Position numbers and translations under genes: made by a program. Shown in pieces: positions 1 to 64,000 of a stretch of 64,000 nucleotides of DNA (position 1 is the stretch's first letter; each line of letters starts with the position of its first letter). This stretch comes from Craspedostauros australis. Lineage: Eukaryota > Bacillariophyta > Bacillariophyceae > Mastogloiales > Achnanthaceae. Under the pieces are notes generated by a model. It had not been told where the DNA came from, made no database searches, and saw only the letters and a program-made list of their open reading frames with translations. Location: NCBI GenBank assembly GCA_026770025.1, contig JAMXDE010000065.1, forward strand, positions 1 through 64,000, given 5' to 3'.

Positions 1-1576
1 GGGAATCGTTCCATGAATGATTGAGCACCCAGCACTCACTACTGAATTCATTGTTGGGGTCGACAGCATTCTCGCCACTCAAACTTGTCACTCTGCCTGT
101 GCAACGTTTGAACCGCGCTAGAATTTTTGTGCTCCGCGCACGCGCGCGCCTTGTGATTGTACATCTGTCGAAGTCCACTTTCATTCGCATTGTCCCGCCG
201 CGCGCTTATGATTGTTAAAAAAGAGTACCATCCATCGATGATCTTGACATTGGTGATTCATTGTTATTCGTCGTAGGTTGGGAATTGGAGTCCTCACATG
301 ACGATTCCGAAATCTGGCGGAGGATCATCACCACAGGATTCACAACGAGAAACTTGCCGTTCTCTCTGCGTGCTTGCTTGTCCCACGCAACTCTGGGAGC
401 GGTATGGTAATATATATTTTCCCTTTGGTCTTAAACGAAGACCCATGGGGATTCTTCGAATTGACAACTGTGCAAAATCCAAAATCGTTCCAATGACTGA
501 CAGGCAACACGGGTTTTCTGTACAACACTTTGTTCACGACAGCATACAACCAATTTCTCTGCTCTGCTCTAATCCTTAGTCTGTCTCTTTCTCTATTACC
601 TGACTTGGCAAGGCTGGAAAGAGCCCCTGATCAATAGACAGCTATGGCACTGCCTTCAATACTGTCTTGTGCAGTTGCATATTATGTTCGAAATGATTCA
701 TTAGAAGATCTTCCATTTCTTGAGAGACGATTGATGATTATCGTGTCTTCTCTTTCATGTGTCTTGCCATCCCTGTCTGCATTGGTATTGTAGTTATTTG
801 GCTTTGCGTACCCTGGGACTGCTGTACCCTCCATCTGCTTCCACCATTTCACGAGCAAGTTTCCCTGCCAGCGAGCAGCTGAAGATCTTTGGGGTCAGGC
901 CATCAACCACAAGAGAACAGACCATAGCACCAAACAATGGCAACCAGTTTGGATGCAAGATCTCCATCTTCTACCACAGACTATCTCCCTTGTATAACCA
1001 TTTCTTTGAAAAGGGATGAGATTCCCGAACATGAAAAGTAAGTCACGTCCACTGTGACTTTGCACATTTGATGTTTGTCATTCTTAACGGAATTCTTCCA
1101 ATAAATCGTATTATAGGGTTGCCAACAGTATAAGCATTCAAAAAGAAAACGATGTGAGTTTGACATTGTGAAAGTGAAGTAGGAGATGTATCAATCTGCT
1201 ATTGTGTTCCACTTTCCTACACCTTTGTATCCCTTCTGAATTTCATCCATATGAAGTCAAGTCCACTTCATTAGAGGTTTGGGATCTGCAGACAAGTTTT
1301 CCACAGTGCAAGAACACAATCATAGTGCCACAAGAAGTACAAGGTCCAAAATCAAGTGCTTGGGATGGCATTTTGGACCACCACAAGCATGGTTCCACAT
1401 AACAAGGCACATGCATGGAGAAAGCCCATACAGAGAGATAAGATTTGTTTGTTTGCGTTGTTTTGCTAGGTGGGCATGGTAATCCAATGCACTATGATGC
1501 CCCACAATGTCCAATCCGATTCTGGTTCTGGTTGTTCCAGTCATAGAGTCTTGCTTGATTGTTCTGTAAGCATGCC
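1..1576. other. No recognisable gene
   Basis: Only short, unconvincing reading frames occur here on both strands, the longest about 110 codons, and none has a motif I recognise. No tRNA, rRNA or clear tandem repeat was seen. It is flanked on the right by transposon sequence and is probably intergenic or very old repeat DNA. Confidence 0.5.
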
Positions 1577-1676
1577 TGTTGGCAAGTTCCGCTCATGGAC
1601 ACTCTTGCGATTGCGTTGCGACGGTGTTGGTAGTGGTGATGGTTTCGATTCTGTTTTGGGAGTCTCCCATGCTCTC
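1577..1676 (-). repeat. Diverged inverted fragment of a B-family LTR end
   Basis: The first 19 bases (tgttggcaagttccgctca) are the exact reverse complement of the 3' terminus of the B-family LTR at 9903-9921. The next ~80 bases match inverted B LTR sequence only loosely. It directly abuts the start of the 5' LTR of element B at 1677, so B appears to have landed in, or recombined with, an older inverted relative. Confidence 0.6.
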
Positions 1677-1775
1677 TGTCGAGATGTACATACGTGTATG
1701 TGTCAAGATGTACATGTCTATGTGCATCGTTCAACTGCTATTCTCTTACACATGTATGGACGGTACAACTACATT
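1677..1775 (+). repeat. 5' LTR of element B, first part
   Basis: It starts TGTCGAGATGTACATACG and contains the family's duplicated tgtcgagatgtac / tgtcaagatgtac motif. The LTR is interrupted after the tacatt duplication (1770-1775) by element A and resumes at 9194. Confidence 0.85.
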
Positions 1776-2564
1776 TGGTGGAAATCCGGGGTTATAGTAG
1801 TAGACTAATCTGTTATCAGTCTGTACCGTTTTAGAACTGTGAGCACAACATGCTCATCTCCTTTCGATTCCAATTCACAACAAGCATGATCTGCAGTAGC
1901 CAACCCGAGATTACACCCTTCAGCTTGGCTCCTTTGCGTCTGCATCTTCATCTTGCTTTCATCGTGGTTCATCGCTTGCTTGGCTGAGGATTGGAGTGGA
2001 GAGCACCTACATTCGTCAAGTTCATACTCGTAGACCTGTAGGTACCTCTCCTTCGTCTCTTGTCACCTCTCACTGGTCCCACTTCATTTCAGTTCCTCCT
2101 CCTGTCATCTCGATGGTTGCCTTTGGATGCTTGGAACTTATTGTCATCTGGATCGTGGTCTTGGGTGAATAGGGATCGCCTCTGTTCGCTTTCTCAAATT
2201 AGGGTTCTCAGGGACGCGTCGACTTGTTCAGATATATTGGTTGTCGCGCTCATTTCGATTCACTCAGGGCTGGTGTTGTTGCCATCGTCATAGATCTCTC
2301 GGTTCCCGACCGTTATCGGGACATGGCCGAGTAGGCCACTGATGAGGGTGCTTGGATGTCGCATAAGACAGGTAGCCATTGGGCTGTCCGAGTGCAACTG
2401 GTCGATTGCTAGGTTGCGGTTTGTCCTGGGAGATGCTATTGGGGGTTGCGGCAATCGTGGGTATCTTTGCACGTAATACCATTCCGGTTCCAGTCAGTCA
2501 GTCCTCATGGGAGCTGCGGCAGAATACGGTATCTGTTGCAAAGTCGTACCCCCGATTCCTGACA
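1776..2564 (-). repeat. 3' LTR of element A
   Basis: This 789-bp copy pairs with 8418-9193. It ends (plus strand) ...cctgaca at 2564, next to the polypurine tract. Differences from the partner are mostly 1-4 bp insertions or deletions, for example cagtcagtcagtcc here against cagtcagtcc there. Confidence 0.9.
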
Positions 2565-2574
2565 CCCTTCCATT
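2565..2574 (-). promoter_or_regulatory. Polypurine tract of element A
   Basis: On the minus strand this reads aatggaaggg immediately before the 3' LTR start TGTCAGG, the normal place for plus-strand DNA priming. Element B has the similar aggaaggg at the same position. Confidence 0.75.
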
Positions 2575-2647
2575 GTCGCACCACCATACTCAATCACATT
2601 CACACACAAATCGTCTCTCGTCTTACTCCCTTGTCTCGCTCTTGCAC

Positions 2648-5600
2648 TCATCTCTTCTGTCCCATTAATCCATGGTCGATCTCATTGAATGATGCTCCCT
2701 TTGTGTCTGTCGTAGATCTCCTTCTTTGTGTCTTGGTGAAGCCGTCTGCGATGTTGTCCTCTGAGCGCACAAATTGAATTCGTGCCTCTCCGTTGTCTAT
2801 CAGCTCCCGAGTGAATGAGGTCCGTATATCGATGTGTCTCGTTCGACGCTGATGTCGACGGATTGGAGGCAATGAAGATAGCCCCCACATTGTCCACGTA
2901 CACATCCGCTGGTTTGGTCATCGTCACCCGATGTCCTCCATTAGCTGCGTGAGGAAGCGAATCTCTTTCCTGCTTCTGACAGCGCGACGTAGTCTAGTCC
3001 GCCTCTGTCCGAGCTGAGAGTTACACTTCGTTGTGCCTTCGATCTCCATACGATGGGCACCCCTTGCAGTAGGACGAAGATGTCCCCCGACACTGATCCG
3101 GTTATCCGTGTCTCCCGCAAACTGCGCTGTCTGCGTAATCTCGATCTTCCATGCGTCGTTTCTCCAGCGGGGTTGGTTGCATTCGTAGTCCGTAGTCCCT
3201 TGTGTCCGATACGAACTTCATTACTCGTAGCATCTCCTTGTATGCTGCAGCTGATGGTCCGTCCAGCACCTTGGTAATTCGCGCACCGCAATTCGCAATG
3301 TCTGGTCGCGAGTGCTTCACCAAGTATAGCAGCATACCTACTCCGCTTCGGTATCTGCTGTGTCGGTCACTGTCCACTTTGGGTAGGTCGTTGTTTCTCT
3401 GGATACCCTGTCCTGGTGTTCCTGGAGTTCCGTATCGTTGTAGGAGTCAGCACGTCATCCTTGAATGTATCGAGGATGTTCTTGATGATGTGTGGCTGGT
3501 TCACATACAACATTCGACTGATCGTTGTTGAAGATGATCTTGCAGCTGAGTAGTCTTCGAGGTCGTTCTCCACCTTGATTCCGAATTGCTCAGCTTTGGA
3601 TGTCGATGGTTAGTTGCTTCAACTCCTCCTTTTCTCCGATGCATAGGCAGTCGTCGACGTAGGTGCCTATCAGCAGTAGTCTCCCTTCCTGATTCCGAAT
3701 CAGAAGGCATGGATCCACTTTGCTCTGTCGAAATCCCAGCTTGAGTAGAATATCGACCAGCTTTTGTTCCATTGTCGCGCGCATCTGCACTAGTCCGTAG
3801 ATTGGTCTTCTTGAGGCAGCAAGCATTCGTCGGCCTCATGCCTCATCCCCTTTGGGCATTGCATGTAGATCTCTCTTCGTCAAGTTCTCCATGTAAGAAT
3901 GCTGTCTCGAAGTCGATGATCATACTATCCATGTGCAGCAGCATCTTCATAGTGAGCATGATGCGGTAGGTTGCATCATGAATCACTGGTGCGTGGTGTG
4001 CTGAGAAGTCCACTCCTGCGATCTGTGAGTAGCCGCAGGCGACGAGTCTGGCCCGGAAGACTCCGTTCCTCTTCTCCTTGAATACCCACTTGGTCTTCAC
4101 GCATCGCCGATCCCTCGGCATTCGGTTCCTCTTGATCTTCTCCCATACTCCTCTTCTGGTCATATCGTTGAACTCCTTATTGATGGCCTCTCTCCACTTC
4201 GTTCTCTTCTCGGGATCTGCATGGTCCCAGCATTCTTCGAAGGTGGTAGGGTCCAGCATCATAGCTACGCTTGCTTGCTCGGGTCTGACTCGATCATTTG
4301 TCACTTGGCTCGCAGCGATGAAGTCATCCAATCTCATCTTTCCGTGAGTGGTGTCTATCATCATCCCTGCGAACGTCTCTGTTGAACATCGACCCGTCTG
4401 TATGGAAGCTCGGCCCCTCTGTCGCCGCTGTTTCGGCTTCTGTCTCTTGGGCAGTCTCTTGCTTCTCCTCGTCAGATTCCGATGCTTCGCTGGATCCGTA
4501 GTCTCTGTCCTCCTTAGGGACGGGCGAATTGTTATACCCTGCGAGATCATCTGACCATTCTTGGTACGTACGCAACAGGTGTTGCGACTGGAGTCGAGGG
4601 CGGTTCTTGCTCTACCGTTCTTTCCTCGCTCCTTCCATCCTCGTCCCTTCCGGATTCATCGCCGACGTCTTCGTCTGGTTCCTGATCCTCCTGGACGGGT
4701 AGCAGATCGTCCTGCTCTACCGCAGCATCTTCTGAATCTCCTTGTTCTCTAGTTCTGCTGCGCTGGTCATCATCATCGGTCTCTATGTCACTCATACTGT
4801 CCGATTGACGAAGCCAAGTCACTCCTCTCTCTGGAGACGAGTCTCTTGATGCGGAGTCGTCGTCTGCGTTCATTACTCTGGATCTGCTGGCATCCTTAAT
4901 ACCTTTGAACTCTCCATACGACTTATTCAACCATGTTATGTCTCGAGTCATCAGGATTCTTGAGGTAGCAAGGTTCATCATGCGGTACACCTCCTTTCGC
5001 GTGCGACTCTCCGTATCCCACGAACATGGCAGGTTTGGAGCGGTCCGTCTAGCTTGGCCTTGATAGTCTGTCCACCGATGTGTACCATCCCCATCTCGCC
5101 GAACACACGCAGGTCATTTGCATACTTCGGGACTTTCCGTTTAACAGTATACACGCTGGCTCCCTTGACTTCGTGCCAATGATGTTCTCCAGCTGCGTTG
5201 CCGTGTGAGCAGCCTCTGCCCACAGCTTCCCTCGCGTTGTTTTTGGTAGATGGGTTTGGTTCAGCATGGCGCGTACTTTGCCGTAGAGTGTCGCGAATTT
5301 CCTTTCGACGCGACCGTTCTGTTGGGGAGTCGAGGCCGCAGTGTACTCGAAGGTTGGGTTGGGGCGAATCCCTTGTTAAGTAAGAGTTTCTCTGTAGAAC
5401 GATTCTCTCCTGCGTTGTCACATCTGACAATTGAACCGTTACTCGCTGATTCGCCTGGAGCCATTGGAACAACAAAAGCATCTTCGACCCCACGTCGCTC
5501 TTCTCTGTGATGAAGTAACTCCAGCAGTAGTCACTGTAATCGTCGATCACAAGAAGCCAGTATTTGCCCCTTCCCAGGCTGTGTGTCTGAACGCTTGATG

Positions 5601-6100
5601 TGTCCATGAACAATCGATCCCCGACTCCTTTCGCTCGTTGTTGAGTCGCTTTCGACATCGGTCTCTGTCGCGATTTCCCAATCGCGCAGTCAACACACAC
5701 TTTCAGTTTTCCTGTCACGTTCCAACCGTACCTCCCTGCTGTTCGAGAGATGGTGTACGCGTCAACGTGGCCTAACATTTTATGAATTGTGTTGATGTCG
5801 ATTGGTGCGTCGGTCGACACGCCAACATGAGCTTGGTCGTTGGCCTTGGCGTTGCTCACCATGTTCACGTCCACATACGAAACCGCTCTGGGTTGCCATG
5901 ATGCGGTCGAAGCTGATGCGCACGCTGCCTTTCTTCAGGCTGATCACAATGCCGCGGTTGCTGATGTCGAAACCATTCTCGAGAGCTTTGTTAATGCTCA
6001 GTAGGTTCACCCACAGTTTCGGCACGTACTTCACTGACTTGAGCACAACGATGGATGTCTTTCCGTTCTTCTGCATGACGGTCATGGCGCTTGTCCCCAA
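2648..6100 (-). pseudogene. Element A pol: protease end, integrase, RT, RNase H (broken)
   Basis: Copia pol domains can be followed leftwards through changing frames. They are the end of protease (about 6100-5780), an integrase zinc region and first Asp (FMDTSS, near 5600), a second Asp (RCDNAGEN, near 5420), reverse transcriptase (KTKWVFKEKRNG near 4090; catalytic TYVDD near 3660), and RNase H (VPIVWRSKAQRSVTLSS near 3030; the tail reaches 2648). At least eight frame changes occur, so no functional polyprotein can be read from this sequence. Order and motifs are those of Ty1/copia. It is not clear how many breaks are biological rather than sequence errors. Confidence 0.85.
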
Positions 6101-8336
6101 CCTTGGTTGCCTTGAGGAAGCGTCCGCTTCCGATCTTCACGTCCTGATCGGAGACGCGAACGTTGGTCATTCCTTCGTCGCTGTTGGTGAGGTGGCATGA
6201 TGCGCCCGAATCCCCCAACCAGGTGTTGGTCTCATAGCTGTCCGGTGCGATGGAAGAGCGCCTTGCGCTCACATGGTCCGTGTTGCCGACCACCATGGCT
6301 ACCTCGTGTTGGTCTGTGCGTTCAGAGTAGATTGGTAGCACCCAGTGCTCCGGCTTTGGGTCTCTGACTCCGCTGTCACTTTGGTGATGGGTCCAACGGA
6401 TGGAGTTCGCGGCATGGAGGGTCATGCACGAAATCAGATCGCTGGGGAAGGGTTGGAAGTGACGAGACTCCAAGCTGTTGTTGATGTTGCACGGGTTGCG
6501 ACACACACCCAATGTGGTGATCATCCCGATCTCGTGTAGCTTGAAGTACACCGTGCGCGGCTCGATCTGTAGCTCGCGGTCTTGAGTGTGGGTGGCTACA
6601 GCATCGTAGCACAATAGGGCGAGTTCGTTTCGCACCTCATTGGCTCGGAGCACGTTGCTCAACGATGCTCGCACAGCATTGCGGAGGGAACCAGCTCTTT
6701 CGAGTCTGGTGCGTCGCTCCGCGCGCTCTTCATCGTTGGTCGGCACATTGCCACTTGGCTCGTTGTGGAGCTGGATGAAGAAAGGAACTTGGGGGCATTC
6801 CACGCACCATGCGTAGAGTGGTCCTCGCTTGAGGCACAGAGGGCACCAGGCCGTGTTGGTGGTGAGCCCTGTCGAGTTCCCGATCATGCGGTCCACGCGA
6901 GAGAGTTCTGGAGCGAAGTTGAACACTGGACGGCGAGCCGTTCCTTCTTGATTGGCACCGCCCATGTCGTCGTCCACGTCTTCGGTGTCGGTGGCCCCTT
7001 CGTTGGTGAGGCTTGCGTCGTAGTAGGATTCTTGTCCTAGGTTGGAGTTGCTCATCTTGTTGTTGACGTTGTGTGGTCTCAAAGAAAGAATGGGAGATGT
7101 GTCAGTCTGTTCGACGATGGCTGCAAAGGCGACGTCCTCCATTACCTTGGAGTCAGCTTGGTAGTTGCTGTCGTTGTCGCGTGTTTTCGCCTCGCCTGTG
7201 TTCACAGACAAGTTGGTCACATTTTCCAATTCGTTCGTGTTTCCCGAGGTGGGCACACAAATTAATTCGTCTGTCACCACAAGAGCTACATCGTTATTTC
7301 CTTCCATTCCATCAGTCGCCACGTTGGCCGAGTCTGCCTCCTTCATGGCTGCCTTCAGCTTGAAGCACTGTAGGATCTTGTGTCCCTTCTTACCGCAGTA
7401 CTTACACTCCCCATTGAACTTGGGCTTGCTGTTGTTGACTCCTTGGCCACTCTTCTTGTTCTTGCCGTTGTCTTTCTTGGGGGCGGAGCGGCAGTCTGCC
7501 TTCTTGTGGCCGTAGGCGCCACAGTTGCGGCAGTGACCTTTGAAGCCTCCTACTGCAGCGAATGCAGTCTCTTCCCTGTTGCTGTTGTTCTCACGTCTGT
7601 TGCCGCCGAGCTTGAGGTGTCGGCCGTCGTAGGTGGCACTGACAGCCTCGCGGATGTCTTCGAGGGTCATGGTGTCTTCCATACCATCGAACTTGAGCTC
7701 CAAGAGCTTGACGTCCGTCTCGTATTCCCTTCCGAGGGCGTTGAGTACGAGCATGTGGTACTGTTGCATATCCATCTTGATGCCAGTACTACCGAGGCGA
7801 TTACGCAGCACTTCCATCTCAGTTAGGAACGTGTCTGGGTGCTCACCTTTCTTCAATCGCATCCCGTTGAGTTGAGCCAACAACTTTGCCTTCATAGGCG
7901 CAGTACGTTGCTCATAGATGCGTTCAAGGGCCTTCCACGCCTTGCGTGGGTCTCCACTTTCAGTGGGCCCGCCCTTGGTTCCCACCACAGCCATGAAGGC
8001 GACATTGCCTTCCGTAGTTTCATGGTTGATCGCCATGGCCAGTTCTTCAAACGCGCACTTAGCCAGCCCATTCTTGTATAACTCCTTCTCCTCTGCAGTC
8101 ATCGAGGCTATCTTCTTCGCGATAGACTCACCCTCTTCGATCTTCACATCGGAGATGAGGGCGCTGGGGCCGAAGGGAGCTGGCTTCACCTCCACCTTGT
8201 CTAGATCCATGAGATACAAGTCCTCAAGACCCCTGCCCGCGGCGCGAGCTAGGAACTTGATGCTCCAACCTGTCCAGCTGGAACGCTTGCCGTCGAAGAT
8301 AACGACGCGGTCGTTCTTGCGGAGATAGGAGCTCAT
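5991..8336 (-). CDS. Element A Gag-nucleocapsid-protease ORF
   Basis: I start at the ATG giving MSSYLRKNDRVVIFDGKR (8336); the 21 upstream in-frame codons are His-rich leader. A UBN2-like copia Gag region is followed by two CCHC zinc knuckles (CRNCGAYGHKKADC and CKYCGKKGHKILQC). An unusual stretch of about 300 residues then carries a CPLC...CVEC zinc-ribbon-like motif, before the aspartic protease signature (WLGDSGASCHLTNSD). The last ~35 codons are probably out of frame, because the protease continues in another frame at 6100. Product role: particle coat, RNA binding and polyprotein cleavage. Confidence 0.85.
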   Translation of the reverse strand: MSSYLRKNDRVVIFDGKRSSWTGWSIKFLARAAGRGLEDLYLMDLDKVEVKPAPFGPSALISDVKIEEGESIAKKIASMTAEEKELYKNGLAKCAFEELAMAINHETTEGNVAFMAVVGTKGGPTESGDPRKAWKALERIYEQRTAPMKAKLLAQLNGMRLKKGEHPDTFLTEMEVLRNRLGSTGIKMDMQQYHMLVLNALGREYETDVKLLELKFDGMEDTMTLEDIREAVSATYDGRHLKLGGNRRENNSNREETAFAAVGGFKGHCRNCGAYGHKKADCRSAPKKDNGKNKKSGQGVNNSKPKFNGECKYCGKKGHKILQCFKLKAAMKEADSANVATDGMEGNNDVALVVTDELICVPTSGNTNELENVTNLSVNTGEAKTRDNDSNYQADSKVMEDVAFAAIVEQTDTSPILSLRPHNVNNKMSNSNLGQESYYDASLTNEGATDTEDVDDDMGGANQEGTARRPVFNFAPELSRVDRMIGNSTGLTTNTAWCPLCLKRGPLYAWCVECPQVPFFIQLHNEPSGNVPTNDEERAERRTRLERAGSLRNAVRASLSNVLRANEVRNELALLCYDAVATHTQDRELQIEPRTVYFKLHEIGMITTLGVCRNPCNINNSLESRHFQPFPSDLISCMTLHAANSIRWTHHQSDSGVRDPKPEHWVLPIYSERTDQHEVAMVVGNTDHVSARRSSIAPDSYETNTWLGDSGASCHLTNSDEGMTNVRVSDQDVKIGSGRFLKATKVGDKRHDRHAEERKDIHRCAQVSEVRAETVGEPTEH

Positions 8337-8404
8337 GGTGGTGTGGTGGTGGTGGTATTTGTTGCTGTGTTGGTGGGTGATGGAAACGTTGGATTTCAAT
8401 CGTA

Positions 8405-8418
8405 ACGTTTCGAAACGT
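8405..8418. promoter_or_regulatory. Palindrome at the primer-binding position of element A
   Basis: acgtttcgaaacgt is a 14-bp perfect palindrome lying directly after the 5' LTR end (CCAACA in element orientation). Element B has cgtttataaacg at the same place. I do not recognise a tRNA 3' end here. It may be part of an unusual priming or dimerisation site. Confidence 0.5.
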
Positions 8419-9193
8419 GTTGGAAATCCGGGGTTATAGTAGTAGACTAATCTGTTATCAGTCTGTACCGTTTTAGAACTGTGAGCACAACATGCTCATC
8501 TCCTTTCGATTCCAATTCACAACAAGCATGATCTGCAGTAGCCACCCGAGATTACACCCTTCAGCTTGGCTCCTTTCGTCTGCATCTTCATCTTGCTTTC
8601 ATCGTGGTTCATCGCTTGCTTGGCTGAGGATTGGAGAGCACCTACATTCGTCAAGTTCATACTCGTAGACCTGTAGGTACCTCTCCTTCGTCTCTTGTCA
8701 CCTCACTGGTCCCACTTCATTTCAGTTCCTCCCTCCTGTCATCTCGATGGTTGCCTTTGGATGCTTGGAACTTATTGTCATCTGGATCGTGGTCTTGGGT
8801 GAATAGGGATCGCCTCTGTTTCGCTTTCTCACATTAGGTTCTCAGGGACGCGTCGACTTGTTCAGATATATTGGTTGTCGCGCTCATTCGATTCACTCAG
8901 GGCTGGTGTGTTGCCATCGTCATAGATCTCTCGGTTCCCGACCGTTATCGGGACATGGCCGAGTAGGCCACTGGATGAGGGTGCTTGGATGTCGCATAAG
9001 ACAGGTAAGGCCATTGGGCTGTCCGAGTGCAACTGGTCGATTGCTAGGTTGCGGTTTGTCTGGGAGATGCTATTGGGGGTTGCGGCAATCGTGGGTATCT
9101 TTGCACTTAATACCATTCCGGTTCCAGTCAGTCCTCATGGGAGCTGCGGCAGAATACGGTATCTTTGCAAAGTCGTACCCCCGATTCCTGACA
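8418..9193 (-). repeat. 5' LTR of element A
   Basis: This 776-bp copy pairs with 1776-2564. In element orientation it starts TGTCAGGAATCGGG and ends GGATTTCCAACA. It is followed on the right by the tacatt target duplication and the rest of B's LTR. Confidence 0.9.
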
Positions 9194-9921
9194 TACATTT
9201 GTGTCGATAGTGAACTGTACTTTGCCAAAATCACATCACGAAATCGAACACAGAAATATGAGGAGAATTTCTGAAGGAAATTTGCAATCAACGATTTCTG
9301 AGAGTATCAAGAACATCGTCCATCCATCCATCCATCCATCCATCAATGGAAACGTATGATACCAAACAAATCTTGAGGTACCTCCCAACTAAACCTGAGA
9401 TGACAATATCATCTGACAGACCACTGCATCACCAATGGAACGTGACATCTGGAGAGAAGAAGGACGCCTACTGACGTCAACAGGATGTCATTGTGTCACC
9501 ACATCGACATCTGTCTCCAAGTCAGAGCAGGAGGCGAAGATCCGATGACCGAAGAGCATCAGCATCATGGATACAGAAGGTGAACTTCAAATGGCGAGTA
9601 CTCATGGAGTAGGAGCCAGTACTGAATGAACGGAGTGTCGAGTGCGGAGTACGCATCGAACAGGGAGTATCGTGCGCGACGAGCACACGATGTTGAGAGA
9701 GAGAGAGAGAATACAGAGAGGAGCGAGAGAGCATCTTGCTCACCAACTCATAGTCGGAGACCAAATCTATGAAACAGATTGAAGCGCCGAGAACATCAGG
9801 CAAGAGAACAGGTGTACACCGAGAGGATCGGAGTAGCCAAGTAATGAAATAGCAAACAGAAGACTATCAACCAACACCATCTTCCACGATCGTAGGTTAC
9901 CGTGAGCGGAACTTGCCAACA
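9194..9921 (+). repeat. 5' LTR of element B, second part
   Basis: The LTR resumes at the tacatt duplication and runs to ...GGAACTTGCCAACA. It includes a TCCA/ATCC tetranucleotide run at about 9320-9344 and a GA run near 9695-9720. Compared with the 3' LTR at 16230-17022 it differs by many substitutions, not just indels. Confidence 0.85.
9320..9344. repeat. ATCC microsatellite in LTR
   Basis: Six tandem copies of catc. Other copies of this LTR have only two or three, so the array expanded in this copy. Confidence 0.8.
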
Positions 9922-9933
9922 CGTTTATAAACG
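9922..9933. promoter_or_regulatory. Palindrome at the primer-binding position of element B
   Basis: cgtttataaacg is perfectly self-complementary and begins at the first base after the 5' LTR (which ends CCAACA). Element A has cgtttcgaaacg at the same site. The arms are conserved while the two central bases differ. Confidence 0.5.
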
Positions 9934-10003
9934 ATAGATCAGGGCGAGCCCGCGGATCGGATCGTGCGAGGAAGACGAACATCATTCAAGAGCAGCAGGC
10001 TGA

Positions 10004-12058
10004 ATGAGCGAGGAAGAGGAATTGAGAGACATCCCTCTGTCCAACCCGACTATCAAGCAAGAAGAAGGTGCGAGTGAGACTCCACCACGAGAAGAGAAGG
10101 AAGCAGCCGCGGCTACTGTCCTATCAGGCGCAGACGCAAGCGTGATCGACGAGACCGAAGAGGAACGATCTGCAAGACAACATCGCGAGAAGGAGAGGAT
10201 CCTCAAGGCGATTAAGCAAGAGGAGACTGGTGTGACGGAGAGCATTCGCACAGCCAAACAGAGTGGGAAAAGTGAGACACCACCAGGAGGAGAATTTGTG
10301 AGCAAATCAACCCTCGCGAAACAACAAGCGAAAATCGAAGAATCGACAACACAGAAACAGACGAAAATCAAGGGCGCGAGCGCACCAACAACAAAACAAC
10401 GAATCAACATGGCGACATCAGCCAACATGAACAAGCAACGCATCAAGGCGCCGATGTTCAGCGGTGAACAGGAAGACTACAGTGCATGGGAGTCCCAAGC
10501 GAAGGCATACGCTCGTGCACAGAAGACGAGAGACGTGATGTTGGGCAAGACCAAGGTGCCAACAGTGAGCGAGATCGCGGCAGCCGCCGAGGATGCCAAA
10601 GAAGCGATGGAAGAAATCTACGAGCTGGGATGCGACTGCTTCAGCAATCTGATCCTCATGATGGATGCAGAGAAAGGAAAGGGCAAGCAGGCCATCCAGT
10701 ACATCAACCAATGCGTCTCCGACGATTATCCCGAAGGAGATGCACACGCAGCGTGGAACGTTCTCGCGGAGAAGTTCCAACCATCCGACGCGGCAACGAA
10801 GATCAAACTCAAGCGCCAATTCAACAACGAAAAGATGAAGAGAGACACGGACCCCGACATCTACATCACGCGACTCGAGAGTCTACGATCGCGTCTCCAC
10901 GATGTCAAGTACGAGATCACAGATGAGGAGATGATCATGCAAATCCTCAGCACGGTGAGCAGTGAATACAAAACTCACATCGTGAACTTCCAACATCAAC
11001 TCACGTTTAATCCGACAGTGGTCACTATCAACACGATCAGAGGAGTACTCCGCACAGCACACGCCACTCATCAAGGAGGCAAGGCGTACATCGACGACTT
11101 CCAAGACAGTACCACGAAGAGCAACAACACCGGCTTCACGAGCACCGGTAACTTCAAGGGTACCTGCCACAACTGTGGTGTGTATGGTCACAGATCTGCC
11201 GATTGCCCAGAACGCAAGAAATCGAACAACAAGAAAAACAACAACAACAACAACAACAAGATGAACGGAAAGCGCAACAACAACCGCAACAAAGGAAATG
11301 GCTTCAACAGGAAGTGCAACTACTGTGGCATCTTCGGACACCGCGAGGCGGAGTGCCGTAAGAAGAAGTTCAACGAGAACAAGAAGACCAACGAACAGGC
11401 CAACACAGCAACGGAAGGACACGACAAGAGCGGGCACGAGATGGTACTCTCGGCAAAGGACATGCCGCTCTGCATGTTGGTGTCCAACGACTACATCATA
11501 GACTCCTTCTTCGATAACTTCGAGTACGTCAGGAATGACGACGAAGTGCAGGACGATGAGATCGTCCTGGAGTGGCTCAGTGAGGAGCCCATCATCCACG
11601 AGGTGGATCCAAGACGCGAGGTGAGCTACGAGTGCTGCTTCAACGCGCACGACCTGATCGGTTCATACGGCGACGAAGCTGAGATGGACGACGAGGCCAA
11701 CGATAGCGACATCGAAGAGGCCATGAGCAATGACGACGACGACGCCGACGAGGACGGCGCAGATGAAGACGATGACGATACCACCAGAGACGAGGCGAAC
11801 CGCGCCGAGGCGCTGCCTCCTCCAGCAATGCGGAACGAGAGAACGGGCATCTTCGATGAAGAGGACAGCGACGAAGCTGAAGACCATCCAAGCAATACGT
11901 TCAATCCTTATGAACACGTCGTCTACCCAATCCGATCCAATTCCCACCGGAACCAAATCCCAGAAGAGTCGACGACATCTACCGACTCCAGACCTTCCCA
12001 GAACCAACTGTTACTGCAAAACGAATGCAGAAGCAACTCATCTACGACGCGGTCCTAA
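10004..12058 (+). CDS. Element B Gag (UBN2-like) with two zinc knuckles
   Basis: This 684-aa frame starts 82 bp after the LTR. An acidic, Lys/Glu-rich leader of about 145 residues precedes the copia Gag core (KAPMFSGEQEDYSAWESQAK onwards). Two CCHC knuckles follow (CHNCGVYGHRSADC and CNYCGIFGHREAEC), separated by an Asn/Lys-rich spacer. The tail is strongly acidic. The following protease frame overlaps by 34 bases in the -1 frame. Alignment of sense suggests the reading should shift near 11960, by an indel or by programmed frameshifting. It encodes the coat and nucleocapsid of the particle. Confidence 0.9.
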   Translation: MSEEEELRDIPLSNPTIKQEEGASETPPREEKEAAAATVLSGADASVIDETEEERSARQHREKERILKAIKQEETGVTESIRTAKQSGKSETPPGGEFVSKSTLAKQQAKIEESTTQKQTKIKGASAPTTKQRINMATSANMNKQRIKAPMFSGEQEDYSAWESQAKAYARAQKTRDVMLGKTKVPTVSEIAAAAEDAKEAMEEIYELGCDCFSNLILMMDAEKGKGKQAIQYINQCVSDDYPEGDAHAAWNVLAEKFQPSDAATKIKLKRQFNNEKMKRDTDPDIYITRLESLRSRLHDVKYEITDEEMIMQILSTVSSEYKTHIVNFQHQLTFNPTVVTINTIRGVLRTAHATHQGGKAYIDDFQDSTTKSNNTGFTSTGNFKGTCHNCGVYGHRSADCPERKKSNNKKNNNNNNNKMNGKRNNNRNKGNGFNRKCNYCGIFGHREAECRKKKFNENKKTNEQANTATEGHDKSGHEMVLSAKDMPLCMLVSNDYIIDSFFDNFEYVRNDDEVQDDEIVLEWLSEEPIIHEVDPRREVSYECCFNAHDLIGSYGDEAEMDDEANDSDIEEAMSNDDDDADEDGADEDDDDTTRDEANRAEALPPPAMRNERTGIFDEEDSDEAEDHPSNTFNPYEHVVYPIRSNSHRNQIPEESTTSTDSRPSQNQLLLQNECRSNSSTTRS

Positions 12059-13005
12059 CAGCTGCATTGCCGATGTTCCCAGGGTTCATGAACAAACCAT
12101 TGCGATACATATGGGTGAACATGGTAAGCACCATCCTTTCCGCTAACTTCAAATCGATTGAAGAGATCCTCGCAAACGCAGCCATTCTCAACCGACTACT
12201 GCAGGCAGCAGGGGAAGACGAGCTTTCCAAACTCGACTTACACTACATGCTCGGAGGATGCATGCAGATGCTCCTGCGCGAGCAACCGCGCGTCACACCA
12301 TATGACACGGTCACCGGAGTTCATCGGAACAGCACAGTCCCAGCGGACTTCGCAGAACTACCAAGCGATGATGGAATGGACGAAGATTGCAATCCATACA
12401 ACGAAGATGGAGTCCACGAAGATGAAGAAGAAGACGGCCTCATGGATGAAATGGCTGCAGCAGCCGTGGAGCAGCTCCACGAGTTGAGCACCAGATACAA
12501 GGACAAGGTCAACAAGGACACCTGGCTCGCCGACAGCGGAGCTTTGTGTCACATCGTCAATTCAGACGCCGCTCTCTTCAACGTGCGGCACATCAAGTCC
12601 TTCGTCCAAGTGGGAGACAGCACGAAGCTGGACTCTCCCAAAATGGGATCCATTCGCTTGAAGGTCAAGCAACGAGACAACACTGGCCACATCATCCGGC
12701 TCGATGATGTAAAGTACACACCGAAAATGGCGGTGAACCTTTTCTCAATGAACAAGGCTCTGTACAACGGTTACCAGCTTGGTAACAACGGCATTCTGAT
12801 GGACATCATCAACGGATCCGGAACAAAGATCGTGTTCGATCGAGTCTTCCCCACATCCAACGGATTCATCACAGGAGTGCAGATGCATCCCATCATGCCA
12901 ACGGACGATGGCAAGGCTTCCACAGCCATCATCAAGAACTCATCCAAGGAGATCAGCACGGTGAACTTGCATCGAATGCTCGGCCACGCGCCACTCGAAC
13001 CATGA
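12025..13005 (+). CDS. Element B linker domain, aspartic protease, integrase start
   Basis: The first ~150 residues form a region with no recognised domain, lying between nucleocapsid and protease as in element A. The protease signature is WLADSGALCHIVNSD near 12520. The frame ends within the integrase zinc-binding region (LHRMLGHAPLE), where the next frame takes over at 13002. The protease would cut the Gag-Pol polyprotein. Confidence 0.85.
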   Translation: MQKQLIYDAVLTAALPMFPGFMNKPLRYIWVNMVSTILSANFKSIEEILANAAILNRLLQAAGEDELSKLDLHYMLGGCMQMLLREQPRVTPYDTVTGVHRNSTVPADFAELPSDDGMDEDCNPYNEDGVHEDEEEDGLMDEMAAAAVEQLHELSTRYKDKVNKDTWLADSGALCHIVNSDAALFNVRHIKSFVQVGDSTKLDSPKMGSIRLKVKQRDNTGHIIRLDDVKYTPKMAVNLFSMNKALYNGYQLGNNGILMDIINGSGTKIVFDRVFPTSNGFITGVQMHPIMPTDDGKASTAIIKNSSKEISTVNLHRMLGHAPLEP

Positions 13006-14960
13006 AGCGGACAGCCGCCCAATACAGATGGAAGATCATCGGCGAGATGCCGGTATGTCGCGACTGCGCGGTCGCGAACGCAAGAGTGAAGAATATTCCG
13101 AAGGCAACGATTCCAAGAGCAACTCGCCGCGGCGAACGTCTGTTCATTGACATTAATTACACTAAACACATAAGCTTCGGAGAAAAACGCTACTGGGCCC
13201 TGATCGTGGACGACTGCTCGGATCACTGCTGGAGTTTCTTTCTCAAGAACAAAAGTGATCAACCAGGATACATCAAACGATTCGTCCAGACGATCAAATC
13301 ACAGACTGGTGACCAACAGATCATCTTCCGAGGTGATAACAGCAGAGAGAACAAATCCACGCAGGATACTCTCATCGATGCAGGACTCAACGTGAAATTC
13401 GAATTCACGGCATCGAACACGCCGCAACAGAACGGTAGAGTGGAACGCAAGTTCGCGTACCTCTATATCAAGATCCGCTCCATGCTCAATGGAGCACAGC
13501 TCAACGAAGAATATAGGCATGGCCTGTGGGCAGCTGCTGCGAGCACTGCCACTGCCATCGCCAACATCACCGTAGCGAAGAATCAGAAAGAGTCACCACA
13601 TCGACAATTCTTTGGCAACGATCCACCATATGCGGACGCACTCCGCATTTTCGGAGAGGTGGGTGTTGTGAAGACTACCTACGGCGGGATCACCGCCAAA
13701 CTCAAGAATAGAGGAGAAGAGATGGTATTCATTGGGTGTGCACACCAACATGCATCAGGGGTCTACAACATGTACAGACCATCGACCAAGTCACTGATCT
13801 GCTCATGTGACATCAAGTGGCTCAACCAATCATACGGACAGTTCCGTGGCTGGGCACCAGCACCAAACATATCCAGCGAAGCAGGAACGACGGACGCAGA
13901 CGGCTTCACAACCATCGGACGGAAGGGAGCAATGCCAAGGACGGCGATGCGTCGAACATCAGAAGCGAAGAGAGTATCTTTCGCTGGCACGAACAAGTAT
14001 CACATCCTATCAGATAGCGACGATGAGGATGATGAGGATGATGAGGATGATGGAGTAGTGACTCAACTAAGTCATAACGACGAGGAAGATCGGAGCGAAT
14101 CCAATCATGAGGATGACGAGATCACACCATCCGGCGACGAAGCCGACGATGACACAGGCGTCACTCCTCCAAATACACCAGTGAGGTCTACACATGACGT
14201 ACCATCCAGACCTCCACCCAACAAACCAAACAAACGTGACATAGCTAGAAAGGAGAGAATCCGACGTCATGAAGCACGAGACAGGAAGGGAGAAGCTAAT
14301 CCTAAGTCAACTACAGGGAAGAGTACTCCCAGAGCTCTGCGTGAGCTCGCAGACTTCAACGAACGAGGTCGAAAGGAGGAAGGCTATGAGAGCAAGTCAT
14401 CATCCAATGACGATAGTGACGAACTGAGCGATGAGATAACCGACGAGTCCAACAACGAAACTACAGATGACGAAGAAATCGAAGACAAAGATGAAGAGAT
14501 CGAGATCACTCACCATAGCACAACAGGACTATACGGAATGAATGCAATCATCACCGAGGCACCAATGATCGACATCGGATTGTCAATGCAGGACGAGAAC
14601 AAGGAACAAGAGAAGCACATCGAACCAACGACATTCAATGGAGCCTTCAATCATCCAGATCCCATCCATCAAAAGGGATATCGAGCAGCCATCAAGAAGG
14701 AGTTCGACTCCATGAACACACAAAAGGTGTACAGCAAGATCAAACGATACGCCATCCCACGCGGCCGCAGATGCTGCAAATGCAAATGGGTCTTCAAGCT
14801 GAAACGCGACGGCACACATCGAGCACGGCTCGTTGCATGTGGCAAATCACAAATCGCAGGAGTAGACTTCCAAGAGCATTACTCACCCGTCATCCATGAC
14901 GTGACCTATCGGGTCATGATGGTGATCATGCTGATCAAGAAGATGGACTGCGCACCTCGT
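13002..14960 (+). CDS. Element B integrase and start of reverse transcriptase
   Basis: The integrase zinc finger is completed here (PVCRDCAVANARV). The catalytic D, D and E fit FIDINYTK, FRGDNSREN and GRVERKF, with the usual copia PQQNGRVERK context. A long acidic, Ser-rich linker (about 13980-14560) leads to the RT N-terminus (CKCKWVFKLKRDG, RARLVACGKSQIAGVDF). The sense frame is lost near 14960, and the meaningless continuation to 15338 is not annotated. The RT palm continues at 14971. Confidence 0.88.
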
Positions 14961-14970
14961 CGATGTCGTA

Positions 14971-16209
14971 ATGGCATTCCTACATGGAGACCTCGACAAG
15001 GAGATCTACATGAACTGTCCCAACGGGATGGATCATCAAGCAGACGAAGCCCTGACCCTACACAAGCCAATCTACGGACTTGTGCAGAGCGCCAGGCAAT
15101 GGTTCAAGATGTTGGTATCGACCCTCAAGAATATCAACTTCGAACAGAGCACGGCAGACCCGTGCCTGTTCTACAGGAAGACGAACGAAGGAAGCATGAT
15201 CGTGGCCATCTACGTGGACGATTGCTTCTGTTGCGGAGACTCCAAGGCACTGGAGACATTCCTGAAGGACATCCAAGGCAGCAAAATCAAGGTGACAATC
15301 GAGCGCGGACTCGGAGACTACCTCAGCTGCAACATTGAGCTGAACCATGACAAGACCAAAGCAACATTACGTCAACCACACCTCATCCGACATCTCATCG
15401 AAGAATTCGGAACCAAGGTTGAGAAGATGCAACGCTATGGGACACCAGGAACCCCGGGTCAAATCATCGTACGACCATCCGAAGATAACAGACTACAGAA
15501 GGTCGGACCGGAAGAACATGCCGAATACCGCCAAGGCGTCGGTATGCTGCTCTTCCTCATCAAGCACTCGCGACCAGATATCGCGAACCCTGTGAGGGAA
15601 CTCTCCAAGGTATTGATCGGGCCCACCAAGGCCACAATGAAGGAGATGTATCGGATCATCAAGTATGTGATCGATACAAAGGACCATGGATTGAAGATCC
15701 ATCCAGCACGTCCAGACGATGACGGCTGGGACATGGAGCTCTTCTGCGATAGCGAATATGCAGGAGACAAGAACACGAGAATCAGCGTAGGAGGGTTCAT
15801 CCTATACCTGTGCAAGGTGCCAATCCTTTGGCGATCCAAGGCACAGAAGGCCGTCACACTCAGCTCATCCGAAGCAGACTACGTTGACCTTTCCGAAGCA
15901 GCAAAGGAGATCTTCTTTGTCATGCAGCTACTCGAAAGTGTGGGCGTCCCAGTGAAGACACCGATCAAGGTCCGCCTGGACAACATCGGAGCAATCTTCA
16001 TCGCCAAGAACCCATCGACATCCCAACGATCGCGGCACATCGACGTGCGCCATCACTACGTGAGGAACATGGTAATCAACAAAACCATCGAAATCATTTT
16101 CGTCAAATCCGAGCAGAACACAAGCGACGGATTCACCAAGAACATCAAGGCCGACTTACAACGTGAACACGAAAAGTTGTACCTTGATACATCAAGAACA
16201 TTCGAATGA
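14971..16209 (+). CDS. Element B reverse transcriptase palm and RNase H
   Basis: The frame begins in RT (MAFLHGDLDKEIYMNCPNG) and holds the catalytic IYVDDCFCCGD box near 15210. It continues through HSRPDIANPVRELSKVL to a copia RNase H (ELFCDSEYAGD, VPILWRSKAQKAVTLSSSEA, RHIDVRHHYVR). It ends at the TGA at 16207-16209, just before the polypurine tract. This part is intact. Two shortened relatives lie at 29579-30493 and 34109-35023. Confidence 0.92.
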   Translation: MAFLHGDLDKEIYMNCPNGMDHQADEALTLHKPIYGLVQSARQWFKMLVSTLKNINFEQSTADPCLFYRKTNEGSMIVAIYVDDCFCCGDSKALETFLKDIQGSKIKVTIERGLGDYLSCNIELNHDKTKATLRQPHLIRHLIEEFGTKVEKMQRYGTPGTPGQIIVRPSEDNRLQKVGPEEHAEYRQGVGMLLFLIKHSRPDIANPVRELSKVLIGPTKATMKEMYRIIKYVIDTKDHGLKIHPARPDDDGWDMELFCDSEYAGDKNTRISVGGFILYLCKVPILWRSKAQKAVTLSSSEADYVDLSEAAKEIFFVMQLLESVGVPVKTPIKVRLDNIGAIFIAKNPSTSQRSRHIDVRHHYVRNMVINKTIEIIFVKSEQNTSDGFTKNIKADLQREHEKLYLDTSRTFE

Positions 16210-16221
16210 CCGAATGCACAT

Positions 16222-16229
16222 AGGAAGGG
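16222..16229 (+). promoter_or_regulatory. Polypurine tract of element B
   Basis: aggaaggg lies directly before the 3' LTR start TGTCGAG. The same motif precedes the LTRs at 30514 and 35044. Confidence 0.75.
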
Positions 16230-17022
16230 TGTCGAGATGTACATGTGAGTATATGTCGAGATGTACGTGTATATGTGCATCGTTCACCTGCTATTCTCTT
16301 ATACATGTATGGACGGTACAACTACATTCGTGTTGATAATATGCTGTAAATTGGCAAAACCACAGTGGAAATGGAACACAGAAACATGAGGAGAATTTCT
16401 GGAGGAAAGTTGCAATCAATGATTTCTGAGAGAATCAAGAATATCGTCCGTCCATCCATCAATGGAAACGTATGGTATCGAGCGAGCCTCGATGTACTTC
16501 CCAACAAAACTTCAAATGACAACATCCTCATCAAGCCATCGACATCATCGATGGAACGTGACATCTGGAGGAACAGGAAGACGTCAGCTGAAGTCGAAAG
16601 GATGTCATCATGTCACCACATTGACATCTGTCTCCATGTCAGAAGCAGAAAGTGAAGATCCGATGACCGAAGGGCATCAAGATTGTGGATACACGAGGAG
16701 GAGTTCAAGTGGCAAGCACTCATGGAGTGGCAAGCCAGTAGTGAATGAACGAAGTGTCGAATGCGGAGTACACATTGAACACAGAGTATCGTGTAGCATG
16801 AACACACAACATTGAGAGAGAGAGAGAATACGAATAGCAGTGAGAGAGCATCTCGTGTACTGACTCGTAGTCGGAGACCCAATCTACGAAACAGATAGAT
16901 ATGCCAAGAGCATCGGGCAAGAGAACAGAGACATCAAGAGGATCGGAGTGCTCAAGTAATGAAATATCAAACAGAATGACTATCCACGATCGTAGGCTTC
17001 CGAGGTCTGGAACTTGCCAACA
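16230..17022 (+). repeat. 3' LTR of element B
   Basis: A 793-bp LTR, TGTCGAGATGTACATG...GGAACTTGCCAACA. It contains a GA run near 16815 and a short hairpin, ctgactcgtagtcgg, also seen in the other family copies. Confidence 0.9.
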
Positions 17023-17027
17023 GCTTG

Positions 17028-17262
17028 TCACTCCAAGTCGTTGTGGCATACGTGTTTCACTTCAGCTATTTTTCGACCTATGGTAATTGCCATTATTACC
17101 GTTGCTCCCTGTGAGTTGAGGCCAAACGCAGCGCCAGCGGTTTGCGACCCGCAGACAAAGAGGGGCAGTCCCATCCGCACACAATTCGCCGCTTCATCAA
17201 ATGGAGTGGCCACGTTCATCGTCGTCACGACCACAACAACAGCGACGGCAGCAAGGCGGCGA
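17028..17262 (-). other. Possible C-terminal coding remnant
   Basis: The minus strand reads as a plausible protein tail of about 70 residues (including VCGSQTAGAAFGLNSQGA and MAITIGRKIAEVKH). The stop is six bases from the end of the B 3' LTR, and upstream the frame runs straight into the minisatellite. I do not recognise the family. It could be the end of a gene whose N-terminal part is now repeat-encoded, or chance. Confidence 0.25.
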
Positions 17263-17332
17263 TAGCAACAAAAGTGAAAGCAACGCCAGCGAAAGCAGCG
17301 ACAGCGGCGGCAAAAGCAACCATGGCAAAAGC

Positions 17333-18395
17333 AATGGCAGTGAAAGCAATGGCGGCGAAGCAATGGCGGCGAAGCAATGGCGGTGAAGCAATGGCGGCGA
17401 AGCAATGGCGGCGAAGCAATGGCGATGGAGCAATGGCGGTGAAGCAATGGTGGCGAAGCAATGGCGGCGAAGCAATGGCGATGGAGTGATGGCGGTGAAG
17501 CAATGGCGGCGAAGCAATGGCGATGGAGCGATGGCGGTGAAGCAATGGCGGCGAAGCAATGGCGATGGAGCAATGGCGGCGAAGCAATGGCGATGGAGCG
17601 ATGGCGGTGAAGCAATGGCAGCGAAGCAATGGCGATGGAGCGATGGCGGTGAAGCAATGGCGGCGAAGCAATGGCGATGGAGCGATGGCGGTGAAGCAAT
17701 GGCGGCGAAGCAATGGCGATGGAGCGATGGCGGCGAAGCAATGGCGATGGAGCGATGGCGGTGAAGCAATGGCGATGGAGCGATGGCGGTGAAGCAATGG
17801 CAGCGAAGCAATGGCGATGGAGCGATGGCGGTGAAGCAATGGCGGCGAAGCAATGGCGATGGAGCGATGGCGGTGAAGCAATGGCGGCGAAGCAATGGCG
17901 ATGGAGTGATGGCGGTGAAGCAATGGCAGCGAAGCAATGGCGATGGAGCGATGGCGGTGAAGCAATGGCGGTGAAGCAATGGCGATGGAGTGATGGCGGT
18001 GAAGCAATGGCGGTGAAGCAATGGCGGCGAAGCAATGGCGATGGAGCGATGGCGGCGAAGCAATGGCAGCGAAGCAATGGCGATGGAGCGATGGCGGTGA
18101 AGCAATGGCGGCGAAGCAATGGCGATGGAGCGATGGCGGTGAAGCAATGGCGATGGAGCGATGGCGGTGAAGCAATGGCGGCGAAGCAATGGCGATGGAG
18201 CGATGGCGGTGAAGCAATGGCAGCGAAGCAATGGCGATGGAGCGATGGCGGTGAAGCAATGGCAGCGAAGCAATGGCGATGGAGCGATGGCGGTGAAGCA
18301 ATGGCAGCGAAGCAATGGCGATGGAGCGATGGCGGTGAAGCAATGGCGGCGAAGCAATGGCGATGGAGCGATGGCGGTGAAGCAATGGCGGCGAA
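17333..18395. repeat. 14-bp GC-rich minisatellite
   Basis: About 76 copies of a 14-bp unit in three main variants: gcaatggcggcgaa, gcaatggcgatgga and gcgatggcggtgaa. They are often arranged as a 42-bp higher-order unit. The unit has no stop codon in most frames and 14 is not a multiple of 3, so three units encode 14 residues and long frames stay open on both strands (for example about 480 codons on minus and about 300 on plus). These frames are a consequence of the repeat and are not annotated as genes. Looser repeats of the same flavour begin near 17262. Confidence 0.93.
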
Positions 18396-18486
18396 AACGA
18401 TGCCGGCGAAGCGACAGCAGCGAAGCGACAGCAGCGACAGTAACGGTAACAGTAACGGTAGCAACAATATCAAGGTTTGTAGTAGA

Positions 18487-19062
18487 TCAACCTTGAACCA
18501 TCAAACCAACTTGATTCTTGATGCTTATAGATATGTATACAATAGACTGGTAAACAAGACAAGAAGAGAGGCGGGATATGGATACAAATGTAGAATAACA
18601 TAGACTGCCAAAATCACTCCAAATTGTTTGCTTCAACTGTTCACAACTCTGATGGTATGCTTCTCCTGGGGCAGACCCATCAATGATTGTGCGATTGATT
18701 TCATCAAAGGAGACAGCTGCCTGTGCATTCAGTATAGTCGAAGCTCCATTTGTCAACTTTCTGCTCCACTGGTCCCAGTATCGAAAAATGTCGCAGATGA
18801 CATGTTGCAGATGGTATGTTTGACGCTCGGTTTGTCTGGGACAGCTGCTCATTTTGATGACGCCCACAGGGCACATCACTTTGGAAAATGCAGACATGTG
18901 TGCATACAAGTACTGGCCTCTCAGGTGTGCTGTGGGCTTTCCACCATCATTGTCCTCCTCCTTCTCTTCGTTGTGTCTGTTGCAATCTCTCAGGCTGCGG
19001 TTCTTGGGGCTGTCCTGTTCCTCGTCACATGTCCAGAAACACCCAGCAAGCACCGATTCCAA
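18487..19062 (-). CDS. Unrecognised ORF, possible gene
   Basis: A 191-codon open frame on the minus strand, divergent from the large ORF that starts at 19134. Its middle part (from HLRGQYLYAHMSAFSK to SAPGEAYHQSCEQLKQ) has a protein-like composition, but I know no family. The end (VSISRLSSCLVYQSIVYISI) looks non-coding. It may be an exon of a gene or an old transposase piece. Confidence 0.25.
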   Translation of the reverse strand: MESVLAGCFWTCDEEQDSPKNRSLRDCNRHNEEKEEDNDGGKPTAHLRGQYLYAHMSAFSKVMCPVGVIKMSSCPRQTERQTYHLQHVICDIFRYWDQWSRKLTNGASTILNAQAAVSFDEINRTIIDGSAPGEAYHQSCEQLKQTIWSDFGSLCYSTFVSISRLSSCLVYQSIVYISISIKNQVGLMVQG

Positions 19063-19133
19063 CAGTATCTTCGATTGTATATATCAATCCACCCATCGCC
19101 CTCCTTCGTTTGCCCTGCCACCACCTTTGGATC

Positions 19134-22100
19134 ATGAGCCACCCACGCCCAAAATCTCCCGCCAACACCCACCAGCCTTCGCCAAAGGTTCACCGTCCTC
19201 TCGAAGGTCGCGATGTCCACTCTCCTCGCCAGGGGCTCAACCCTTATGCTCTCCCCTTCGTACCATCGGTGTCTCATGACCAATCTAGGATGATTGCACC
19301 AGTGGCACGCTTTGTACCATCCCCACCCCTCGCCAACTACCCAACCATTCTCTACGGTCCAACCCCTGCGTCCCCTCCAACGCATGCCAACTACAACTAT
19401 CCCACAGGAGGTGGGCACTACAACGCTGCGATGCCAACTGTTGGGTATGATGCAAACTTGCATTCTGCTTTCGTTGGCATCCCAAACTACCCCATGCCAC
19501 CTATGGTTGCCACGCCTGCTCCATACGGTACCTCTCCAATGCCACCAATCGCACACGGCATGCCAATCACCTGCTTTGGCAACTTGAAATGTCAAGATTG
19601 TGGTATCGTGTTCTGCGGTTGCTGCAATCCGGCATATGCAAGACTCTCGTTCTGCCCGCAATGTGGAGCAAACCATGAAGGAGCTGGGTGGGTGGGCTTT
19701 GCCCCAGATGATCGCAATCAAAACCACTCCGAAACGGCACCTCGTCCGCATGTCCAAGCGAATCGCAGCGTTGTCATGTCTGCTCCAGTCCCAACCAGCA
19801 TTGACAACAATTGCAATGGTGATACAATGATAGGTGACACCATCATCAACAACGAAGCCTCAGCCCCTGGATGGCCAACCTGGACAAAGGATATGGCTGC
19901 AAAACAGAAGCTCCTATCCCTCTTCGGGATGGCTGGCAGAGATCCAGGCGTGCTGAGGAACTTCCCAAAGGGCGGATACCCAGGGATTTCGACCAAGGCC
20001 AACAGATATCATTGGGATTCCATGGAACAAGCATGGGAAGAGCATGTTTCCATCTTTTGGGATGCAGCTGCCCCCAACACCAAGGCTCCACCCCAACTGT
20101 GTGATGCCATCAAGTATGTCCAACATGACAAGGCTCTCCCTCCTGCAGGATTGTTGGAGACTGTCTGTCACTTTGCCTTCTTTGGAAATGACGACTTCTC
20201 TAAAGCTGCACGTGCAATGCTGGCATGCAAATGTGGTGCCATAGAATGCAAGCGCATCTTGCAATTTCACCATCATGCCCTGCCAGCAGAAGAACAAGCC
20301 AAGGTCGCCAACACTCGAATCACCATGCGCCGAGAAAAGCACAGTCAATTCAAGGATTTGGCGGACACGCTTCTATCTGGGAAGTCAATTCCAAAAATAA
20401 AGCGACCGTACCGTCCACCTGAAGACTCCCTCAAGAATGCCATCTCATACATCACAACCATCGGGCACTACAAGGGTGGCAGATCGCGTACTGTGATGCT
20501 CGATGGCATTGTCTATGATAACTTGCCAATCTTTGTTCGCGACAGTACTCCTCCAAGGGAACTGTTCCGTGACTACATCAAGGGCAATGAGAATGCAGTC
20601 GGCTTTCCCACCTTCCACGACCTCCTCAAGCTGCTGACAAGATGTGGCACTTCACACACCGCCTTGTCCTCCTACTACATGGACATGTCGAACGTCATTA
20701 CTGAATTCAAACTCATGATGGAAAGGATCTTGGAATTACTCCCTGACATCGACGCAACCACAGATCTTCGCGCTGAAGTTTCCATGCTGGTGGACGATGC
20801 TGATGCTACTTTCACCTTTGTGAGATGGGAGTATACCAACTCCCATATGCAAGTTGAGTGTGATGATGACCATCTCCACTCTGCAACATTTGCTCTCACC
20901 GAATGTGATCGGCAGCCATCGAAGCACGTCTGCAAGAAGTGTGCTGCTGCCATGACATTTTTTCCGATCCGCGCCAAGAAAGCCGTCGAAACTGCCAGGC
21001 AATGGATTACAGATGACAATTTTTTGGAGGAGGTGGAAACGATGCCACGTGCAGTCGACTTCTGCAGTGATCAGATGAGAATCTACATGGCTCATCGGAT
21101 CAGGGCGATGGTGCAGTTCAAGCAAAGTGAGCGAAACAACCAATACTTGATGACCCACCCACATGCATGTGTCGCCACGATTGACCACAAGTGCAAGCTC
21201 CTCCCCACCGCGAACAAAGAGACCCAAAGTGATTTCTTTGGAAAAGCAGGAATGTCACTTCTGGGTGTGATGACAGTCATCTTCGCGGATGGAAGATTTG
21301 AACATCGATTCATCGACCTGCTCATTGAGGGGCGTTCTACACAAGACACTCTACAGGTTGCTGGTGCACTGAAGCTCCTCCTCAGAGACATTCTACCCAA
21401 ACTACACAATGGTCTCGAGGAGGTCATCTTTCAGAGTGACAACGCCAGCTGCTTCGCAAGCCCGTCATCCATCCGACTTATCCACGGTCTCAACAGAGGT
21501 GAGCATGGGGTTGCATTCGACATGAAGGGGTATGATAAGAAGCATCCCATTGCTGCTATCAAGCTCAAATCCAAGTCCAAAATCGAAAGCAGCACGACAA
21601 TCGCTGTCAATACCATCGACGCTGTCACAACTACCACATCTACAAGTACAGCTGATGACACTGCTGCTACCGCAATAGCCACATCTGCAAGTACAGCTCG
21701 CGGTATCGAGGCAACCATGAGGACAACTGTTGGCATCATCACCAAGGTCAACAAGAGCACGAAACGCCCAATCAAGGCAAAATGCGGAAGAAAGGCGAAG
21801 AGGGCTGTGGGAAGGAAGCCTGTTGCGAAAACGCCAGAACAAAAAACACGAGCGAAGAGAATGGCGCAGAGAGCAAAACACAGACGCATCAAATCCAACG
21901 CGTTTTTGTTCGCGAAGCGAAAAAGTGAGGACCAAGCCATCAAGAACCGCGGATCAACGCCACCATCAAAACTACCCAAAATCACGCAGTGGCTGTTCAC
22001 AGAAGCCCAGACCGGCAAGAGTCCAGTGGATGGCCACTTTGGCATCGTGGGCAACGTTCTAAGACGAGCCATCAACCGCACAAAGGGCGCAAAGGGGTTG

Positions 22101-23111
22101 ACAGAGAAAGGTATCTACACCAACCTCATCAAGCACAAGATCAAGGGGACAATCATTGTGCTTGCGCATGCTGGCAAGTTGAAGGGCACCACCGTCATGC
22201 AATCCGATGGACTCGAAAACAAGCCATTTCGAACAGAAGAGATTCCCTGCCGAGGTGTGCATCAGGTGGACTTTCGCGATGGCAGCGCTGTACTCACATC
22301 ATCCTCTGGTGTCACCGAGCCAGAGATCATCGATCAAGAAAAGCTGGACAGCTACGACATCCAAGACCTGCAAATACACTTCGAAAGCGACGAAATCAAA
22401 GAGATCGAACCTGCCTTCGTGAAGACGCCAGGTGAAGCCAAGTCTCTGCCAACATACGCAACACGCACGTCACGCGCTCGCGGCAAGCCTGATACTCCAA
22501 AAAGTGCTGTTCTTCGCAATCTCGTCACAAATTGGGTCTTCGATTTCATCTCACAGCCACGCCCTGGCGACGAAGCCAACACTGTCACAGTTGAGCAGAA
22601 GGTCGAGGCTCCTGACTTTGTCGAATCGGGTTGGGCAATCACGTATACCAAAAAGGCGAGTACGAAAGCGACCACGAAGACAGCAGCCACGAAATCAACT
22701 GCAAATTCATCGTCATCATCAGCAGCATCATCGGCGGCACCATCTGTATCAGCATCGCCAACTGTGAAATCGTCATCGAAGCCACCTGCCAAATCAACCG
22801 TGATGCACCCCAATGTGTCGTCCTCTTCGGAATCCAAACCATTGTGGGCATCCGAACAAAAAATCAGGATGATGTCACCCACGAAGAAGAAGAAGACGCC
22901 ACAGCTATCTGAAAAGGTCCGAAAAGCTGCGTGCGAGGCAATCGAAGAAAGCAAAGACAGAACTGACAGGATCACCTCGTATGCTTTGTATGAATGGTTG
23001 ATGGAAAGGGTGATGAAGTATGATTGGGAGCAGAGGGTGTCAATCCAAGCCTCCTTCTTCAAATCGTTTCTGAGAAGTGGCGAGAAGAACGCCGAGTCCT
23101 CCACAGAATAG
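19134..23111 (+). CDS. Large zinc-binding, DDE-like transposase-family protein (1,325 aa)
   Basis: I chose the ATG at 19134 (MSHPRPKSP). The frame is open 82 codons further upstream, but that part overlaps a TATA-like tgtatatatc (19077-19086) and reads as non-coding. Residues 1-145 are Pro/Tyr-rich. Residues 147-177 form a Cys cluster (KCQDCG, CGCC, CPQCG). Residues 430-545 resemble the helical N-terminal region of a family of transposon-encoded proteins in aquatic eukaryotes. A Cys/His segment (576-603, HVCKKC) follows. A possible RNase H-like core has D684 (ATIDHKC), YFGK-like FFGKAGMS, D769 (FQSDNASC) and E957 (FTEAQTGKSPVDGHF). About 140 basic, Ser/Thr-rich residues are inserted between the last two acidic residues. 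The C-terminus is Ser/Ala-rich and then helical. The ORF is intact with no introns evident. No terminal repeats were found, so it may be a stranded transposon gene or a domesticated one. Family placement is from memory of motifs. Confidence 0.7.
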   Translation: MSHPRPKSPANTHQPSPKVHRPLEGRDVHSPRQGLNPYALPFVPSVSHDQSRMIAPVARFVPSPPLANYPTILYGPTPASPPTHANYNYPTGGGHYNAAMPTVGYDANLHSAFVGIPNYPMPPMVATPAPYGTSPMPPIAHGMPITCFGNLKCQDCGIVFCGCCNPAYARLSFCPQCGANHEGAGWVGFAPDDRNQNHSETAPRPHVQANRSVVMSAPVPTSIDNNCNGDTMIGDTIINNEASAPGWPTWTKDMAAKQKLLSLFGMAGRDPGVLRNFPKGGYPGISTKANRYHWDSMEQAWEEHVSIFWDAAAPNTKAPPQLCDAIKYVQHDKALPPAGLLETVCHFAFFGNDDFSKAARAMLACKCGAIECKRILQFHHHALPAEEQAKVANTRITMRREKHSQFKDLADTLLSGKSIPKIKRPYRPPEDSLKNAISYITTIGHYKGGRSRTVMLDGIVYDNLPIFVRDSTPPRELFRDYIKGNENAVGFPTFHDLLKLLTRCGTSHTALSSYYMDMSNVITEFKLMMERILELLPDIDATTDLRAEVSMLVDDADATFTFVRWEYTNSHMQVECDDDHLHSATFALTECDRQPSKHVCKKCAAAMTFFPIRAKKAVETARQWITDDNFLEEVETMPRAVDFCSDQMRIYMAHRIRAMVQFKQSERNNQYLMTHPHACVATIDHKCKLLPTANKETQSDFFGKAGMSLLGVMTVIFADGRFEHRFIDLLIEGRSTQDTLQVAGALKLLLRDILPKLHNGLEEVIFQSDNASCFASPSSIRLIHGLNRGEHGVAFDMKGYDKKHPIAAIKLKSKSKIESSTTIAVNTIDAVTTTTSTSTADDTAATAIATSASTARGIEATMRTTVGIITKVNKSTKRPIKAKCGRKAKRAVGRKPVAKTPEQKTRAKRMAQRAKHRRIKSNAFLFAKRKSEDQAIKNRGSTPPSKLPKITQWLFTEAQTGKSPVDGHFGIVGNVLRRAINRTKGAKGLTEKGIYTNLIKHKIKGTIIVLAHAGKLKGTTVMQSDGLENKPFRTEEIPCRGVHQVDFRDGSAVLTSSSGVTEPEIIDQEKLDSYDIQDLQIHFESDEIKEIEPAFVKTPGEAKSLPTYATRTSRARGKPDTPKSAVLRNLVTNWVFDFISQPRPGDEANTVTVEQKVEAPDFVESGWAITYTKKASTKATTKTAATKSTANSSSSSAASSAAPSVSASPTVKSSSKPPAKSTVMHPNVSSSSESKPLWASEQKIRMMSPTKKKKTPQLSEKVRKAACEAIEESKDRTDRITSYALYEWLMERVMKYDWEQRVSIQASFFKSFLRSGEKNAESSTE

Positions 23112-25737
23112 AATAATGTCCAGAAACAAGGAATGTACCATTCGACTATCGCATTCTGCTTGTAAACTTACTCCTGGTATACTCTGGTGGTGTGCTCTAC
23201 TCGCATCGTAGTCGCTCCCTTCTCATATCATACCCATACTATAATCGCACCATACTATATTCGCACTGTACTCGCAGCTCCATACTCGTGAACTTGTCGT
23301 GCGACATGGTCGTCGTCCGATCTCTCTACAACACTCCATTCTCCATCTGCGCACTTCTGGAACAGGAACAGGCACGAATCGCGAGCGTCTTCACGCCATA
23401 CTACGTCGCCTCCGCCATCGCAAAGAGAGTCGGTTGTGTCCACATTCACATCCATATCTAGATCACTTCTGCGCATAACAGATATTGCGGTGGCGCCGCC
23501 CATAGCATTCAAGCGAGGTACGCTCTTCTTGCCTTGCTTCCGACGCTACGCTGATACTCCCTGCGCGCATGCAGCGACTCATCGTAAACATTGTCGAATC
23601 AACTTCATGATGGATAATCGGCGCAGACGTCGACGACAGCATGATGATGTTTGGCATCCGCTCGCGACCTTCGCAATACGCAAAGCTTGGATCCGTGCCT
23701 CCAAATAAACGAGAAGAAGATCCTGGGCTCGGCCACCTTCGCGTGCTGCTTCCTCAGTGGAGGATTCCATGATGGTGGCAGCCGATGTGTTGCCTGATGT
23801 GCAGCTGAGATATTCGTGGAGGCATGTCGACTACCTTTTCAGCATCGTCGTTGTTGTGATCTTCGTTGTTTGTTGTGGTGCGTGCGTTAATGTTGATTTG
23901 CGCAGCCCGTTCCTCCCTCCGCCGTGCGCGTTTGTGTTCTTGTGCCTTGTCTGATGGCTGCGCTTTGCATGCCCACCATTTAGTGATGAATGTCGTTTGT
24001 TGCCAATAGACAGACCCGACGCCATCGATACGACATGGCTCATTCATGAATGCGATCACAAAGTGAGTAACAGAACAAGCACACCACAACGACAGAGGCA
24101 ACGACGACAATGTTGGATCATGTATGCAGGCGAACCGAAGTTGTTTCTGATATGTGATAAGTGTCCATGGTTGCTGTTGCGTTGTTCACAAGCGGTCGCT
24201 GTGACATGCGTGATGCAAGAATGACGGTTGTACTTCCTTCACGTGACCACAAATACAGAGATTTCTCCGAAGTGGTGAACACAACACACACGCAACACAC
24301 ACTGCAACCATTGCCCATCTGTTCTCTGCCGATCAACCACGATGCAGACAATCAGGCATGGAACGCAGGGACGATGACAGTATTCGCTATCGCACACAAA
24401 ATGCTTGCAGCTATTGTATTCTTATAGTACTGTACTATTGTACGGTGATAATCGCCTCTGCTCCACTGTCCATTCTCAAGCCAGCAGCTCGCGACGATCC
24501 TCAGCCTATCGCTCTCACTGATTGTATTCCGTGTGGAAGGCAAGGATTGCAACACTCGAGCAAAACTGTCACATTCAACGCACCCACCCCACAGATCAAC
24601 AGATGCAAGAAAGGTCCAGGGGACCACCCGATGTGATCGCGGCGGCCAAAAAGCTGTTGCGGCTAGCAGTTGTCCGCCCCTGACTTTACCTCCCATGCAA
24701 AAGTAGGCACGAAAAAAAAATGCAACTGATTTGCGCCAGCACTGGTGGTTCGAGTCTCGGCGGAATGGTTCGGCAGTGGAGCCCATTCTCGTGTTGTTTG
24801 TCTCTGCTCGATCCCTCAAAATGACAAATTCAACGTCTGTCTCACCACCAGGATCGGAATCTCTGAAACGTCCTCTGACGCCAGATCATGCAAACGGAAC
24901 CATGGAATTGGAAAAAATGTGGTCATTTGGCACCTTCTTCCTGCCCAAATCGTGTTGCCATTTGCACAATGATGGCTGCCACAACAGGAAAGGTCAAAAT
25001 CAACCGACAACGACACGAAACACAACACGAGAAACAACAAAGGAAACGACGCTGCCACCACCAGTCTCTTTCCGCGTCGAGCCATCAGCTCAGCAGATGA
25101 ACATGACATCCCATGTTCAAGGGGAGCAACGCAGGTTGCGCAGGACTTTGTATTGACAAACTAAGCATCGCATTAAATAGTATTCTATAATACAATGTTT
25201 TGCACACCACAGAATAAGTCATTGTGCTCCATTACATTATATAATACTGTGTTGTGTGGTATTCGCAAGTGTTGCTGTTGCAACTGATGCGCAGGGATGC
25301 CGCCGACGCTGTGCTGTTTGGCACGACACGCCCAAAGGAGGAAACCCCAAACCGAGCCAAATCACCAACAACGCGAGGAATCAACGTGTCACCAAACCTG
25401 CCGCAACGTCACCATCCACACCGTTGGGTGTCATCGCCGTCTGATATCGACCGTCAAAATCGTCATCATTTTCGTCCGCGGTGAAGACAAGTCGGCGAGG
25501 TATTTGTGTCGTAGAAGCTAGCTAAATATATCTAACCCTAATGGACAACACGAAAAATGATGTTCTAAAAATATCACGTGTTACGATGTCAAATCCGCAA
25601 AAACGTACGATTCTATCCTGAATGGGGCCCTAAGCCAATCAGATCACTCCATTTTGAACACAAGATACCTTCCGAACAGGGGGTGACCAAGACCGAAACG
25701 ATCGTATAACGTCAATCGAAAATATTATGAAATCCTG
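23112..25737. other. Gene-poor interval
   Basis: No recognisable protein or RNA gene. Weak minus-strand frames at 24043-23831, 23770-23579 and 23512-23255 have a somewhat protein-like composition and could be exons of one small gene. A plus-strand frame from 24822 (MTNSTSVSPPGSESLKR) could be a first exon. None has a known domain, so I leave them unannotated. Confidence 0.4.
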
Positions 25738-25782
25738 GAGTTGAGTTATGAACGCCCCAAAAAGAGCGTTCATAACTCAACT
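25738..25782. repeat. 18-bp perfect hairpin
   Basis: gagttgagttatgaacgc (25738-25755) is followed after 9 bases by its exact reverse complement (25765-25782). It could be abutting terminal inverted repeats of small DNA transposons, since a Harbinger-like remnant lies 400 bp downstream. Confidence 0.85.
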
Positions 25783-26189
25783 CTCGCTTTTCATCCGGGT
25801 CTCGCCTCGTGCCTTCCTCTCAAATCGCTCCTCCAACGGCAATTTGGGAGTTTTTTATATTTCCTCCCTCGCATGCGGTGGCATCAGTTTTCAAAACCTC
25901 TGTTGTGCATGTATTGTCGTGCTACCCTCTACTTCCTCCCTTGTTTCTACCATCGACATGCGCTATTTGTCCATCTCCTTTCATGCATGTCGTGGCCTTC
26001 CATCATGTAGCTTGTTCCAAGAGCTTGGATTATGGTTAGCATTTCCTATATTATTGGCATGTGCTCTATCATCATGGATTGCTCCTCTTTCCTCCAACAT
26101 TGCTGCAAGGTAGCCACCTCTACTGTCCTCATCATCGCTGAGCAACTCATGGCACAGCAGCGTCTTCTCACGTTCGCTGTTGCTGACTA

Positions 26190-26522
26190 CCTCCACAATG
26201 GCTTGCCTACTGCTTTGCACAGAGGCTGCTACAAGAGCTCAGGGTTTTCTCTCACGACATCAGTATCTTCTGGCATAACATTCTTGAACATGGTGATGTC
26301 ATGGAGCTCTACAACTTTGTTGGTATGACTAGGGAGTCCTTCACCCAACTTGTTGCTGTCTTGAAGCCATCCATCAAGGCTCTTCCTGTCAATCAATGAT
26401 CTGTGACCCCGTGTCAATGCAATCTGGCACGTCGCAGATACACGCATATTGATGTGGCTGCAATTGTCTTGAAGTATCTCCAACACATCCGCACTATGCA
26501 TATTCAGGACGAAGAGCAATAA
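26190..26522 (+). pseudogene. Decayed Harbinger-like transposase fragment
   Basis: One frame reads as the N-terminal part of a PIF/Harbinger-type (DDE_Tnp_4) transposase: FVGMTRESFTQLVAVLKPSI, an in-frame TGA at 26397, then RRRYTHIDVAAIVLKYLQHI. The catalytic domain is absent. The match is by motif feel only and is weak. Confidence 0.35.
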
Positions 26523-26778
26523 TGCATGGAAGATGCAATGCATAGACGATCAAAAGCCACCCTGGTGTACATGGCATGCCACCAAGTCGGAAGCATATGA
26601 AGGAACATCCAAAGCAGTTAGGAAAGCACATCAAGAATCCAAGGCTGCAAAGCTGCAGAGAGCACGATTGCGCCAAGGGAGCAAGATCCAGATCGAAACG
26701 TGGATGGTACACACGACTCATATAGATCCATTGAGTCGATACCTTTAACGGGACTAGGACCGTGACTCGGGATAGGGG
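26523..26778. other. Unassigned spacer before the tandem duplication
   Basis: A 71-codon plus-strand frame (26533-26748) is basic and unrecognised. The sequence here does not end in an LTR, unlike the equivalent position before the second unit at 31309. Confidence 0.4.
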
Positions 26779-26948
26779 CGCGCCAGCCTCGCCAGTTATG
26801 AAATTATGAGCCACGCAAACACCTCCAGTATCTTCCTCTCGGTACCCCCTGTTTCTGTCGCAGGCGGCCGAAAAAGAGGGCCCCCCCCAAAATAGAAAGA
26901 AGTGAAAGAAAAAGAGGAACAACAAACGAAAAAGTGAGCGTCGTGCCG

Positions 26949-28278
26949 TCACATGTAAAGTGCGGTGATCCTGAGTCGGTCTGCGAGCGGCCACTGAAGG
27001 TATGCGGTTGGCATGTCCTCATTTGCGCGCTGCCGACGCCACCGCCCATGCTCGGAGACTTCGAGCTTGGTTGCTGCTCGCCGACACCCGGGACGTTGTC
27101 GGGAAACGTGTGTTCGTCCTCCCCGTTGGTACATGTGGAAAGAGTAGAATCTGGTAGGGATTGGCATCTCTTGCGCGCCGATGGCTGACCGTAGGAAATG
27201 ATTGCCGCGGCCTTGTTGCTCCAGAAGGGACGGGTATACGAAAGTCGTACGGTAGAAATGAGACGTCCATGGTTGTCCGGAGGAATGATGGACCACGAGG
27301 TCGGTCGGTACGCGATGGTCTTGGTCACGCTGAGCGCGTAGTAGCCAGTTGCCGAGGCTGAGATCGGAGGAGGAACGGAAGGCGATGACGACGTTGGCTT
27401 GTTGGCTGCGATCGGACTTCGTCTGCATGGCCAGCCGGAGCAATACGGCGCCTGTGGCAGGTGGTAGGTTGTTGCTGTCGGCGTCGCGTGGTTCCAGAAT
27501 GGTGACGTCTGCCCATGTGATGCCGAAAGCCTCTGAGGCTCTGAGCCAACCCAACCAGCCCACAAGGTTGATGATGCCTGCCATTGCGGCCGTTCGCCGC
27601 TGTTGCGGAGTGACAGCATGGTGGTATTGATGTAGGAAGCCTTGGTCCATGAAGTGGACATGTCGGGCGAGGAGAGCGGCTGACGGTCGTGAGTCTTCGC
27701 CGAGGCGGGTCCGCATGCCTTGGGTGAGCATGGAATAGCTGAGGTGGTCGGTGGGAAGGCGTTCATTCACAACGATTGGGCGTTGGTTGGCATCCACCAT
27801 GGCGCGTTCTGGGTTGGCGAGACACATGTTCCAGGTCAGGAAGGCTGATGCGGCGCTACGCAGTCCTCGCACTGTGCTGAACTTGAGAGTCCGGTCGCCG
27901 AGTGGATTCTTGCGTGTGGGCGCTTGTGTCGCGTAGTGTTCTTGGGCCCACATGATGGGGATGGTTGCCAAGTGAGGTGGCGTCCGTATATTTGGTGGCT
28001 GTAGTGTTGGGATGCCGTAGGTTTCCCCGAACTTGCGCAGCACGTGGATCTTGCTCCCATACGTAGTTAGCATGCCCGCCACCCAGTTGTGCGCGAGATC
28101 GATGATCCGCATCCGTTCGAGTCGAAGTAGGTGGTGATCGGCCGGACTGGGGACCAGTTCGCGTTGGAGATGGACACGGACCGTGCATGCTTCGCACACG
28201 AACAGGCCCAAGATGCTGAGGTTGGGTGGCAGGATGAGACCCTTGTGGTTGCGTAGGCGTGTGTGGAAAGGGTGCCCC
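26949..28278 (-). CDS. Tyrosine recombinase, 5'-truncated (copy 1)
   Basis: About 420 residues are open. The frame begins inside the LTR junction at 28278 with no convincing ATG, so the N-terminus is missing. The C-terminal catalytic domain shows the first Arg in GWLGWLRASEAFGITWADV, a FHMYQRGGRTHVSR box standing for the H-x-x-R region, EHGRWRR, and the nucleophile Tyr in MPTAYLQWPL. The stop is at 26949. This pattern fits phage-integrase/Crypton or DIRS-type recombinases, which cut and join DNA through a Tyr-phosphate link. An N-terminal FVCEACTVRV may be a metal-binding start. The H-x-x-R region is slightly abnormal. It is likely a mobile-element fragment. Confidence 0.62.
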
Positions 28279-29087
28279 TGTTGAGATGTACATGCGTGTA
28301 TATGTCAAGATGTACGTATGTGTATGTGCATCGCTCACCCGCTATTCTCGTATACTCACGTACGAACGGTACAACTACATTCGTGTCGTAGTGAACTGTA
28401 GTTTGACAAAATCACACCACAAATGGAACACACGAAAATGAGCAGGATTTCTGGAGGAAATCTGCAAACAACAATTTCTGAGAGTATCAGGAACATCGTC
28501 CGTCCATCCATCAATGGGAACATATGGTACCAAGCGCAACTTGGTATACTTCCCAACTAAACCTCAAATGACGATATCCGCACCGAGACGTCGACATCAT
28601 CGACGGCACGTGACATCTGGAGAGCAGAAGGACGACAACTGACATTGACAGGATGTCATCATGTCACCACGTCGACACCTGTCTCCAAGTCAGAACAGGA
28701 GGCGAAGATCCGATGACCGAAGAGGATCAGCATCATGGATACAGAAGGTGAAGTTCAAATGGTAAGTACTCATGGAGTAAGAGCCAGTACTGAATGAACG
28801 GAGTGTCGAATGCGGAGTACGCATCGAACACGGAGTATCGTGTAGCACGAGCACACGATGTTGAGAAAGAGAGAATACAGAGAGGAGCGAGAGAGAGAGT
28901 CTCGCGTACCGACTCATAGTCGGAGACCGAATCTACGAAATAGATTGAAGCACCGAGAGCATCGGGCAAGAGAACGAACGGACACCGAGAGGATCGGAGT
29001 GCCAACGTAATGAAATAGCAAACGAACGACTATCAACCAACACCATCTTCCACGATCGTAGGTTACCATGAGTGGAACTTGCCAACA
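28279..29087 (+). repeat. B-family LTR, unit 1
   Basis: TGTTGAGATGTACATGCG...GTGGAACTTGCCAACA, 809 bp. It truncates the recombinase gene on its left and is joined on its right to the 3' part of another LTR. Confidence 0.85.
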
Positions 29088-29578
29088 TTCATTGCATCAC
29101 CAATGGAACATGACATCTGGAGAGCAGAAGGACACCTACTGACGTCGACAGGATGTCATCGTGTCACCACGTCGACATCTGTCTCCAAGTCAGAGCAGGA
29201 GGCGAAGATCCGATGACCCATGAAGATCATGGATACTGAAGGTGAACTTCAAATGGAAAGCACTCATGGAGTAGGAGCCAGTACTGAATGAACGGAGTGT
29301 CGAATACGGAGTACGTATCGAACACGGAGTATCGTGTGCGACGAGCACACGATGTTGAGAGAGAGAGAATACAGAGAGGAGCGAGAGAGCATCTCGCGTA
29401 CCGACTCATAGTCGGAGACCGAATCTACGAAACAGATTGAAGCACCGAGAGCATCGGGCAAGAGAACGGGCGTACACCGAGAGCATCGGAGTGCCAACTA
29501 ATGAAATAGCAAACAGACAACTATCAACCAACACCATCTTCCACGATCGTAAGTTACCGTGAGCGGAACTTGCCAACA
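29088..29578 (+). repeat. Partial B-family LTR, unit 1
   Basis: It starts inside an LTR (tgcatcaccaatggaacatg) and runs to the LTR terminus CCAACA, so only the last ~490 bp remain. The terminus is fused directly to the middle of the RT coding region at 29579. Confidence 0.85.
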
Positions 29579-30493
29579 ACCATCGAGCGCGGACTCGGAG
29601 ATTACCTCAGCTGCAACATCGAACTGAACCATGACAAGACTAGAGCGACATTGCGTCAACCACATCTCATCCGACATCTCATCGAAGAATTCGGAACCAA
29701 GGTAGAGAAGATGCAGCGCTATGGGACACCGGGAACCCCGGGTCAAATCATCGTACGACCGTCCGAAGATAACGGACTGCAGAAGGTTGGACCGGAAGAA
29801 CATGCCGAATACCGCCGAGGCGTCGGTATGCTACTCTTCCTCATCAAGCACTCGCGACCAGATATCGCGAACCCTGTGAGGGAACTCTCCAAGGTATTGA
29901 TCGGGCCCACCAAAGCCGCAATGAAGGAGATGTATCGGATCATCAAATATGTGATCGATACAAAGGACTATGGATTGAAGATCCATCCAGTGTGTCCAGA
30001 CGACGACGGCTGGGACATGGAGCTCTTTTGCGATAGCGAATATGCAGGAGACAAGAACACGAGAATCAGCGTAGGAGGGTTCATCCTATACCTGTGCAAG
30101 GTACCAATCCTTTGGCGATCCAAGGCACAGAAGGCCGTCACACTCAGCTCATCCGAAGCAGAATACGTTGCCCTTTCCGAAGCGGCAAAGGAGATCTTCT
30201 TCGTCGTGCAGCTACTCGAAAGTGTGGGCGTCCCAGTGAAGACACCGATCAAGGTCCGCGTGGGCAACATCAGAGCAATCTTCATCGCCAAGAACCCATC
30301 AACATCCCAACGATCGCGGCACATCGACGTGCGCCATCACTACGTGAGGAACATGGTAATCAACAAAACCATCGAAATCATTTTCGTCAAATCCGAGCAG
30401 AACACAAGCGACGGGTTCACCAAGAACATCAAGGCCGACTTACAACGTGAACACGAGAAGTCGTACCTTGACACATCGAGAACATTCGAATGA
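29579..30493 (+). CDS. Copia RT end and RNase H, internally deleted element, unit 1
   Basis: The frame picks up at TIERGLGDYLSCNIELNH of the RT and continues to the end of RNase H (LFCDSEYAGD, ILWRSKAQKAVTLSSSEAEY, RHIDVRHHYVR). About 95 percent of it matches element B by eye. gag, protease, integrase and the YVDD palm are absent. It is open throughout but cannot act alone. Confidence 0.85.
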   Translation, partial: TIERGLGDYLSCNIELNHDKTRATLRQPHLIRHLIEEFGTKVEKMQRYGTPGTPGQIIVRPSEDNGLQKVGPEEHAEYRRGVGMLLFLIKHSRPDIANPVRELSKVLIGPTKAAMKEMYRIIKYVIDTKDYGLKIHPVCPDDDGWDMELFCDSEYAGDKNTRISVGGFILYLCKVPILWRSKAQKAVTLSSSEAEYVALSEAAKEIFFVVQLLESVGVPVKTPIKVRVGNIRAIFIAKNPSTSQRSRHIDVRHHYVRNMVINKTIEIIFVKSEQNTSDGFTKNIKADLQREHEKSYLDTSRTFE

Positions 30494-30513
30494 CCGAATG
30501 CACACAGGAAGGG

Positions 30514-31309
30514 TGTCGAGATGTACATGTGAGTATATGTCAAGATGTACGTGTATATGTGCATCGTTCACCCGTTATTCTCTCATACGCACTTGGACGG
30601 TATAACTACATTCGTGTCAATAGTATGCTGTGATTCGTCAGAATTACAGCGGAAATGGAACACACGAAAATGAGCAAGATTTCTGGAGGAAATTTGCAAA
30701 TGACAATTTCTGAGAGAATTGGAAGATCGTCCGTCCATCCATCAATGGTACCAAGAGAATCTCGAGGTACTTCCCAACTAAACCTCAGATGACGATATCA
30801 TCTGACAGACTCCTGCATCACCAATGGAACGTGACATCTGGAGAGCAGAAGGACACCTACTGACGTCGACAGGATGTCATCATGTCACCACGTCGACATC
30901 TGTCTCCAAGTCAGAGCAGGAAGCGAAGATCCGATGACCGAAGGGCATCAGCATCATGGATACAGAAGGTGAACTTCAAATGGTGAGTACTCATGGAGTA
31001 GGAGCCAGTACTGAATGAACGGAGTGTCGAATACGAAGTACGTATTGAACACAGAGTATCGTGCGCGACGAGCACACGATGTTGAGAGAGAGAGAGAGAA
31101 TACAGAGAGGAGCGAGAGAGCATCTCGCGTACCGACTCATAGTCGGAGACTGAATCTACGAAACAGATTGAAGCGCCGAGAGCATCGGGCGAGAGAACGG
31201 CGTACACCGAGAGCATCGGAGTAGCCAACTAATGAAATAGCAAACAGAAGACTATCAACCAACACCATCTTCCACGATCGTAGGTTACCGTGAGCGGAAC
31301 TTGCCAACA
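30514..31309 (+). repeat. 3' LTR, unit 1
   Basis: A 796-bp LTR preceded by the polypurine tract aggaaggg (30506-30513). It ends CCAACA directly against the start of duplication unit 2. Confidence 0.9.
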
Positions 31310-31478
31310 CGCGCCAGCCTCGCCAGTTATGAAATTATGAGCCACGCAAACACCTCCAGTATCTTCCTCTCGGTACCCCCTGTTTCTGTCGCAGGCGGCC
31401 GAAAAAGAGGGTCCCCCCAAAAGAGAAAGAAATGGAAGAAAAAGAGGAACAACAAACGAAAAAGTGAGCGTCGTGCCG

Positions 31479-32808
31479 TCACATGTAAAGTGCGGTGATC
31501 CTGAGTCGGTCTGCGAGCGGCCACTGAAGGTATGCGGTTGGCATGTCCTCATTTGCGCGCTGCCGACGCCACCGCCCATGCTCGGAGACTTCGAGCTTGG
31601 TTGCTGCTCGCCGACACCCGGGACGTTGTCGGGAAACGTGTGTTCGTCCTCCCCGTTGGTACATGTGGAAGGAGTAGAATCTGGTAGGGATTGGCATCTC
31701 TTGCGCGCCGATGGCTGACCGTAGGAAAGGATTGCCGCGGCCTTGTTGCTCCAGAAGGGACGGGTATACGAAAGTCGTACGGTAGAAATGAGACGTCCAT
31801 GGTTGTCCGGAGGAATGATGGACCACGAGGTCGGTCGGTACGCGATGGTCTTGGTCACGCTGAGCGCGTAGTAGCCAGTTGCCGAGGCTGAGATCGGAGG
31901 AGGAACGGAAGGCGATGACGACGTTGGCTTGTTGGCTGCGATCGGACTTCGTCTGCATGGCCAGCCGGAGCAATACGGCGCCTGTGGCAGGTGGTAGGTT
32001 GTTGCTGTCGGCGTCGCGTGGTTCCAGAATGGTGACGTCTGCCCATGTGATGCCGAAAGCCTCTGAGGCTCTGAGCCAACCCAACCAGCCCACAAGGTTG
32101 ATGATGCCTGCCATTGCGGCCGTTCGCCGCTGTTGCGGAGTGACAGCATGGTGGTATTGATGTAGGAAGCCTTGGTCCATGAAGTGGACATGTCGGGCGA
32201 GGAGAGCGGCTGACGGTCGTGAGTCTTCGCCGAGGCGGGTCCGCATGCCTTGGGTGAGCATGGAATAGCTGAGGTGGTCGGTGGGAAGGCGTTCATTCAC
32301 AACGATTGGGCGTTGGTTGGCATCCACCATGGCGCGTTCTGGGTTGGCGAGACACATGTTCCAGGTCAGGAAGGCTGATGCGGCGCTACGCAGTCCTCGC
32401 ACTGTGCTGAACTTGAGAGTCCGGTCGCCGAGTGGATTCTTGCGTGTGGGCGCTTGTGTCGCGTAGTGTTCTTGGGCCCACATGATGGGGATGGTTGCCA
32501 AGTGAGGTGGCGTCCGTATATTTGGTGGCTGTAGTGTTGGGATGCCGTAGGTTTCCCCGAACTTGCGCAGCACGTGGATCTTGCTCCCATACGTAGTTAG
32601 CATGCCCGCCACCCAGTTGTGCGCGAGATCGATGATCCGCATCCGTTCGAGTCGAAGTAGGTGGTGATCGGCCGGACTGGGGACCAGTTCGCGTTGGAGA
32701 TGGACACGGACCGTGCATGCTTCGCACACGAACAGGCCCAAGATGCTGAGGTTGGGTGGCAGGATGAGACCCTTGTGGTTGCGTAGGCGTGTGTGGAAAG
32801 GGTGCCCC
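31479..32808 (-). CDS. Tyrosine recombinase, 5'-truncated (copy 2)
   Basis: Same as the copy at 26949-28278, with one residue change seen (GNPFLRSAIG here, GNHFLRSAIG there). Motifs LRASEAFGITW, EHGRWRR and AYLQW are all kept. The upstream end is again cut by an LTR at 32809. Confidence 0.62.
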
Positions 32809-33617
32809 TGTTGAGATGTACATGCGTGTATATGTCAAGATGTACGTATGTGTATGTGCATCGCTCACCCGCTATTCTCGTATACTCACGTACGAACGGT
32901 ACAACTACATTCGTGTCGTAGTGAACTGTAGTTTGACAAAATCACACCACAAATGGAACACACGAAAATGAGCAGGATTTCTGGAGGAAATCTGCAAACA
33001 ACAATTTCTGAGAGTATCAGGAACATCGTCCGTCCATCCATCAATGGGAACATATGGTACCAAGCGCAACTTGGTATACTTCCCAACTAAACCTCAAATG
33101 ACGATATCCGCACCGAGACGTCGACATCATCGACGGCACGTGACATCTGGAGAGCAGAAGGACGACAACTGACATTGACAGGATGTCATCATGTCACCAC
33201 GTCGACACCTGTCTCCAAGTCAGAACAGGAGGCGAAGATCCGATGACCGAAGAGGATCAGCATCATGGATACAGAAGGTGAAGTTCAAATGGTAAGTACT
33301 CATGGAGTAAGAGCCAGTACTGAATGAACGGAGTGTCGAATGCGGAGTACGCATCGAACACGGAGTATCGTGTAGCACGAGCACACGATGTTGAGAAAGA
33401 GAGAATACAGAGAGGAGCGAGAGAGAGAGTCTCGCGTACCGACTCATAGTCGGAGACCGAATCTACGAAATAGATTGAAGCACCGAGAGCATCGGGCAAG
33501 AGAACGAACGGACACCGAGAGGATCGGAGTGCCAACGTAATGAAATAGCAAACGAACGACTATCAACCAACACCATCTTCCACGATCGTAGGTTACCATG
33601 AGTGGAACTTGCCAACA
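32809..33617 (+). repeat. B-family LTR, unit 2
   Basis: Copy of 28279-29087; I see no difference by eye. Confidence 0.85.
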
Positions 33618-34108
33618 TTCATTGCATCACCAATGGAACATGACATCTGGAGAGCAGAAGGACACCTACTGACGTCGACAGGATGTCATCGTGTCACCAC
33701 GTCGACATCTGTCTCCAAGTCAGAGCAGGAGGCGAAGATCCGATGACCCATGAAGATCATGGATACTGAAGGTGAACTTCAAATGGAAAGCACTCATGGA
33801 GTAGGAGCCAGTACTGAATGAACGGAGTGTCGAATACGGAGTACGTATCGAACACGGAGTATCGTGTGCGACGAGCACACGATGTTGAGAGAGAGAGAAT
33901 ACAGAGAGGAGCGAGAGAGCATCTCGCGTACCGACTCATAGTCGGAGACCGAATCTACGAAACAGATTGAAGCACCGAGAGCATCGGGCAAGAGAACGGG
34001 CGTACACCGAGAGCATCGGAGTGCCAACTAATGAAATAGCAAACAGACAACTATCAACCAACACCATCTTCCACGATCGTAAGTTACCGTGAGCGGAACT
34101 TGCCAACA
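33618..34108 (+). repeat. Partial B-family LTR, unit 2
   Basis: Copy of 29088-29578, again fused to mid-RT sequence. Confidence 0.85.
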
Positions 34109-35023
34109 ACCATCGAGCGCGGACTCGGAGATTACCTCAGCTGCAACATCGAACTGAACCATGGCAAGACCAAAGCAACATTGCGTCAACCACATCTCAT
34201 CCGACATCTCATCGAAGAGTTCGGAACCAAGGTTGAGAAGATGCAGCGCTATGGGACACCGGGAACCCCGGGTCAAATCATCGTATGACCGTCCGAAGAT
34301 AACGGACTACAGAAGGTCGGATCGGAAGAACATGCCGAATATCGCCGAGGCATCGGTATGCTACTCTTCCTCATCAAGCACTCGCGACCAGATATCGCGA
34401 ACCCTGTGAGGGAACTCTCCAAGGTATTGATCGGGCCCACCAAAGCCGCAATGAAGGAGATGTATCGGATCATCAAATATGTGATCGATACAAAGGACTA
34501 TGGATTGAAGATCCATCCAGTGTGTCCAGACGACGACGGCTGGGACATGGAGCTCTTTTGCGATAGCGAATATGCAGGAGACAAGAACACGAGAATCAGC
34601 GTAGGAGGGTTCATCCTATACCTGTGCAAGGTACCAATCCTTTGGCGATCCAAGGCACAGAAGGCCGTCACACTCAGCTCATCCGAAGCAGAATACGTTG
34701 CCCTTTCCGAAGCGGCAAAGGAGATCTTCTTCGTCGTGCAGCTACTCGAAAGTGTGGGCGTCCCAGTGAAGACACCGATCAAGGTCCGCGTGGGCAACAT
34801 CAGAGCAATCTTCATCGCCAAGAACCCATCAACATCCCAACGATCGCGGCACATCGACGTGCGCCATCACTACGTGAGGAACATGGTAATCAACAAAACC
34901 ATCGAAATCATTTTCGTCAAATCCGAGCAGAACACAAGCGACGGGTTCACCAAGAACATCAAGGCCGACTTACAACGTGAACACGAGAAGTCGTACCTTG
35001 ACACATCGAGAACATTCGAATGA
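34109..35023 (+). pseudogene. Copia RT end and RNase H, unit 2, with nonsense mutation
   Basis: Equivalent to 29579-30493, but cgtacgacc is cgtatgacc here, so a TGA stop (34286-34288) interrupts the frame. The frame reopens at 34358 (MLLFLIKHSRPDIANP) and runs to 35023. About a dozen substitutions cluster before 34362, and the rest is identical to unit 1. Confidence 0.85.
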
Positions 35024-35043
35024 CCGAATGCACACAGGAAGGG

Positions 35044-35804
35044 TGTCGAGATGTACATGTGAGTATATGTCAAGATGTACGTGTATATGTGCATCGTTCA
35101 CCCGTTATTCTCTCATACGCACTTGGACGGTATAACTACATTCGTGTCAATAGTATGCTGTGATTCGTCAGAATTACAGCGGAAATGGAACACACGAAAA
35201 TGAGCAAGATTTCTGGAGGAAATTTGCAAATGACAATTTCTGAGAGAATTGGAATATCGTCCGTCCATCCATCAATGGTACCAAGAGAATCTCGAGGTAC
35301 TTCCCAACTAAACCTCAGATGACGATATCATCTGACAGACTCCTGCATCACCAATGGAACGTGACATCTGGAGAGTAGAAGGCCGCCTACTGACGTCAAC
35401 AGGATGTCATCATGTCACCACGTCGACATCTGTCTCCAGGTCAGAGCAGGAGGCAAAGATCCGATGACCGAAGGGCATCAGCATCATGGATACAGAAGGT
35501 GAACTTCAAATGGTGAGTACTCATGGAGTAGGAACCAGTAGTGAATGAACGGAGTATCGCGTAGCACGAGCACGTGATATTAAGAGAGAGAGAGAGAGAA
35601 TACGAAGAGTAGCGAGAGAGTATCACGCACACCGACTCAGTCGGAGACTGAATCTACGAAACAGATTGAAGCGCTGAGAGCATCGGGCAAGAGAACGGAC
35701 ACCGAGAGGATCGGAGTGCCAACGTAATGAAATAGCAAACAGAACGACTATCAACAATACCGTCTTCCACGATCGTAGGCTTCCGTGAGCAGAACTTGCC
35801 AACA
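35044..35804 (+). repeat. 3' LTR, unit 2
   Basis: The first ~330 bp match the unit 1 LTR almost perfectly. After about 35375 it carries substitutions and a ~29-bp deletion, so its distal half comes from a different LTR lineage. Confidence 0.88.
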
Positions 35805-38800
35805 GCATACAGAGCACACAATTCGACGGTCAAGAGTATTGAATAGTAGCCACGGCTATATCATTCTAGACTCAGGCGCGGACGGCGACATTGTTCATGC
35901 GTCTGGATGGGTGGTAACCCGAAATCACCAGCAGCAGTTCCACGCCCGAGGGGCGACAGTGGACTCGCAGATAGAGACGTTTCAGTGGCAGCGTACGAGC
36001 CGCCAGAAGGCGGAGTGATCCTCATCAAGGCATATTTCATGGCTCTCGACAAGCATCCACAGCAGATGGAATCGCTGTTCAATACACACCACATGCGTGC
36101 GTCCGACATCAGCATCTACGATTGGCTTCGACAACACGACAGGCAGCAACGGATATCGTCTGGCGACATCAGCATCTCGCTGGCCAATCACGACAGCAAT
36201 ACCCTGCGCATCCTAATTCGGAAACTGACAGCTCGCGAGCTAACTCAAACTAAGCATATTTCTATATGCGACAGACACAGACGCCTTTGGCGACCCCACA
36301 CCAGTGCTGACTTCAACGAGGTCTTCTGGCATCTCCCACAACAGGTGGTCGAGAAAACGAAAGCAGCATCGACCCAGCTGGCCGATACTCCCATCAAGGC
36401 AGAGTCAAGACTCATCCCAAGGCAGTACCGTGCGAAGCGAGCCGGCGCGCTACGGCCACACCGAATCAAGGGCAGAGTGGACACCAATCCATTCTTCTCC
36501 ACGGTCCCATTTATTCAACACTACAAGTGCTTCCAGCTATTCACGCACAATGAGTCCAAGTTCATCTGGGCCAAGCCGCTCTGACAAGAGGCAATGGCGC
36601 CAGGGGCGCTCACTGATTTCATCATGCAGGTTGGGTCACCTGACCTACTCATCTTGGACTACTCACAGGTCAAAGCCAGCAAGGCATGGAAGGCCGTGAC
36701 GATGAGGTACATGATCAAGCACTCCTTCACTGCTCCAATGAATCAGAATCAGAACCAAGCAGAGCGGGCGATTGGTGACATCAAGCGCCACGCATACCAG
36801 TTGCTTTAGGTGGCATCCGTGCCTCTAACCTTTTGGTGCGACGCGGTGCAACACGCCATCGACTTATGGAACTACATGGCGAAGGAGAGCATCCAGTGGA
36901 AGAATCTCATCAAGCTGCTGCGAGGGAACACTCCAGACATCTCCATGTTCAGGTTCACGTTGTTTCAACCAGTCTGATATTTCGAGCCAATGACCAAATT
37001 TCCACATCACTCATTCAAGCCAGGATACTTCCTGGGAATCGCTTGGGATCATGGAGACCCTCACCTACCACATCTGGTCGTCGCAAGGCGACGACAAAAC
37101 CAAGGGCACCGCCCTGGTGCGGAACATCATGAAACCACGAATCGCGGAAGACGCCAGGGCGCCGCAAATCACCAACGAGGAAGTGCAACGCATCGCACGC
37201 CTCGATCTCATACATACTACTACCAGAGGCAACTTGGGCCAATGAGCGCGCACCAAGACGATGCCGGCGCAGCTCGCTCGACAGATCCGTGAGGCCATCG
37301 ACGCGAATACCGTGCGGTCGGGGGCGGCGGGCTCGCATCCCTGAGGAAGGACCACCGGAGGTCAGAGGTGTCGCGGTCAGCGAAAACAGTCCTCCAAATG
37401 AAGACCGATGGTTCGGTCAGCCAAATGTCATCGTCGATGACGATGACAACCGCGACAGCGGGCCCACGGGCGCAATATCTGACGACGACGGGGAAGATGA
37501 TCTCTCGACTGCGGACATCTTGGGAGAATCCGATGACTCTGAAGCAGTGAGGATTCCGGATTCTCCCAAGCAGCGGATTCAGGGGTGTGTCGACACTCTG
37601 GCTGAGCGCGAGCATGATGAGATGTTCCAAAATCAGATCGCAAAAGACGATACGAAAAAACAGCAAATACATCCATCGAAGGCCACTCATTCCGCAACGG
37701 TCACCTTCACCTCAATGTGAAATGGGACAACAATGAGACGCAATGGTTCCGATACAACATCCTGAGGGCAGACCATCCCAAGCTCGTGGTGCGATACATC
37801 ATCGCCTACGAGCCGCAAAGGCACGACAGGCACAATCGACAGTGAACAACAATACTGAAATGGGCAAAACACACTGTTCGCGCGATACGCAGACGCATGC
37901 GACGAATCGAACGCAAACACATCTTCACAGTCGACGACAACGCCAGCATCGCCATCCTGAGGCGCAAACGACCAGGAAAGAAGAAGCCAAAAAAGGACTT
38001 CTTTGCTACAGTATTCCAATACGGTGTGGAAGTGCCACACAATATGCGACACGCACTCCAACTTGACAAAGTCAATGGCAACTCATTGTGGAAGGACGCA
38101 GCAAAGAAAGAGATTGACGCTCTGATCGACCTCGATTGCTTTGAATTCCATCCATCCACTCACCAACCTTCATCGTACTACCAGAGCACCAAGCTCCAGC
38201 TCATCTTTGCTATGAAACAGGATCTGCGGCGCAAGGGGCGGCTGGTAGCCGGCGGTCACCTCACCTAACTCGCTGACGACATTAGAGTATACTCATCAAC
38301 CGTCAAATCAACCAGTGTACGGATACTCGATGTCATCACGGATGCAAACAAGCTGAAGCAACTCTGCAGCGATGTGGGGAACGTATTTGTCAATGCATAC
38401 ACTAATGAGAAGATATACGTGAGGGCAGGAAAAGAGTTCTATCACAGAGAGGGTCAGACAATCGTACTCAAGAAGGCGCTGTACGGACTCCGATCGAGCA
38501 CGCAAAGATTCCATGCTCACTTCGCAAACACACTCTCATCCGTGGGGTGCTCTCCATCATGGCATGACCAGGACGTATGGATCAATCAGAGGGACAACAC
38601 TGGGTATGACTACATATGCATGCATGTTGATGACTTCAAGATCATGGCAAAAGAACCAGATCAATACATGAAGTCCATCCAGCAAGTCTACACCATCAAA
38701 GACATTGGCCCACCCAAATACTATCTGGGCAACAACTATTCCAGGAATGCGAAAGGCAAATGGAGCGTCGGATGCGAAAAATACATCGCGAACGTGCTGG

Positions 38801-38859
38801 ACACAGTCGAGCAGCAGCATGGAACGCTCCATGACCAGCATGTTCCCATGCGGAACAAT
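35805..38859 (+). pseudogene. Decayed Ty1/copia pol of another lineage (element D)
   Basis: Domains appear in copia order through several frames. They are protease (ILDSGADGDIVHASG near 35875), an integrase with an aspartate at GRVDTNPFFS, then ILDYSQ and NQNQAERAIG (36470-36770), an acidic linker (37290-37720), and reverse transcriptase (38060-38859) with KKALYGLRSSTQRF and the catalytic YICMHVDD near 38620. Stops and shifts occur near 36010, 36585, 36810, 36975 and 38267. The left end abuts an LTR and the right end is cut at 38860 by the inverted B-family LTR, so LTRs and RNase H are missing. The integrase style (AERAIGDIK) differs from A and B. Confidence 0.82.
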
Positions 38860-38871
38860 TGTTGGCAAGTC
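38860..38871 (-). repeat. Inverted B-family LTR, piece 1
   Basis: tgttggcaagtc is the inverted LTR terminus. The LTR continues at 44148 beyond the gypsy insertion. Confidence 0.8.
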
Positions 38872-39410
38872 TGCCTTATGCCGGCGGACGATTGATGTTC
38901 ATACGATTGCTAATGATAATGAATGTTGTTGTTGATGATGTAAGATCAAAATTATGATTACTTGAGCTATCTCTCTTCCTTCTGCTGTCTGCACCTCTTG
39001 TCAATCGTATTCATGCATTTCGAGATCATGTTGTTTGTGCCTTATCCCAAACCTGCGCCACTCTCTGTTAGACTTCTCGTTTTGGATGGAGGTCAGGGTT
39101 TGGATGGCGATATCCCTTTTCATATGCAAATATTTTTACGATTGAATCTTGACCAATCATTCTTCCAACTGGAGCTTTGACTAATCAGACTTCCAGTTAG
39201 AACCTTGACTCATCCGACTTCAGTTTGAGTCTTGACTAATCTGATTTCAATTTTGATTCACGACTCGTCAGTCTTGATTGACTGTTAACACGACTCGTAG
39301 GTGTGACTGGCAATGTGATTGCTTGGGTGACTTATTGATGACTAGTATCTATTGTGCACAAGTCTAGGTCTTGTGTCACCAATAGTCTATCTAGCCTGCC
39401 GTCTAGGGCA
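38872..39410 (-). repeat. 3' LTR of gypsy element
   Basis: TGCCTTATGCCGG...CTAGGGCA on the plus strand. The inner edge is followed at 39411-39420 by ctcgcttccc (gggaagcgag on minus), the polypurine tract. Confidence 0.93.
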
Positions 39411-39428
39411 CTCGCTTCCCGATGGTCA

Positions 39429-40552
39429 CTACTCGAAGTATGGGGTGATCCGGCGCAGGTTGATGCGTTCGGTTACTATCCCTTTCTGTACTAGGAGTGT
39501 GCCATTCGTAAATACGTCCTTGACGGTGTATGGTCCTTCCCATGGCTGGGCCATCTTTGGAAGGATGCCTGGCTTAGTCACTAAGACTTTGTCCCCAATT
39601 TTGTATTGGTGTGCAATCCTTTGAGAGAGTTTTCTCTTTGATTGGATCGATTGATAGCATCCTGTTTACATTGTGCGATGTGAGCCCAGTCGACTTTGAA
39701 TCGGGCTGGTAGGAGCATGGCTTGTCCAAACACCAATTGTCCAGGGGTTGCTTGGAGTGTGGTGTGGTACATAGTCCTTACTGCATAGGCAACTGCTGTC
39801 AGGAAGGGCTCCCAAGGTTCTTCACCTTCATATTCCATCGCATATAGTTTGAACGTGCGGAACGCATCGCCCAATACCTGATGAATTCGCTCTATGATGG
39901 CGTTCCCATGTGGGTTGTAGCTACTTGTGATTTTCTTCTTGATTTTGAAGATATCGCACATCGTAGAGAGCAGGAGTTTGAACTCGCTTCCATTATCGAA
40001 CCTGCATTGGCTGGTTCGTGGGTAATATGCGAGCCATTGGCTATCAAAGGCCTTTTAGGTTTCATCATTGTTTGGTTTGCCAATTGCGGCAATTCCGAAC
40101 CTTCCAGTTGCTGGATCAATCACTGTTATTGCTCTCATCTCGCGCTTCTTTTTAGATGGAGTGGTGATCGTGTATGGCCCAATGAGGTCGACATTGACTC
40201 TTTTTCATGGGTTTACTTCAGCTTGTTTCGCTGGTAAGTGACCATACTTCTTTTGGTTCTTCTGAGAGAGTTGGCATTGTTTACAGGATTTGCAGCGGTC
40301 AGCGATGTCTGCTTTCAATCCTGGCCAGTAGAACAATTGTCTAATGGTTGCCTCCATCCGGGTTCGCCCGGGGTGTACAAGGTAATGGTGGTACCGATCG
40401 GTTATTTTTGCGCGCAATTCTGTTGGCGCGAATATCTTGCCCTTGTAGTGTACAAGTTGGACTCCTTCGACCTCTTTTGGTCTGGTATTTTTCATCCGGA
40501 CTAATTTTAATTGTTCGTTGCAACGATTTGTCCTTTTTCTGGTATTTCTCAA
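39429..40552 (-). pseudogene. Gypsy integrase
   Basis: The H2C2 zinc finger (YLVHPGRTRMEATIRQLFYW with CKSCKQC) starts near 40480. The catalytic acids are NVDLIGPY, CRFDNGSEFK and GNAIIERIHQ. A basic C-terminal domain (GDKVLVTKPGILPKMAQPW) ends with a stop at 39429. One in-frame TAA lies between the first two acids (near 40060), and there is a frame change near 39600. No chromodomain is visible. Confidence 0.88.
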
Positions 40553-41860
40553 CCAGTGCTGGTTTCATCGGGAATTCCTCATTTTCGGTTTCCCGTGTTG
40601 ACATGTACGAAAGTGGGACACTCTCGTCTTTGTTTGTGTTGGATGCATCGTCGTCACGATGTTCCATTGTTGGGAGTCTTGATAGTGCATCGGCTACTAC
40701 GTTGTTTTCTCCCTTTACGTGGACTACTTTTGGCCCATATTCTTCCAGCAGGATTCGCCACCTCTGGAGTCTGTTCGAGGATAGCGGTTTGTACAACAGA
40801 TTGAGATGATCTGTGTGTATTGTTATTTGCTGACCTAGGAGAATGTTGTTGAATGCTTTCAGCGATTTGACTATGCTGAGCGATTCCTTCTCTCCTGTGG
40901 TGTACCGTGTTTGAGCGGTGTTAATTTTGTGATTATAGAATGCCAGTGGCCTTCCTTCCTGTGCTATCACGCCACCAACTTGGTAGTCGCTCGCATTGGT
41001 GTGCACATGGAACTATTTAGTGAAGTCTGGGTATGCTAGGCACTGCCTTTTGCATCACCATTTGCTTGGCCTCATTGAAAGCTTTCTTCTTCTGGGGTTT
41101 GCCCCAGTGCCATATCATTTCTTGGTGGCGAAGGCGGTAAGCGGGGTCAGTACATGACTCCTGCGCTTCCATATATCGCGGTCATAGTTGATCATGCCTA
41201 AGAAACGTCTCAGCTGTCGTTTTGTCGACGGCGGCAGCACTCGCTGTATCGCTTCCACTTTCTTTGGCTGAGGCTCGAGGCCGCGTTGCGTCAAGTTGTA
41301 CCCCAAGTAGTCCAGCTCCTTCATTTTGAGGAATGACCTACACAGGTTCACTGCGAACCTGGCATCTTGGATACACCCAAGTTCTGGCTGGGGGTGTCGA
41401 ATGGGATATGGTAGTACCCCATCAACAAGTTGAATGCTGCAGCACACTTGAACTGTTCCAGCTTCTAAAGCATGTCCTATATTTTTGGCAACGGATACGG
41501 TTGCCATTTCAGGTGCTTATTGAGCTCCCGGAAGTCGGTTAGTACTCGGACATCTCCAGTCTTCTTTGGCTGGATGAAGCTGGGTGCAGCCCAGTCACCG
41601 TTGGAGAACTTCTCCCACACTCCGATCATTTCAAATCATTTACTCTCCTTCTTTATTACCTGCTCATTGGCTTTGGGTACTGGAAAGGCTTTGCCATGGA
41701 ATGGCTTTGCATTTGATTTGAGTTCCAGACGTACTGGACTGATCTTCAACGTACCCAGGCCTCCTTTGAAGGTCCTCGGTGTGCGTTGGAGTGTTGCAAA
41801 CAGCTTCTGCTGTTGCTCTTTCACTGAGATGGCTCAGTTTGAACATGTATTTGTACAGTG
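40553..41860 (-). pseudogene. Gypsy RT (catalytic centre deleted) and RNase H
   Basis: The RT entry region (SPVRLELKSNAKPFHG) is near 41720 and the motif A region (FNLLMGYYHIPFD) near 41420. The sequence then jumps to the thumb (KMKELDYLGYNLTQRGLEP, near 41310), leaving out the LPMG and Y-x-D-D motifs, a loss of very roughly 70-90 residues. RNase H follows (MHTNASDYQVGGVIAQEGRP, TIHTDHLNLLY, NNVVADALSRLP) from 41006. Stops and frame changes also occur. Confidence 0.85.
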
Positions 41861-42019
41861 CTATTTCGCTGTAGTCAGCATCCGTTATCTGTTTTGTCTG
41901 TCTTCTGCTTTACTGAGCAGGGTAGACTGCATTGCTATTCGGCATGCGATGTTGATCGCTTGCTTGTCCGTCAGTACTTCATGATGCCTTATTGGGATCA
42001 TGACATTGTCCCATGTTAT

Positions 42020-42379
42020 TTAGTTGCTTGAGAATGACAAGTCTATTCCCAGCTCATGCATCAAGTCTGTGCCCACGATCGTATTGTACTGGGCATTCTC
42101 AGCTTGCATTGTACTATCAACGTGCATGGTCCAACGGATGGATTTGTGCGAATGGAATTCGGGTAGCACTAGATTTGTTGTGGCCAGATTGGACGTGCAG
42201 ACTCTGCCGTCCATCATTTTCCACTTCATGATTCCCTTTTCATGTCGCAATTTGCGAGGAGTGCACTTCCTCAACACCAGGCAACTTGATGTGCCAGAGT
42301 CTAGTAGGACACGCATTTGAATCAATTTGCTTTTGCTATCAACCGCTTCACCAATGATTTTTGGTGAACATGTGGTCAT
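42020..42379 (-). pseudogene. Gypsy aspartic protease
   Basis: A 119-codon open frame with the retropepsin signature VLLDSGTSSCL and a later IVGTDLMHELGIDL (the flap-distal ILG-like motif). It lies between the zinc knuckle and RT in the expected order. Confidence 0.85.
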
Positions 42380-42546
42380 GTTTCCTGCACTTGGCCTTTC
42401 GGCTAGTCAGGCTATAGCAATTCACTGCACATTTGTGTGTAGGCATTGGATATTCGGTATATTCATGGCTACTAGTGCGGTTACCGATATTGTTGTGGTT
42501 CAACTGACTCAGTTGGTTGGCGTTTTCATCGTTTTCATCGGCGATG

Positions 42547-43606
42547 TTACGCTTCTTCTTTGGGTTCCTCTTGCTTCGGCAAGAATTGAACAAGTTGATT
42601 GAAGACCTCTTGGGTCAAGACCACATTGAGGTTCTCACCACTCTTATTGGAAACCCTTTTGCCCTTTTTCGGGACATGCCAACCGCTTGGGCGGAGGCTT
42701 GCAATCTCCGGATCATGCCAGCACTTGCTGGTTTCGTGTCCGTTTCGGCCGCATCTCCCACTAACGGGAATGGATTTTGCCGTGACTGCATTTTGCATTT
42801 ATTGTTATTAAGGCGTTTTACCGCGTCTTCCGCGGCCGCGTTCACAACTTGCGATACGCTTGCCTTTCTTGGCGCCATTGCCCTTTTTGAGGGGGCGATA
42901 GCTATTCGCCACATCGGAGGCGATGGTAGAGCTCCTCAACTGAGTGCTCATACACCTAATACCTGTTTTGGATCAGGGCACGGCTGTACTCTTCTGGACT
43001 TGCTTGGTCCAAGATCTCCACCAGCTCAAAGTCTGGGGATGCCGTTGGTGTAATGTTAGGACCCGGATTTATCATGAATGGAAGGTACTGATTTAGTTCC
43101 AATCTTCGGGTGCGGAAGCTTGCCAGTTTGCCATGATTAAAGGATGCGTGCTGGTGCATCTACTTGCACTGGCGTCATCAAGCGCTTGTCAGGTGTCCAC
43201 AGAATGGAGCACTCACAGCATTCAGCCCTTCTTGGAGCTTGCTGTTTGCTGCCTGCACTGCTGGTCATACTGGAGCGGTTTTGTGCACGAGGTGCACCAT
43301 CTTCTGCTCTGCAGTTGCCATGCTCTTCTCTGCCATGAGAGCGTCGAATTTGCAGCGACAATTCAGTCATTCTTCTGCGCTGCAGTTGTCATGCGCTTCC
43401 ATCCTTGAGCTTGAGGACTGATGTCTCCACTGTCTTGATATTGCCCTCATCTGAATGATCTTCGCGGGCATCCATCTTGATGTGCATCTGCGTGGGTGCT
43501 TCTTCACTTCTGGACTCTCCCAATGGAGGACAGGCTCCTGCCCTGGCTTGACTTTGCTCATCTTGCTTGTACTTGGATGATGCTCAACCGCAAGGAGTGA
43601 TATCAC
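42547..43606 (-). pseudogene. Gypsy Gag with zinc knuckle
   Basis: It starts near 43561 (MSKVKPGQEPVLHWESPEVK) and passes through changing frames to a CCHC-type knuckle, partly preserved as CGRNGHETSKCW near 42730. Broken by frame changes. Confidence 0.7.
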
Positions 43607-43608
43607 TG

Positions 43609-44147
43609 TGCCTTATGCCGGCGGACGATTGATGTTCATACGATTGCTAATGATAATGAATGTTGTTGTTGATGATGTAAGATCAAAATTATGATTACTT
43701 GAGCTATCTCTCTTCCTTCTGCTGTCTGCACCTCTTGCCAATCGTATTCATGCATTTCGAGATCACGTTGTTTGTGCCTTATCCCAAACCTGCGCCACTC
43801 TCTGTTAGACTTCTCGTTTTGGATGGAGGTCAGGGTTTGGATGGCGATATCCCTTTTCATATGCAAATATTTTTACGATTGAATCTTGACCAATCATTCT
43901 TCCAACTGGAGCTTTGACTAATCAGACTTCCAGTTAGAACCTTGACTCATCCGACTTCAGTTTGAGTCTTGACTAATCTGATTTCAATTTTGATTCACGA
44001 CTCGTCAGTCTTGATTGACTGTTAACACGACTCGTAGGTGTGACTGGCAATGTGATTGCTTGGGTGACTTATTGATGACTAGTATCTATTGTGCACAAGT
44101 CTAGGTCTTGTGTCACCAATAGTCTATCTAGCCTGCCGTCTAGGGCA
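43609..44147 (-). repeat. 5' LTR of gypsy element
   Basis: Pairs with 38872-39410. The two visible differences are gtcaatcg/gccaatcg and gatcatg/gatcacg. Confidence 0.93.
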
Positions 44148-44476
44148 AAGTCCCGATATTGGGAGCCTACAATCATGGAAGACGGTGATGGTTGTTACTG
44201 TTTCTGTTTGCTATTTCATTAGTTGAAGCACTCCAATCCTCTCGATGTCTCCATAGTCTTGCCCGATGCTCTCGGTGCGTCTGTCTCTTTACAGATTGGT
44301 TGGTTCAGTTCGTTTCGATCCGACTATGAGTCGGTACGCAAGATGCTCTCTCGCTCCTCTCTGTATTCTCTCTCTCTCTCAATGTTGCATGCTTGTGCTA
44401 CGCAACACTCTGTGCTCGATGCGTACTCCGCATTTGACACTCCATTCATTCACTACTGGCTTCTACTCCATGAGTA
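44148..44476 (-). repeat. Inverted B-family LTR, piece 2
   Basis: Middle part of the inverted LTR, with CT runs and the ccgactatgagtcgg hairpin (44322 region). It ends with ctactccatgagta (44463-44476), the LINE target duplication, and resumes at 52988. Confidence 0.85.
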
Positions 44477-44485
44477 ATAATAATA
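44477..44485 (-). other. (TTA)n tail of the LINE
   Basis: ataataata on the plus strand directly follows the target duplication. It is the simple-repeat 3' tail used in target-primed reverse transcription. Confidence 0.75.
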
Positions 44486-44582
44486 ACTCAGTGATTACAT
44501 CATAGATGTGCCTCAAGGCTTTTCCCTCGCCGCCGCCGGCCCCGTAGGACCAGGCTTTGAGCGAGCCGTCAAGTGTTGCCAC

Positions 44583-47500
44583 TCATCCTATTCCTAGCCA
44601 TGTTGCCATGGCTTGTCGTTCTGCCTGCATAGATCGGGACCTGCGTCTGGCCTTCACTGCCGCCTGAACCGCCGTCATAGAGTGCACCCACTGCTGCATT
44701 TGTAGCTTGGTGCCATACTCAATATTCCAACCGTCTCTGAGCAAATGAAGCTCCGATGCCGTCATATCGCTGCTCGCACTCTGTTGCATCCGCTGAACCT
44801 GTCGGCGCAGGTCTTTGATCGTTGGATGCTGTTCCGCGCCATGCACTTTTGCATTCCTGGCAATCCAGACCGCCCACGGTACTTTCCAGATCCACCGCAC
44901 CATCTCTCGCGCCCAAGCTCCTGCATCGGGGTACATGCACTCATTCGTCGTCATCCACTGTGTCTGCTGGCGGACCCAATCCCTATGGATAAAACCAAGC
45001 AGGAGGGGGTACCAACCGATGTAGCTTTGCGGCCCGTCCAGGCGGAGCTTTCTCCTCCATCTCACAAGCCCCACTCTCATATCTCGTACCAGTCGGGGAC
45101 ATGTGCCGATCCGCACCATACGGTCAAGTAGTTCTGACGTAGCGGTCTGCCAGGCTTCCTGATGTTCGCTGCATCGGAGCACGTGCGTCGTCGTTTCGTC
45201 TTGCTGGCAGAACTGGCACTTTGGTGTCTCACGTTGACCCACCTGATGAAGCTTCTTGTTGACTCCGACAAAACCCGATGACCACTTCGAGATGAACTTA
45301 GCCACCTCTTTGTTCTTCTTGGCAACACGCGTCTTCTTGTACGTGTGCCAGTCCACCTTTGTCAGCTGATCTTCATCCCACTGGAACTTTGATGACCAAT
45401 AGGTAGCTGCGTCGGCAGACTGCAGAAGCTCGTGGAGCTCCTTCGCGTCCACATGCGAGTAATCGGCGTTACGGAGGCGTAGCCTCCATCGGTTCGTGGA
45501 CGTATGCCACCTTCGCACCCGGCGTCGGCTCTCTGTAAGGGTCCAGAACTGCTTGGCGTGGTCGTCAACCTTAACGTTGAGTTTTTCCAACACAGTCAGC
45601 TGCTTGCCGGTGTCGTCCTGGTGGCCTTTCACCCACTCCCATTGTAGGGTCGCCGGAATCCTGTGCTGCAGCTCGCGAATCTCCGTCAGGACATCCCAGT
45701 CCCGTTGACCCGGGCGTAGTCCGTCCTCTTGGGCCTGTAGCATCGCCTGCTTGCCGTCAAGTGCAATGGTAATCACACACGAGGCGTCCAGATCGCGCAT
45801 TCTGTCTATCACGGCCAGTGACGCCCAGATTCCCGCGAGCTCGCTTCTGTAGGCGCTGTGCACCTCGGACAGACCTGGGACAAACGTCTGACACATCATG
45901 CTTGCCGTCGTCGCCTTGTCGTACAGAATAGAAGCTGAAGTCCCTCTGGAACCCTTGAATGATCCGTCACTCACTACTAGCAGCTGGGATCTTCTCGCGG
46001 CGCCCGCGGCCTCCTCGAGGCTGAGGTCGCCTTGCAGATTCTCCACTGGGTCGTAGGGTGCGTCGAGCTCGTCGACCGGCTGTGCCAGTCCGACAAAGCT
46101 GTCCCACGCCATGCCCGCATCCGTGAAAGACACCGAGACACGCTTGGCGCCGGCTGGGAGATTGTTGACTGTCCCTCGCCGAGCATAGAGTTGCCTGCGG
46201 GTTCTGCTGTTCTGGCGGAGCACGTATCGTTGTAGGGGTTGTGTCCCCGCATCGAATATATCGTGGCCGTAGGGTAACTTCCACCACCGCCAAGACCCAT
46301 CGTCGCGGCGCCACCTACCGAGCGGCTCATGCAGGAGAAGGCCCCGAAAGCACATGGACTTGCACCAGCGTTGCCATTCTCGCCACCACCCGCTTGGTAG
46401 CCGTTCCGGCTGGTTGGCCCAGCGCTTGGGTATGCATGAGGCTATGGTGCCGTCATGGGCCTCGCCGAGTATCCTTGTGCCGTTGGCCGACACTATATCG
46501 GATAGGCGTAACACTCCCAACTTCTGGCGCACCATGTTCAGGTGCCGGAGCTGTGCTCCTTTGATGCCTTGTTCCAGCCAGATGTCCATGAGAAAGCCAT
46601 CGCCGTCCCGTTGGATCTTCGCTGTCGTCGTCGTCTCGTCAATCCGGATGCTGGTGTCTTGGAGTTGTTGCCATAGCCCCGTCACCCAACATTGCGTGGC
46701 ACAATGGCCCACACTGTCGAAGGGGTACCGAAAAATAGATCTGCCCGTTCCTAACTCTTCCTTGAGTGCCAGAATAGAGCATTCGATCATCTTCCCCGTC
46801 TGGGTTCCACGATGCACCTCGTCAAACGCAAGCTGTATTTGTGAAATCAGCTGGGCATTGGCGGGGTTTGTGATTCCCAGCCCGCCCAGCGAGGTTGTGC
46901 CGTACACAAGGGCCCGCGGAAAATTCCTGGACACTCCCATTTTTGGCAGAGACGCCAGCAGTGCCGGCGCCATGGCTCGTCGCCACTGCTGCCTGGAGAG
47001 TTGCGTCATTGGCAGTGCATACTCGATCGTCTTCATGAACCGCAATGATAGGGCCGACTTAGCGTCCTCCGGTGATATCTGCGCGGACCGCATCCTGCCG
47101 CCGAAATCCTTGGCCTTCGCTCGCATTCTCCGCATCTGCTCGGTCTGGTCGCCGTCAAAGTCGATGAACACCCCCAGCGTGAACAAGGGCTGGTCCATCG
47201 TCTTGTAGGGTATCTCAGACCTGACGCCGTTCCCATCCTCAATGCGGATTGTAGTGTGGGTGTCGACGTCCGTCCAGTCCCACTCGCCTTTGACGAACTC
47301 CGGCTGAATGGCCCACCAAGCTGACTTAGCAGGAACCAACGCCCCGCCTGTCACGCGAAGCAACCGGCTCCAGTCGTGCACCATGTTCTTGAATGCCTCC
47401 GTGTCGGCTCCTTCGCCGCCTGTGGACTCCAGTCGGACCAAGTCCGTATCGTCGACAAACGCCGAGCCAAGGATCTCAATGACCCCTCCGTCAGGTGTCG

Positions 47501-49028
47501 TGAGCTGGGATGCGTGGCCCAACTTGAGCATAGCATTGAACATCACGGAGCTGATGACGGCCCATATCGCGGGGCCCGCTCCGTTGCCTTGTCCTATGCC
47601 ATGCATTTCGCAGTCGGGACCTCGACCGTATGACCTATCCGACACCCCGTACGCTGTGCTTATGCGATGGTCGGCATCGCGAAGGGTCTTGAACATGCTT
47701 CGTGTGGCTGCCCCATTTGCGCCCGCCGCTATCATCGCAGCTGCCGCAAAATTTGGAACAATCCTGTCGTAGCACGACTTGGCGTCGTTCGAGCAGAACC
47801 CAATCGCCACCTTCTGTTGGAAGCCCAGGTCGATGCTCAACCTCTTGTTCAGGGCGGCACTCATGGCGGATTTGCATTTCCTGCTGCCAAATTGGTACCC
47901 GGACAGCCAGCCCGCTTCCTCCGCCGTCTTCATCATTTGCCTGCCCAATCTCTTGTTGTTGAGATTGAACTGAGCGTCCATGAGCTGGATAGTCCTCATT
48001 TTTTCAATATTGAACACCTGGGCCTTCTTCAGGATCTCGACATCTGTGATCCGTTGCCATGGTCGGGGCGAATGCCCTGTTTGGTATGGGACGTCGCGCA
48101 ACTGCGCATCCGTTCTAGCCAAGCTATCCACCATCATTGCTGCCTTGTAGTGGCCGAAATGCGGACTGCTGGGTTCCGAGTTGGTGAGCTCTGTTTGTCG
48201 CTTCCACGCTTTCCGGTGATCCTCGACCGTGAGTTCAGTCTTGTCTTGAGCGATGGGCTCCAGTGATGCAAGCAGAGTCCGGATCATGGGATCCAGTTCG
48301 GTCGGGGACGTGCCCTCCCGGTTCACTAGATGGGCTGCGAGTTCCGGTTGCCAGATACGGTCCATGATGCGCTTGTCTCGACCTGTCATACAGGGAGTAC
48401 CGTTTGCTTGTGAGAACCTTCGCTTGTTCTCCCGGATACACGTGGTGACAATCTCATGTTGCTCAGTGCATTCGTGGAGCCTACCATCTTCGTCGGTGAA
48501 CAGGACTTTGGTAGTCATCGACTTGTCCTGTCCGAAAATCGTCCGAAGGCGGCCTGCTTGCTCTCTTTGTCTCTCACGGTTCTGCAAAAGATGTAGTGCT
48601 GCCTCGTATTCTTGATCATGGGCGTCGTGGCGTTGCCTCGCAATCTCCACCAGGTAGTCTTGTCGTGCTTGTTTGTGCTGCTTTTTCTGCTCGTAGTAGG
48701 ACGCGTATGCTTCAGACAATTTCTGTTTCGCCTGCTCCAGCGTCGCCGCCGTGTCCAGCCCTACGGACTTCTTGGTGCGTTGCCGAAGGGATGAACTCAC
48801 TTTGACTCTGGATATGTGCTTCACTTCCAAGGACCAGAACTTGATCACGTTCCTCGCGTGTTGCAGGTCGGGAGACCAAGCCACTGCCCCCATTCTCAGC
48901 TTGCGGCACTTCTTCTCCGCGTATCGCCTAATCTCATAGGTCTGCGCCAAGAGTTTGTCGTACTGGAGTCGCTGGCCAGGGGTAAGTCGCCATCCTTGTG
49001 ATTTCGCAAGGCACCATAACTCTTGCAC
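44583..49028 (-). CDS. LINE ORF2: reverse transcriptase, RNase H, CCHC end
   Basis: 1,481 codons, uninterrupted. The RT domain includes GQGNGAGPAIWAVISSVMFN and the catalytic FVDDTDLV at about residue 524. RNase H is near residues 1010-1130 (VVSDGSFKGSRG, YRSELAGIW, ALDGKQAML, EWVKGHQDD). A C-x2-C-x7-H-x3-C motif (CQFCQQDETTTHVLRC) is near residue 1270. The frame is open upstream of its first Met and overlaps the endonuclease frame (48896-50047) with a single-base shift near 49080. Endonuclease and RT were therefore probably one protein, or are joined by frameshifting. It copies the LINE RNA at a nicked target. Confidence 0.93.
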   Translation of the reverse strand: MQELWCLAKSQGWRLTPGQRLQYDKLLAQTYEIRRYAEKKCRKLRMGAVAWSPDLQHARNVIKFWSLEVKHISRVKVSSSLRQRTKKSVGLDTAATLEQAKQKLSEAYASYYEQKKQHKQARQDYLVEIARQRHDAHDQEYEAALHLLQNRERQREQAGRLRTIFGQDKSMTTKVLFTDEDGRLHECTEQHEIVTTCIRENKRRFSQANGTPCMTGRDKRIMDRIWQPELAAHLVNREGTSPTELDPMIRTLLASLEPIAQDKTELTVEDHRKAWKRQTELTNSEPSSPHFGHYKAAMMVDSLARTDAQLRDVPYQTGHSPRPWQRITDVEILKKAQVFNIEKMRTIQLMDAQFNLNNKRLGRQMMKTAEEAGWLSGYQFGSRKCKSAMSAALNKRLSIDLGFQQKVAIGFCSNDAKSCYDRIVPNFAAAAMIAAGANGAATRSMFKTLRDADHRISTAYGVSDRSYGRGPDCEMHGIGQGNGAGPAIWAVISSVMFNAMLKLGHASQLTTPDGGVIEILGSAFVDDTDLVRLESTGGEGADTEAFKNMVHDWSRLLRVTGGALVPAKSAWWAIQPEFVKGEWDWTDVDTHTTIRIEDGNGVRSEIPYKTMDQPLFTLGVFIDFDGDQTEQMRRMRAKAKDFGGRMRSAQISPEDAKSALSLRFMKTIEYALPMTQLSRQQWRRAMAPALLASLPKMGVSRNFPRALVYGTTSLGGLGITNPANAQLISQIQLAFDEVHRGTQTGKMIECSILALKEELGTGRSIFRYPFDSVGHCATQCWVTGLWQQLQDTSIRIDETTTTAKIQRDGDGFLMDIWLEQGIKGAQLRHLNMVRQKLGVLRLSDIVSANGTRILGEAHDGTIASCIPKRWANQPERLPSGWWREWQRWCKSMCFRGLLLHEPLGRWRRDDGSWRWWKLPYGHDIFDAGTQPLQRYVLRQNSRTRRQLYARRGTVNNLPAGAKRVSVSFTDAGMAWDSFVGLAQPVDELDAPYDPVENLQGDLSLEEAAGAARRSQLLVVSDGSFKGSRGTSASILYDKATTASMMCQTFVPGLSEVHSAYRSELAGIWASLAVIDRMRDLDASCVITIALDGKQAMLQAQEDGLRPGQRDWDVLTEIRELQHRIPATLQWEWVKGHQDDTGKQLTVLEKLNVKVDDHAKQFWTLTESRRRVRRWHTSTNRWRLRLRNADYSHVDAKELHELLQSADAATYWSSKFQWDEDQLTKVDWHTYKKTRVAKKNKEVAKFISKWSSGFVGVNKKLHQVGQRETPKCQFCQQDETTTHVLRCSEHQEAWQTATSELLDRMVRIGTCPRLVRDMRVGLVRWRRKLRLDGPQSYIGWYPLLLGFIHRDWVRQQTQWMTTNECMYPDAGAWAREMVRWIWKVPWAVWIARNAKVHGAEQHPTIKDLRRQVQRMQQSASSDMTASELHLLRDGWNIEYGTKLQMQQWVHSMTAVQAAVKARRRSRSMQAERQAMATWLGIG

Positions 49029-50047
49029 CCGTTCGCTGATGTTGTGTTTTCCGTACTCTTCCAGTAGTGCATCTTGTACTTCTGGGTGACACGCGGGTCA
49101 CTGAGGACCAGTCGTCTGGGCTGAGAGGTCCGGATGGGCTTTACGGGCACACCTAGGACTTGCTCGAAGCCAATGTCGACCCATACTGCTCTGTGGTCGG
49201 ATGGTATGGCCTCGCCGAACCCCAGGTAGCCTGCCTTCTCCAGCTGCACTCCTTCCGACACGAATATCGCGTCAATGGGAACGTTGTTCCGGTTTCTTTG
49301 TTGCGTAGCTTGCCTCGCCTGGTCTCCTGTTCTGTCCCACACCGCATTCTTGAGCCCCGTGGACTCCAGAAGGCGAGCAGTGGTGCAGTCCAGTACGTTG
49401 TCGTTGAGGTCGACCCCCAGTATTAGAGTGTTGCCCTCAGTTCGCCATTTCCTGATCTCATTGGCCAAGTCGTTACTCCACGCCTCGTGCGGGTCTTCTT
49501 CCCGGCCTGCCGCCGCCAGTGCTCTCACCTGCTGGGACCACACTGTCGTAGAACCTTCCGTGGATCTGCATGGTCTGTATGCGGAGATGACTCTCAGAAG
49601 CTTGTCTCCTTTGCCTTCTGTCAGTGTCCAGCACCACCGCCCCATCCCGCTTTGGTCTATTCCGTTCTGAAACGTGCGGGCGGCCAGTTGCTCTGTCACC
49701 ACAACACCGGCACCCCCGTAGATTCTGGGGTCCCGCTTGTCTTCGTGCGTGTTGTAGGAGAATGCATGCTTCGACCTGGGCAGTCGTTGTCGTGTGCGTT
49801 CCGACCACTGGTCCCGTGGTTGTACATGGTCCCATCGTATGTTTGTCTCTGCAAGGCAGAGCACGTCGAGTTTGCTGGCACGGACGAATTCGAAGATTTC
49901 CTCATTCTTCTGTTGGTATGCGTGGATGGGTATTTGAGACACGTTTTGGAAGACAACGCGAATCGTCGCGGATGTTTTGTCTTTCATCGTATCCCCGCAA
50001 GCATCGTTTAGCCTACTTGCTGCTGATGGGTTTGTTTGGTCCGCCAT
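48896..50047 (-). CDS. LINE APE-type endonuclease
   Basis: 383 codons. Exonuclease-endonuclease-phosphatase motifs appear in order: RVVFQNVSQI, CLAETNIRWD (catalytic Glu), ISAYRP, ILGVDLNDN and AIPSDHRAVWVD (the SDH motif), ending near residue 290. The last ~55 codons after about 49080 are out of frame with the downstream RT. It nicks the genomic target to prime reverse transcription. Start at MADQTNPSAAS (50047). Confidence 0.92.
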   Translation of the reverse strand: MADQTNPSAASRLNDACGDTMKDKTSATIRVVFQNVSQIPIHAYQQKNEEIFEFVRASKLDVLCLAETNIRWDHVQPRDQWSERTRQRLPRSKHAFSYNTHEDKRDPRIYGGAGVVVTEQLAARTFQNGIDQSGMGRWCWTLTEGKGDKLLRVISAYRPCRSTEGSTTVWSQQVRALAAAGREEDPHEAWSNDLANEIRKWRTEGNTLILGVDLNDNVLDCTTARLLESTGLKNAVWDRTGDQARQATQQRNRNNVPIDAIFVSEGVQLEKAGYLGFGEAIPSDHRAVWVDIGFEQVLGVPVKPIRTSQPRRLVLSDPRVTQKYKMHYWKSTENTTSANGCKSYGALRNHKDGDLPLASDSSTTNSWRRPMRLGDTRRRSAAS

Positions 50048-50463
50048 TATGCCTTTCTGCTACTCTGTGGTAGCTGCGGCGTGGCAGGTGGAGGTGTGGG
50101 TGATTGTTAATCTGTGATGCCTATTTATCAGGCCCCCTCTCCTCTACTCCGGACGTGGTCCGTCGTGTTGTTGTTGTTGTGATGTCGCGGCGATTTGTCT
50201 TCTGTCGTCGCTCGGTTTGCGTGTTGATTGATTTCGCTTTGTTCACTTGGTTGTTTGTAAGTTTGTTGTGTATTTGATTATCGGTGTGTTTGTGTTTGAT
50301 TTTGTTGTTTGCTGTATTTGTGTTTGTTGTTCGCCGTGCGTTTGTTTGTTTGCTGTGTTCCTGTTTGCTTTGACTCCATAGGTGTCGCCTCTTTCCGTTC
50401 TCGCTGGTCGTTCGTTCGCTCGGTCTCTCCCCTTCCTGACTGCTTCCTGCTCCTCCTTTTTTT
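50048..50463 (-). other. LINE inter-ORF region
   Basis: No convincing frame on the minus strand. It is T/G-rich on plus (A/C-rich on minus), with loose tgtttg repeats, and lies between the ORF1 end (50464) and the endonuclease start (50047). Confidence 0.5.
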
Positions 50464-51167
50464 TTACTCCCGCCTTGCGGCTTCCGCGCCGGTCTGCGAT
50501 GTTGTTTCGGTGTCCATTGGATCTCCCATTTCTGCGTCGTCCGCGCTATCGGCGCTGTTGCCGTCCTCTCCACTCTTGTCATCCTCGCTCGTGCTTTCGT
50601 CACTGTTTGCACCCTTGTTCCTGGGCCCGCTGTGTACTCCTTCGTCGTCGGTCTCACTCTCATCACCTTCCGGAATGCTCGCACCCGGGTTATCCACGTC
50701 GAAGTCCGTCTTCGCCGACGGGTCCGTCGCGAAGCGACTAGGGTTCGCAGACTTGCTCCTTGCTGTGTTGGAGATGGCTGCCCCAATGTGTTCAGACTGT
50801 TGGGCTACCGTGGCGGTGGCAAACGTGGCCACGGTGCCGTTGTCTCCGTTCTGGGTTCTCAGGTTTGACACCATTTCCACCTCGAATTTCAACAGTGGCA
50901 CTGGTTTCATGTTGCCGTTCTCGTCGACATACCCTTCCCACCCCACGTCGGCCGCGGTTAGCCCGACCATCTCTTCCTCGTCAAGATCCAGGAAATGTGC
51001 ACCGGCCGTGCCAGTTGTCCCATCTCCAGCTCTTCCCTGCTCCTCACCAATCCAGTCTCCCAGTCGACTTCGTAGTATTCGTTCTGGGCCCACGCCTCCG
51101 GTGTAAACCACCCTTGACACTTGTGGTCCAGTTTCTTACTGCAGAAGAAAGGTAGCTTCGAGATCAA
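50464..51167 (-). pseudogene. LINE ORF1, 3' part (out of frame)
   Basis: After the TGA at 51171 the same frame continues (LPFFCSKKLDHKCQGWFTPEA). The sense then moves to another frame near 51030 (FLDLDEEEMVGLTAADVGWE) and ends with an acidic Ser/Asp/Glu tail at 50464. It looks like the C-terminal third of ORF1, separated by one nonsense codon and one indel. Confidence 0.6.
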
Positions 51168-51170
51168 TTC

Positions 51171-52880
51171 TCATGCTTCCACTTGGCGTTTGGGGTGGAA
51201 CACGAAGAATGTTCGATTGTAGTCGGCTTTGTCGGTGTCGACCGACACGAAGAGTGTGTAATCCGGGTTTTCAAAGGAGCGAAGGTTCATGATCACCTCG
51301 CGCAGCGTTAGGTTCCAAATTGGGACTTCCACATCCAGTTGTGTGATGGAATACACTCCTTGAGTCATCATCTTTTTCTCGAAGGCAACTTGGTGGGACA
51401 CCATTGAGCTCAGGTTGGCGAGCTCCGATGGGGGATGGTGAAATCGTTGGTCCAAGGCATCGGGCATGAATCTCATCTGTTTGCCCAACAGGCGAACTGT
51501 GTCGGCCCTGTTATTGAACATTTCCTTCATGGCCACGCGACACGCTCTCGACTTTGATTCACCACACAGGATGTGGGTTGCTCTTGGCCTGTTCCGAAAG
51601 TCGTCCGTCTCCGGCCTGTGGCCTCGACGCCGGACCAGCTGGATTTCCCGGATCCTCAGTTGCACCACACAGTGATTCTTCACCAACTCGTTCTCATTGA
51701 TGACTTCTGCGAGGTCGTTGGTATTCATGGAGCTGTGACTACCGAACAGCCATCCTGCTGCCACGATGTTGTGCTCTTGGATGTCCGATTTCGCGAAGGA
51801 GATAGCAGCCGTCGCCAGCGTGCCATCATCCTCGAATGCCTCCAGGTCCTGTTTGTGTGCGATCCAGATGCGAGTGTAGGTCATGAAACCCGTCCTTGCG
51901 TATAGGCTCTCCACAAATTGCTTCAGGGTCTCCCGATTTGTCCATGCCACGTCGGCTGCTGTCCAGGGGCGGAGCTCCTTGCTCTTACGCCATGCAAGGA
52001 TCTGTGCTTTGGAATCAGCACGGAAGATAAATGCCCGTAGTGCATTGAGCCCCGCGATAACTTGGATCAGTGGGGTCTCGCTGCCTTCTCTGGACATTGG
52101 AAGTCGTACGTCGAAAAACGTCTTGTGATAGTCACTGAGGACGTCGTTCACACTCAGGAGTTCTCTGGCCTGTGGGGCTTTCCGTGGGTACGCCACCACC
52201 TTGTTTTTTGGCTTGCGTGACTTCTTTTTGGAGGACGGGTTTGGCGATGTGGCTTGTGGCTCCTCGCTGTCGCTGTCGGTGTCGAAGCGGATTCCCTTGA
52301 CCTCCATGAACACGATTCTTGCTGCGATCCATGCTGCTGTTTCATGAGTTGCCTTGATTTGGCCCAGTTTCCACATGGACGACTTAAAGATGTTGGACGT
52401 TGCCACCAGTCGCACCATGATTTGCACGATCGAGAGGTTCGACTCTGCTGGAAGCTTGTTGTCGTATGCCTTTTCGAAGATATCCTTCCACTGCTCCAGC
52501 GATGCCCCTTTGGCGAGGTCGTCCCTCATCTCCTTCACGAATGCAATGGTCTCATCCAGTGCTCCTTCTGCCCCGGACAGCACAGTGAAGGGGTCCGAGC
52601 CTCGGGTGATCAGGTTGCGTTCGCATAGGATGTCACCCCAGCGGCGCTCGTGTTGGTGGCTCCAAATCCAACGGTTCTCGTTCGTCACCGGATGGTTTTT
52701 TGCTGTCTTTTTGGGTGGCGAGTCTCGGTTCTGTCGCTTGCTTCCTCGACCTCCTCCGGACGTCCCTTTGCCACGGGCGTGACGGCCTCCTCTTCCTGTC
52801 CTTCCTTGTGCCATGGTCGATGGCTTTCGGGGGGTTGCGTTGGCTTTGCCAGCGGTGTTTTGTGCGTCGGTGCGCACCAT
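51171..52880 (-). CDS. LINE ORF1 protein, N-terminal part
   Basis: 569 codons from the ATG at 52880 (MVRTDAQNTAGKAN). The 43 codons open upstream lie partly in the target LTR and are not native. Residues 1-60 are Gly/Arg/Lys-rich, suited to RNA binding. The rest has no domain I know (NRWIWSHQHERRWGDILCER, WTAADVAWTNRETLKQF). It stops at a TGA (51171-51173), after which the same frame stays open, so this stop may be a mutation. Likely an RNA-packaging ORF1 protein, by position. Confidence 0.7.
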   Translation of the reverse strand: MVRTDAQNTAGKANATPRKPSTMAQGRTGRGGRHARGKGTSGGGRGSKRQNRDSPPKKTAKNHPVTNENRWIWSHQHERRWGDILCERNLITRGSDPFTVLSGAEGALDETIAFVKEMRDDLAKGASLEQWKDIFEKAYDNKLPAESNLSIVQIMVRLVATSNIFKSSMWKLGQIKATHETAAWIAARIVFMEVKGIRFDTDSDSEEPQATSPNPSSKKKSRKPKNKVVAYPRKAPQARELLSVNDVLSDYHKTFFDVRLPMSREGSETPLIQVIAGLNALRAFIFRADSKAQILAWRKSKELRPWTAADVAWTNRETLKQFVESLYARTGFMTYTRIWIAHKQDLEAFEDDGTLATAAISFAKSDIQEHNIVAAGWLFGSHSSMNTNDLAEVINENELVKNHCVVQLRIREIQLVRRRGHRPETDDFRNRPRATHILCGESKSRACRVAMKEMFNNRADTVRLLGKQMRFMPDALDQRFHHPPSELANLSSMVSHQVAFEKKMMTQGVYSITQLDVEVPIWNLTLREVIMNLRSFENPDYTLFVSVDTDKADYNRTFFVFHPKRQVEA

Positions 52881-52987
52881 GGTGAAAGATTTTGGTCTGG
52901 TAGGGTTTCTACAGGTTCTACGTAAAGTTTTTTGTACTGGTCCTACGTACGTCATCAACAGTGGAAGAGTCACGTGACTGTCTTCTA

Positions 52988-53490
52988 CTACTCCATGAGT
53001 ACTTGCCACTTGAACTCCTCTTCATGTATCCGTGATCCTCATGTACTTCTGTCATCTGATCTTCACCTTCTGCTCCTGACATGGAGACAGATGTTGACGT
53101 GGTGACATGATGACATCCTGTCAATGTCAGTTGTTGTCCTTCTGCTCTCCAGATGTCACGTGCCGTCGATGATGTCGACGTCTCAGTGCGGATATCGTCA
53201 TTTGAGGTTTAGTTGGGAAGTATACCAAGTTTCACTTGGTACCATACGTTCCCATTGATGGATGGACGGACGATGTTCCTGATACTCTCAGAAATTGTTG
53301 TTTGCAGATTTCCTCCAGAAATCCTGCTCATTTTCGTGTGTTCCATTTGTGGTGTGATTTTGTCAAATCACAGTTCACTATGACATGAATGTAGTTGTAC
53401 CGTTCGTACGTGAGTATACGAGAATAGTGGGTGAGTGATGCACATACACATACGTACATCTTGACATATACACGCATGTACATCTCAACA
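52988..53490 (-). repeat. Inverted B-family LTR, piece 3
   Basis: The final part of the inverted LTR ends tacatctcaaca (TGTTGAGATGTA inverted) at 53490. Bases flanking the reconstructed LTR (acaat before 38860, atcgg after 53490) do not match, so no target duplication is seen. Confidence 0.88.
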
Positions 53491-54254
53491 ATCGGCGGTG
53501 ATGGCATGGTCCGACTGCAAGCGGAGAGCTTGGTCCACGCGGCGTATCAGCACACTGCTATACACACCTAAACTAGAACGTGGATGTACCACCAATCCTT
53601 CCTTCCTCTTATGACGTCATTGTGTCCATGTGTGCATCAGTGCACTTCTGTGAACATTGTACCGCAGTTGTATTTTACCGCAACTCCCGAAACCGAAACA
53701 AACACCACATCAACATGGACCAAGCCCAAGAAACCAACATGAGACACTTGAATCAAGATGATGATACCATATCCAGTATGGTTATCTCTATATACAAGGC
53801 ATGGGAATTACACCAGTGAATCCCCTACTCCCTTACAATTGGCATGATTGACGAGAAGAGGGCCTGTCACAATTCACTGGCATGCCGATGGTATCCCAGT
53901 GAAAAAGAAGAACCCAGAAGGACAGACTTCGCCACCAAAACCCATGAACACGCTTCGATACATTTTCGTCACATGTTCATCGGAACAAATCCACCTCGTG
54001 CTTTCCTACTCACATCAACAATCCATCATTCTCCATTTCCATCACATTCATCACGAGCAAACCGCGTACATCACGCTCAAATCAATCACAAGTTATAAAT
54101 CATCCATCATCATCTCACAATACACACCCACTCCATACCCAGAGACAACAATCATACATAACACTAACATTATAACACAACACAAACACAACAGACAACC
54201 CACCTCACCCTTCTACTTTGAATTGATCACTCAGACGAAGCTGTGCGGTAACTA
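53491..54254. other. No recognisable gene
   Basis: AT-richer DNA with short frames only. It may include the far end of element D, but I could not align an RNase H. Confidence 0.45.
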
Positions 54255-55680
54255 TCATTGACCAACGAAGTAAAATCTAACACGGCGCTCGACGCGCGCC
54301 AGTCTGTCTTCAATGTCGTCGCCACGCCCACCGGCCACAGGAGAGACAGAGGGGAAGAAGGACGACGTCCGGCCAGGACCCATCTCACGCCGCAAGTTGG
54401 CAACGCGTCGGTTCACAGCGGCGTCGACCATGTCAGCAATCATACCGGGCAACGGATGGGACGCGCGCGAGATGCTGAGGGATGGCGGAACCGCCCGAGG
54501 CGGCGAGGCGGCAGGAAAAGCGGCTGTCTTCACATCGGCTTCCAGCTGGTCGAACCGCTCGATGATGACGGCTACGTTATCGAGGTAGTGCTGAAACAGC
54601 TGGTCGAATGCACGATCGAGAACCGGGAGGTCCGAGGACCAGCGAGTGACGAAATCAAGCACGCCAGCGTCCTGGAAAAGAGCTTACTGGCCGTGAACCG
54701 ACTCCACCGCTGCGCGGATTCCGATGATTTGTTCGCTGAGCGTCTCATCGGAACCGGCCCCTTGGCCGATTCGTGCGTTGAGTAGCTGGTCTTGTGCCTG
54801 AAGCTGCTGCATCCGGCCAGCCAGTGCTTGCACGTCCGCGCCGCACGCCGTTGATCACGTTTTGCAGTTGCAAGAAATTTGAGCGAATGGAGTCCCAATC
54901 GTCGATGATGGAGATGAAATTGGAGCGAACGGGGTCAGTCGAGGCTGCAGCATCAGGATCCTCAGACAAGGGAGTCAACTCCTCTGGCATCTCAAGCAAG
55001 AGAGACGCGTCGTCGCTGGCAAGCGGACTGCTACATGCCAGACCGCGCCGAGGTGAGGCCATAGTGGCAGCCGCAGCATACTCGGAGACATCGACGACAA
55101 GAAGATCTTCCCCTGCCTCCATCAGAGACCAAGAGGACTCGATGTCCTGCAAGAACGCACGCCACACTGCCGGAGCCTTGCACTCAGGAAGCAAGCTGTC
55201 CTTGGTGAGAGGACCAGGCAACCAAGAGAGCGCAACAGAAAGTTCCAACCGTTCTTGATTCGCCTTGAACGTGCGGACATAAAAGTTCCCTGCGGCGAGA
55301 GGCGCCTTATTCGCAGCATGGCTCCTTGTGGTGCAGCCATCGCTGCGTGTGCAGAACCAAACAGCCCCTTTGGCCTCCGATCCACCAATAACGCCACCGC
55401 AGACGTCCTCAACAGACTCAACCCACAACAACGAAACAACACCAGCATTACCAACCCCGCCAACAACTCCCCTCGTCGAAGAAGCCGCAGAAGAAGGCGG
55501 AAACAACCCACCGCCAGCGCCGAAAGGCGAGCCACCGCTGGAGGCAGCAACCCCAGAGCCACCGGTCGCAGGGCGCGGCCGAGGGACCGAAGGAACCGAA
55601 CCAAGATCGAAGGAAGGCATCGTGAAGCAGCGCCGAAGGCGAGGAAGGAGGGAAGCGAGACTGGAAAAAGTTGACAACAA
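54255..55680 (-). pseudogene. Coiled-coil, Gag-like ORF, disrupted
   Basis: The minus strand reads as one protein through two breaks. The first part (55680-54850) holds NFYVRTFKANQERLELSVAL and DDWDSIRSNFLQLQNVINGV. A shift near 54850 leads to LAGRMQQLQAQDQLLNARIG. An in-frame TAA near 54707 is followed without frame change by DFVTRWSSDLPVLDRAFDQL and RLARVERRVRFYFVGQ at 54255. There is no zinc knuckle. The heptad-like Leu pattern and Pro/Ser-rich parts resemble the Gag region of some diatom copia elements, which is inference only. A Pro-rich plus-strand frame (55328-55711) overlaps and is the less likely alternative. Confidence 0.45.
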
Positions 55681-56046
55681 AGAAGGGCGAATTTTCAGTG
55701 ATCAATCCTGAATCATCGTGCTTGTTTGGTGTTTGGATGTGATGATTGTTGTTGTGAGAGGAGTAGGCTGTTGATTTGGACATAAATCCTCATCCTCACC
55801 TCTGGATCGTTGACCACGCATCAAGACATGTGTATGATCTTCATGATGTGTTCAACTCGTGATTTGGATGGATCGCTTGATTCCACCTGTGCTTGACTCC
55901 ATCCGGTCCTGTGAGTCTGATGCCTCTCATGGCCGAGCGCAGTCTTACCTCCTTAGTTGAGACACGAGTGGACTGTTGACAGGCGCGTCCTTGCGACAAC
56001 GACGAAAATATTAATTTAGCCGCGAAATACACACGTCAACCGTTTC

Positions 56047-56098
56047 CCAGTAGAGTAGAGTAGAGTAGAGTAGAGTAGAGTAGAGTAGAGTAGACGAG
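56047..56098. repeat. GTAGA pentanucleotide microsatellite
   Basis: About nine tandem copies of agtag/gtaga lie at the left edge of the palindromic region. The right edge carries the related tagagtactctac. Confidence 0.9.
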
Positions 56099-56110
56099 AC
56101 AAGTTTATAA

Positions 56111-57523
56111 TGTTGGTGATGAATCCTGTTCTGTGGAATACGAGTAGAGGCTTAAACCAACTATATTGCACACTGACATCAGTCATTGGCATGTACCTAC
56201 TTTGGGATGGTCCAGACCCAACTGCGACGAGTTTCAGATTACATGTAGTCCAATCCTGCGATACCGTTCAGCCACTGTGTGTACTGTGCATACAAAAGGT
56301 CAAGCATATTTGATGATACCAACCGCACCACTCCAAGCACACTCCAAAGGGTACAGCCACGAAGTTTGAGGTCTTGGATCTGTCTGGAAGGGATCGAAAT
56401 CTACGGATGCTGATATCACGCAGTACTGCGTTGGACGCGACTGCACGGTACACATTGCCTTGTGCAGTATTGTGCATATCGATGCATTGCACAGGCCGTT
56501 TTCAGAAATCCAATCAACTGGACAACTCCAAGCGCACTCCAAAGAGTACAGTCACCGAGTTTGAAGTCCTAGATCCGTTTAGAAGGGATCCAATTCAACG
56601 GATGCTGATACCAAGTAGTACGAAACGGTACGCATCGCACTGTACAGCGTTCTGAGCATGTGTGCAGACAAAATGTCAATCATATTCCAATCCAACACTT
56701 CCATGACTCCGAACCTCCTCCAAAGGTTATGGATATAGAGGTCGAAGTGATAGATCCATGTGGAAAGGATCGAAATCTACGGATCAGGATGTCATGTGAT
56801 GCTGTGGGGGCAGTACTGTGAGCTACGCATCAAACTGCACAGTAACTCGACCATTTGTGCATGTAAAATGTCAGTTTCGATCCAATCCAACACTACCACC
56901 ACACCAAGCACACTCCAAAGAGTACGGCTATGGAGTTTGAAGTGTTAGATTCGTCAGAAAGGGGTGTTGGCATGCGCGCAGGTGAGCCCCATGTAACGAC
57001 GCCAGTCATTTCTATTCGATATCTGCATCCGTAGATTTCGATCCTTTCCAACCTGATTCTAGACTTCAAACTCCATAACCATACTCTTTGGAGTGTGCTT
57101 GGAGTGGTGGTAGTGTTGGATTGGATCGCGACTGACGTTTTATATGCACAAATGTTCGAGTCACTGTACAGCCAGATGCGTAGCTCACAGTACTTCCAAA
57201 CACAAGACCACATGATATCCAGATCCATCGATATGAGTACCTTCCAGACAGATCCAAGACCTCAAACTTCGTGGCTGTACCTTTTGGAGTGTGCTTGGAG
57301 TGGTGGGGTTGTAATAATCAAGTCTGCTTGACCTTTTTGTATGCACAGATGACCAACACAGTACACACAGTGACTGAATGGCATCACAGGAACTAACTTC
57401 ATGTGATCTGAATCTTTTTCCAGTTGGATGTAGAACGTTCCAAGGTAGGTACATGCCAATGGCTGATGTCAGTATGCAATATAGCAGGTCCAACCCTCTG
57501 CTCAACAGGATTCATCAACAACA
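56111..57523. mobile_element. Foldback-like region: inverted ~190-bp repeats
   Basis: The outer ends match in inverse (tgttggtgatgaatcctgtt at 56111-56130 against aacaggattcatcaacaaca at 57504-57523, 19 of 20). So do inner blocks, such as the ggcatgtacctac segments near 56190 and 57445. The left arm holds about four degenerate ~190-bp units, each with a ccaagcacactccaaag-type core (56330, 56525, 56910) and a ggatcgaaatctacgga block. The right arm holds two units in opposite orientation (57095, 57290). No coding capacity is evident. This fits a Foldback-type element or a palindromic satellite. Confidence 0.7.
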
Positions 57524-57721
57524 TCATGAACTAGAGTACTCTACGCTGTCCAACAGGGAAATGGTTGATATGTTGGCTTTGTGGCTAAATTATTATTTTC
57601 GAGTCTGTCGCAGTGATACGCCGGCCAATTCATTGATCCAATCATCGTGCCAGGCACCAAAACGACCTGGTTAGTGAATTTCGGCCTAAAAATCGACCTG
57701 GTTAGTGAATTTGCTCGTAAT

Positions 57722-58050
57722 AGTATGGCGCACTCTGTGCGAACTGCATCAAACGGTTTCCCCGAACCGGCAGCTCGCAAAGCTTTCCCACCGATTCGTG
57801 TTAGCAAACAGCGCACGAATTCCAACTTCAACCAAGACAGACAATTCTGTACTATGTGATCGTTCGAGAATATCATACTATAATAAAGTATGGCACACTC
57901 TGTGCGAACTGCATCAAACAGTTTCCCCGAACCGGCAGCTCGCACAGCTTTCCCACCGATTCGTGTTAGCAAACAGCGCACGAATTCCAACTTCAACCAA
58001 GACAAACAATTCTGTACTACATTATCGTTCGAGAATATCATGATAGGTAC
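57722..58050. repeat. 165-bp tandem duplication
   Basis: Two direct copies (57722-57886 and 57887-58050), about 94 percent alike, each beginning agtatggc and ending cgagaatatcat. No gene is recognised. Confidence 0.9.
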
Positions 58051-58640
58051 GTTGTTACTTAACGTGAGATCGGTCGCAGCGAATCCCGTCTTCCCGCCAA
58101 GTGTCCCTGTACAGAGAGCTCACCCTGAGGATCTTCACATGAAACTTTCAGTTCCTGTTGAGCCAACGAAGCCCCACCAACCTCTCCATTGACCGCTCAA
58201 CCCAACTGTTCGACACCGACTGGCCGCAATTGGCGGTGACAAAGTCGGTGATTTTGTCGAAGAGGCACTTTTGTCGGGGACGACTGCTTCCCAACCTCCG
58301 TTTCTCTTGTGGCGAGAAACAAGAAACAAACAGAAGTTTGGCGATGCCTCTGCACACCGATACACAGGCAAACAAGGCAGAAAAAAACACAAGCCAGCCG
58401 CTGCGGAGTGGAGTCGTATGTACGAGTAGAGTTGTCGTATGTACGAGTACTAATACGTACGGATAATGACAACTGGATCCATCTCTTCCTTGGACCCTGC
58501 ATCCCCTGAATGCTCCTGTTCACATAATTCGGCACAACAATGTAACACAGGCCCATCCTCGCATGATCCATTCGTACTCGTAGGAACAGTTCGATACACA
58601 TTCGTACCACATCAACACGCACCAACGCGCACCAACAACC
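58051..58640. other. Upstream region of the Cys-rich gene
   Basis: No recognised gene. Contains a doubled tatgtacgagta (58427-58450). It probably includes the promoter of the gene starting at 58641, but no clear core element is visible. Confidence 0.4.
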
Positions 58641-60299
58641 ATGCCGATCATCAAGAAAGACATCCTCGCTCTCGTCGTGGCCCAGAGCCTCATCTCCAAT
58701 GGCGTCGACGCGGTGCTGAACACCAACAAGAAGGCAGCCGCAGACGGCAAAATCGACGTCAATGTCGACGCCGCCAAGGCGAAGCTCATGGAGTTGACAG
58801 CCAACCACAAGAGGAAGGATGCCAACATGTCATACTCGCAATCGCACTCTCACCTGCAATCGCACCTGCACTCTCACCTGCACTCTCACCTGCACTCTCA
58901 TGATGGAAACGTCGAGACCACAACAAACAAGGCCGCAGACAGCATCCGCCGTCCACGTCCTTCCATCACCGCCAACATCAAGGACAAGTACGCCGATCTC
59001 GGTCGCCTTCAAGCCCAAGATGCGTCCAACGATGAGGATGAGCATGCATCGCACGAGCACGGCACTCTGTCTGTTGGAATGGAGACAGACGAGGCTAGCG
59101 ACGCCAACAGTCGTCAGCTCAAGTCCTCGAAATCCGCCAACTCGGCGAAGTTCTCCAAGTCCTCGAAATCGACCAAGCCCCCCGAGGTACTCGAGCCGTG
59201 CTTCACTGGAACAGCCGAAGCTGTCACTGCCAAGTGCGCGGCCGAGGATGCCAGCTGTTGCGAAACCTCAGTCAACGCCACATCCCCAGCATGCTCTTGG
59301 AGCAGTGGGAGCTCTGTGACCGTCTGCCCCGACTCCTGCAACGGCGAGCAAGCTTGCTTCTTCAATCCCAACATCACGACGACCATCCAGATTGCCTCCT
59401 ACTCTTGCAACAGCGACAGATCCTGCCAGTACACAGCTGTGTCCGTGCCCTCCCGTGCTTGCAATGGCGAGGATGCTTGCTTCCGGAACTCTGGCACTGT
59501 CGCCGATGGCGCTTGCAATGGTAGCTATGCATGCGGGTACAACAAAGGAGCCATCGGCAAGGGTTCTTGCTTCGGAGACAAGGCTTGCTACCAGAACTCT
59601 GGCACTGTCGCCGATGGCGCTTGCAATGGTACCTATGCATGCGGGTACAACAAGGAGGTCATCGGCAAGGGTTCTTGCTTCGGAGACAGGGCTTGCTACC
59701 AGAACTCTGGCACTGTCGCCGATGGCGCTTGCAATGGTACCTATGCATGCGGGTACAACAAGGAGGTCATCGGCAAGGGTTCTTGCTTCGGAGACAGGGC
59801 TTGCTACGAGAATTCTGGCACTGTCGCCGATGACGCTTGCAATGGTACCTATGCATGCGGGTACAACGAGGGAGCCATCGGCAAGGGTTCTTGCTTCGGA
59901 GACAAGGCTTGCTACCAGAACTCTGGCACTGTCGCCGATGACGCTTGCAATGGTAGCTATGCATGCGGGCACAACAAGGAGGTCATCGGCAAGGGTTCTT
60001 GCTTCGGAGACAAAGCTTGCTACGAGAATTCTGGCACTGTCGCCGATGACGCTTGCAATGGTACCTATGCATGCGGGTACAACGAGGGAGCCATCGGCAA
60101 GGGTTCTTGCTTCGGAGACAAGGCTTGCGGCTCCAACGAAGGCGAGATCGGGATGGATTCGTGCAAAATGTACCAAGCTTGCTACTCCAACACCGGCGAT
60201 GTTGGCAATGGAGCTTGCCTCGGTACCATGGCATGCTACCTCAACGCTGATCCGGTGGCTGACGGAGGCTGCATCGGCGATTCTTCCTGTTCCGCGTAA
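58641..60299 (+). CDS. Cysteine-rich 36-aa repeat protein, probably secreted
   Basis: 552 aa, one exon. The N-terminus (MPIIKKDILALVVAQSLISN) looks like a weak signal peptide. It is followed by a His-rich stretch from a 12-bp DNA repeat (residues ~65-87, HLHSHLHS), an acidic region, and a Ser/Lys run (SKSANSAKFSKSSKSTK, ~165-180). From about residue 270 there are seven near-perfect 36-residue repeats of the type ACNGTYACGYN then GSCFGDKACYQNSGTVADG, each with four Cys in C-x5-C and C-x4-C pairs. The 108-bp DNA repeats are almost identical, showing recent expansion or gene conversion. Cys-rich proteins of this style with Ser/Lys linkers are common in diatoms. A cell-surface or wall role is inference. 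Confidence 0.85.
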   Translation: MPIIKKDILALVVAQSLISNGVDAVLNTNKKAAADGKIDVNVDAAKAKLMELTANHKRKDANMSYSQSHSHLQSHLHSHLHSHLHSHDGNVETTTNKAADSIRRPRPSITANIKDKYADLGRLQAQDASNDEDEHASHEHGTLSVGMETDEASDANSRQLKSSKSANSAKFSKSSKSTKPPEVLEPCFTGTAEAVTAKCAAEDASCCETSVNATSPACSWSSGSSVTVCPDSCNGEQACFFNPNITTTIQIASYSCNSDRSCQYTAVSVPSRACNGEDACFRNSGTVADGACNGSYACGYNKGAIGKGSCFGDKACYQNSGTVADGACNGTYACGYNKEVIGKGSCFGDRACYQNSGTVADGACNGTYACGYNKEVIGKGSCFGDRACYENSGTVADDACNGTYACGYNEGAIGKGSCFGDKACYQNSGTVADDACNGSYACGHNKEVIGKGSCFGDKACYENSGTVADDACNGTYACGYNEGAIGKGSCFGDKACGSNEGEIGMDSCKMYQACYSNTGDVGNGACLGTMACYLNADPVADGGCIGDSSCSA

Positions 60300-61185
60300 A
60301 TAAGAAGTCATCACACAGAGTGGGTCGTTGGGTAATTACTCTTTCGCCACAAGAAGTCATAACAATTGTATTTCTCATCAATTCCGATGTTCGTTTGTGG
60401 TAGAGAGAGAGAGAGAGAGAGAGCATGGTCTCCCTGTGCATTACTGTACGACAACTCGTGTCGAGGATGTTGTCACTCCCATGACCATAGTCGTAGAACA
60501 GTTCTTCGTCTGAGGGGCTTTGCTCTGATCGGACGGCAGGCCCCCAGTTGCGGTATGACGACTGCATCGCGGACCCCTGAATGTGCCTGGGACGAGCCGG
60601 AATAGTATCGCCAGTGCGCACCTTCCGCTACGAACGCGCTGCGCACTTGCGATGGCATTTTCCAACATTGCGCCATCGTCTGGCACGACTAAGAATTTCT
60701 TCCGTTGAGCCAATGGTACACGACAACAGTAAGTATCCGTTAAATCACGTGCGCCAAATTCTCCGCCAAACTGACACAGGGATGTTTGGATGTTCTTGGG
60801 CACAAAGAGAACTGAGAGCTGCGCTCGGACATGGTTGATGTCATCACCATCTCAACACCAGCAGCACCAGCAGCAACCCAACTGCCGCCACCCACCAACT
60901 CTCATGTAATTGCAATCGCAATCGGCATTCGCGAACTCATTCTGAGCACAAGAGGCAGTTCCATTTCTCCACTCGGCTCGCACTCTACACACGAGCTACT
61001 CGTACGACCTCTGTATGCTCTCTCCTCCGTCCCAAGGCAACGATTCAAGCTCCCATTGGAACAGATCATTGTGATTTGCGGCATCTAACAGCCTGCCTCA
61101 TCACAAGTCTATCAACGTGAACATCATCAGCATCAGCAACAGCAACAGTTTCGCATCCTCTCGCTGAACGAGTATTACATCTGCA
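60300..61185. other. Intergenic region with GA run
   Basis: No recognised gene. A (GA)n run lies at 60401-60424. The part after about 61080 is probably promoter and 5' UTR of the next gene. Confidence 0.5.
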
Positions 61186-63388
61186 ATGAGATCACCGACA
61201 TCTTGCATTCGCTTCCTCACCACGGCGGCCATCACGCTCCTGCTTGCCGTCGTATTGGCCGCAGCGGATCTGGAATCACCCACCAACAACAACGGCTACT
61301 CCTTTGATTGCTCGTTCCCCATCTTTGCCAAGAACAACCTCGATGACTGCAAACAGGATCTGGGAGACAAGGCCAGCTTCTATGAGAACTACATGCAGGG
61401 ATGCCGCGACAAGTTTGGAGACATCTGCGATACCAACGAAGCTGAACGGTTTCACATGAACAACCGTCAGCCGATTTCGATGAGGGTACGTGCGGGCACC
61501 CATGCGTGAATGTTGGTGTGAATCCTGCGGTTGAAAATGAATTTGGTTTGCGAACAGGCACTCACTATCTGCAATGCTCTTTGTCTCCGTCTCTCTCTCT
61601 CTTCCCTCAATCCATTCGTTTTGCTTCCAATGCACGCAGAACTTCACCGAAACTGGATTCGTCAAGATCCGCGCACCCGACAACGTTGTGGAACTGATTC
61701 GGAACTTTTGGGAGATCAACCAAAACAACCGCAAAGAAGAGGTGTGGTACACGGGAAACATTTACACCAACCATTGGGCGGTACCGACGGTAAGCGCATG
61801 CTTTGCCATTTACGATGCTGGACATTGGACTGTATGGGAAGGGGGTTGTCGATGACCGGCTGACTGACTGATTGATTACCTGTCGTCATCGACTGTTGTT
61901 CTCGCATGGCCTCACAAACTCAAAAATCTACTGATGTAAATCATTGCACCTATTCTGCTTGTGTGCACGTCTTAGGACTTTGTTGGTATCGAAGACGAAG
62001 AATTGGAGGGCGCCGGGCCCGAACTGGCCGATGCCATCTGGGACGCCGCCAAAACCACCATCGAGGAATGGACCGGCATGAAGCAACGTCCCTCCAGTGT
62101 CTATGGCGTGCGCGTGTACAACGAGGGTGCGGTGCTCAGTCCGCACTGCGACCGCATCCCACTCATCTCGTCGGCGATCGTCAATGTGGCGCAAGATGTG
62201 GATGAGGATTGGCCCATAGAGGTCTACGGTCATGATGGCAAGGCAGTCAACGTCACCATGGAGCCTGGTGACATGGTCTTGTACGAATCCGGTTCGATTA
62301 TTCATGGGGTGAGTGGAAACGAGTGGCTGTTGATGGCGGCTGTTTCACGATACTCTGCACATTGCGAACTATTGAGAATGCTGCGGATTGCTCAAGTCGT
62401 CATGCTGGGATACTCAAGCATACTCGTACGTGTGTGCTCGCAATATCGTGCCGTGCCGTCTCCTCGATTAAATGCTCACCATACCTCTGCACTGCTGCTT
62501 TTTCCAAACCGTTCCCATCGTCGCACAACGCCAAATTGCTAATGTGACAACATCGATCGTCTCCACGGTTGTTCGTAGAGACCATTCCCGTTGGTCGGCC
62601 GATATTATGCCAATATCTTCATTCACTTTGAGCCATACGGCTTCATGGATGGGCGGCGATTTGTCAACGATGAGGATCCGGACCTTCCACCATACGTCCA
62701 AGCGGGATCGCGATTGGCAGAGTATCAGCACGAGAACTTTCTGGATGTGAGTCACTATCATCGTTGTTAGTTGTGTTGGTGCTGTTGTTGATGTTATCAT
62801 CAGCATCCGGAATGGGGCTGCCAAGAAGAGCACTGTGAATTTGCTCTGCGATCCGATCTTGTGCATCGACTGCTCTGCTCCCAATCGCAGGATTGCGAAT
62901 GCCAGATGTCCACTCAATTGGTTTGTTCACTTTTGCATCGTCCAATCCCCGTTTATCGCGCACAGAACCAGGGATACAACGAAGCTGGCACGAGCGCCCA
63001 CACCGCCGCTGGTGATGGCGACTTGGAGAAGCTCCACGACATTGCGCGCAAGGATTCCACACATCTGCATTTCAAGGACAGCAACGGATGGCAACCGATC
63101 CATGAGGCCGCACGCGCTGGTGAGACTGACGCAGTCCAATTCCTTCTCGAGCACAATGCGAACGTAAACAGCCGCACGGACTTTGGTGAAGGACTCTCAC
63201 CCCTCTCGTTGGTGGTGAAGCATCATGGTTTGGGGCATGAGCTTGTGGAGATCCTGAAAAGCTTTGGAGCCGAGCTGCACTGGTGGAGTGACGAAGGAGA
63301 GGAGGAAGAAGACGAATACGACGATGAGGAGGAAGATGATGAAGACGACGAGGATGACGAAGACGATGAGGAGGAAGAGGAATTGTGA
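61186..63388 (+). CDS. Prolyl 4-hydroxylase-type 2OG-Fe(II) oxygenase fused to ankyrin repeats (5 exons)
   Basis: Exons 61186-61485, 61640-61789, 61976-62308, 62579-62746 and 62966-63388 all join in phase 0 with GT...AG introns of 154, 186, 270 and 219 bp, giving 457 aa. Residues 1-27 look like a signal peptide or anchor (FLTTAAITLLLAVVLAAADL). The oxygenase core has VYGVRVYNEGAVLSPHCDRI, with the iron-binding His-x-Asp. The distal His is in SGSIIHGRPFPLVGRYYANI (spanning exons 3-4), with a basic residue for 2-oxoglutarate downstream. Exon 5 encodes ankyrin-like repeats (GWQPIHEAARAGETDAVQFL) and a tail of about 35 mostly Asp/Glu residues. The enzyme would hydroxylate prolines on secretory-pathway proteins. 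The ankyrin and acidic part may bind substrate. Splice sites are consistent, but no transcript evidence is available. Confidence 0.88.
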
Positions 63389-64000
63389 GACTGACTTCGC
63401 ACTCATGCGCACTGTTCGGCGCAGCTCATCTCGGTCGTCCTTCACTTGATGCATTCCTGTCTCACGAGCACGACACCAACAACAAGCCTTAGAATCCATT
63501 CACTATCAACTAGACATTTCATGAATTGGGCGACGGACGAGATACGTGATTGGACCTGAGACTGTGCGCCCAGCTCGATTGATACATCCCGCCCTGTTGC
63601 GGCGCTACCAGGTGCATGATATTTCACGTGAATCCAACCTTCGATGGACAAGATGAGATCGCGCATGCCAAGATGAACGGAGGCAGCCAGCCAAAGTCAA
63701 TTTCTGATCAGGTGTTTGCATCGTTGACGCAATCTCCTGGTGATGGAAGAACAGGCATGCCGCGATCATCGCGATGATGATGGTTGCATCGACGAGGCAA
63801 TGAACAGCCATGAATCGATCGATCTTGTTGAAGGAGATCGGGTCGTTCCGGTTCATCACGGGAAACAACGAGAGCATCGAACCGCACCAGCGCTCCGACC
63901 GCGTCATCGGATTTGGCGTCTGGGTTCGTGCCTGTCTCATTTTCATGAAGCGCGCTTTGTGCACGGTGGTTGAGACTTTGCATTGATGCTGTACACTAAG
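63389..64000. other. 3' flank, no recognised gene
   Basis: Only a 119-codon minus-strand frame (63605-63964) without known motifs. Probably 3' UTR and intergenic DNA. Confidence 0.45.

Follow-up and report, generated by a model that had tools for sequence, protein, structure and literature searches.

A 1,325-residue open reading frame of Craspedostauros australis probably codes for the transposase of a large, multicopy DNA transposon

An intact open reading frame with two families of genomic copies

The window, i.e., the whole 64,000-nucleotide stretch analyzed here from the start of contig JAMXDE010000065.1, contains a 1,325-amino-acid open reading frame (ORF) on the forward strand (19134..23111), which we propose to encode a DDD transposase based on the ORF call, its genome copies, and its dN/dS values. 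The ORF is a single uninterrupted frame ending at 23111, as stated in a first-pass annotation made from the sequence alone. The same frame is already open from position 18888. However, the 246 bases before 19134 contain a stop in one close copy (L002) and are in a different frame in another (L005), and the alignable homology with more distant copies (family B, below) begins at 19134. Based on these observations, 19134 appears to be the better choice of start.

To look for copies of the ORF, we searched the 74.8-Mb genome. Among the 35 of 1,366 candidate places that were scored, two families were found: family A, comprising close copies about 90% identical to the window ORF, with at least 6 near-full places (the window's own included), and family B, comprising distant copies 38 to 40% identical, with at least 17 places, 13 of which contain no stops. 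The first-pass annotation had described the ORF as standing among decayed transposons, which is incomplete given that the ORF itself belongs to a multicopy element, and its suggestion that the gene may be domesticated is not supported, given the number of places found. Comparison of the window ORF with three other intact A copies gave dN/dS values of 0.23 to 0.31; values ranged from 0.20 to 0.31 among four A copies and from 0.19 to 0.29 among five B copies, all comparisons being made within families and between copies picked as intact. The ORF is thus under purifying selection in the sampled intact copies of both families. Other frames were also noted in family B, namely, a 412-amino-acid minus-strand frame in copy L026 and frames of at most 230 amino acids in the outer parts of two copies. 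The counterpart of the 412-amino-acid frame in copy L023 consists only of shorter frames, and no convincing Pfam match was found for it. None of these frames was treated as a gene.

The family A element in the window

The ORF lies within a family A element, this copy of which spans 1..25629 on the forward strand, as delimited by a 3′ boundary and a 5′ part that are common to the copies. Its 5′ end is placed about 1.05 kb upstream of window base 1, where the contig starts, given that copies sharing the 5′ part of the window have their terminal repeat 1.04 to 1.06 kb further out. At the other end, comparison of copies revealed a 3′ terminal inverted repeat of approximate length (25590..25629, reverse strand), reading GGCCCCATTCAGGATAGAATCGTACGTTTTTGCGGATTTG from the end inward. 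The adjacent CTAA (25630..25633, no strand assigned) is presumed to be the 3′ copy of the target-site duplication and fits NTAN, a form established on other copies, as only the 3′ end of the window copy is visible and the partner side of the duplication lies off the contig. In the neighboring repeat, 24 other places begin to match exactly at 25630. The first-pass annotation had reported no terminal repeats, a statement that does not hold: a terminal inverted repeat ends at 25629, and its 5′ counterpart could not be seen in the window because that end lies before the contig start. A self-repeat search of positions 16200 to 27000 likewise found no terminal inverted repeat since the element is far larger than this region, and element ends were obtained by comparison between copies instead.

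Upstream of the ORF, a 14-bp tandem array detected by self-repeat search (17233..18400, approximate ends, no strand assigned) occurs in other copies too. Two Copia-type long terminal repeat (LTR) elements are nested in the A element. The older one (9194..16984, forward strand, approximate ends), whose LTRs are 79% identical, is also found in the C19 and C82 copies, and the younger one (1776..9193, reverse strand), with LTRs 96.7% identical, is missing from the corresponding position of the C19 copy. With its nested LTR elements and its 5′ end off the contig, the window copy is untidy as an element, and this was counted against the explanation favored below.

Conserved motifs and candidate catalytic residues

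The main features of the protein were determined from an alignment of eight proteins, three from family A and five from family B. A zinc-type cluster near the N terminus (residues 153 to 181, CX2CX4CX2CX9CX2CX3H; 19590..19676, forward strand) is invariant, with C153, C156, C161, C164, C174, C177, and H181 present in 8/8 proteins, and is predicted to bind zinc. Additional invariant cysteines and histidines include C367, C372, and H379 and H571, H582, C600, and C603, the grouping being our own. The cysteine clusters of the first-pass annotation were therefore recovered, as were its ordered acidic motifs, ATIDHK, FQSDNA, TEAQTGK, and PVDGHF, which start at residues 681, 766, 956, and 964 of the window protein, respectively.

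Three aspartates, all encoded on the forward strand and invariant in 8/8 proteins, are proposed as the first, second, and third catalytic residues: D684 in ATIDHK (21183..21185), D769 in FQSDNASC (21438..21440), and D966 in GKSPVDGHFG (22029..22031). They represent 3 of the 36 invariant acidic residues (D or E) in the alignment, and their order fits a DDD triad, making them candidate catalytic residues. E957 is likewise invariant in 8/8 proteins and could be an alternative third residue. The order of these motifs is also what suggests an RNase H-like core in the protein. The second and third aspartates are separated by a variable basic linker (residues 801 to 945; 21534..21968, forward strand) defined by alignment, composition, and gap lengths. 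The basic insertion of about 140 residues initially described was confirmed in the window protein, where it has 145 residues, including 22 lysines and 13 arginines, but it is not a constant feature, the D769-to-D966 spacing being 190 to 196 residues in the three A proteins versus 107 to 109 in the five B proteins. A C/DxxH motif between the second aspartate and the last acidic residue was found as DKKH, within or adjoining the linker, in 3/3 A proteins. It is absent from 5/5 B proteins and hence is not conserved across the two families.

Element ends and target-site duplications

The terminal inverted repeats are imperfect and start with G-purine-CCC, the A ends with GRCCCCATTCAG and the B ends with GACCC. 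The A-end pattern TANGRCCCCATTCAG gave 97 forward and 97 reverse matches, compared to none in either orientation for the reversed control, and the 94 matches listed on contigs C1 to C16 form 37 inward-facing pairs. On the same contigs, four of the five places matching the A-type ORF (three elements) are inside A-end pairs, the fifth being a fragment. When up to three mismatches were allowed, 10 of the 17 B ORFs were located inside B-end pairs; two of the remaining seven were looked at, and both of these divergent B copies, on contig C8, have GACCC ends of their own. Terminal inverted repeats, as found in DNA transposons of this type, are therefore present in A, B, and divergent B elements.

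Of the 24 elements examined, 23 lie between matching 4-bp duplications of the form NTAN, a fixed length observed on copies other than the window's. They were found in 10/10 A-type pairs, three of which carry the ORF, although the search pattern for these pairs already contains TA and only the outer two bases independently test the duplication. When A 3′ ends were read without that pattern, NTAN came next in 10/10 cases (two of which share a flank). The B-end pattern contained no TA, and matching duplications were found for 9 of 10 B pairs, one having unequal flanks, as well as for two further B elements and both divergent B elements on C8. No empty site was found in the genome for two B copies, both sites being unique. 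This negative result and the unequal flanks of one B pair count against the explanation favored below. The C64 and C82 copies have common outer flanks, and some copies are thus duplicated or allelic.

Searches for relatives of the protein

No significant match to the protein was found in Pfam, NCBIfam, PHROGs, or PDB sequences, and no searched library ties it to a transposase, a point against the favored explanation; named references for the transposases of Sola and of several further superfamilies were absent from the profile comparison, and its unplaced status is relative to the searched libraries. Weak profile matches to Zn_ribbon_bTOP1 (E value, 0.1) and DUF6954 (0.18) were set aside, and those of ribosomal protein S27 to the zinc cluster (0.31 and 0.79) or of PHROGs and NCBIfam families (0.05 to 0.6) were not relied on. 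No relative was detected in viral contigs (by alignment or pattern), in genome contigs (by alignment), or in phages and plasmids (by tblastn), searches that are seeded by a small number of short patterns or cover collections without eukaryotic genomes. Records of the source genome itself may be excluded from these searches. No mention of NTAN as a transposon target-site duplication was found in a whole-word search of one collection of openly licensed papers.

Interpretation

The terminal inverted repeats, the 4-bp duplication, the many copies, purifying selection, and the three invariant aspartates in canonical order all support the transposase-like reading of the first-pass annotation, and the ORF very probably specifies the transposase by which a large autonomous DNA transposon moves. 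Rather than standing alone as a domesticated gene, it probably serves as the transposase of a large element that has been copied repeatedly. The best reading is an autonomous cut-and-paste transposon with a putative DDD transposase working in a Sola-like manner. The N-terminal zinc-binding part and the helical region would recognize the element ends, which the RNase H-like DDD core (D684-D769-D966) would cut and join, with a 4-bp stagger, to target DNA centered on TA. The basic linker would be a flexible insertion separating the second aspartate from the third, and shorter A-ended elements without such an ORF may be moved in trans.

Whether the element belongs to an established superfamily, most likely Sola (comprising Sola1, Sola2, and Sola3), and seems unplaced only for want of a Sola reference appears to us evenly balanced. 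Sola is reportedly known from protists, a finding attributed to Bao et al. in 2009, and the SDN...GKSPVDG motif of this protein resembles SDG...GKGPCDG, which we take to be a Sola2-like motif. Sola elements are described as having a DDD transposase, 4-bp duplications, a size of mostly 2 to 9 kb with some over 15 kb, and terminal inverted repeats of 11 to 1,124 bp (PMC10741241). The 4-bp duplication (23/24 elements here), the candidate DDD transposase with its three invariant aspartates, the large size, and the variable terminal repeats all fit this description. In contrast, the duplications of Sola2 are given as AWWT (PMC3627910), and this form was found in 0/10 A-type, 1/11 matched B, and 0/2 divergent B duplications, as opposed to NTAN.

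Kolobok also makes 4-bp duplications and has 5′-RR...YY-3′ termini (PMC9587614), and the GA or GG starts observed here agree with the latter. However, there is no TTAA rule here (0/10 A-type and 4/11 matched B duplications), although the KolobokP lineage is described with 3- to 5-bp duplications (PMC9587614), so that TTAA is not universal there. C/DxxH, a feature tested for Kolobok together with hAT, P, MuDR, and Dada, is found in A but not in B. We regard it as possible, though rather unlikely, that the protein represents a superfamily of its own, or a fourth Sola-like group, among eukaryotic DDD transposases, Sola having been compared by description only. Such a group would be defined by G-purine-CCC ends, NTAN duplications, a long N-terminal zinc-binding region, and a basic insertion of variable length separating the second aspartate from the third, with at least three sets of different ends in one genome.

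The main complication is the truncated piggyBac-like gene present in some short A-ended elements, as the ORF could then be cargo in elements moved by a piggyBac-like transposase. Such genes are common in the genome (79 matched places); a truncated one (PF13843; E value, 3.6e-21) is present in a 4.6-kb group of elements with A-type ends, and 10 of the 35 piggyBac-like places on C1 to C16 are inside A-end pairs. However, these ten have frames of at most 486 amino acids, none of the 18 piggyBac-like frames of at least 600 amino acids on C1 to C16 is inside an A-end pair, and none of the 79 places is inside the 23 B-end pairs. In the B copies scanned, the ORF described here is the only one above 412 amino acids, and it is under purifying selection. 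In one piggyBac-like element, L101, GACCCGGG lies some 9 bases in from the left end, but with one mismatch allowed this sequence has 3 matches in L101 versus 2.46 by chance, i.e., no excess, and members of the L101 family have a separate left boundary near TATCCCTTAACG. The tentative flanks of L101 are CTAT on the left and ATAC on the right, with a provisional right end. piggyBac has a DDD triad, and the central TA of the 4-bp duplication is reminiscent of its TTAA. Nonetheless, the termini here begin with purines, PF13843 does not match the window ORF or its core (positive control L101, 7.5e-49), and comparison of the core, as a profile of three sequences, with the L101 protein gave no match. 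We therefore consider the cargo explanation improbable. Least plausible is a domesticated host gene amplified by segmental duplication, which the intact ORF, purifying selection, and the common flanks of C64 and C82 might suggest but which is largely refuted by the duplications, as different elements lie, with precise ends, between different duplicated NTAN tetranucleotides.

Read as the transposase of an autonomous DNA transposon, an orphan ORF becomes part of a mobile element with precisely located ends and a target rule, for which a transposition assay can be designed directly. Should the element fall outside the 20 or so superfamilies described (PMC9587614), one more lineage would be added; should it belong to Sola, this group would be widened by a further target form and by elements of very large size.

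A predicted transposase with three invariant aspartates

The window spans the first 64 kb of contig C63 in a genome of 74.8 Mb. The ORF at 19134-23111 on the forward strand (1,325 amino acids), which the first-pass annotation had described as uninterrupted, is real and without interruption. A start at 19134 was favoured over one at 18888, since the upstream stretch contains a stop in one close copy (L002) and lies in another frame in a second (L005), and since homology to family B, the distant relatives in the same genome, begins at 19134 in the protein alignment. The encoded protein had no significant match in Pfam, PHROGs, NCBIfam or PDB sequences. Its Asp-bearing blocks are ATIDHK at residue 681, FQSDNA at 766 and PVDGHF at 964. 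D684 and D769 are separated by 84 residues in all eight aligned proteins. The basic insertion varies: the interval from D769 to D966 is 190 to 196 residues in family A (the window element and its close copies) and 107 to 109 in family B. The order of the blocks that carry the three invariant Asp fits an RNase H-like transposase, whose fold and catalysis are inferred from this order.

Element ends and target-site duplications

To the 3′ side, nine other places cease matching family A between window positions 25627 and 25640. CTGAATGGGGYC followed by NTAN was found at 10 of 10 A 3′ ends read, including that of the window copy (25629, with CTAA directly after); two of the ten have a common flank. 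The reverse complement of this end, TANGRCCCCATTCAG, had 97 + 97 matches on the two strands, versus 0 + 0 for the reversed pattern. Among these 194 ends, 94 on contigs C1 to C16 and six on C17 were given by place, and the former yielded 37 inward-facing pairs spanning 4.6 to 39 kb. Comparison of two family B copies revealed a terminal inverted repeat of 38 to 45 bp, beginning GACCCGCCTGAG, and its inverse; the 55 B ends could be combined into 23 pairs, each spanning between 12.9 and 46 kb. Seven of the 17 B ORFs lay outside such pairs, and the two of these that were examined have diverged GACCC ends flanked by ATAA and TTAC.

All 10 A-type pairs read had matching 4-bp NTAN flanks (ATAA, ATAG, TTAC, ATAG, ATAC, ATAG, GTAT, TTAG, GTAA, and GTAT), for which the independent test is the outer two bases only, because the search pattern contained TA; the TA is backed separately by the ten 3′ ends, each followed by NTAN. 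Three of these pairs contain the ORF, and the other seven are related through their ends. Flanks also matched in nine of 10 B pairs, all WTAW, the single unmatched pair adjoining the apparent end of another element, and two further B copies had TTAT and TTAA. Overall, 23 of 24 elements had matching 4-bp flanks. The central TA and the 4-bp duplication would imply a 4-bp staggered cut at the target.

End pairs of the type TATGACCCGTGTGAG (one pair TAAGACCCGTGTGAG), spaced about 6.6 to 7.5 kb, point to a possible further family of related elements, known by its ends alone (e.g., C1:786102-793568, C3:948671-955334, C4:1311654-1319128, and C27:140201-146843). With one mismatch allowed, the search returned 59 + 59 matches versus 14 + 12 for a reversed control.

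The window copy and its surroundings

The ORF of the window copy is intact, yet the element itself is untidy. Its 5′ end is off the contig, the counterparts of window base 5 in C2, C16, and C9 sitting 1.04 to 1.06 kb inside the terminal repeat. Nested within it is an old Copia-type element (9194-16984), found at the same place in the C19 copy and with the same downstream junction in the C82 copy. Also nested in the window copy is a younger LTR element (1776-9193), which the C19 copy lacks at that point. A 14-bp tandem array upstream of the ORF (17233-18400) is found in several family A copies too.

The sequence from 25630 onward is part of a many-copy repeat. Twenty-four other places start matching at exactly 25630, which fits either insertion of family A into this repeat with CTAA as the target or the repeat's own end. 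Downstream of 25630, two near-identical 420-residue ORFs on the minus strand (26949-28211 and 31479-32741) had no significant Pfam match; by eye they resemble a tyrosine recombinase. A LINE-like ORF pair (44583-50047) carries an endonuclease domain (PF03372, 3.4e-9), and in its 1,481-residue ORF the matches to RT and to RNase H are weak (E values of 0.0077 and 0.003). The 552-residue Cys-rich repeat protein at 58641-60299, with four DUF7640 stretches, is probably encoded by a host gene. In appearance, the elements nearby are reminiscent of a diatom.

Truncated piggyBac-like genes within A-type ends

A group of 4.6-kb elements, bounded by A-type ends and flanked by target duplications, contains a truncated piggyBac-like gene. 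Its example L099 (C1:380340-384920; 4.6 kb) has family A ends, an ATAC duplication, and a truncated open piggyBac-like gene (PF13843). Seven genome places, L099 counted, are 96 to 100% identical to it, and the element may be captured or hybrid. The elements could instead be moved by a piggyBac-like transposase, with the ORF a mere passenger, which we consider very improbable. None of 79 piggyBac-like places fell inside the 23 B pairs. On C1 to C16, 10 of 35 lay inside A pairs, every one with a frame of at most 486 residues, and none of the 18 frames of at least 600 residues did so. Longer piggyBac-like genes are common in the genome, in elements of their own. In the family of one piggyBac-like element, L101, ten other copies start within five bases of a common point, near TATCCCTTAACG, and the flank of L101 lies in a repeat; the match to further copies of that repeat mostly extends as far as this point. 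Profile comparison of the ORF core with the L101 protein gave no match. We take the truncated gene to be captured sequence.

Classification, copy number, and selection

According to PMC9587614, Kolobok has a TTAA duplication, a form seen here in 0 of 10 A-type and 4 of 11 matched B duplications, and KolobokP has duplications other than TTAA; the C/DxxH signature of Kolobok is present in A proteins and absent from B. The piggyBac domain was not found in the ORF protein. The DDD transposase and 4-bp duplication of Sola, as PMC10741241 describes them, fit the candidate DDD and NTAN here; the AWWT duplication of Sola2 (PMC3627910) does not fit the NTAN elements. We therefore filed the elements as a TIR DNA transposon family, unplaced as to superfamily, that would work in the manner of Sola.

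Searching the organism's own genome revealed at least six near-full family A places, the window's included (residues 1-1285 or more, 90 to 100% identical), at least four of them stop-free, besides fragments. Family B occupies at least 17 places, 38 to 40% identical over roughly residues 40-830, and at least 13 of these places show no stop where they match; these counts are lower bounds, with 35 of 1,366 candidates scored. Among copies selected as intact, dN/dS was 0.20 to 0.31 for four A copies and 0.19 to 0.29 for five B copies. The function of the protein was kept while the copies spread.
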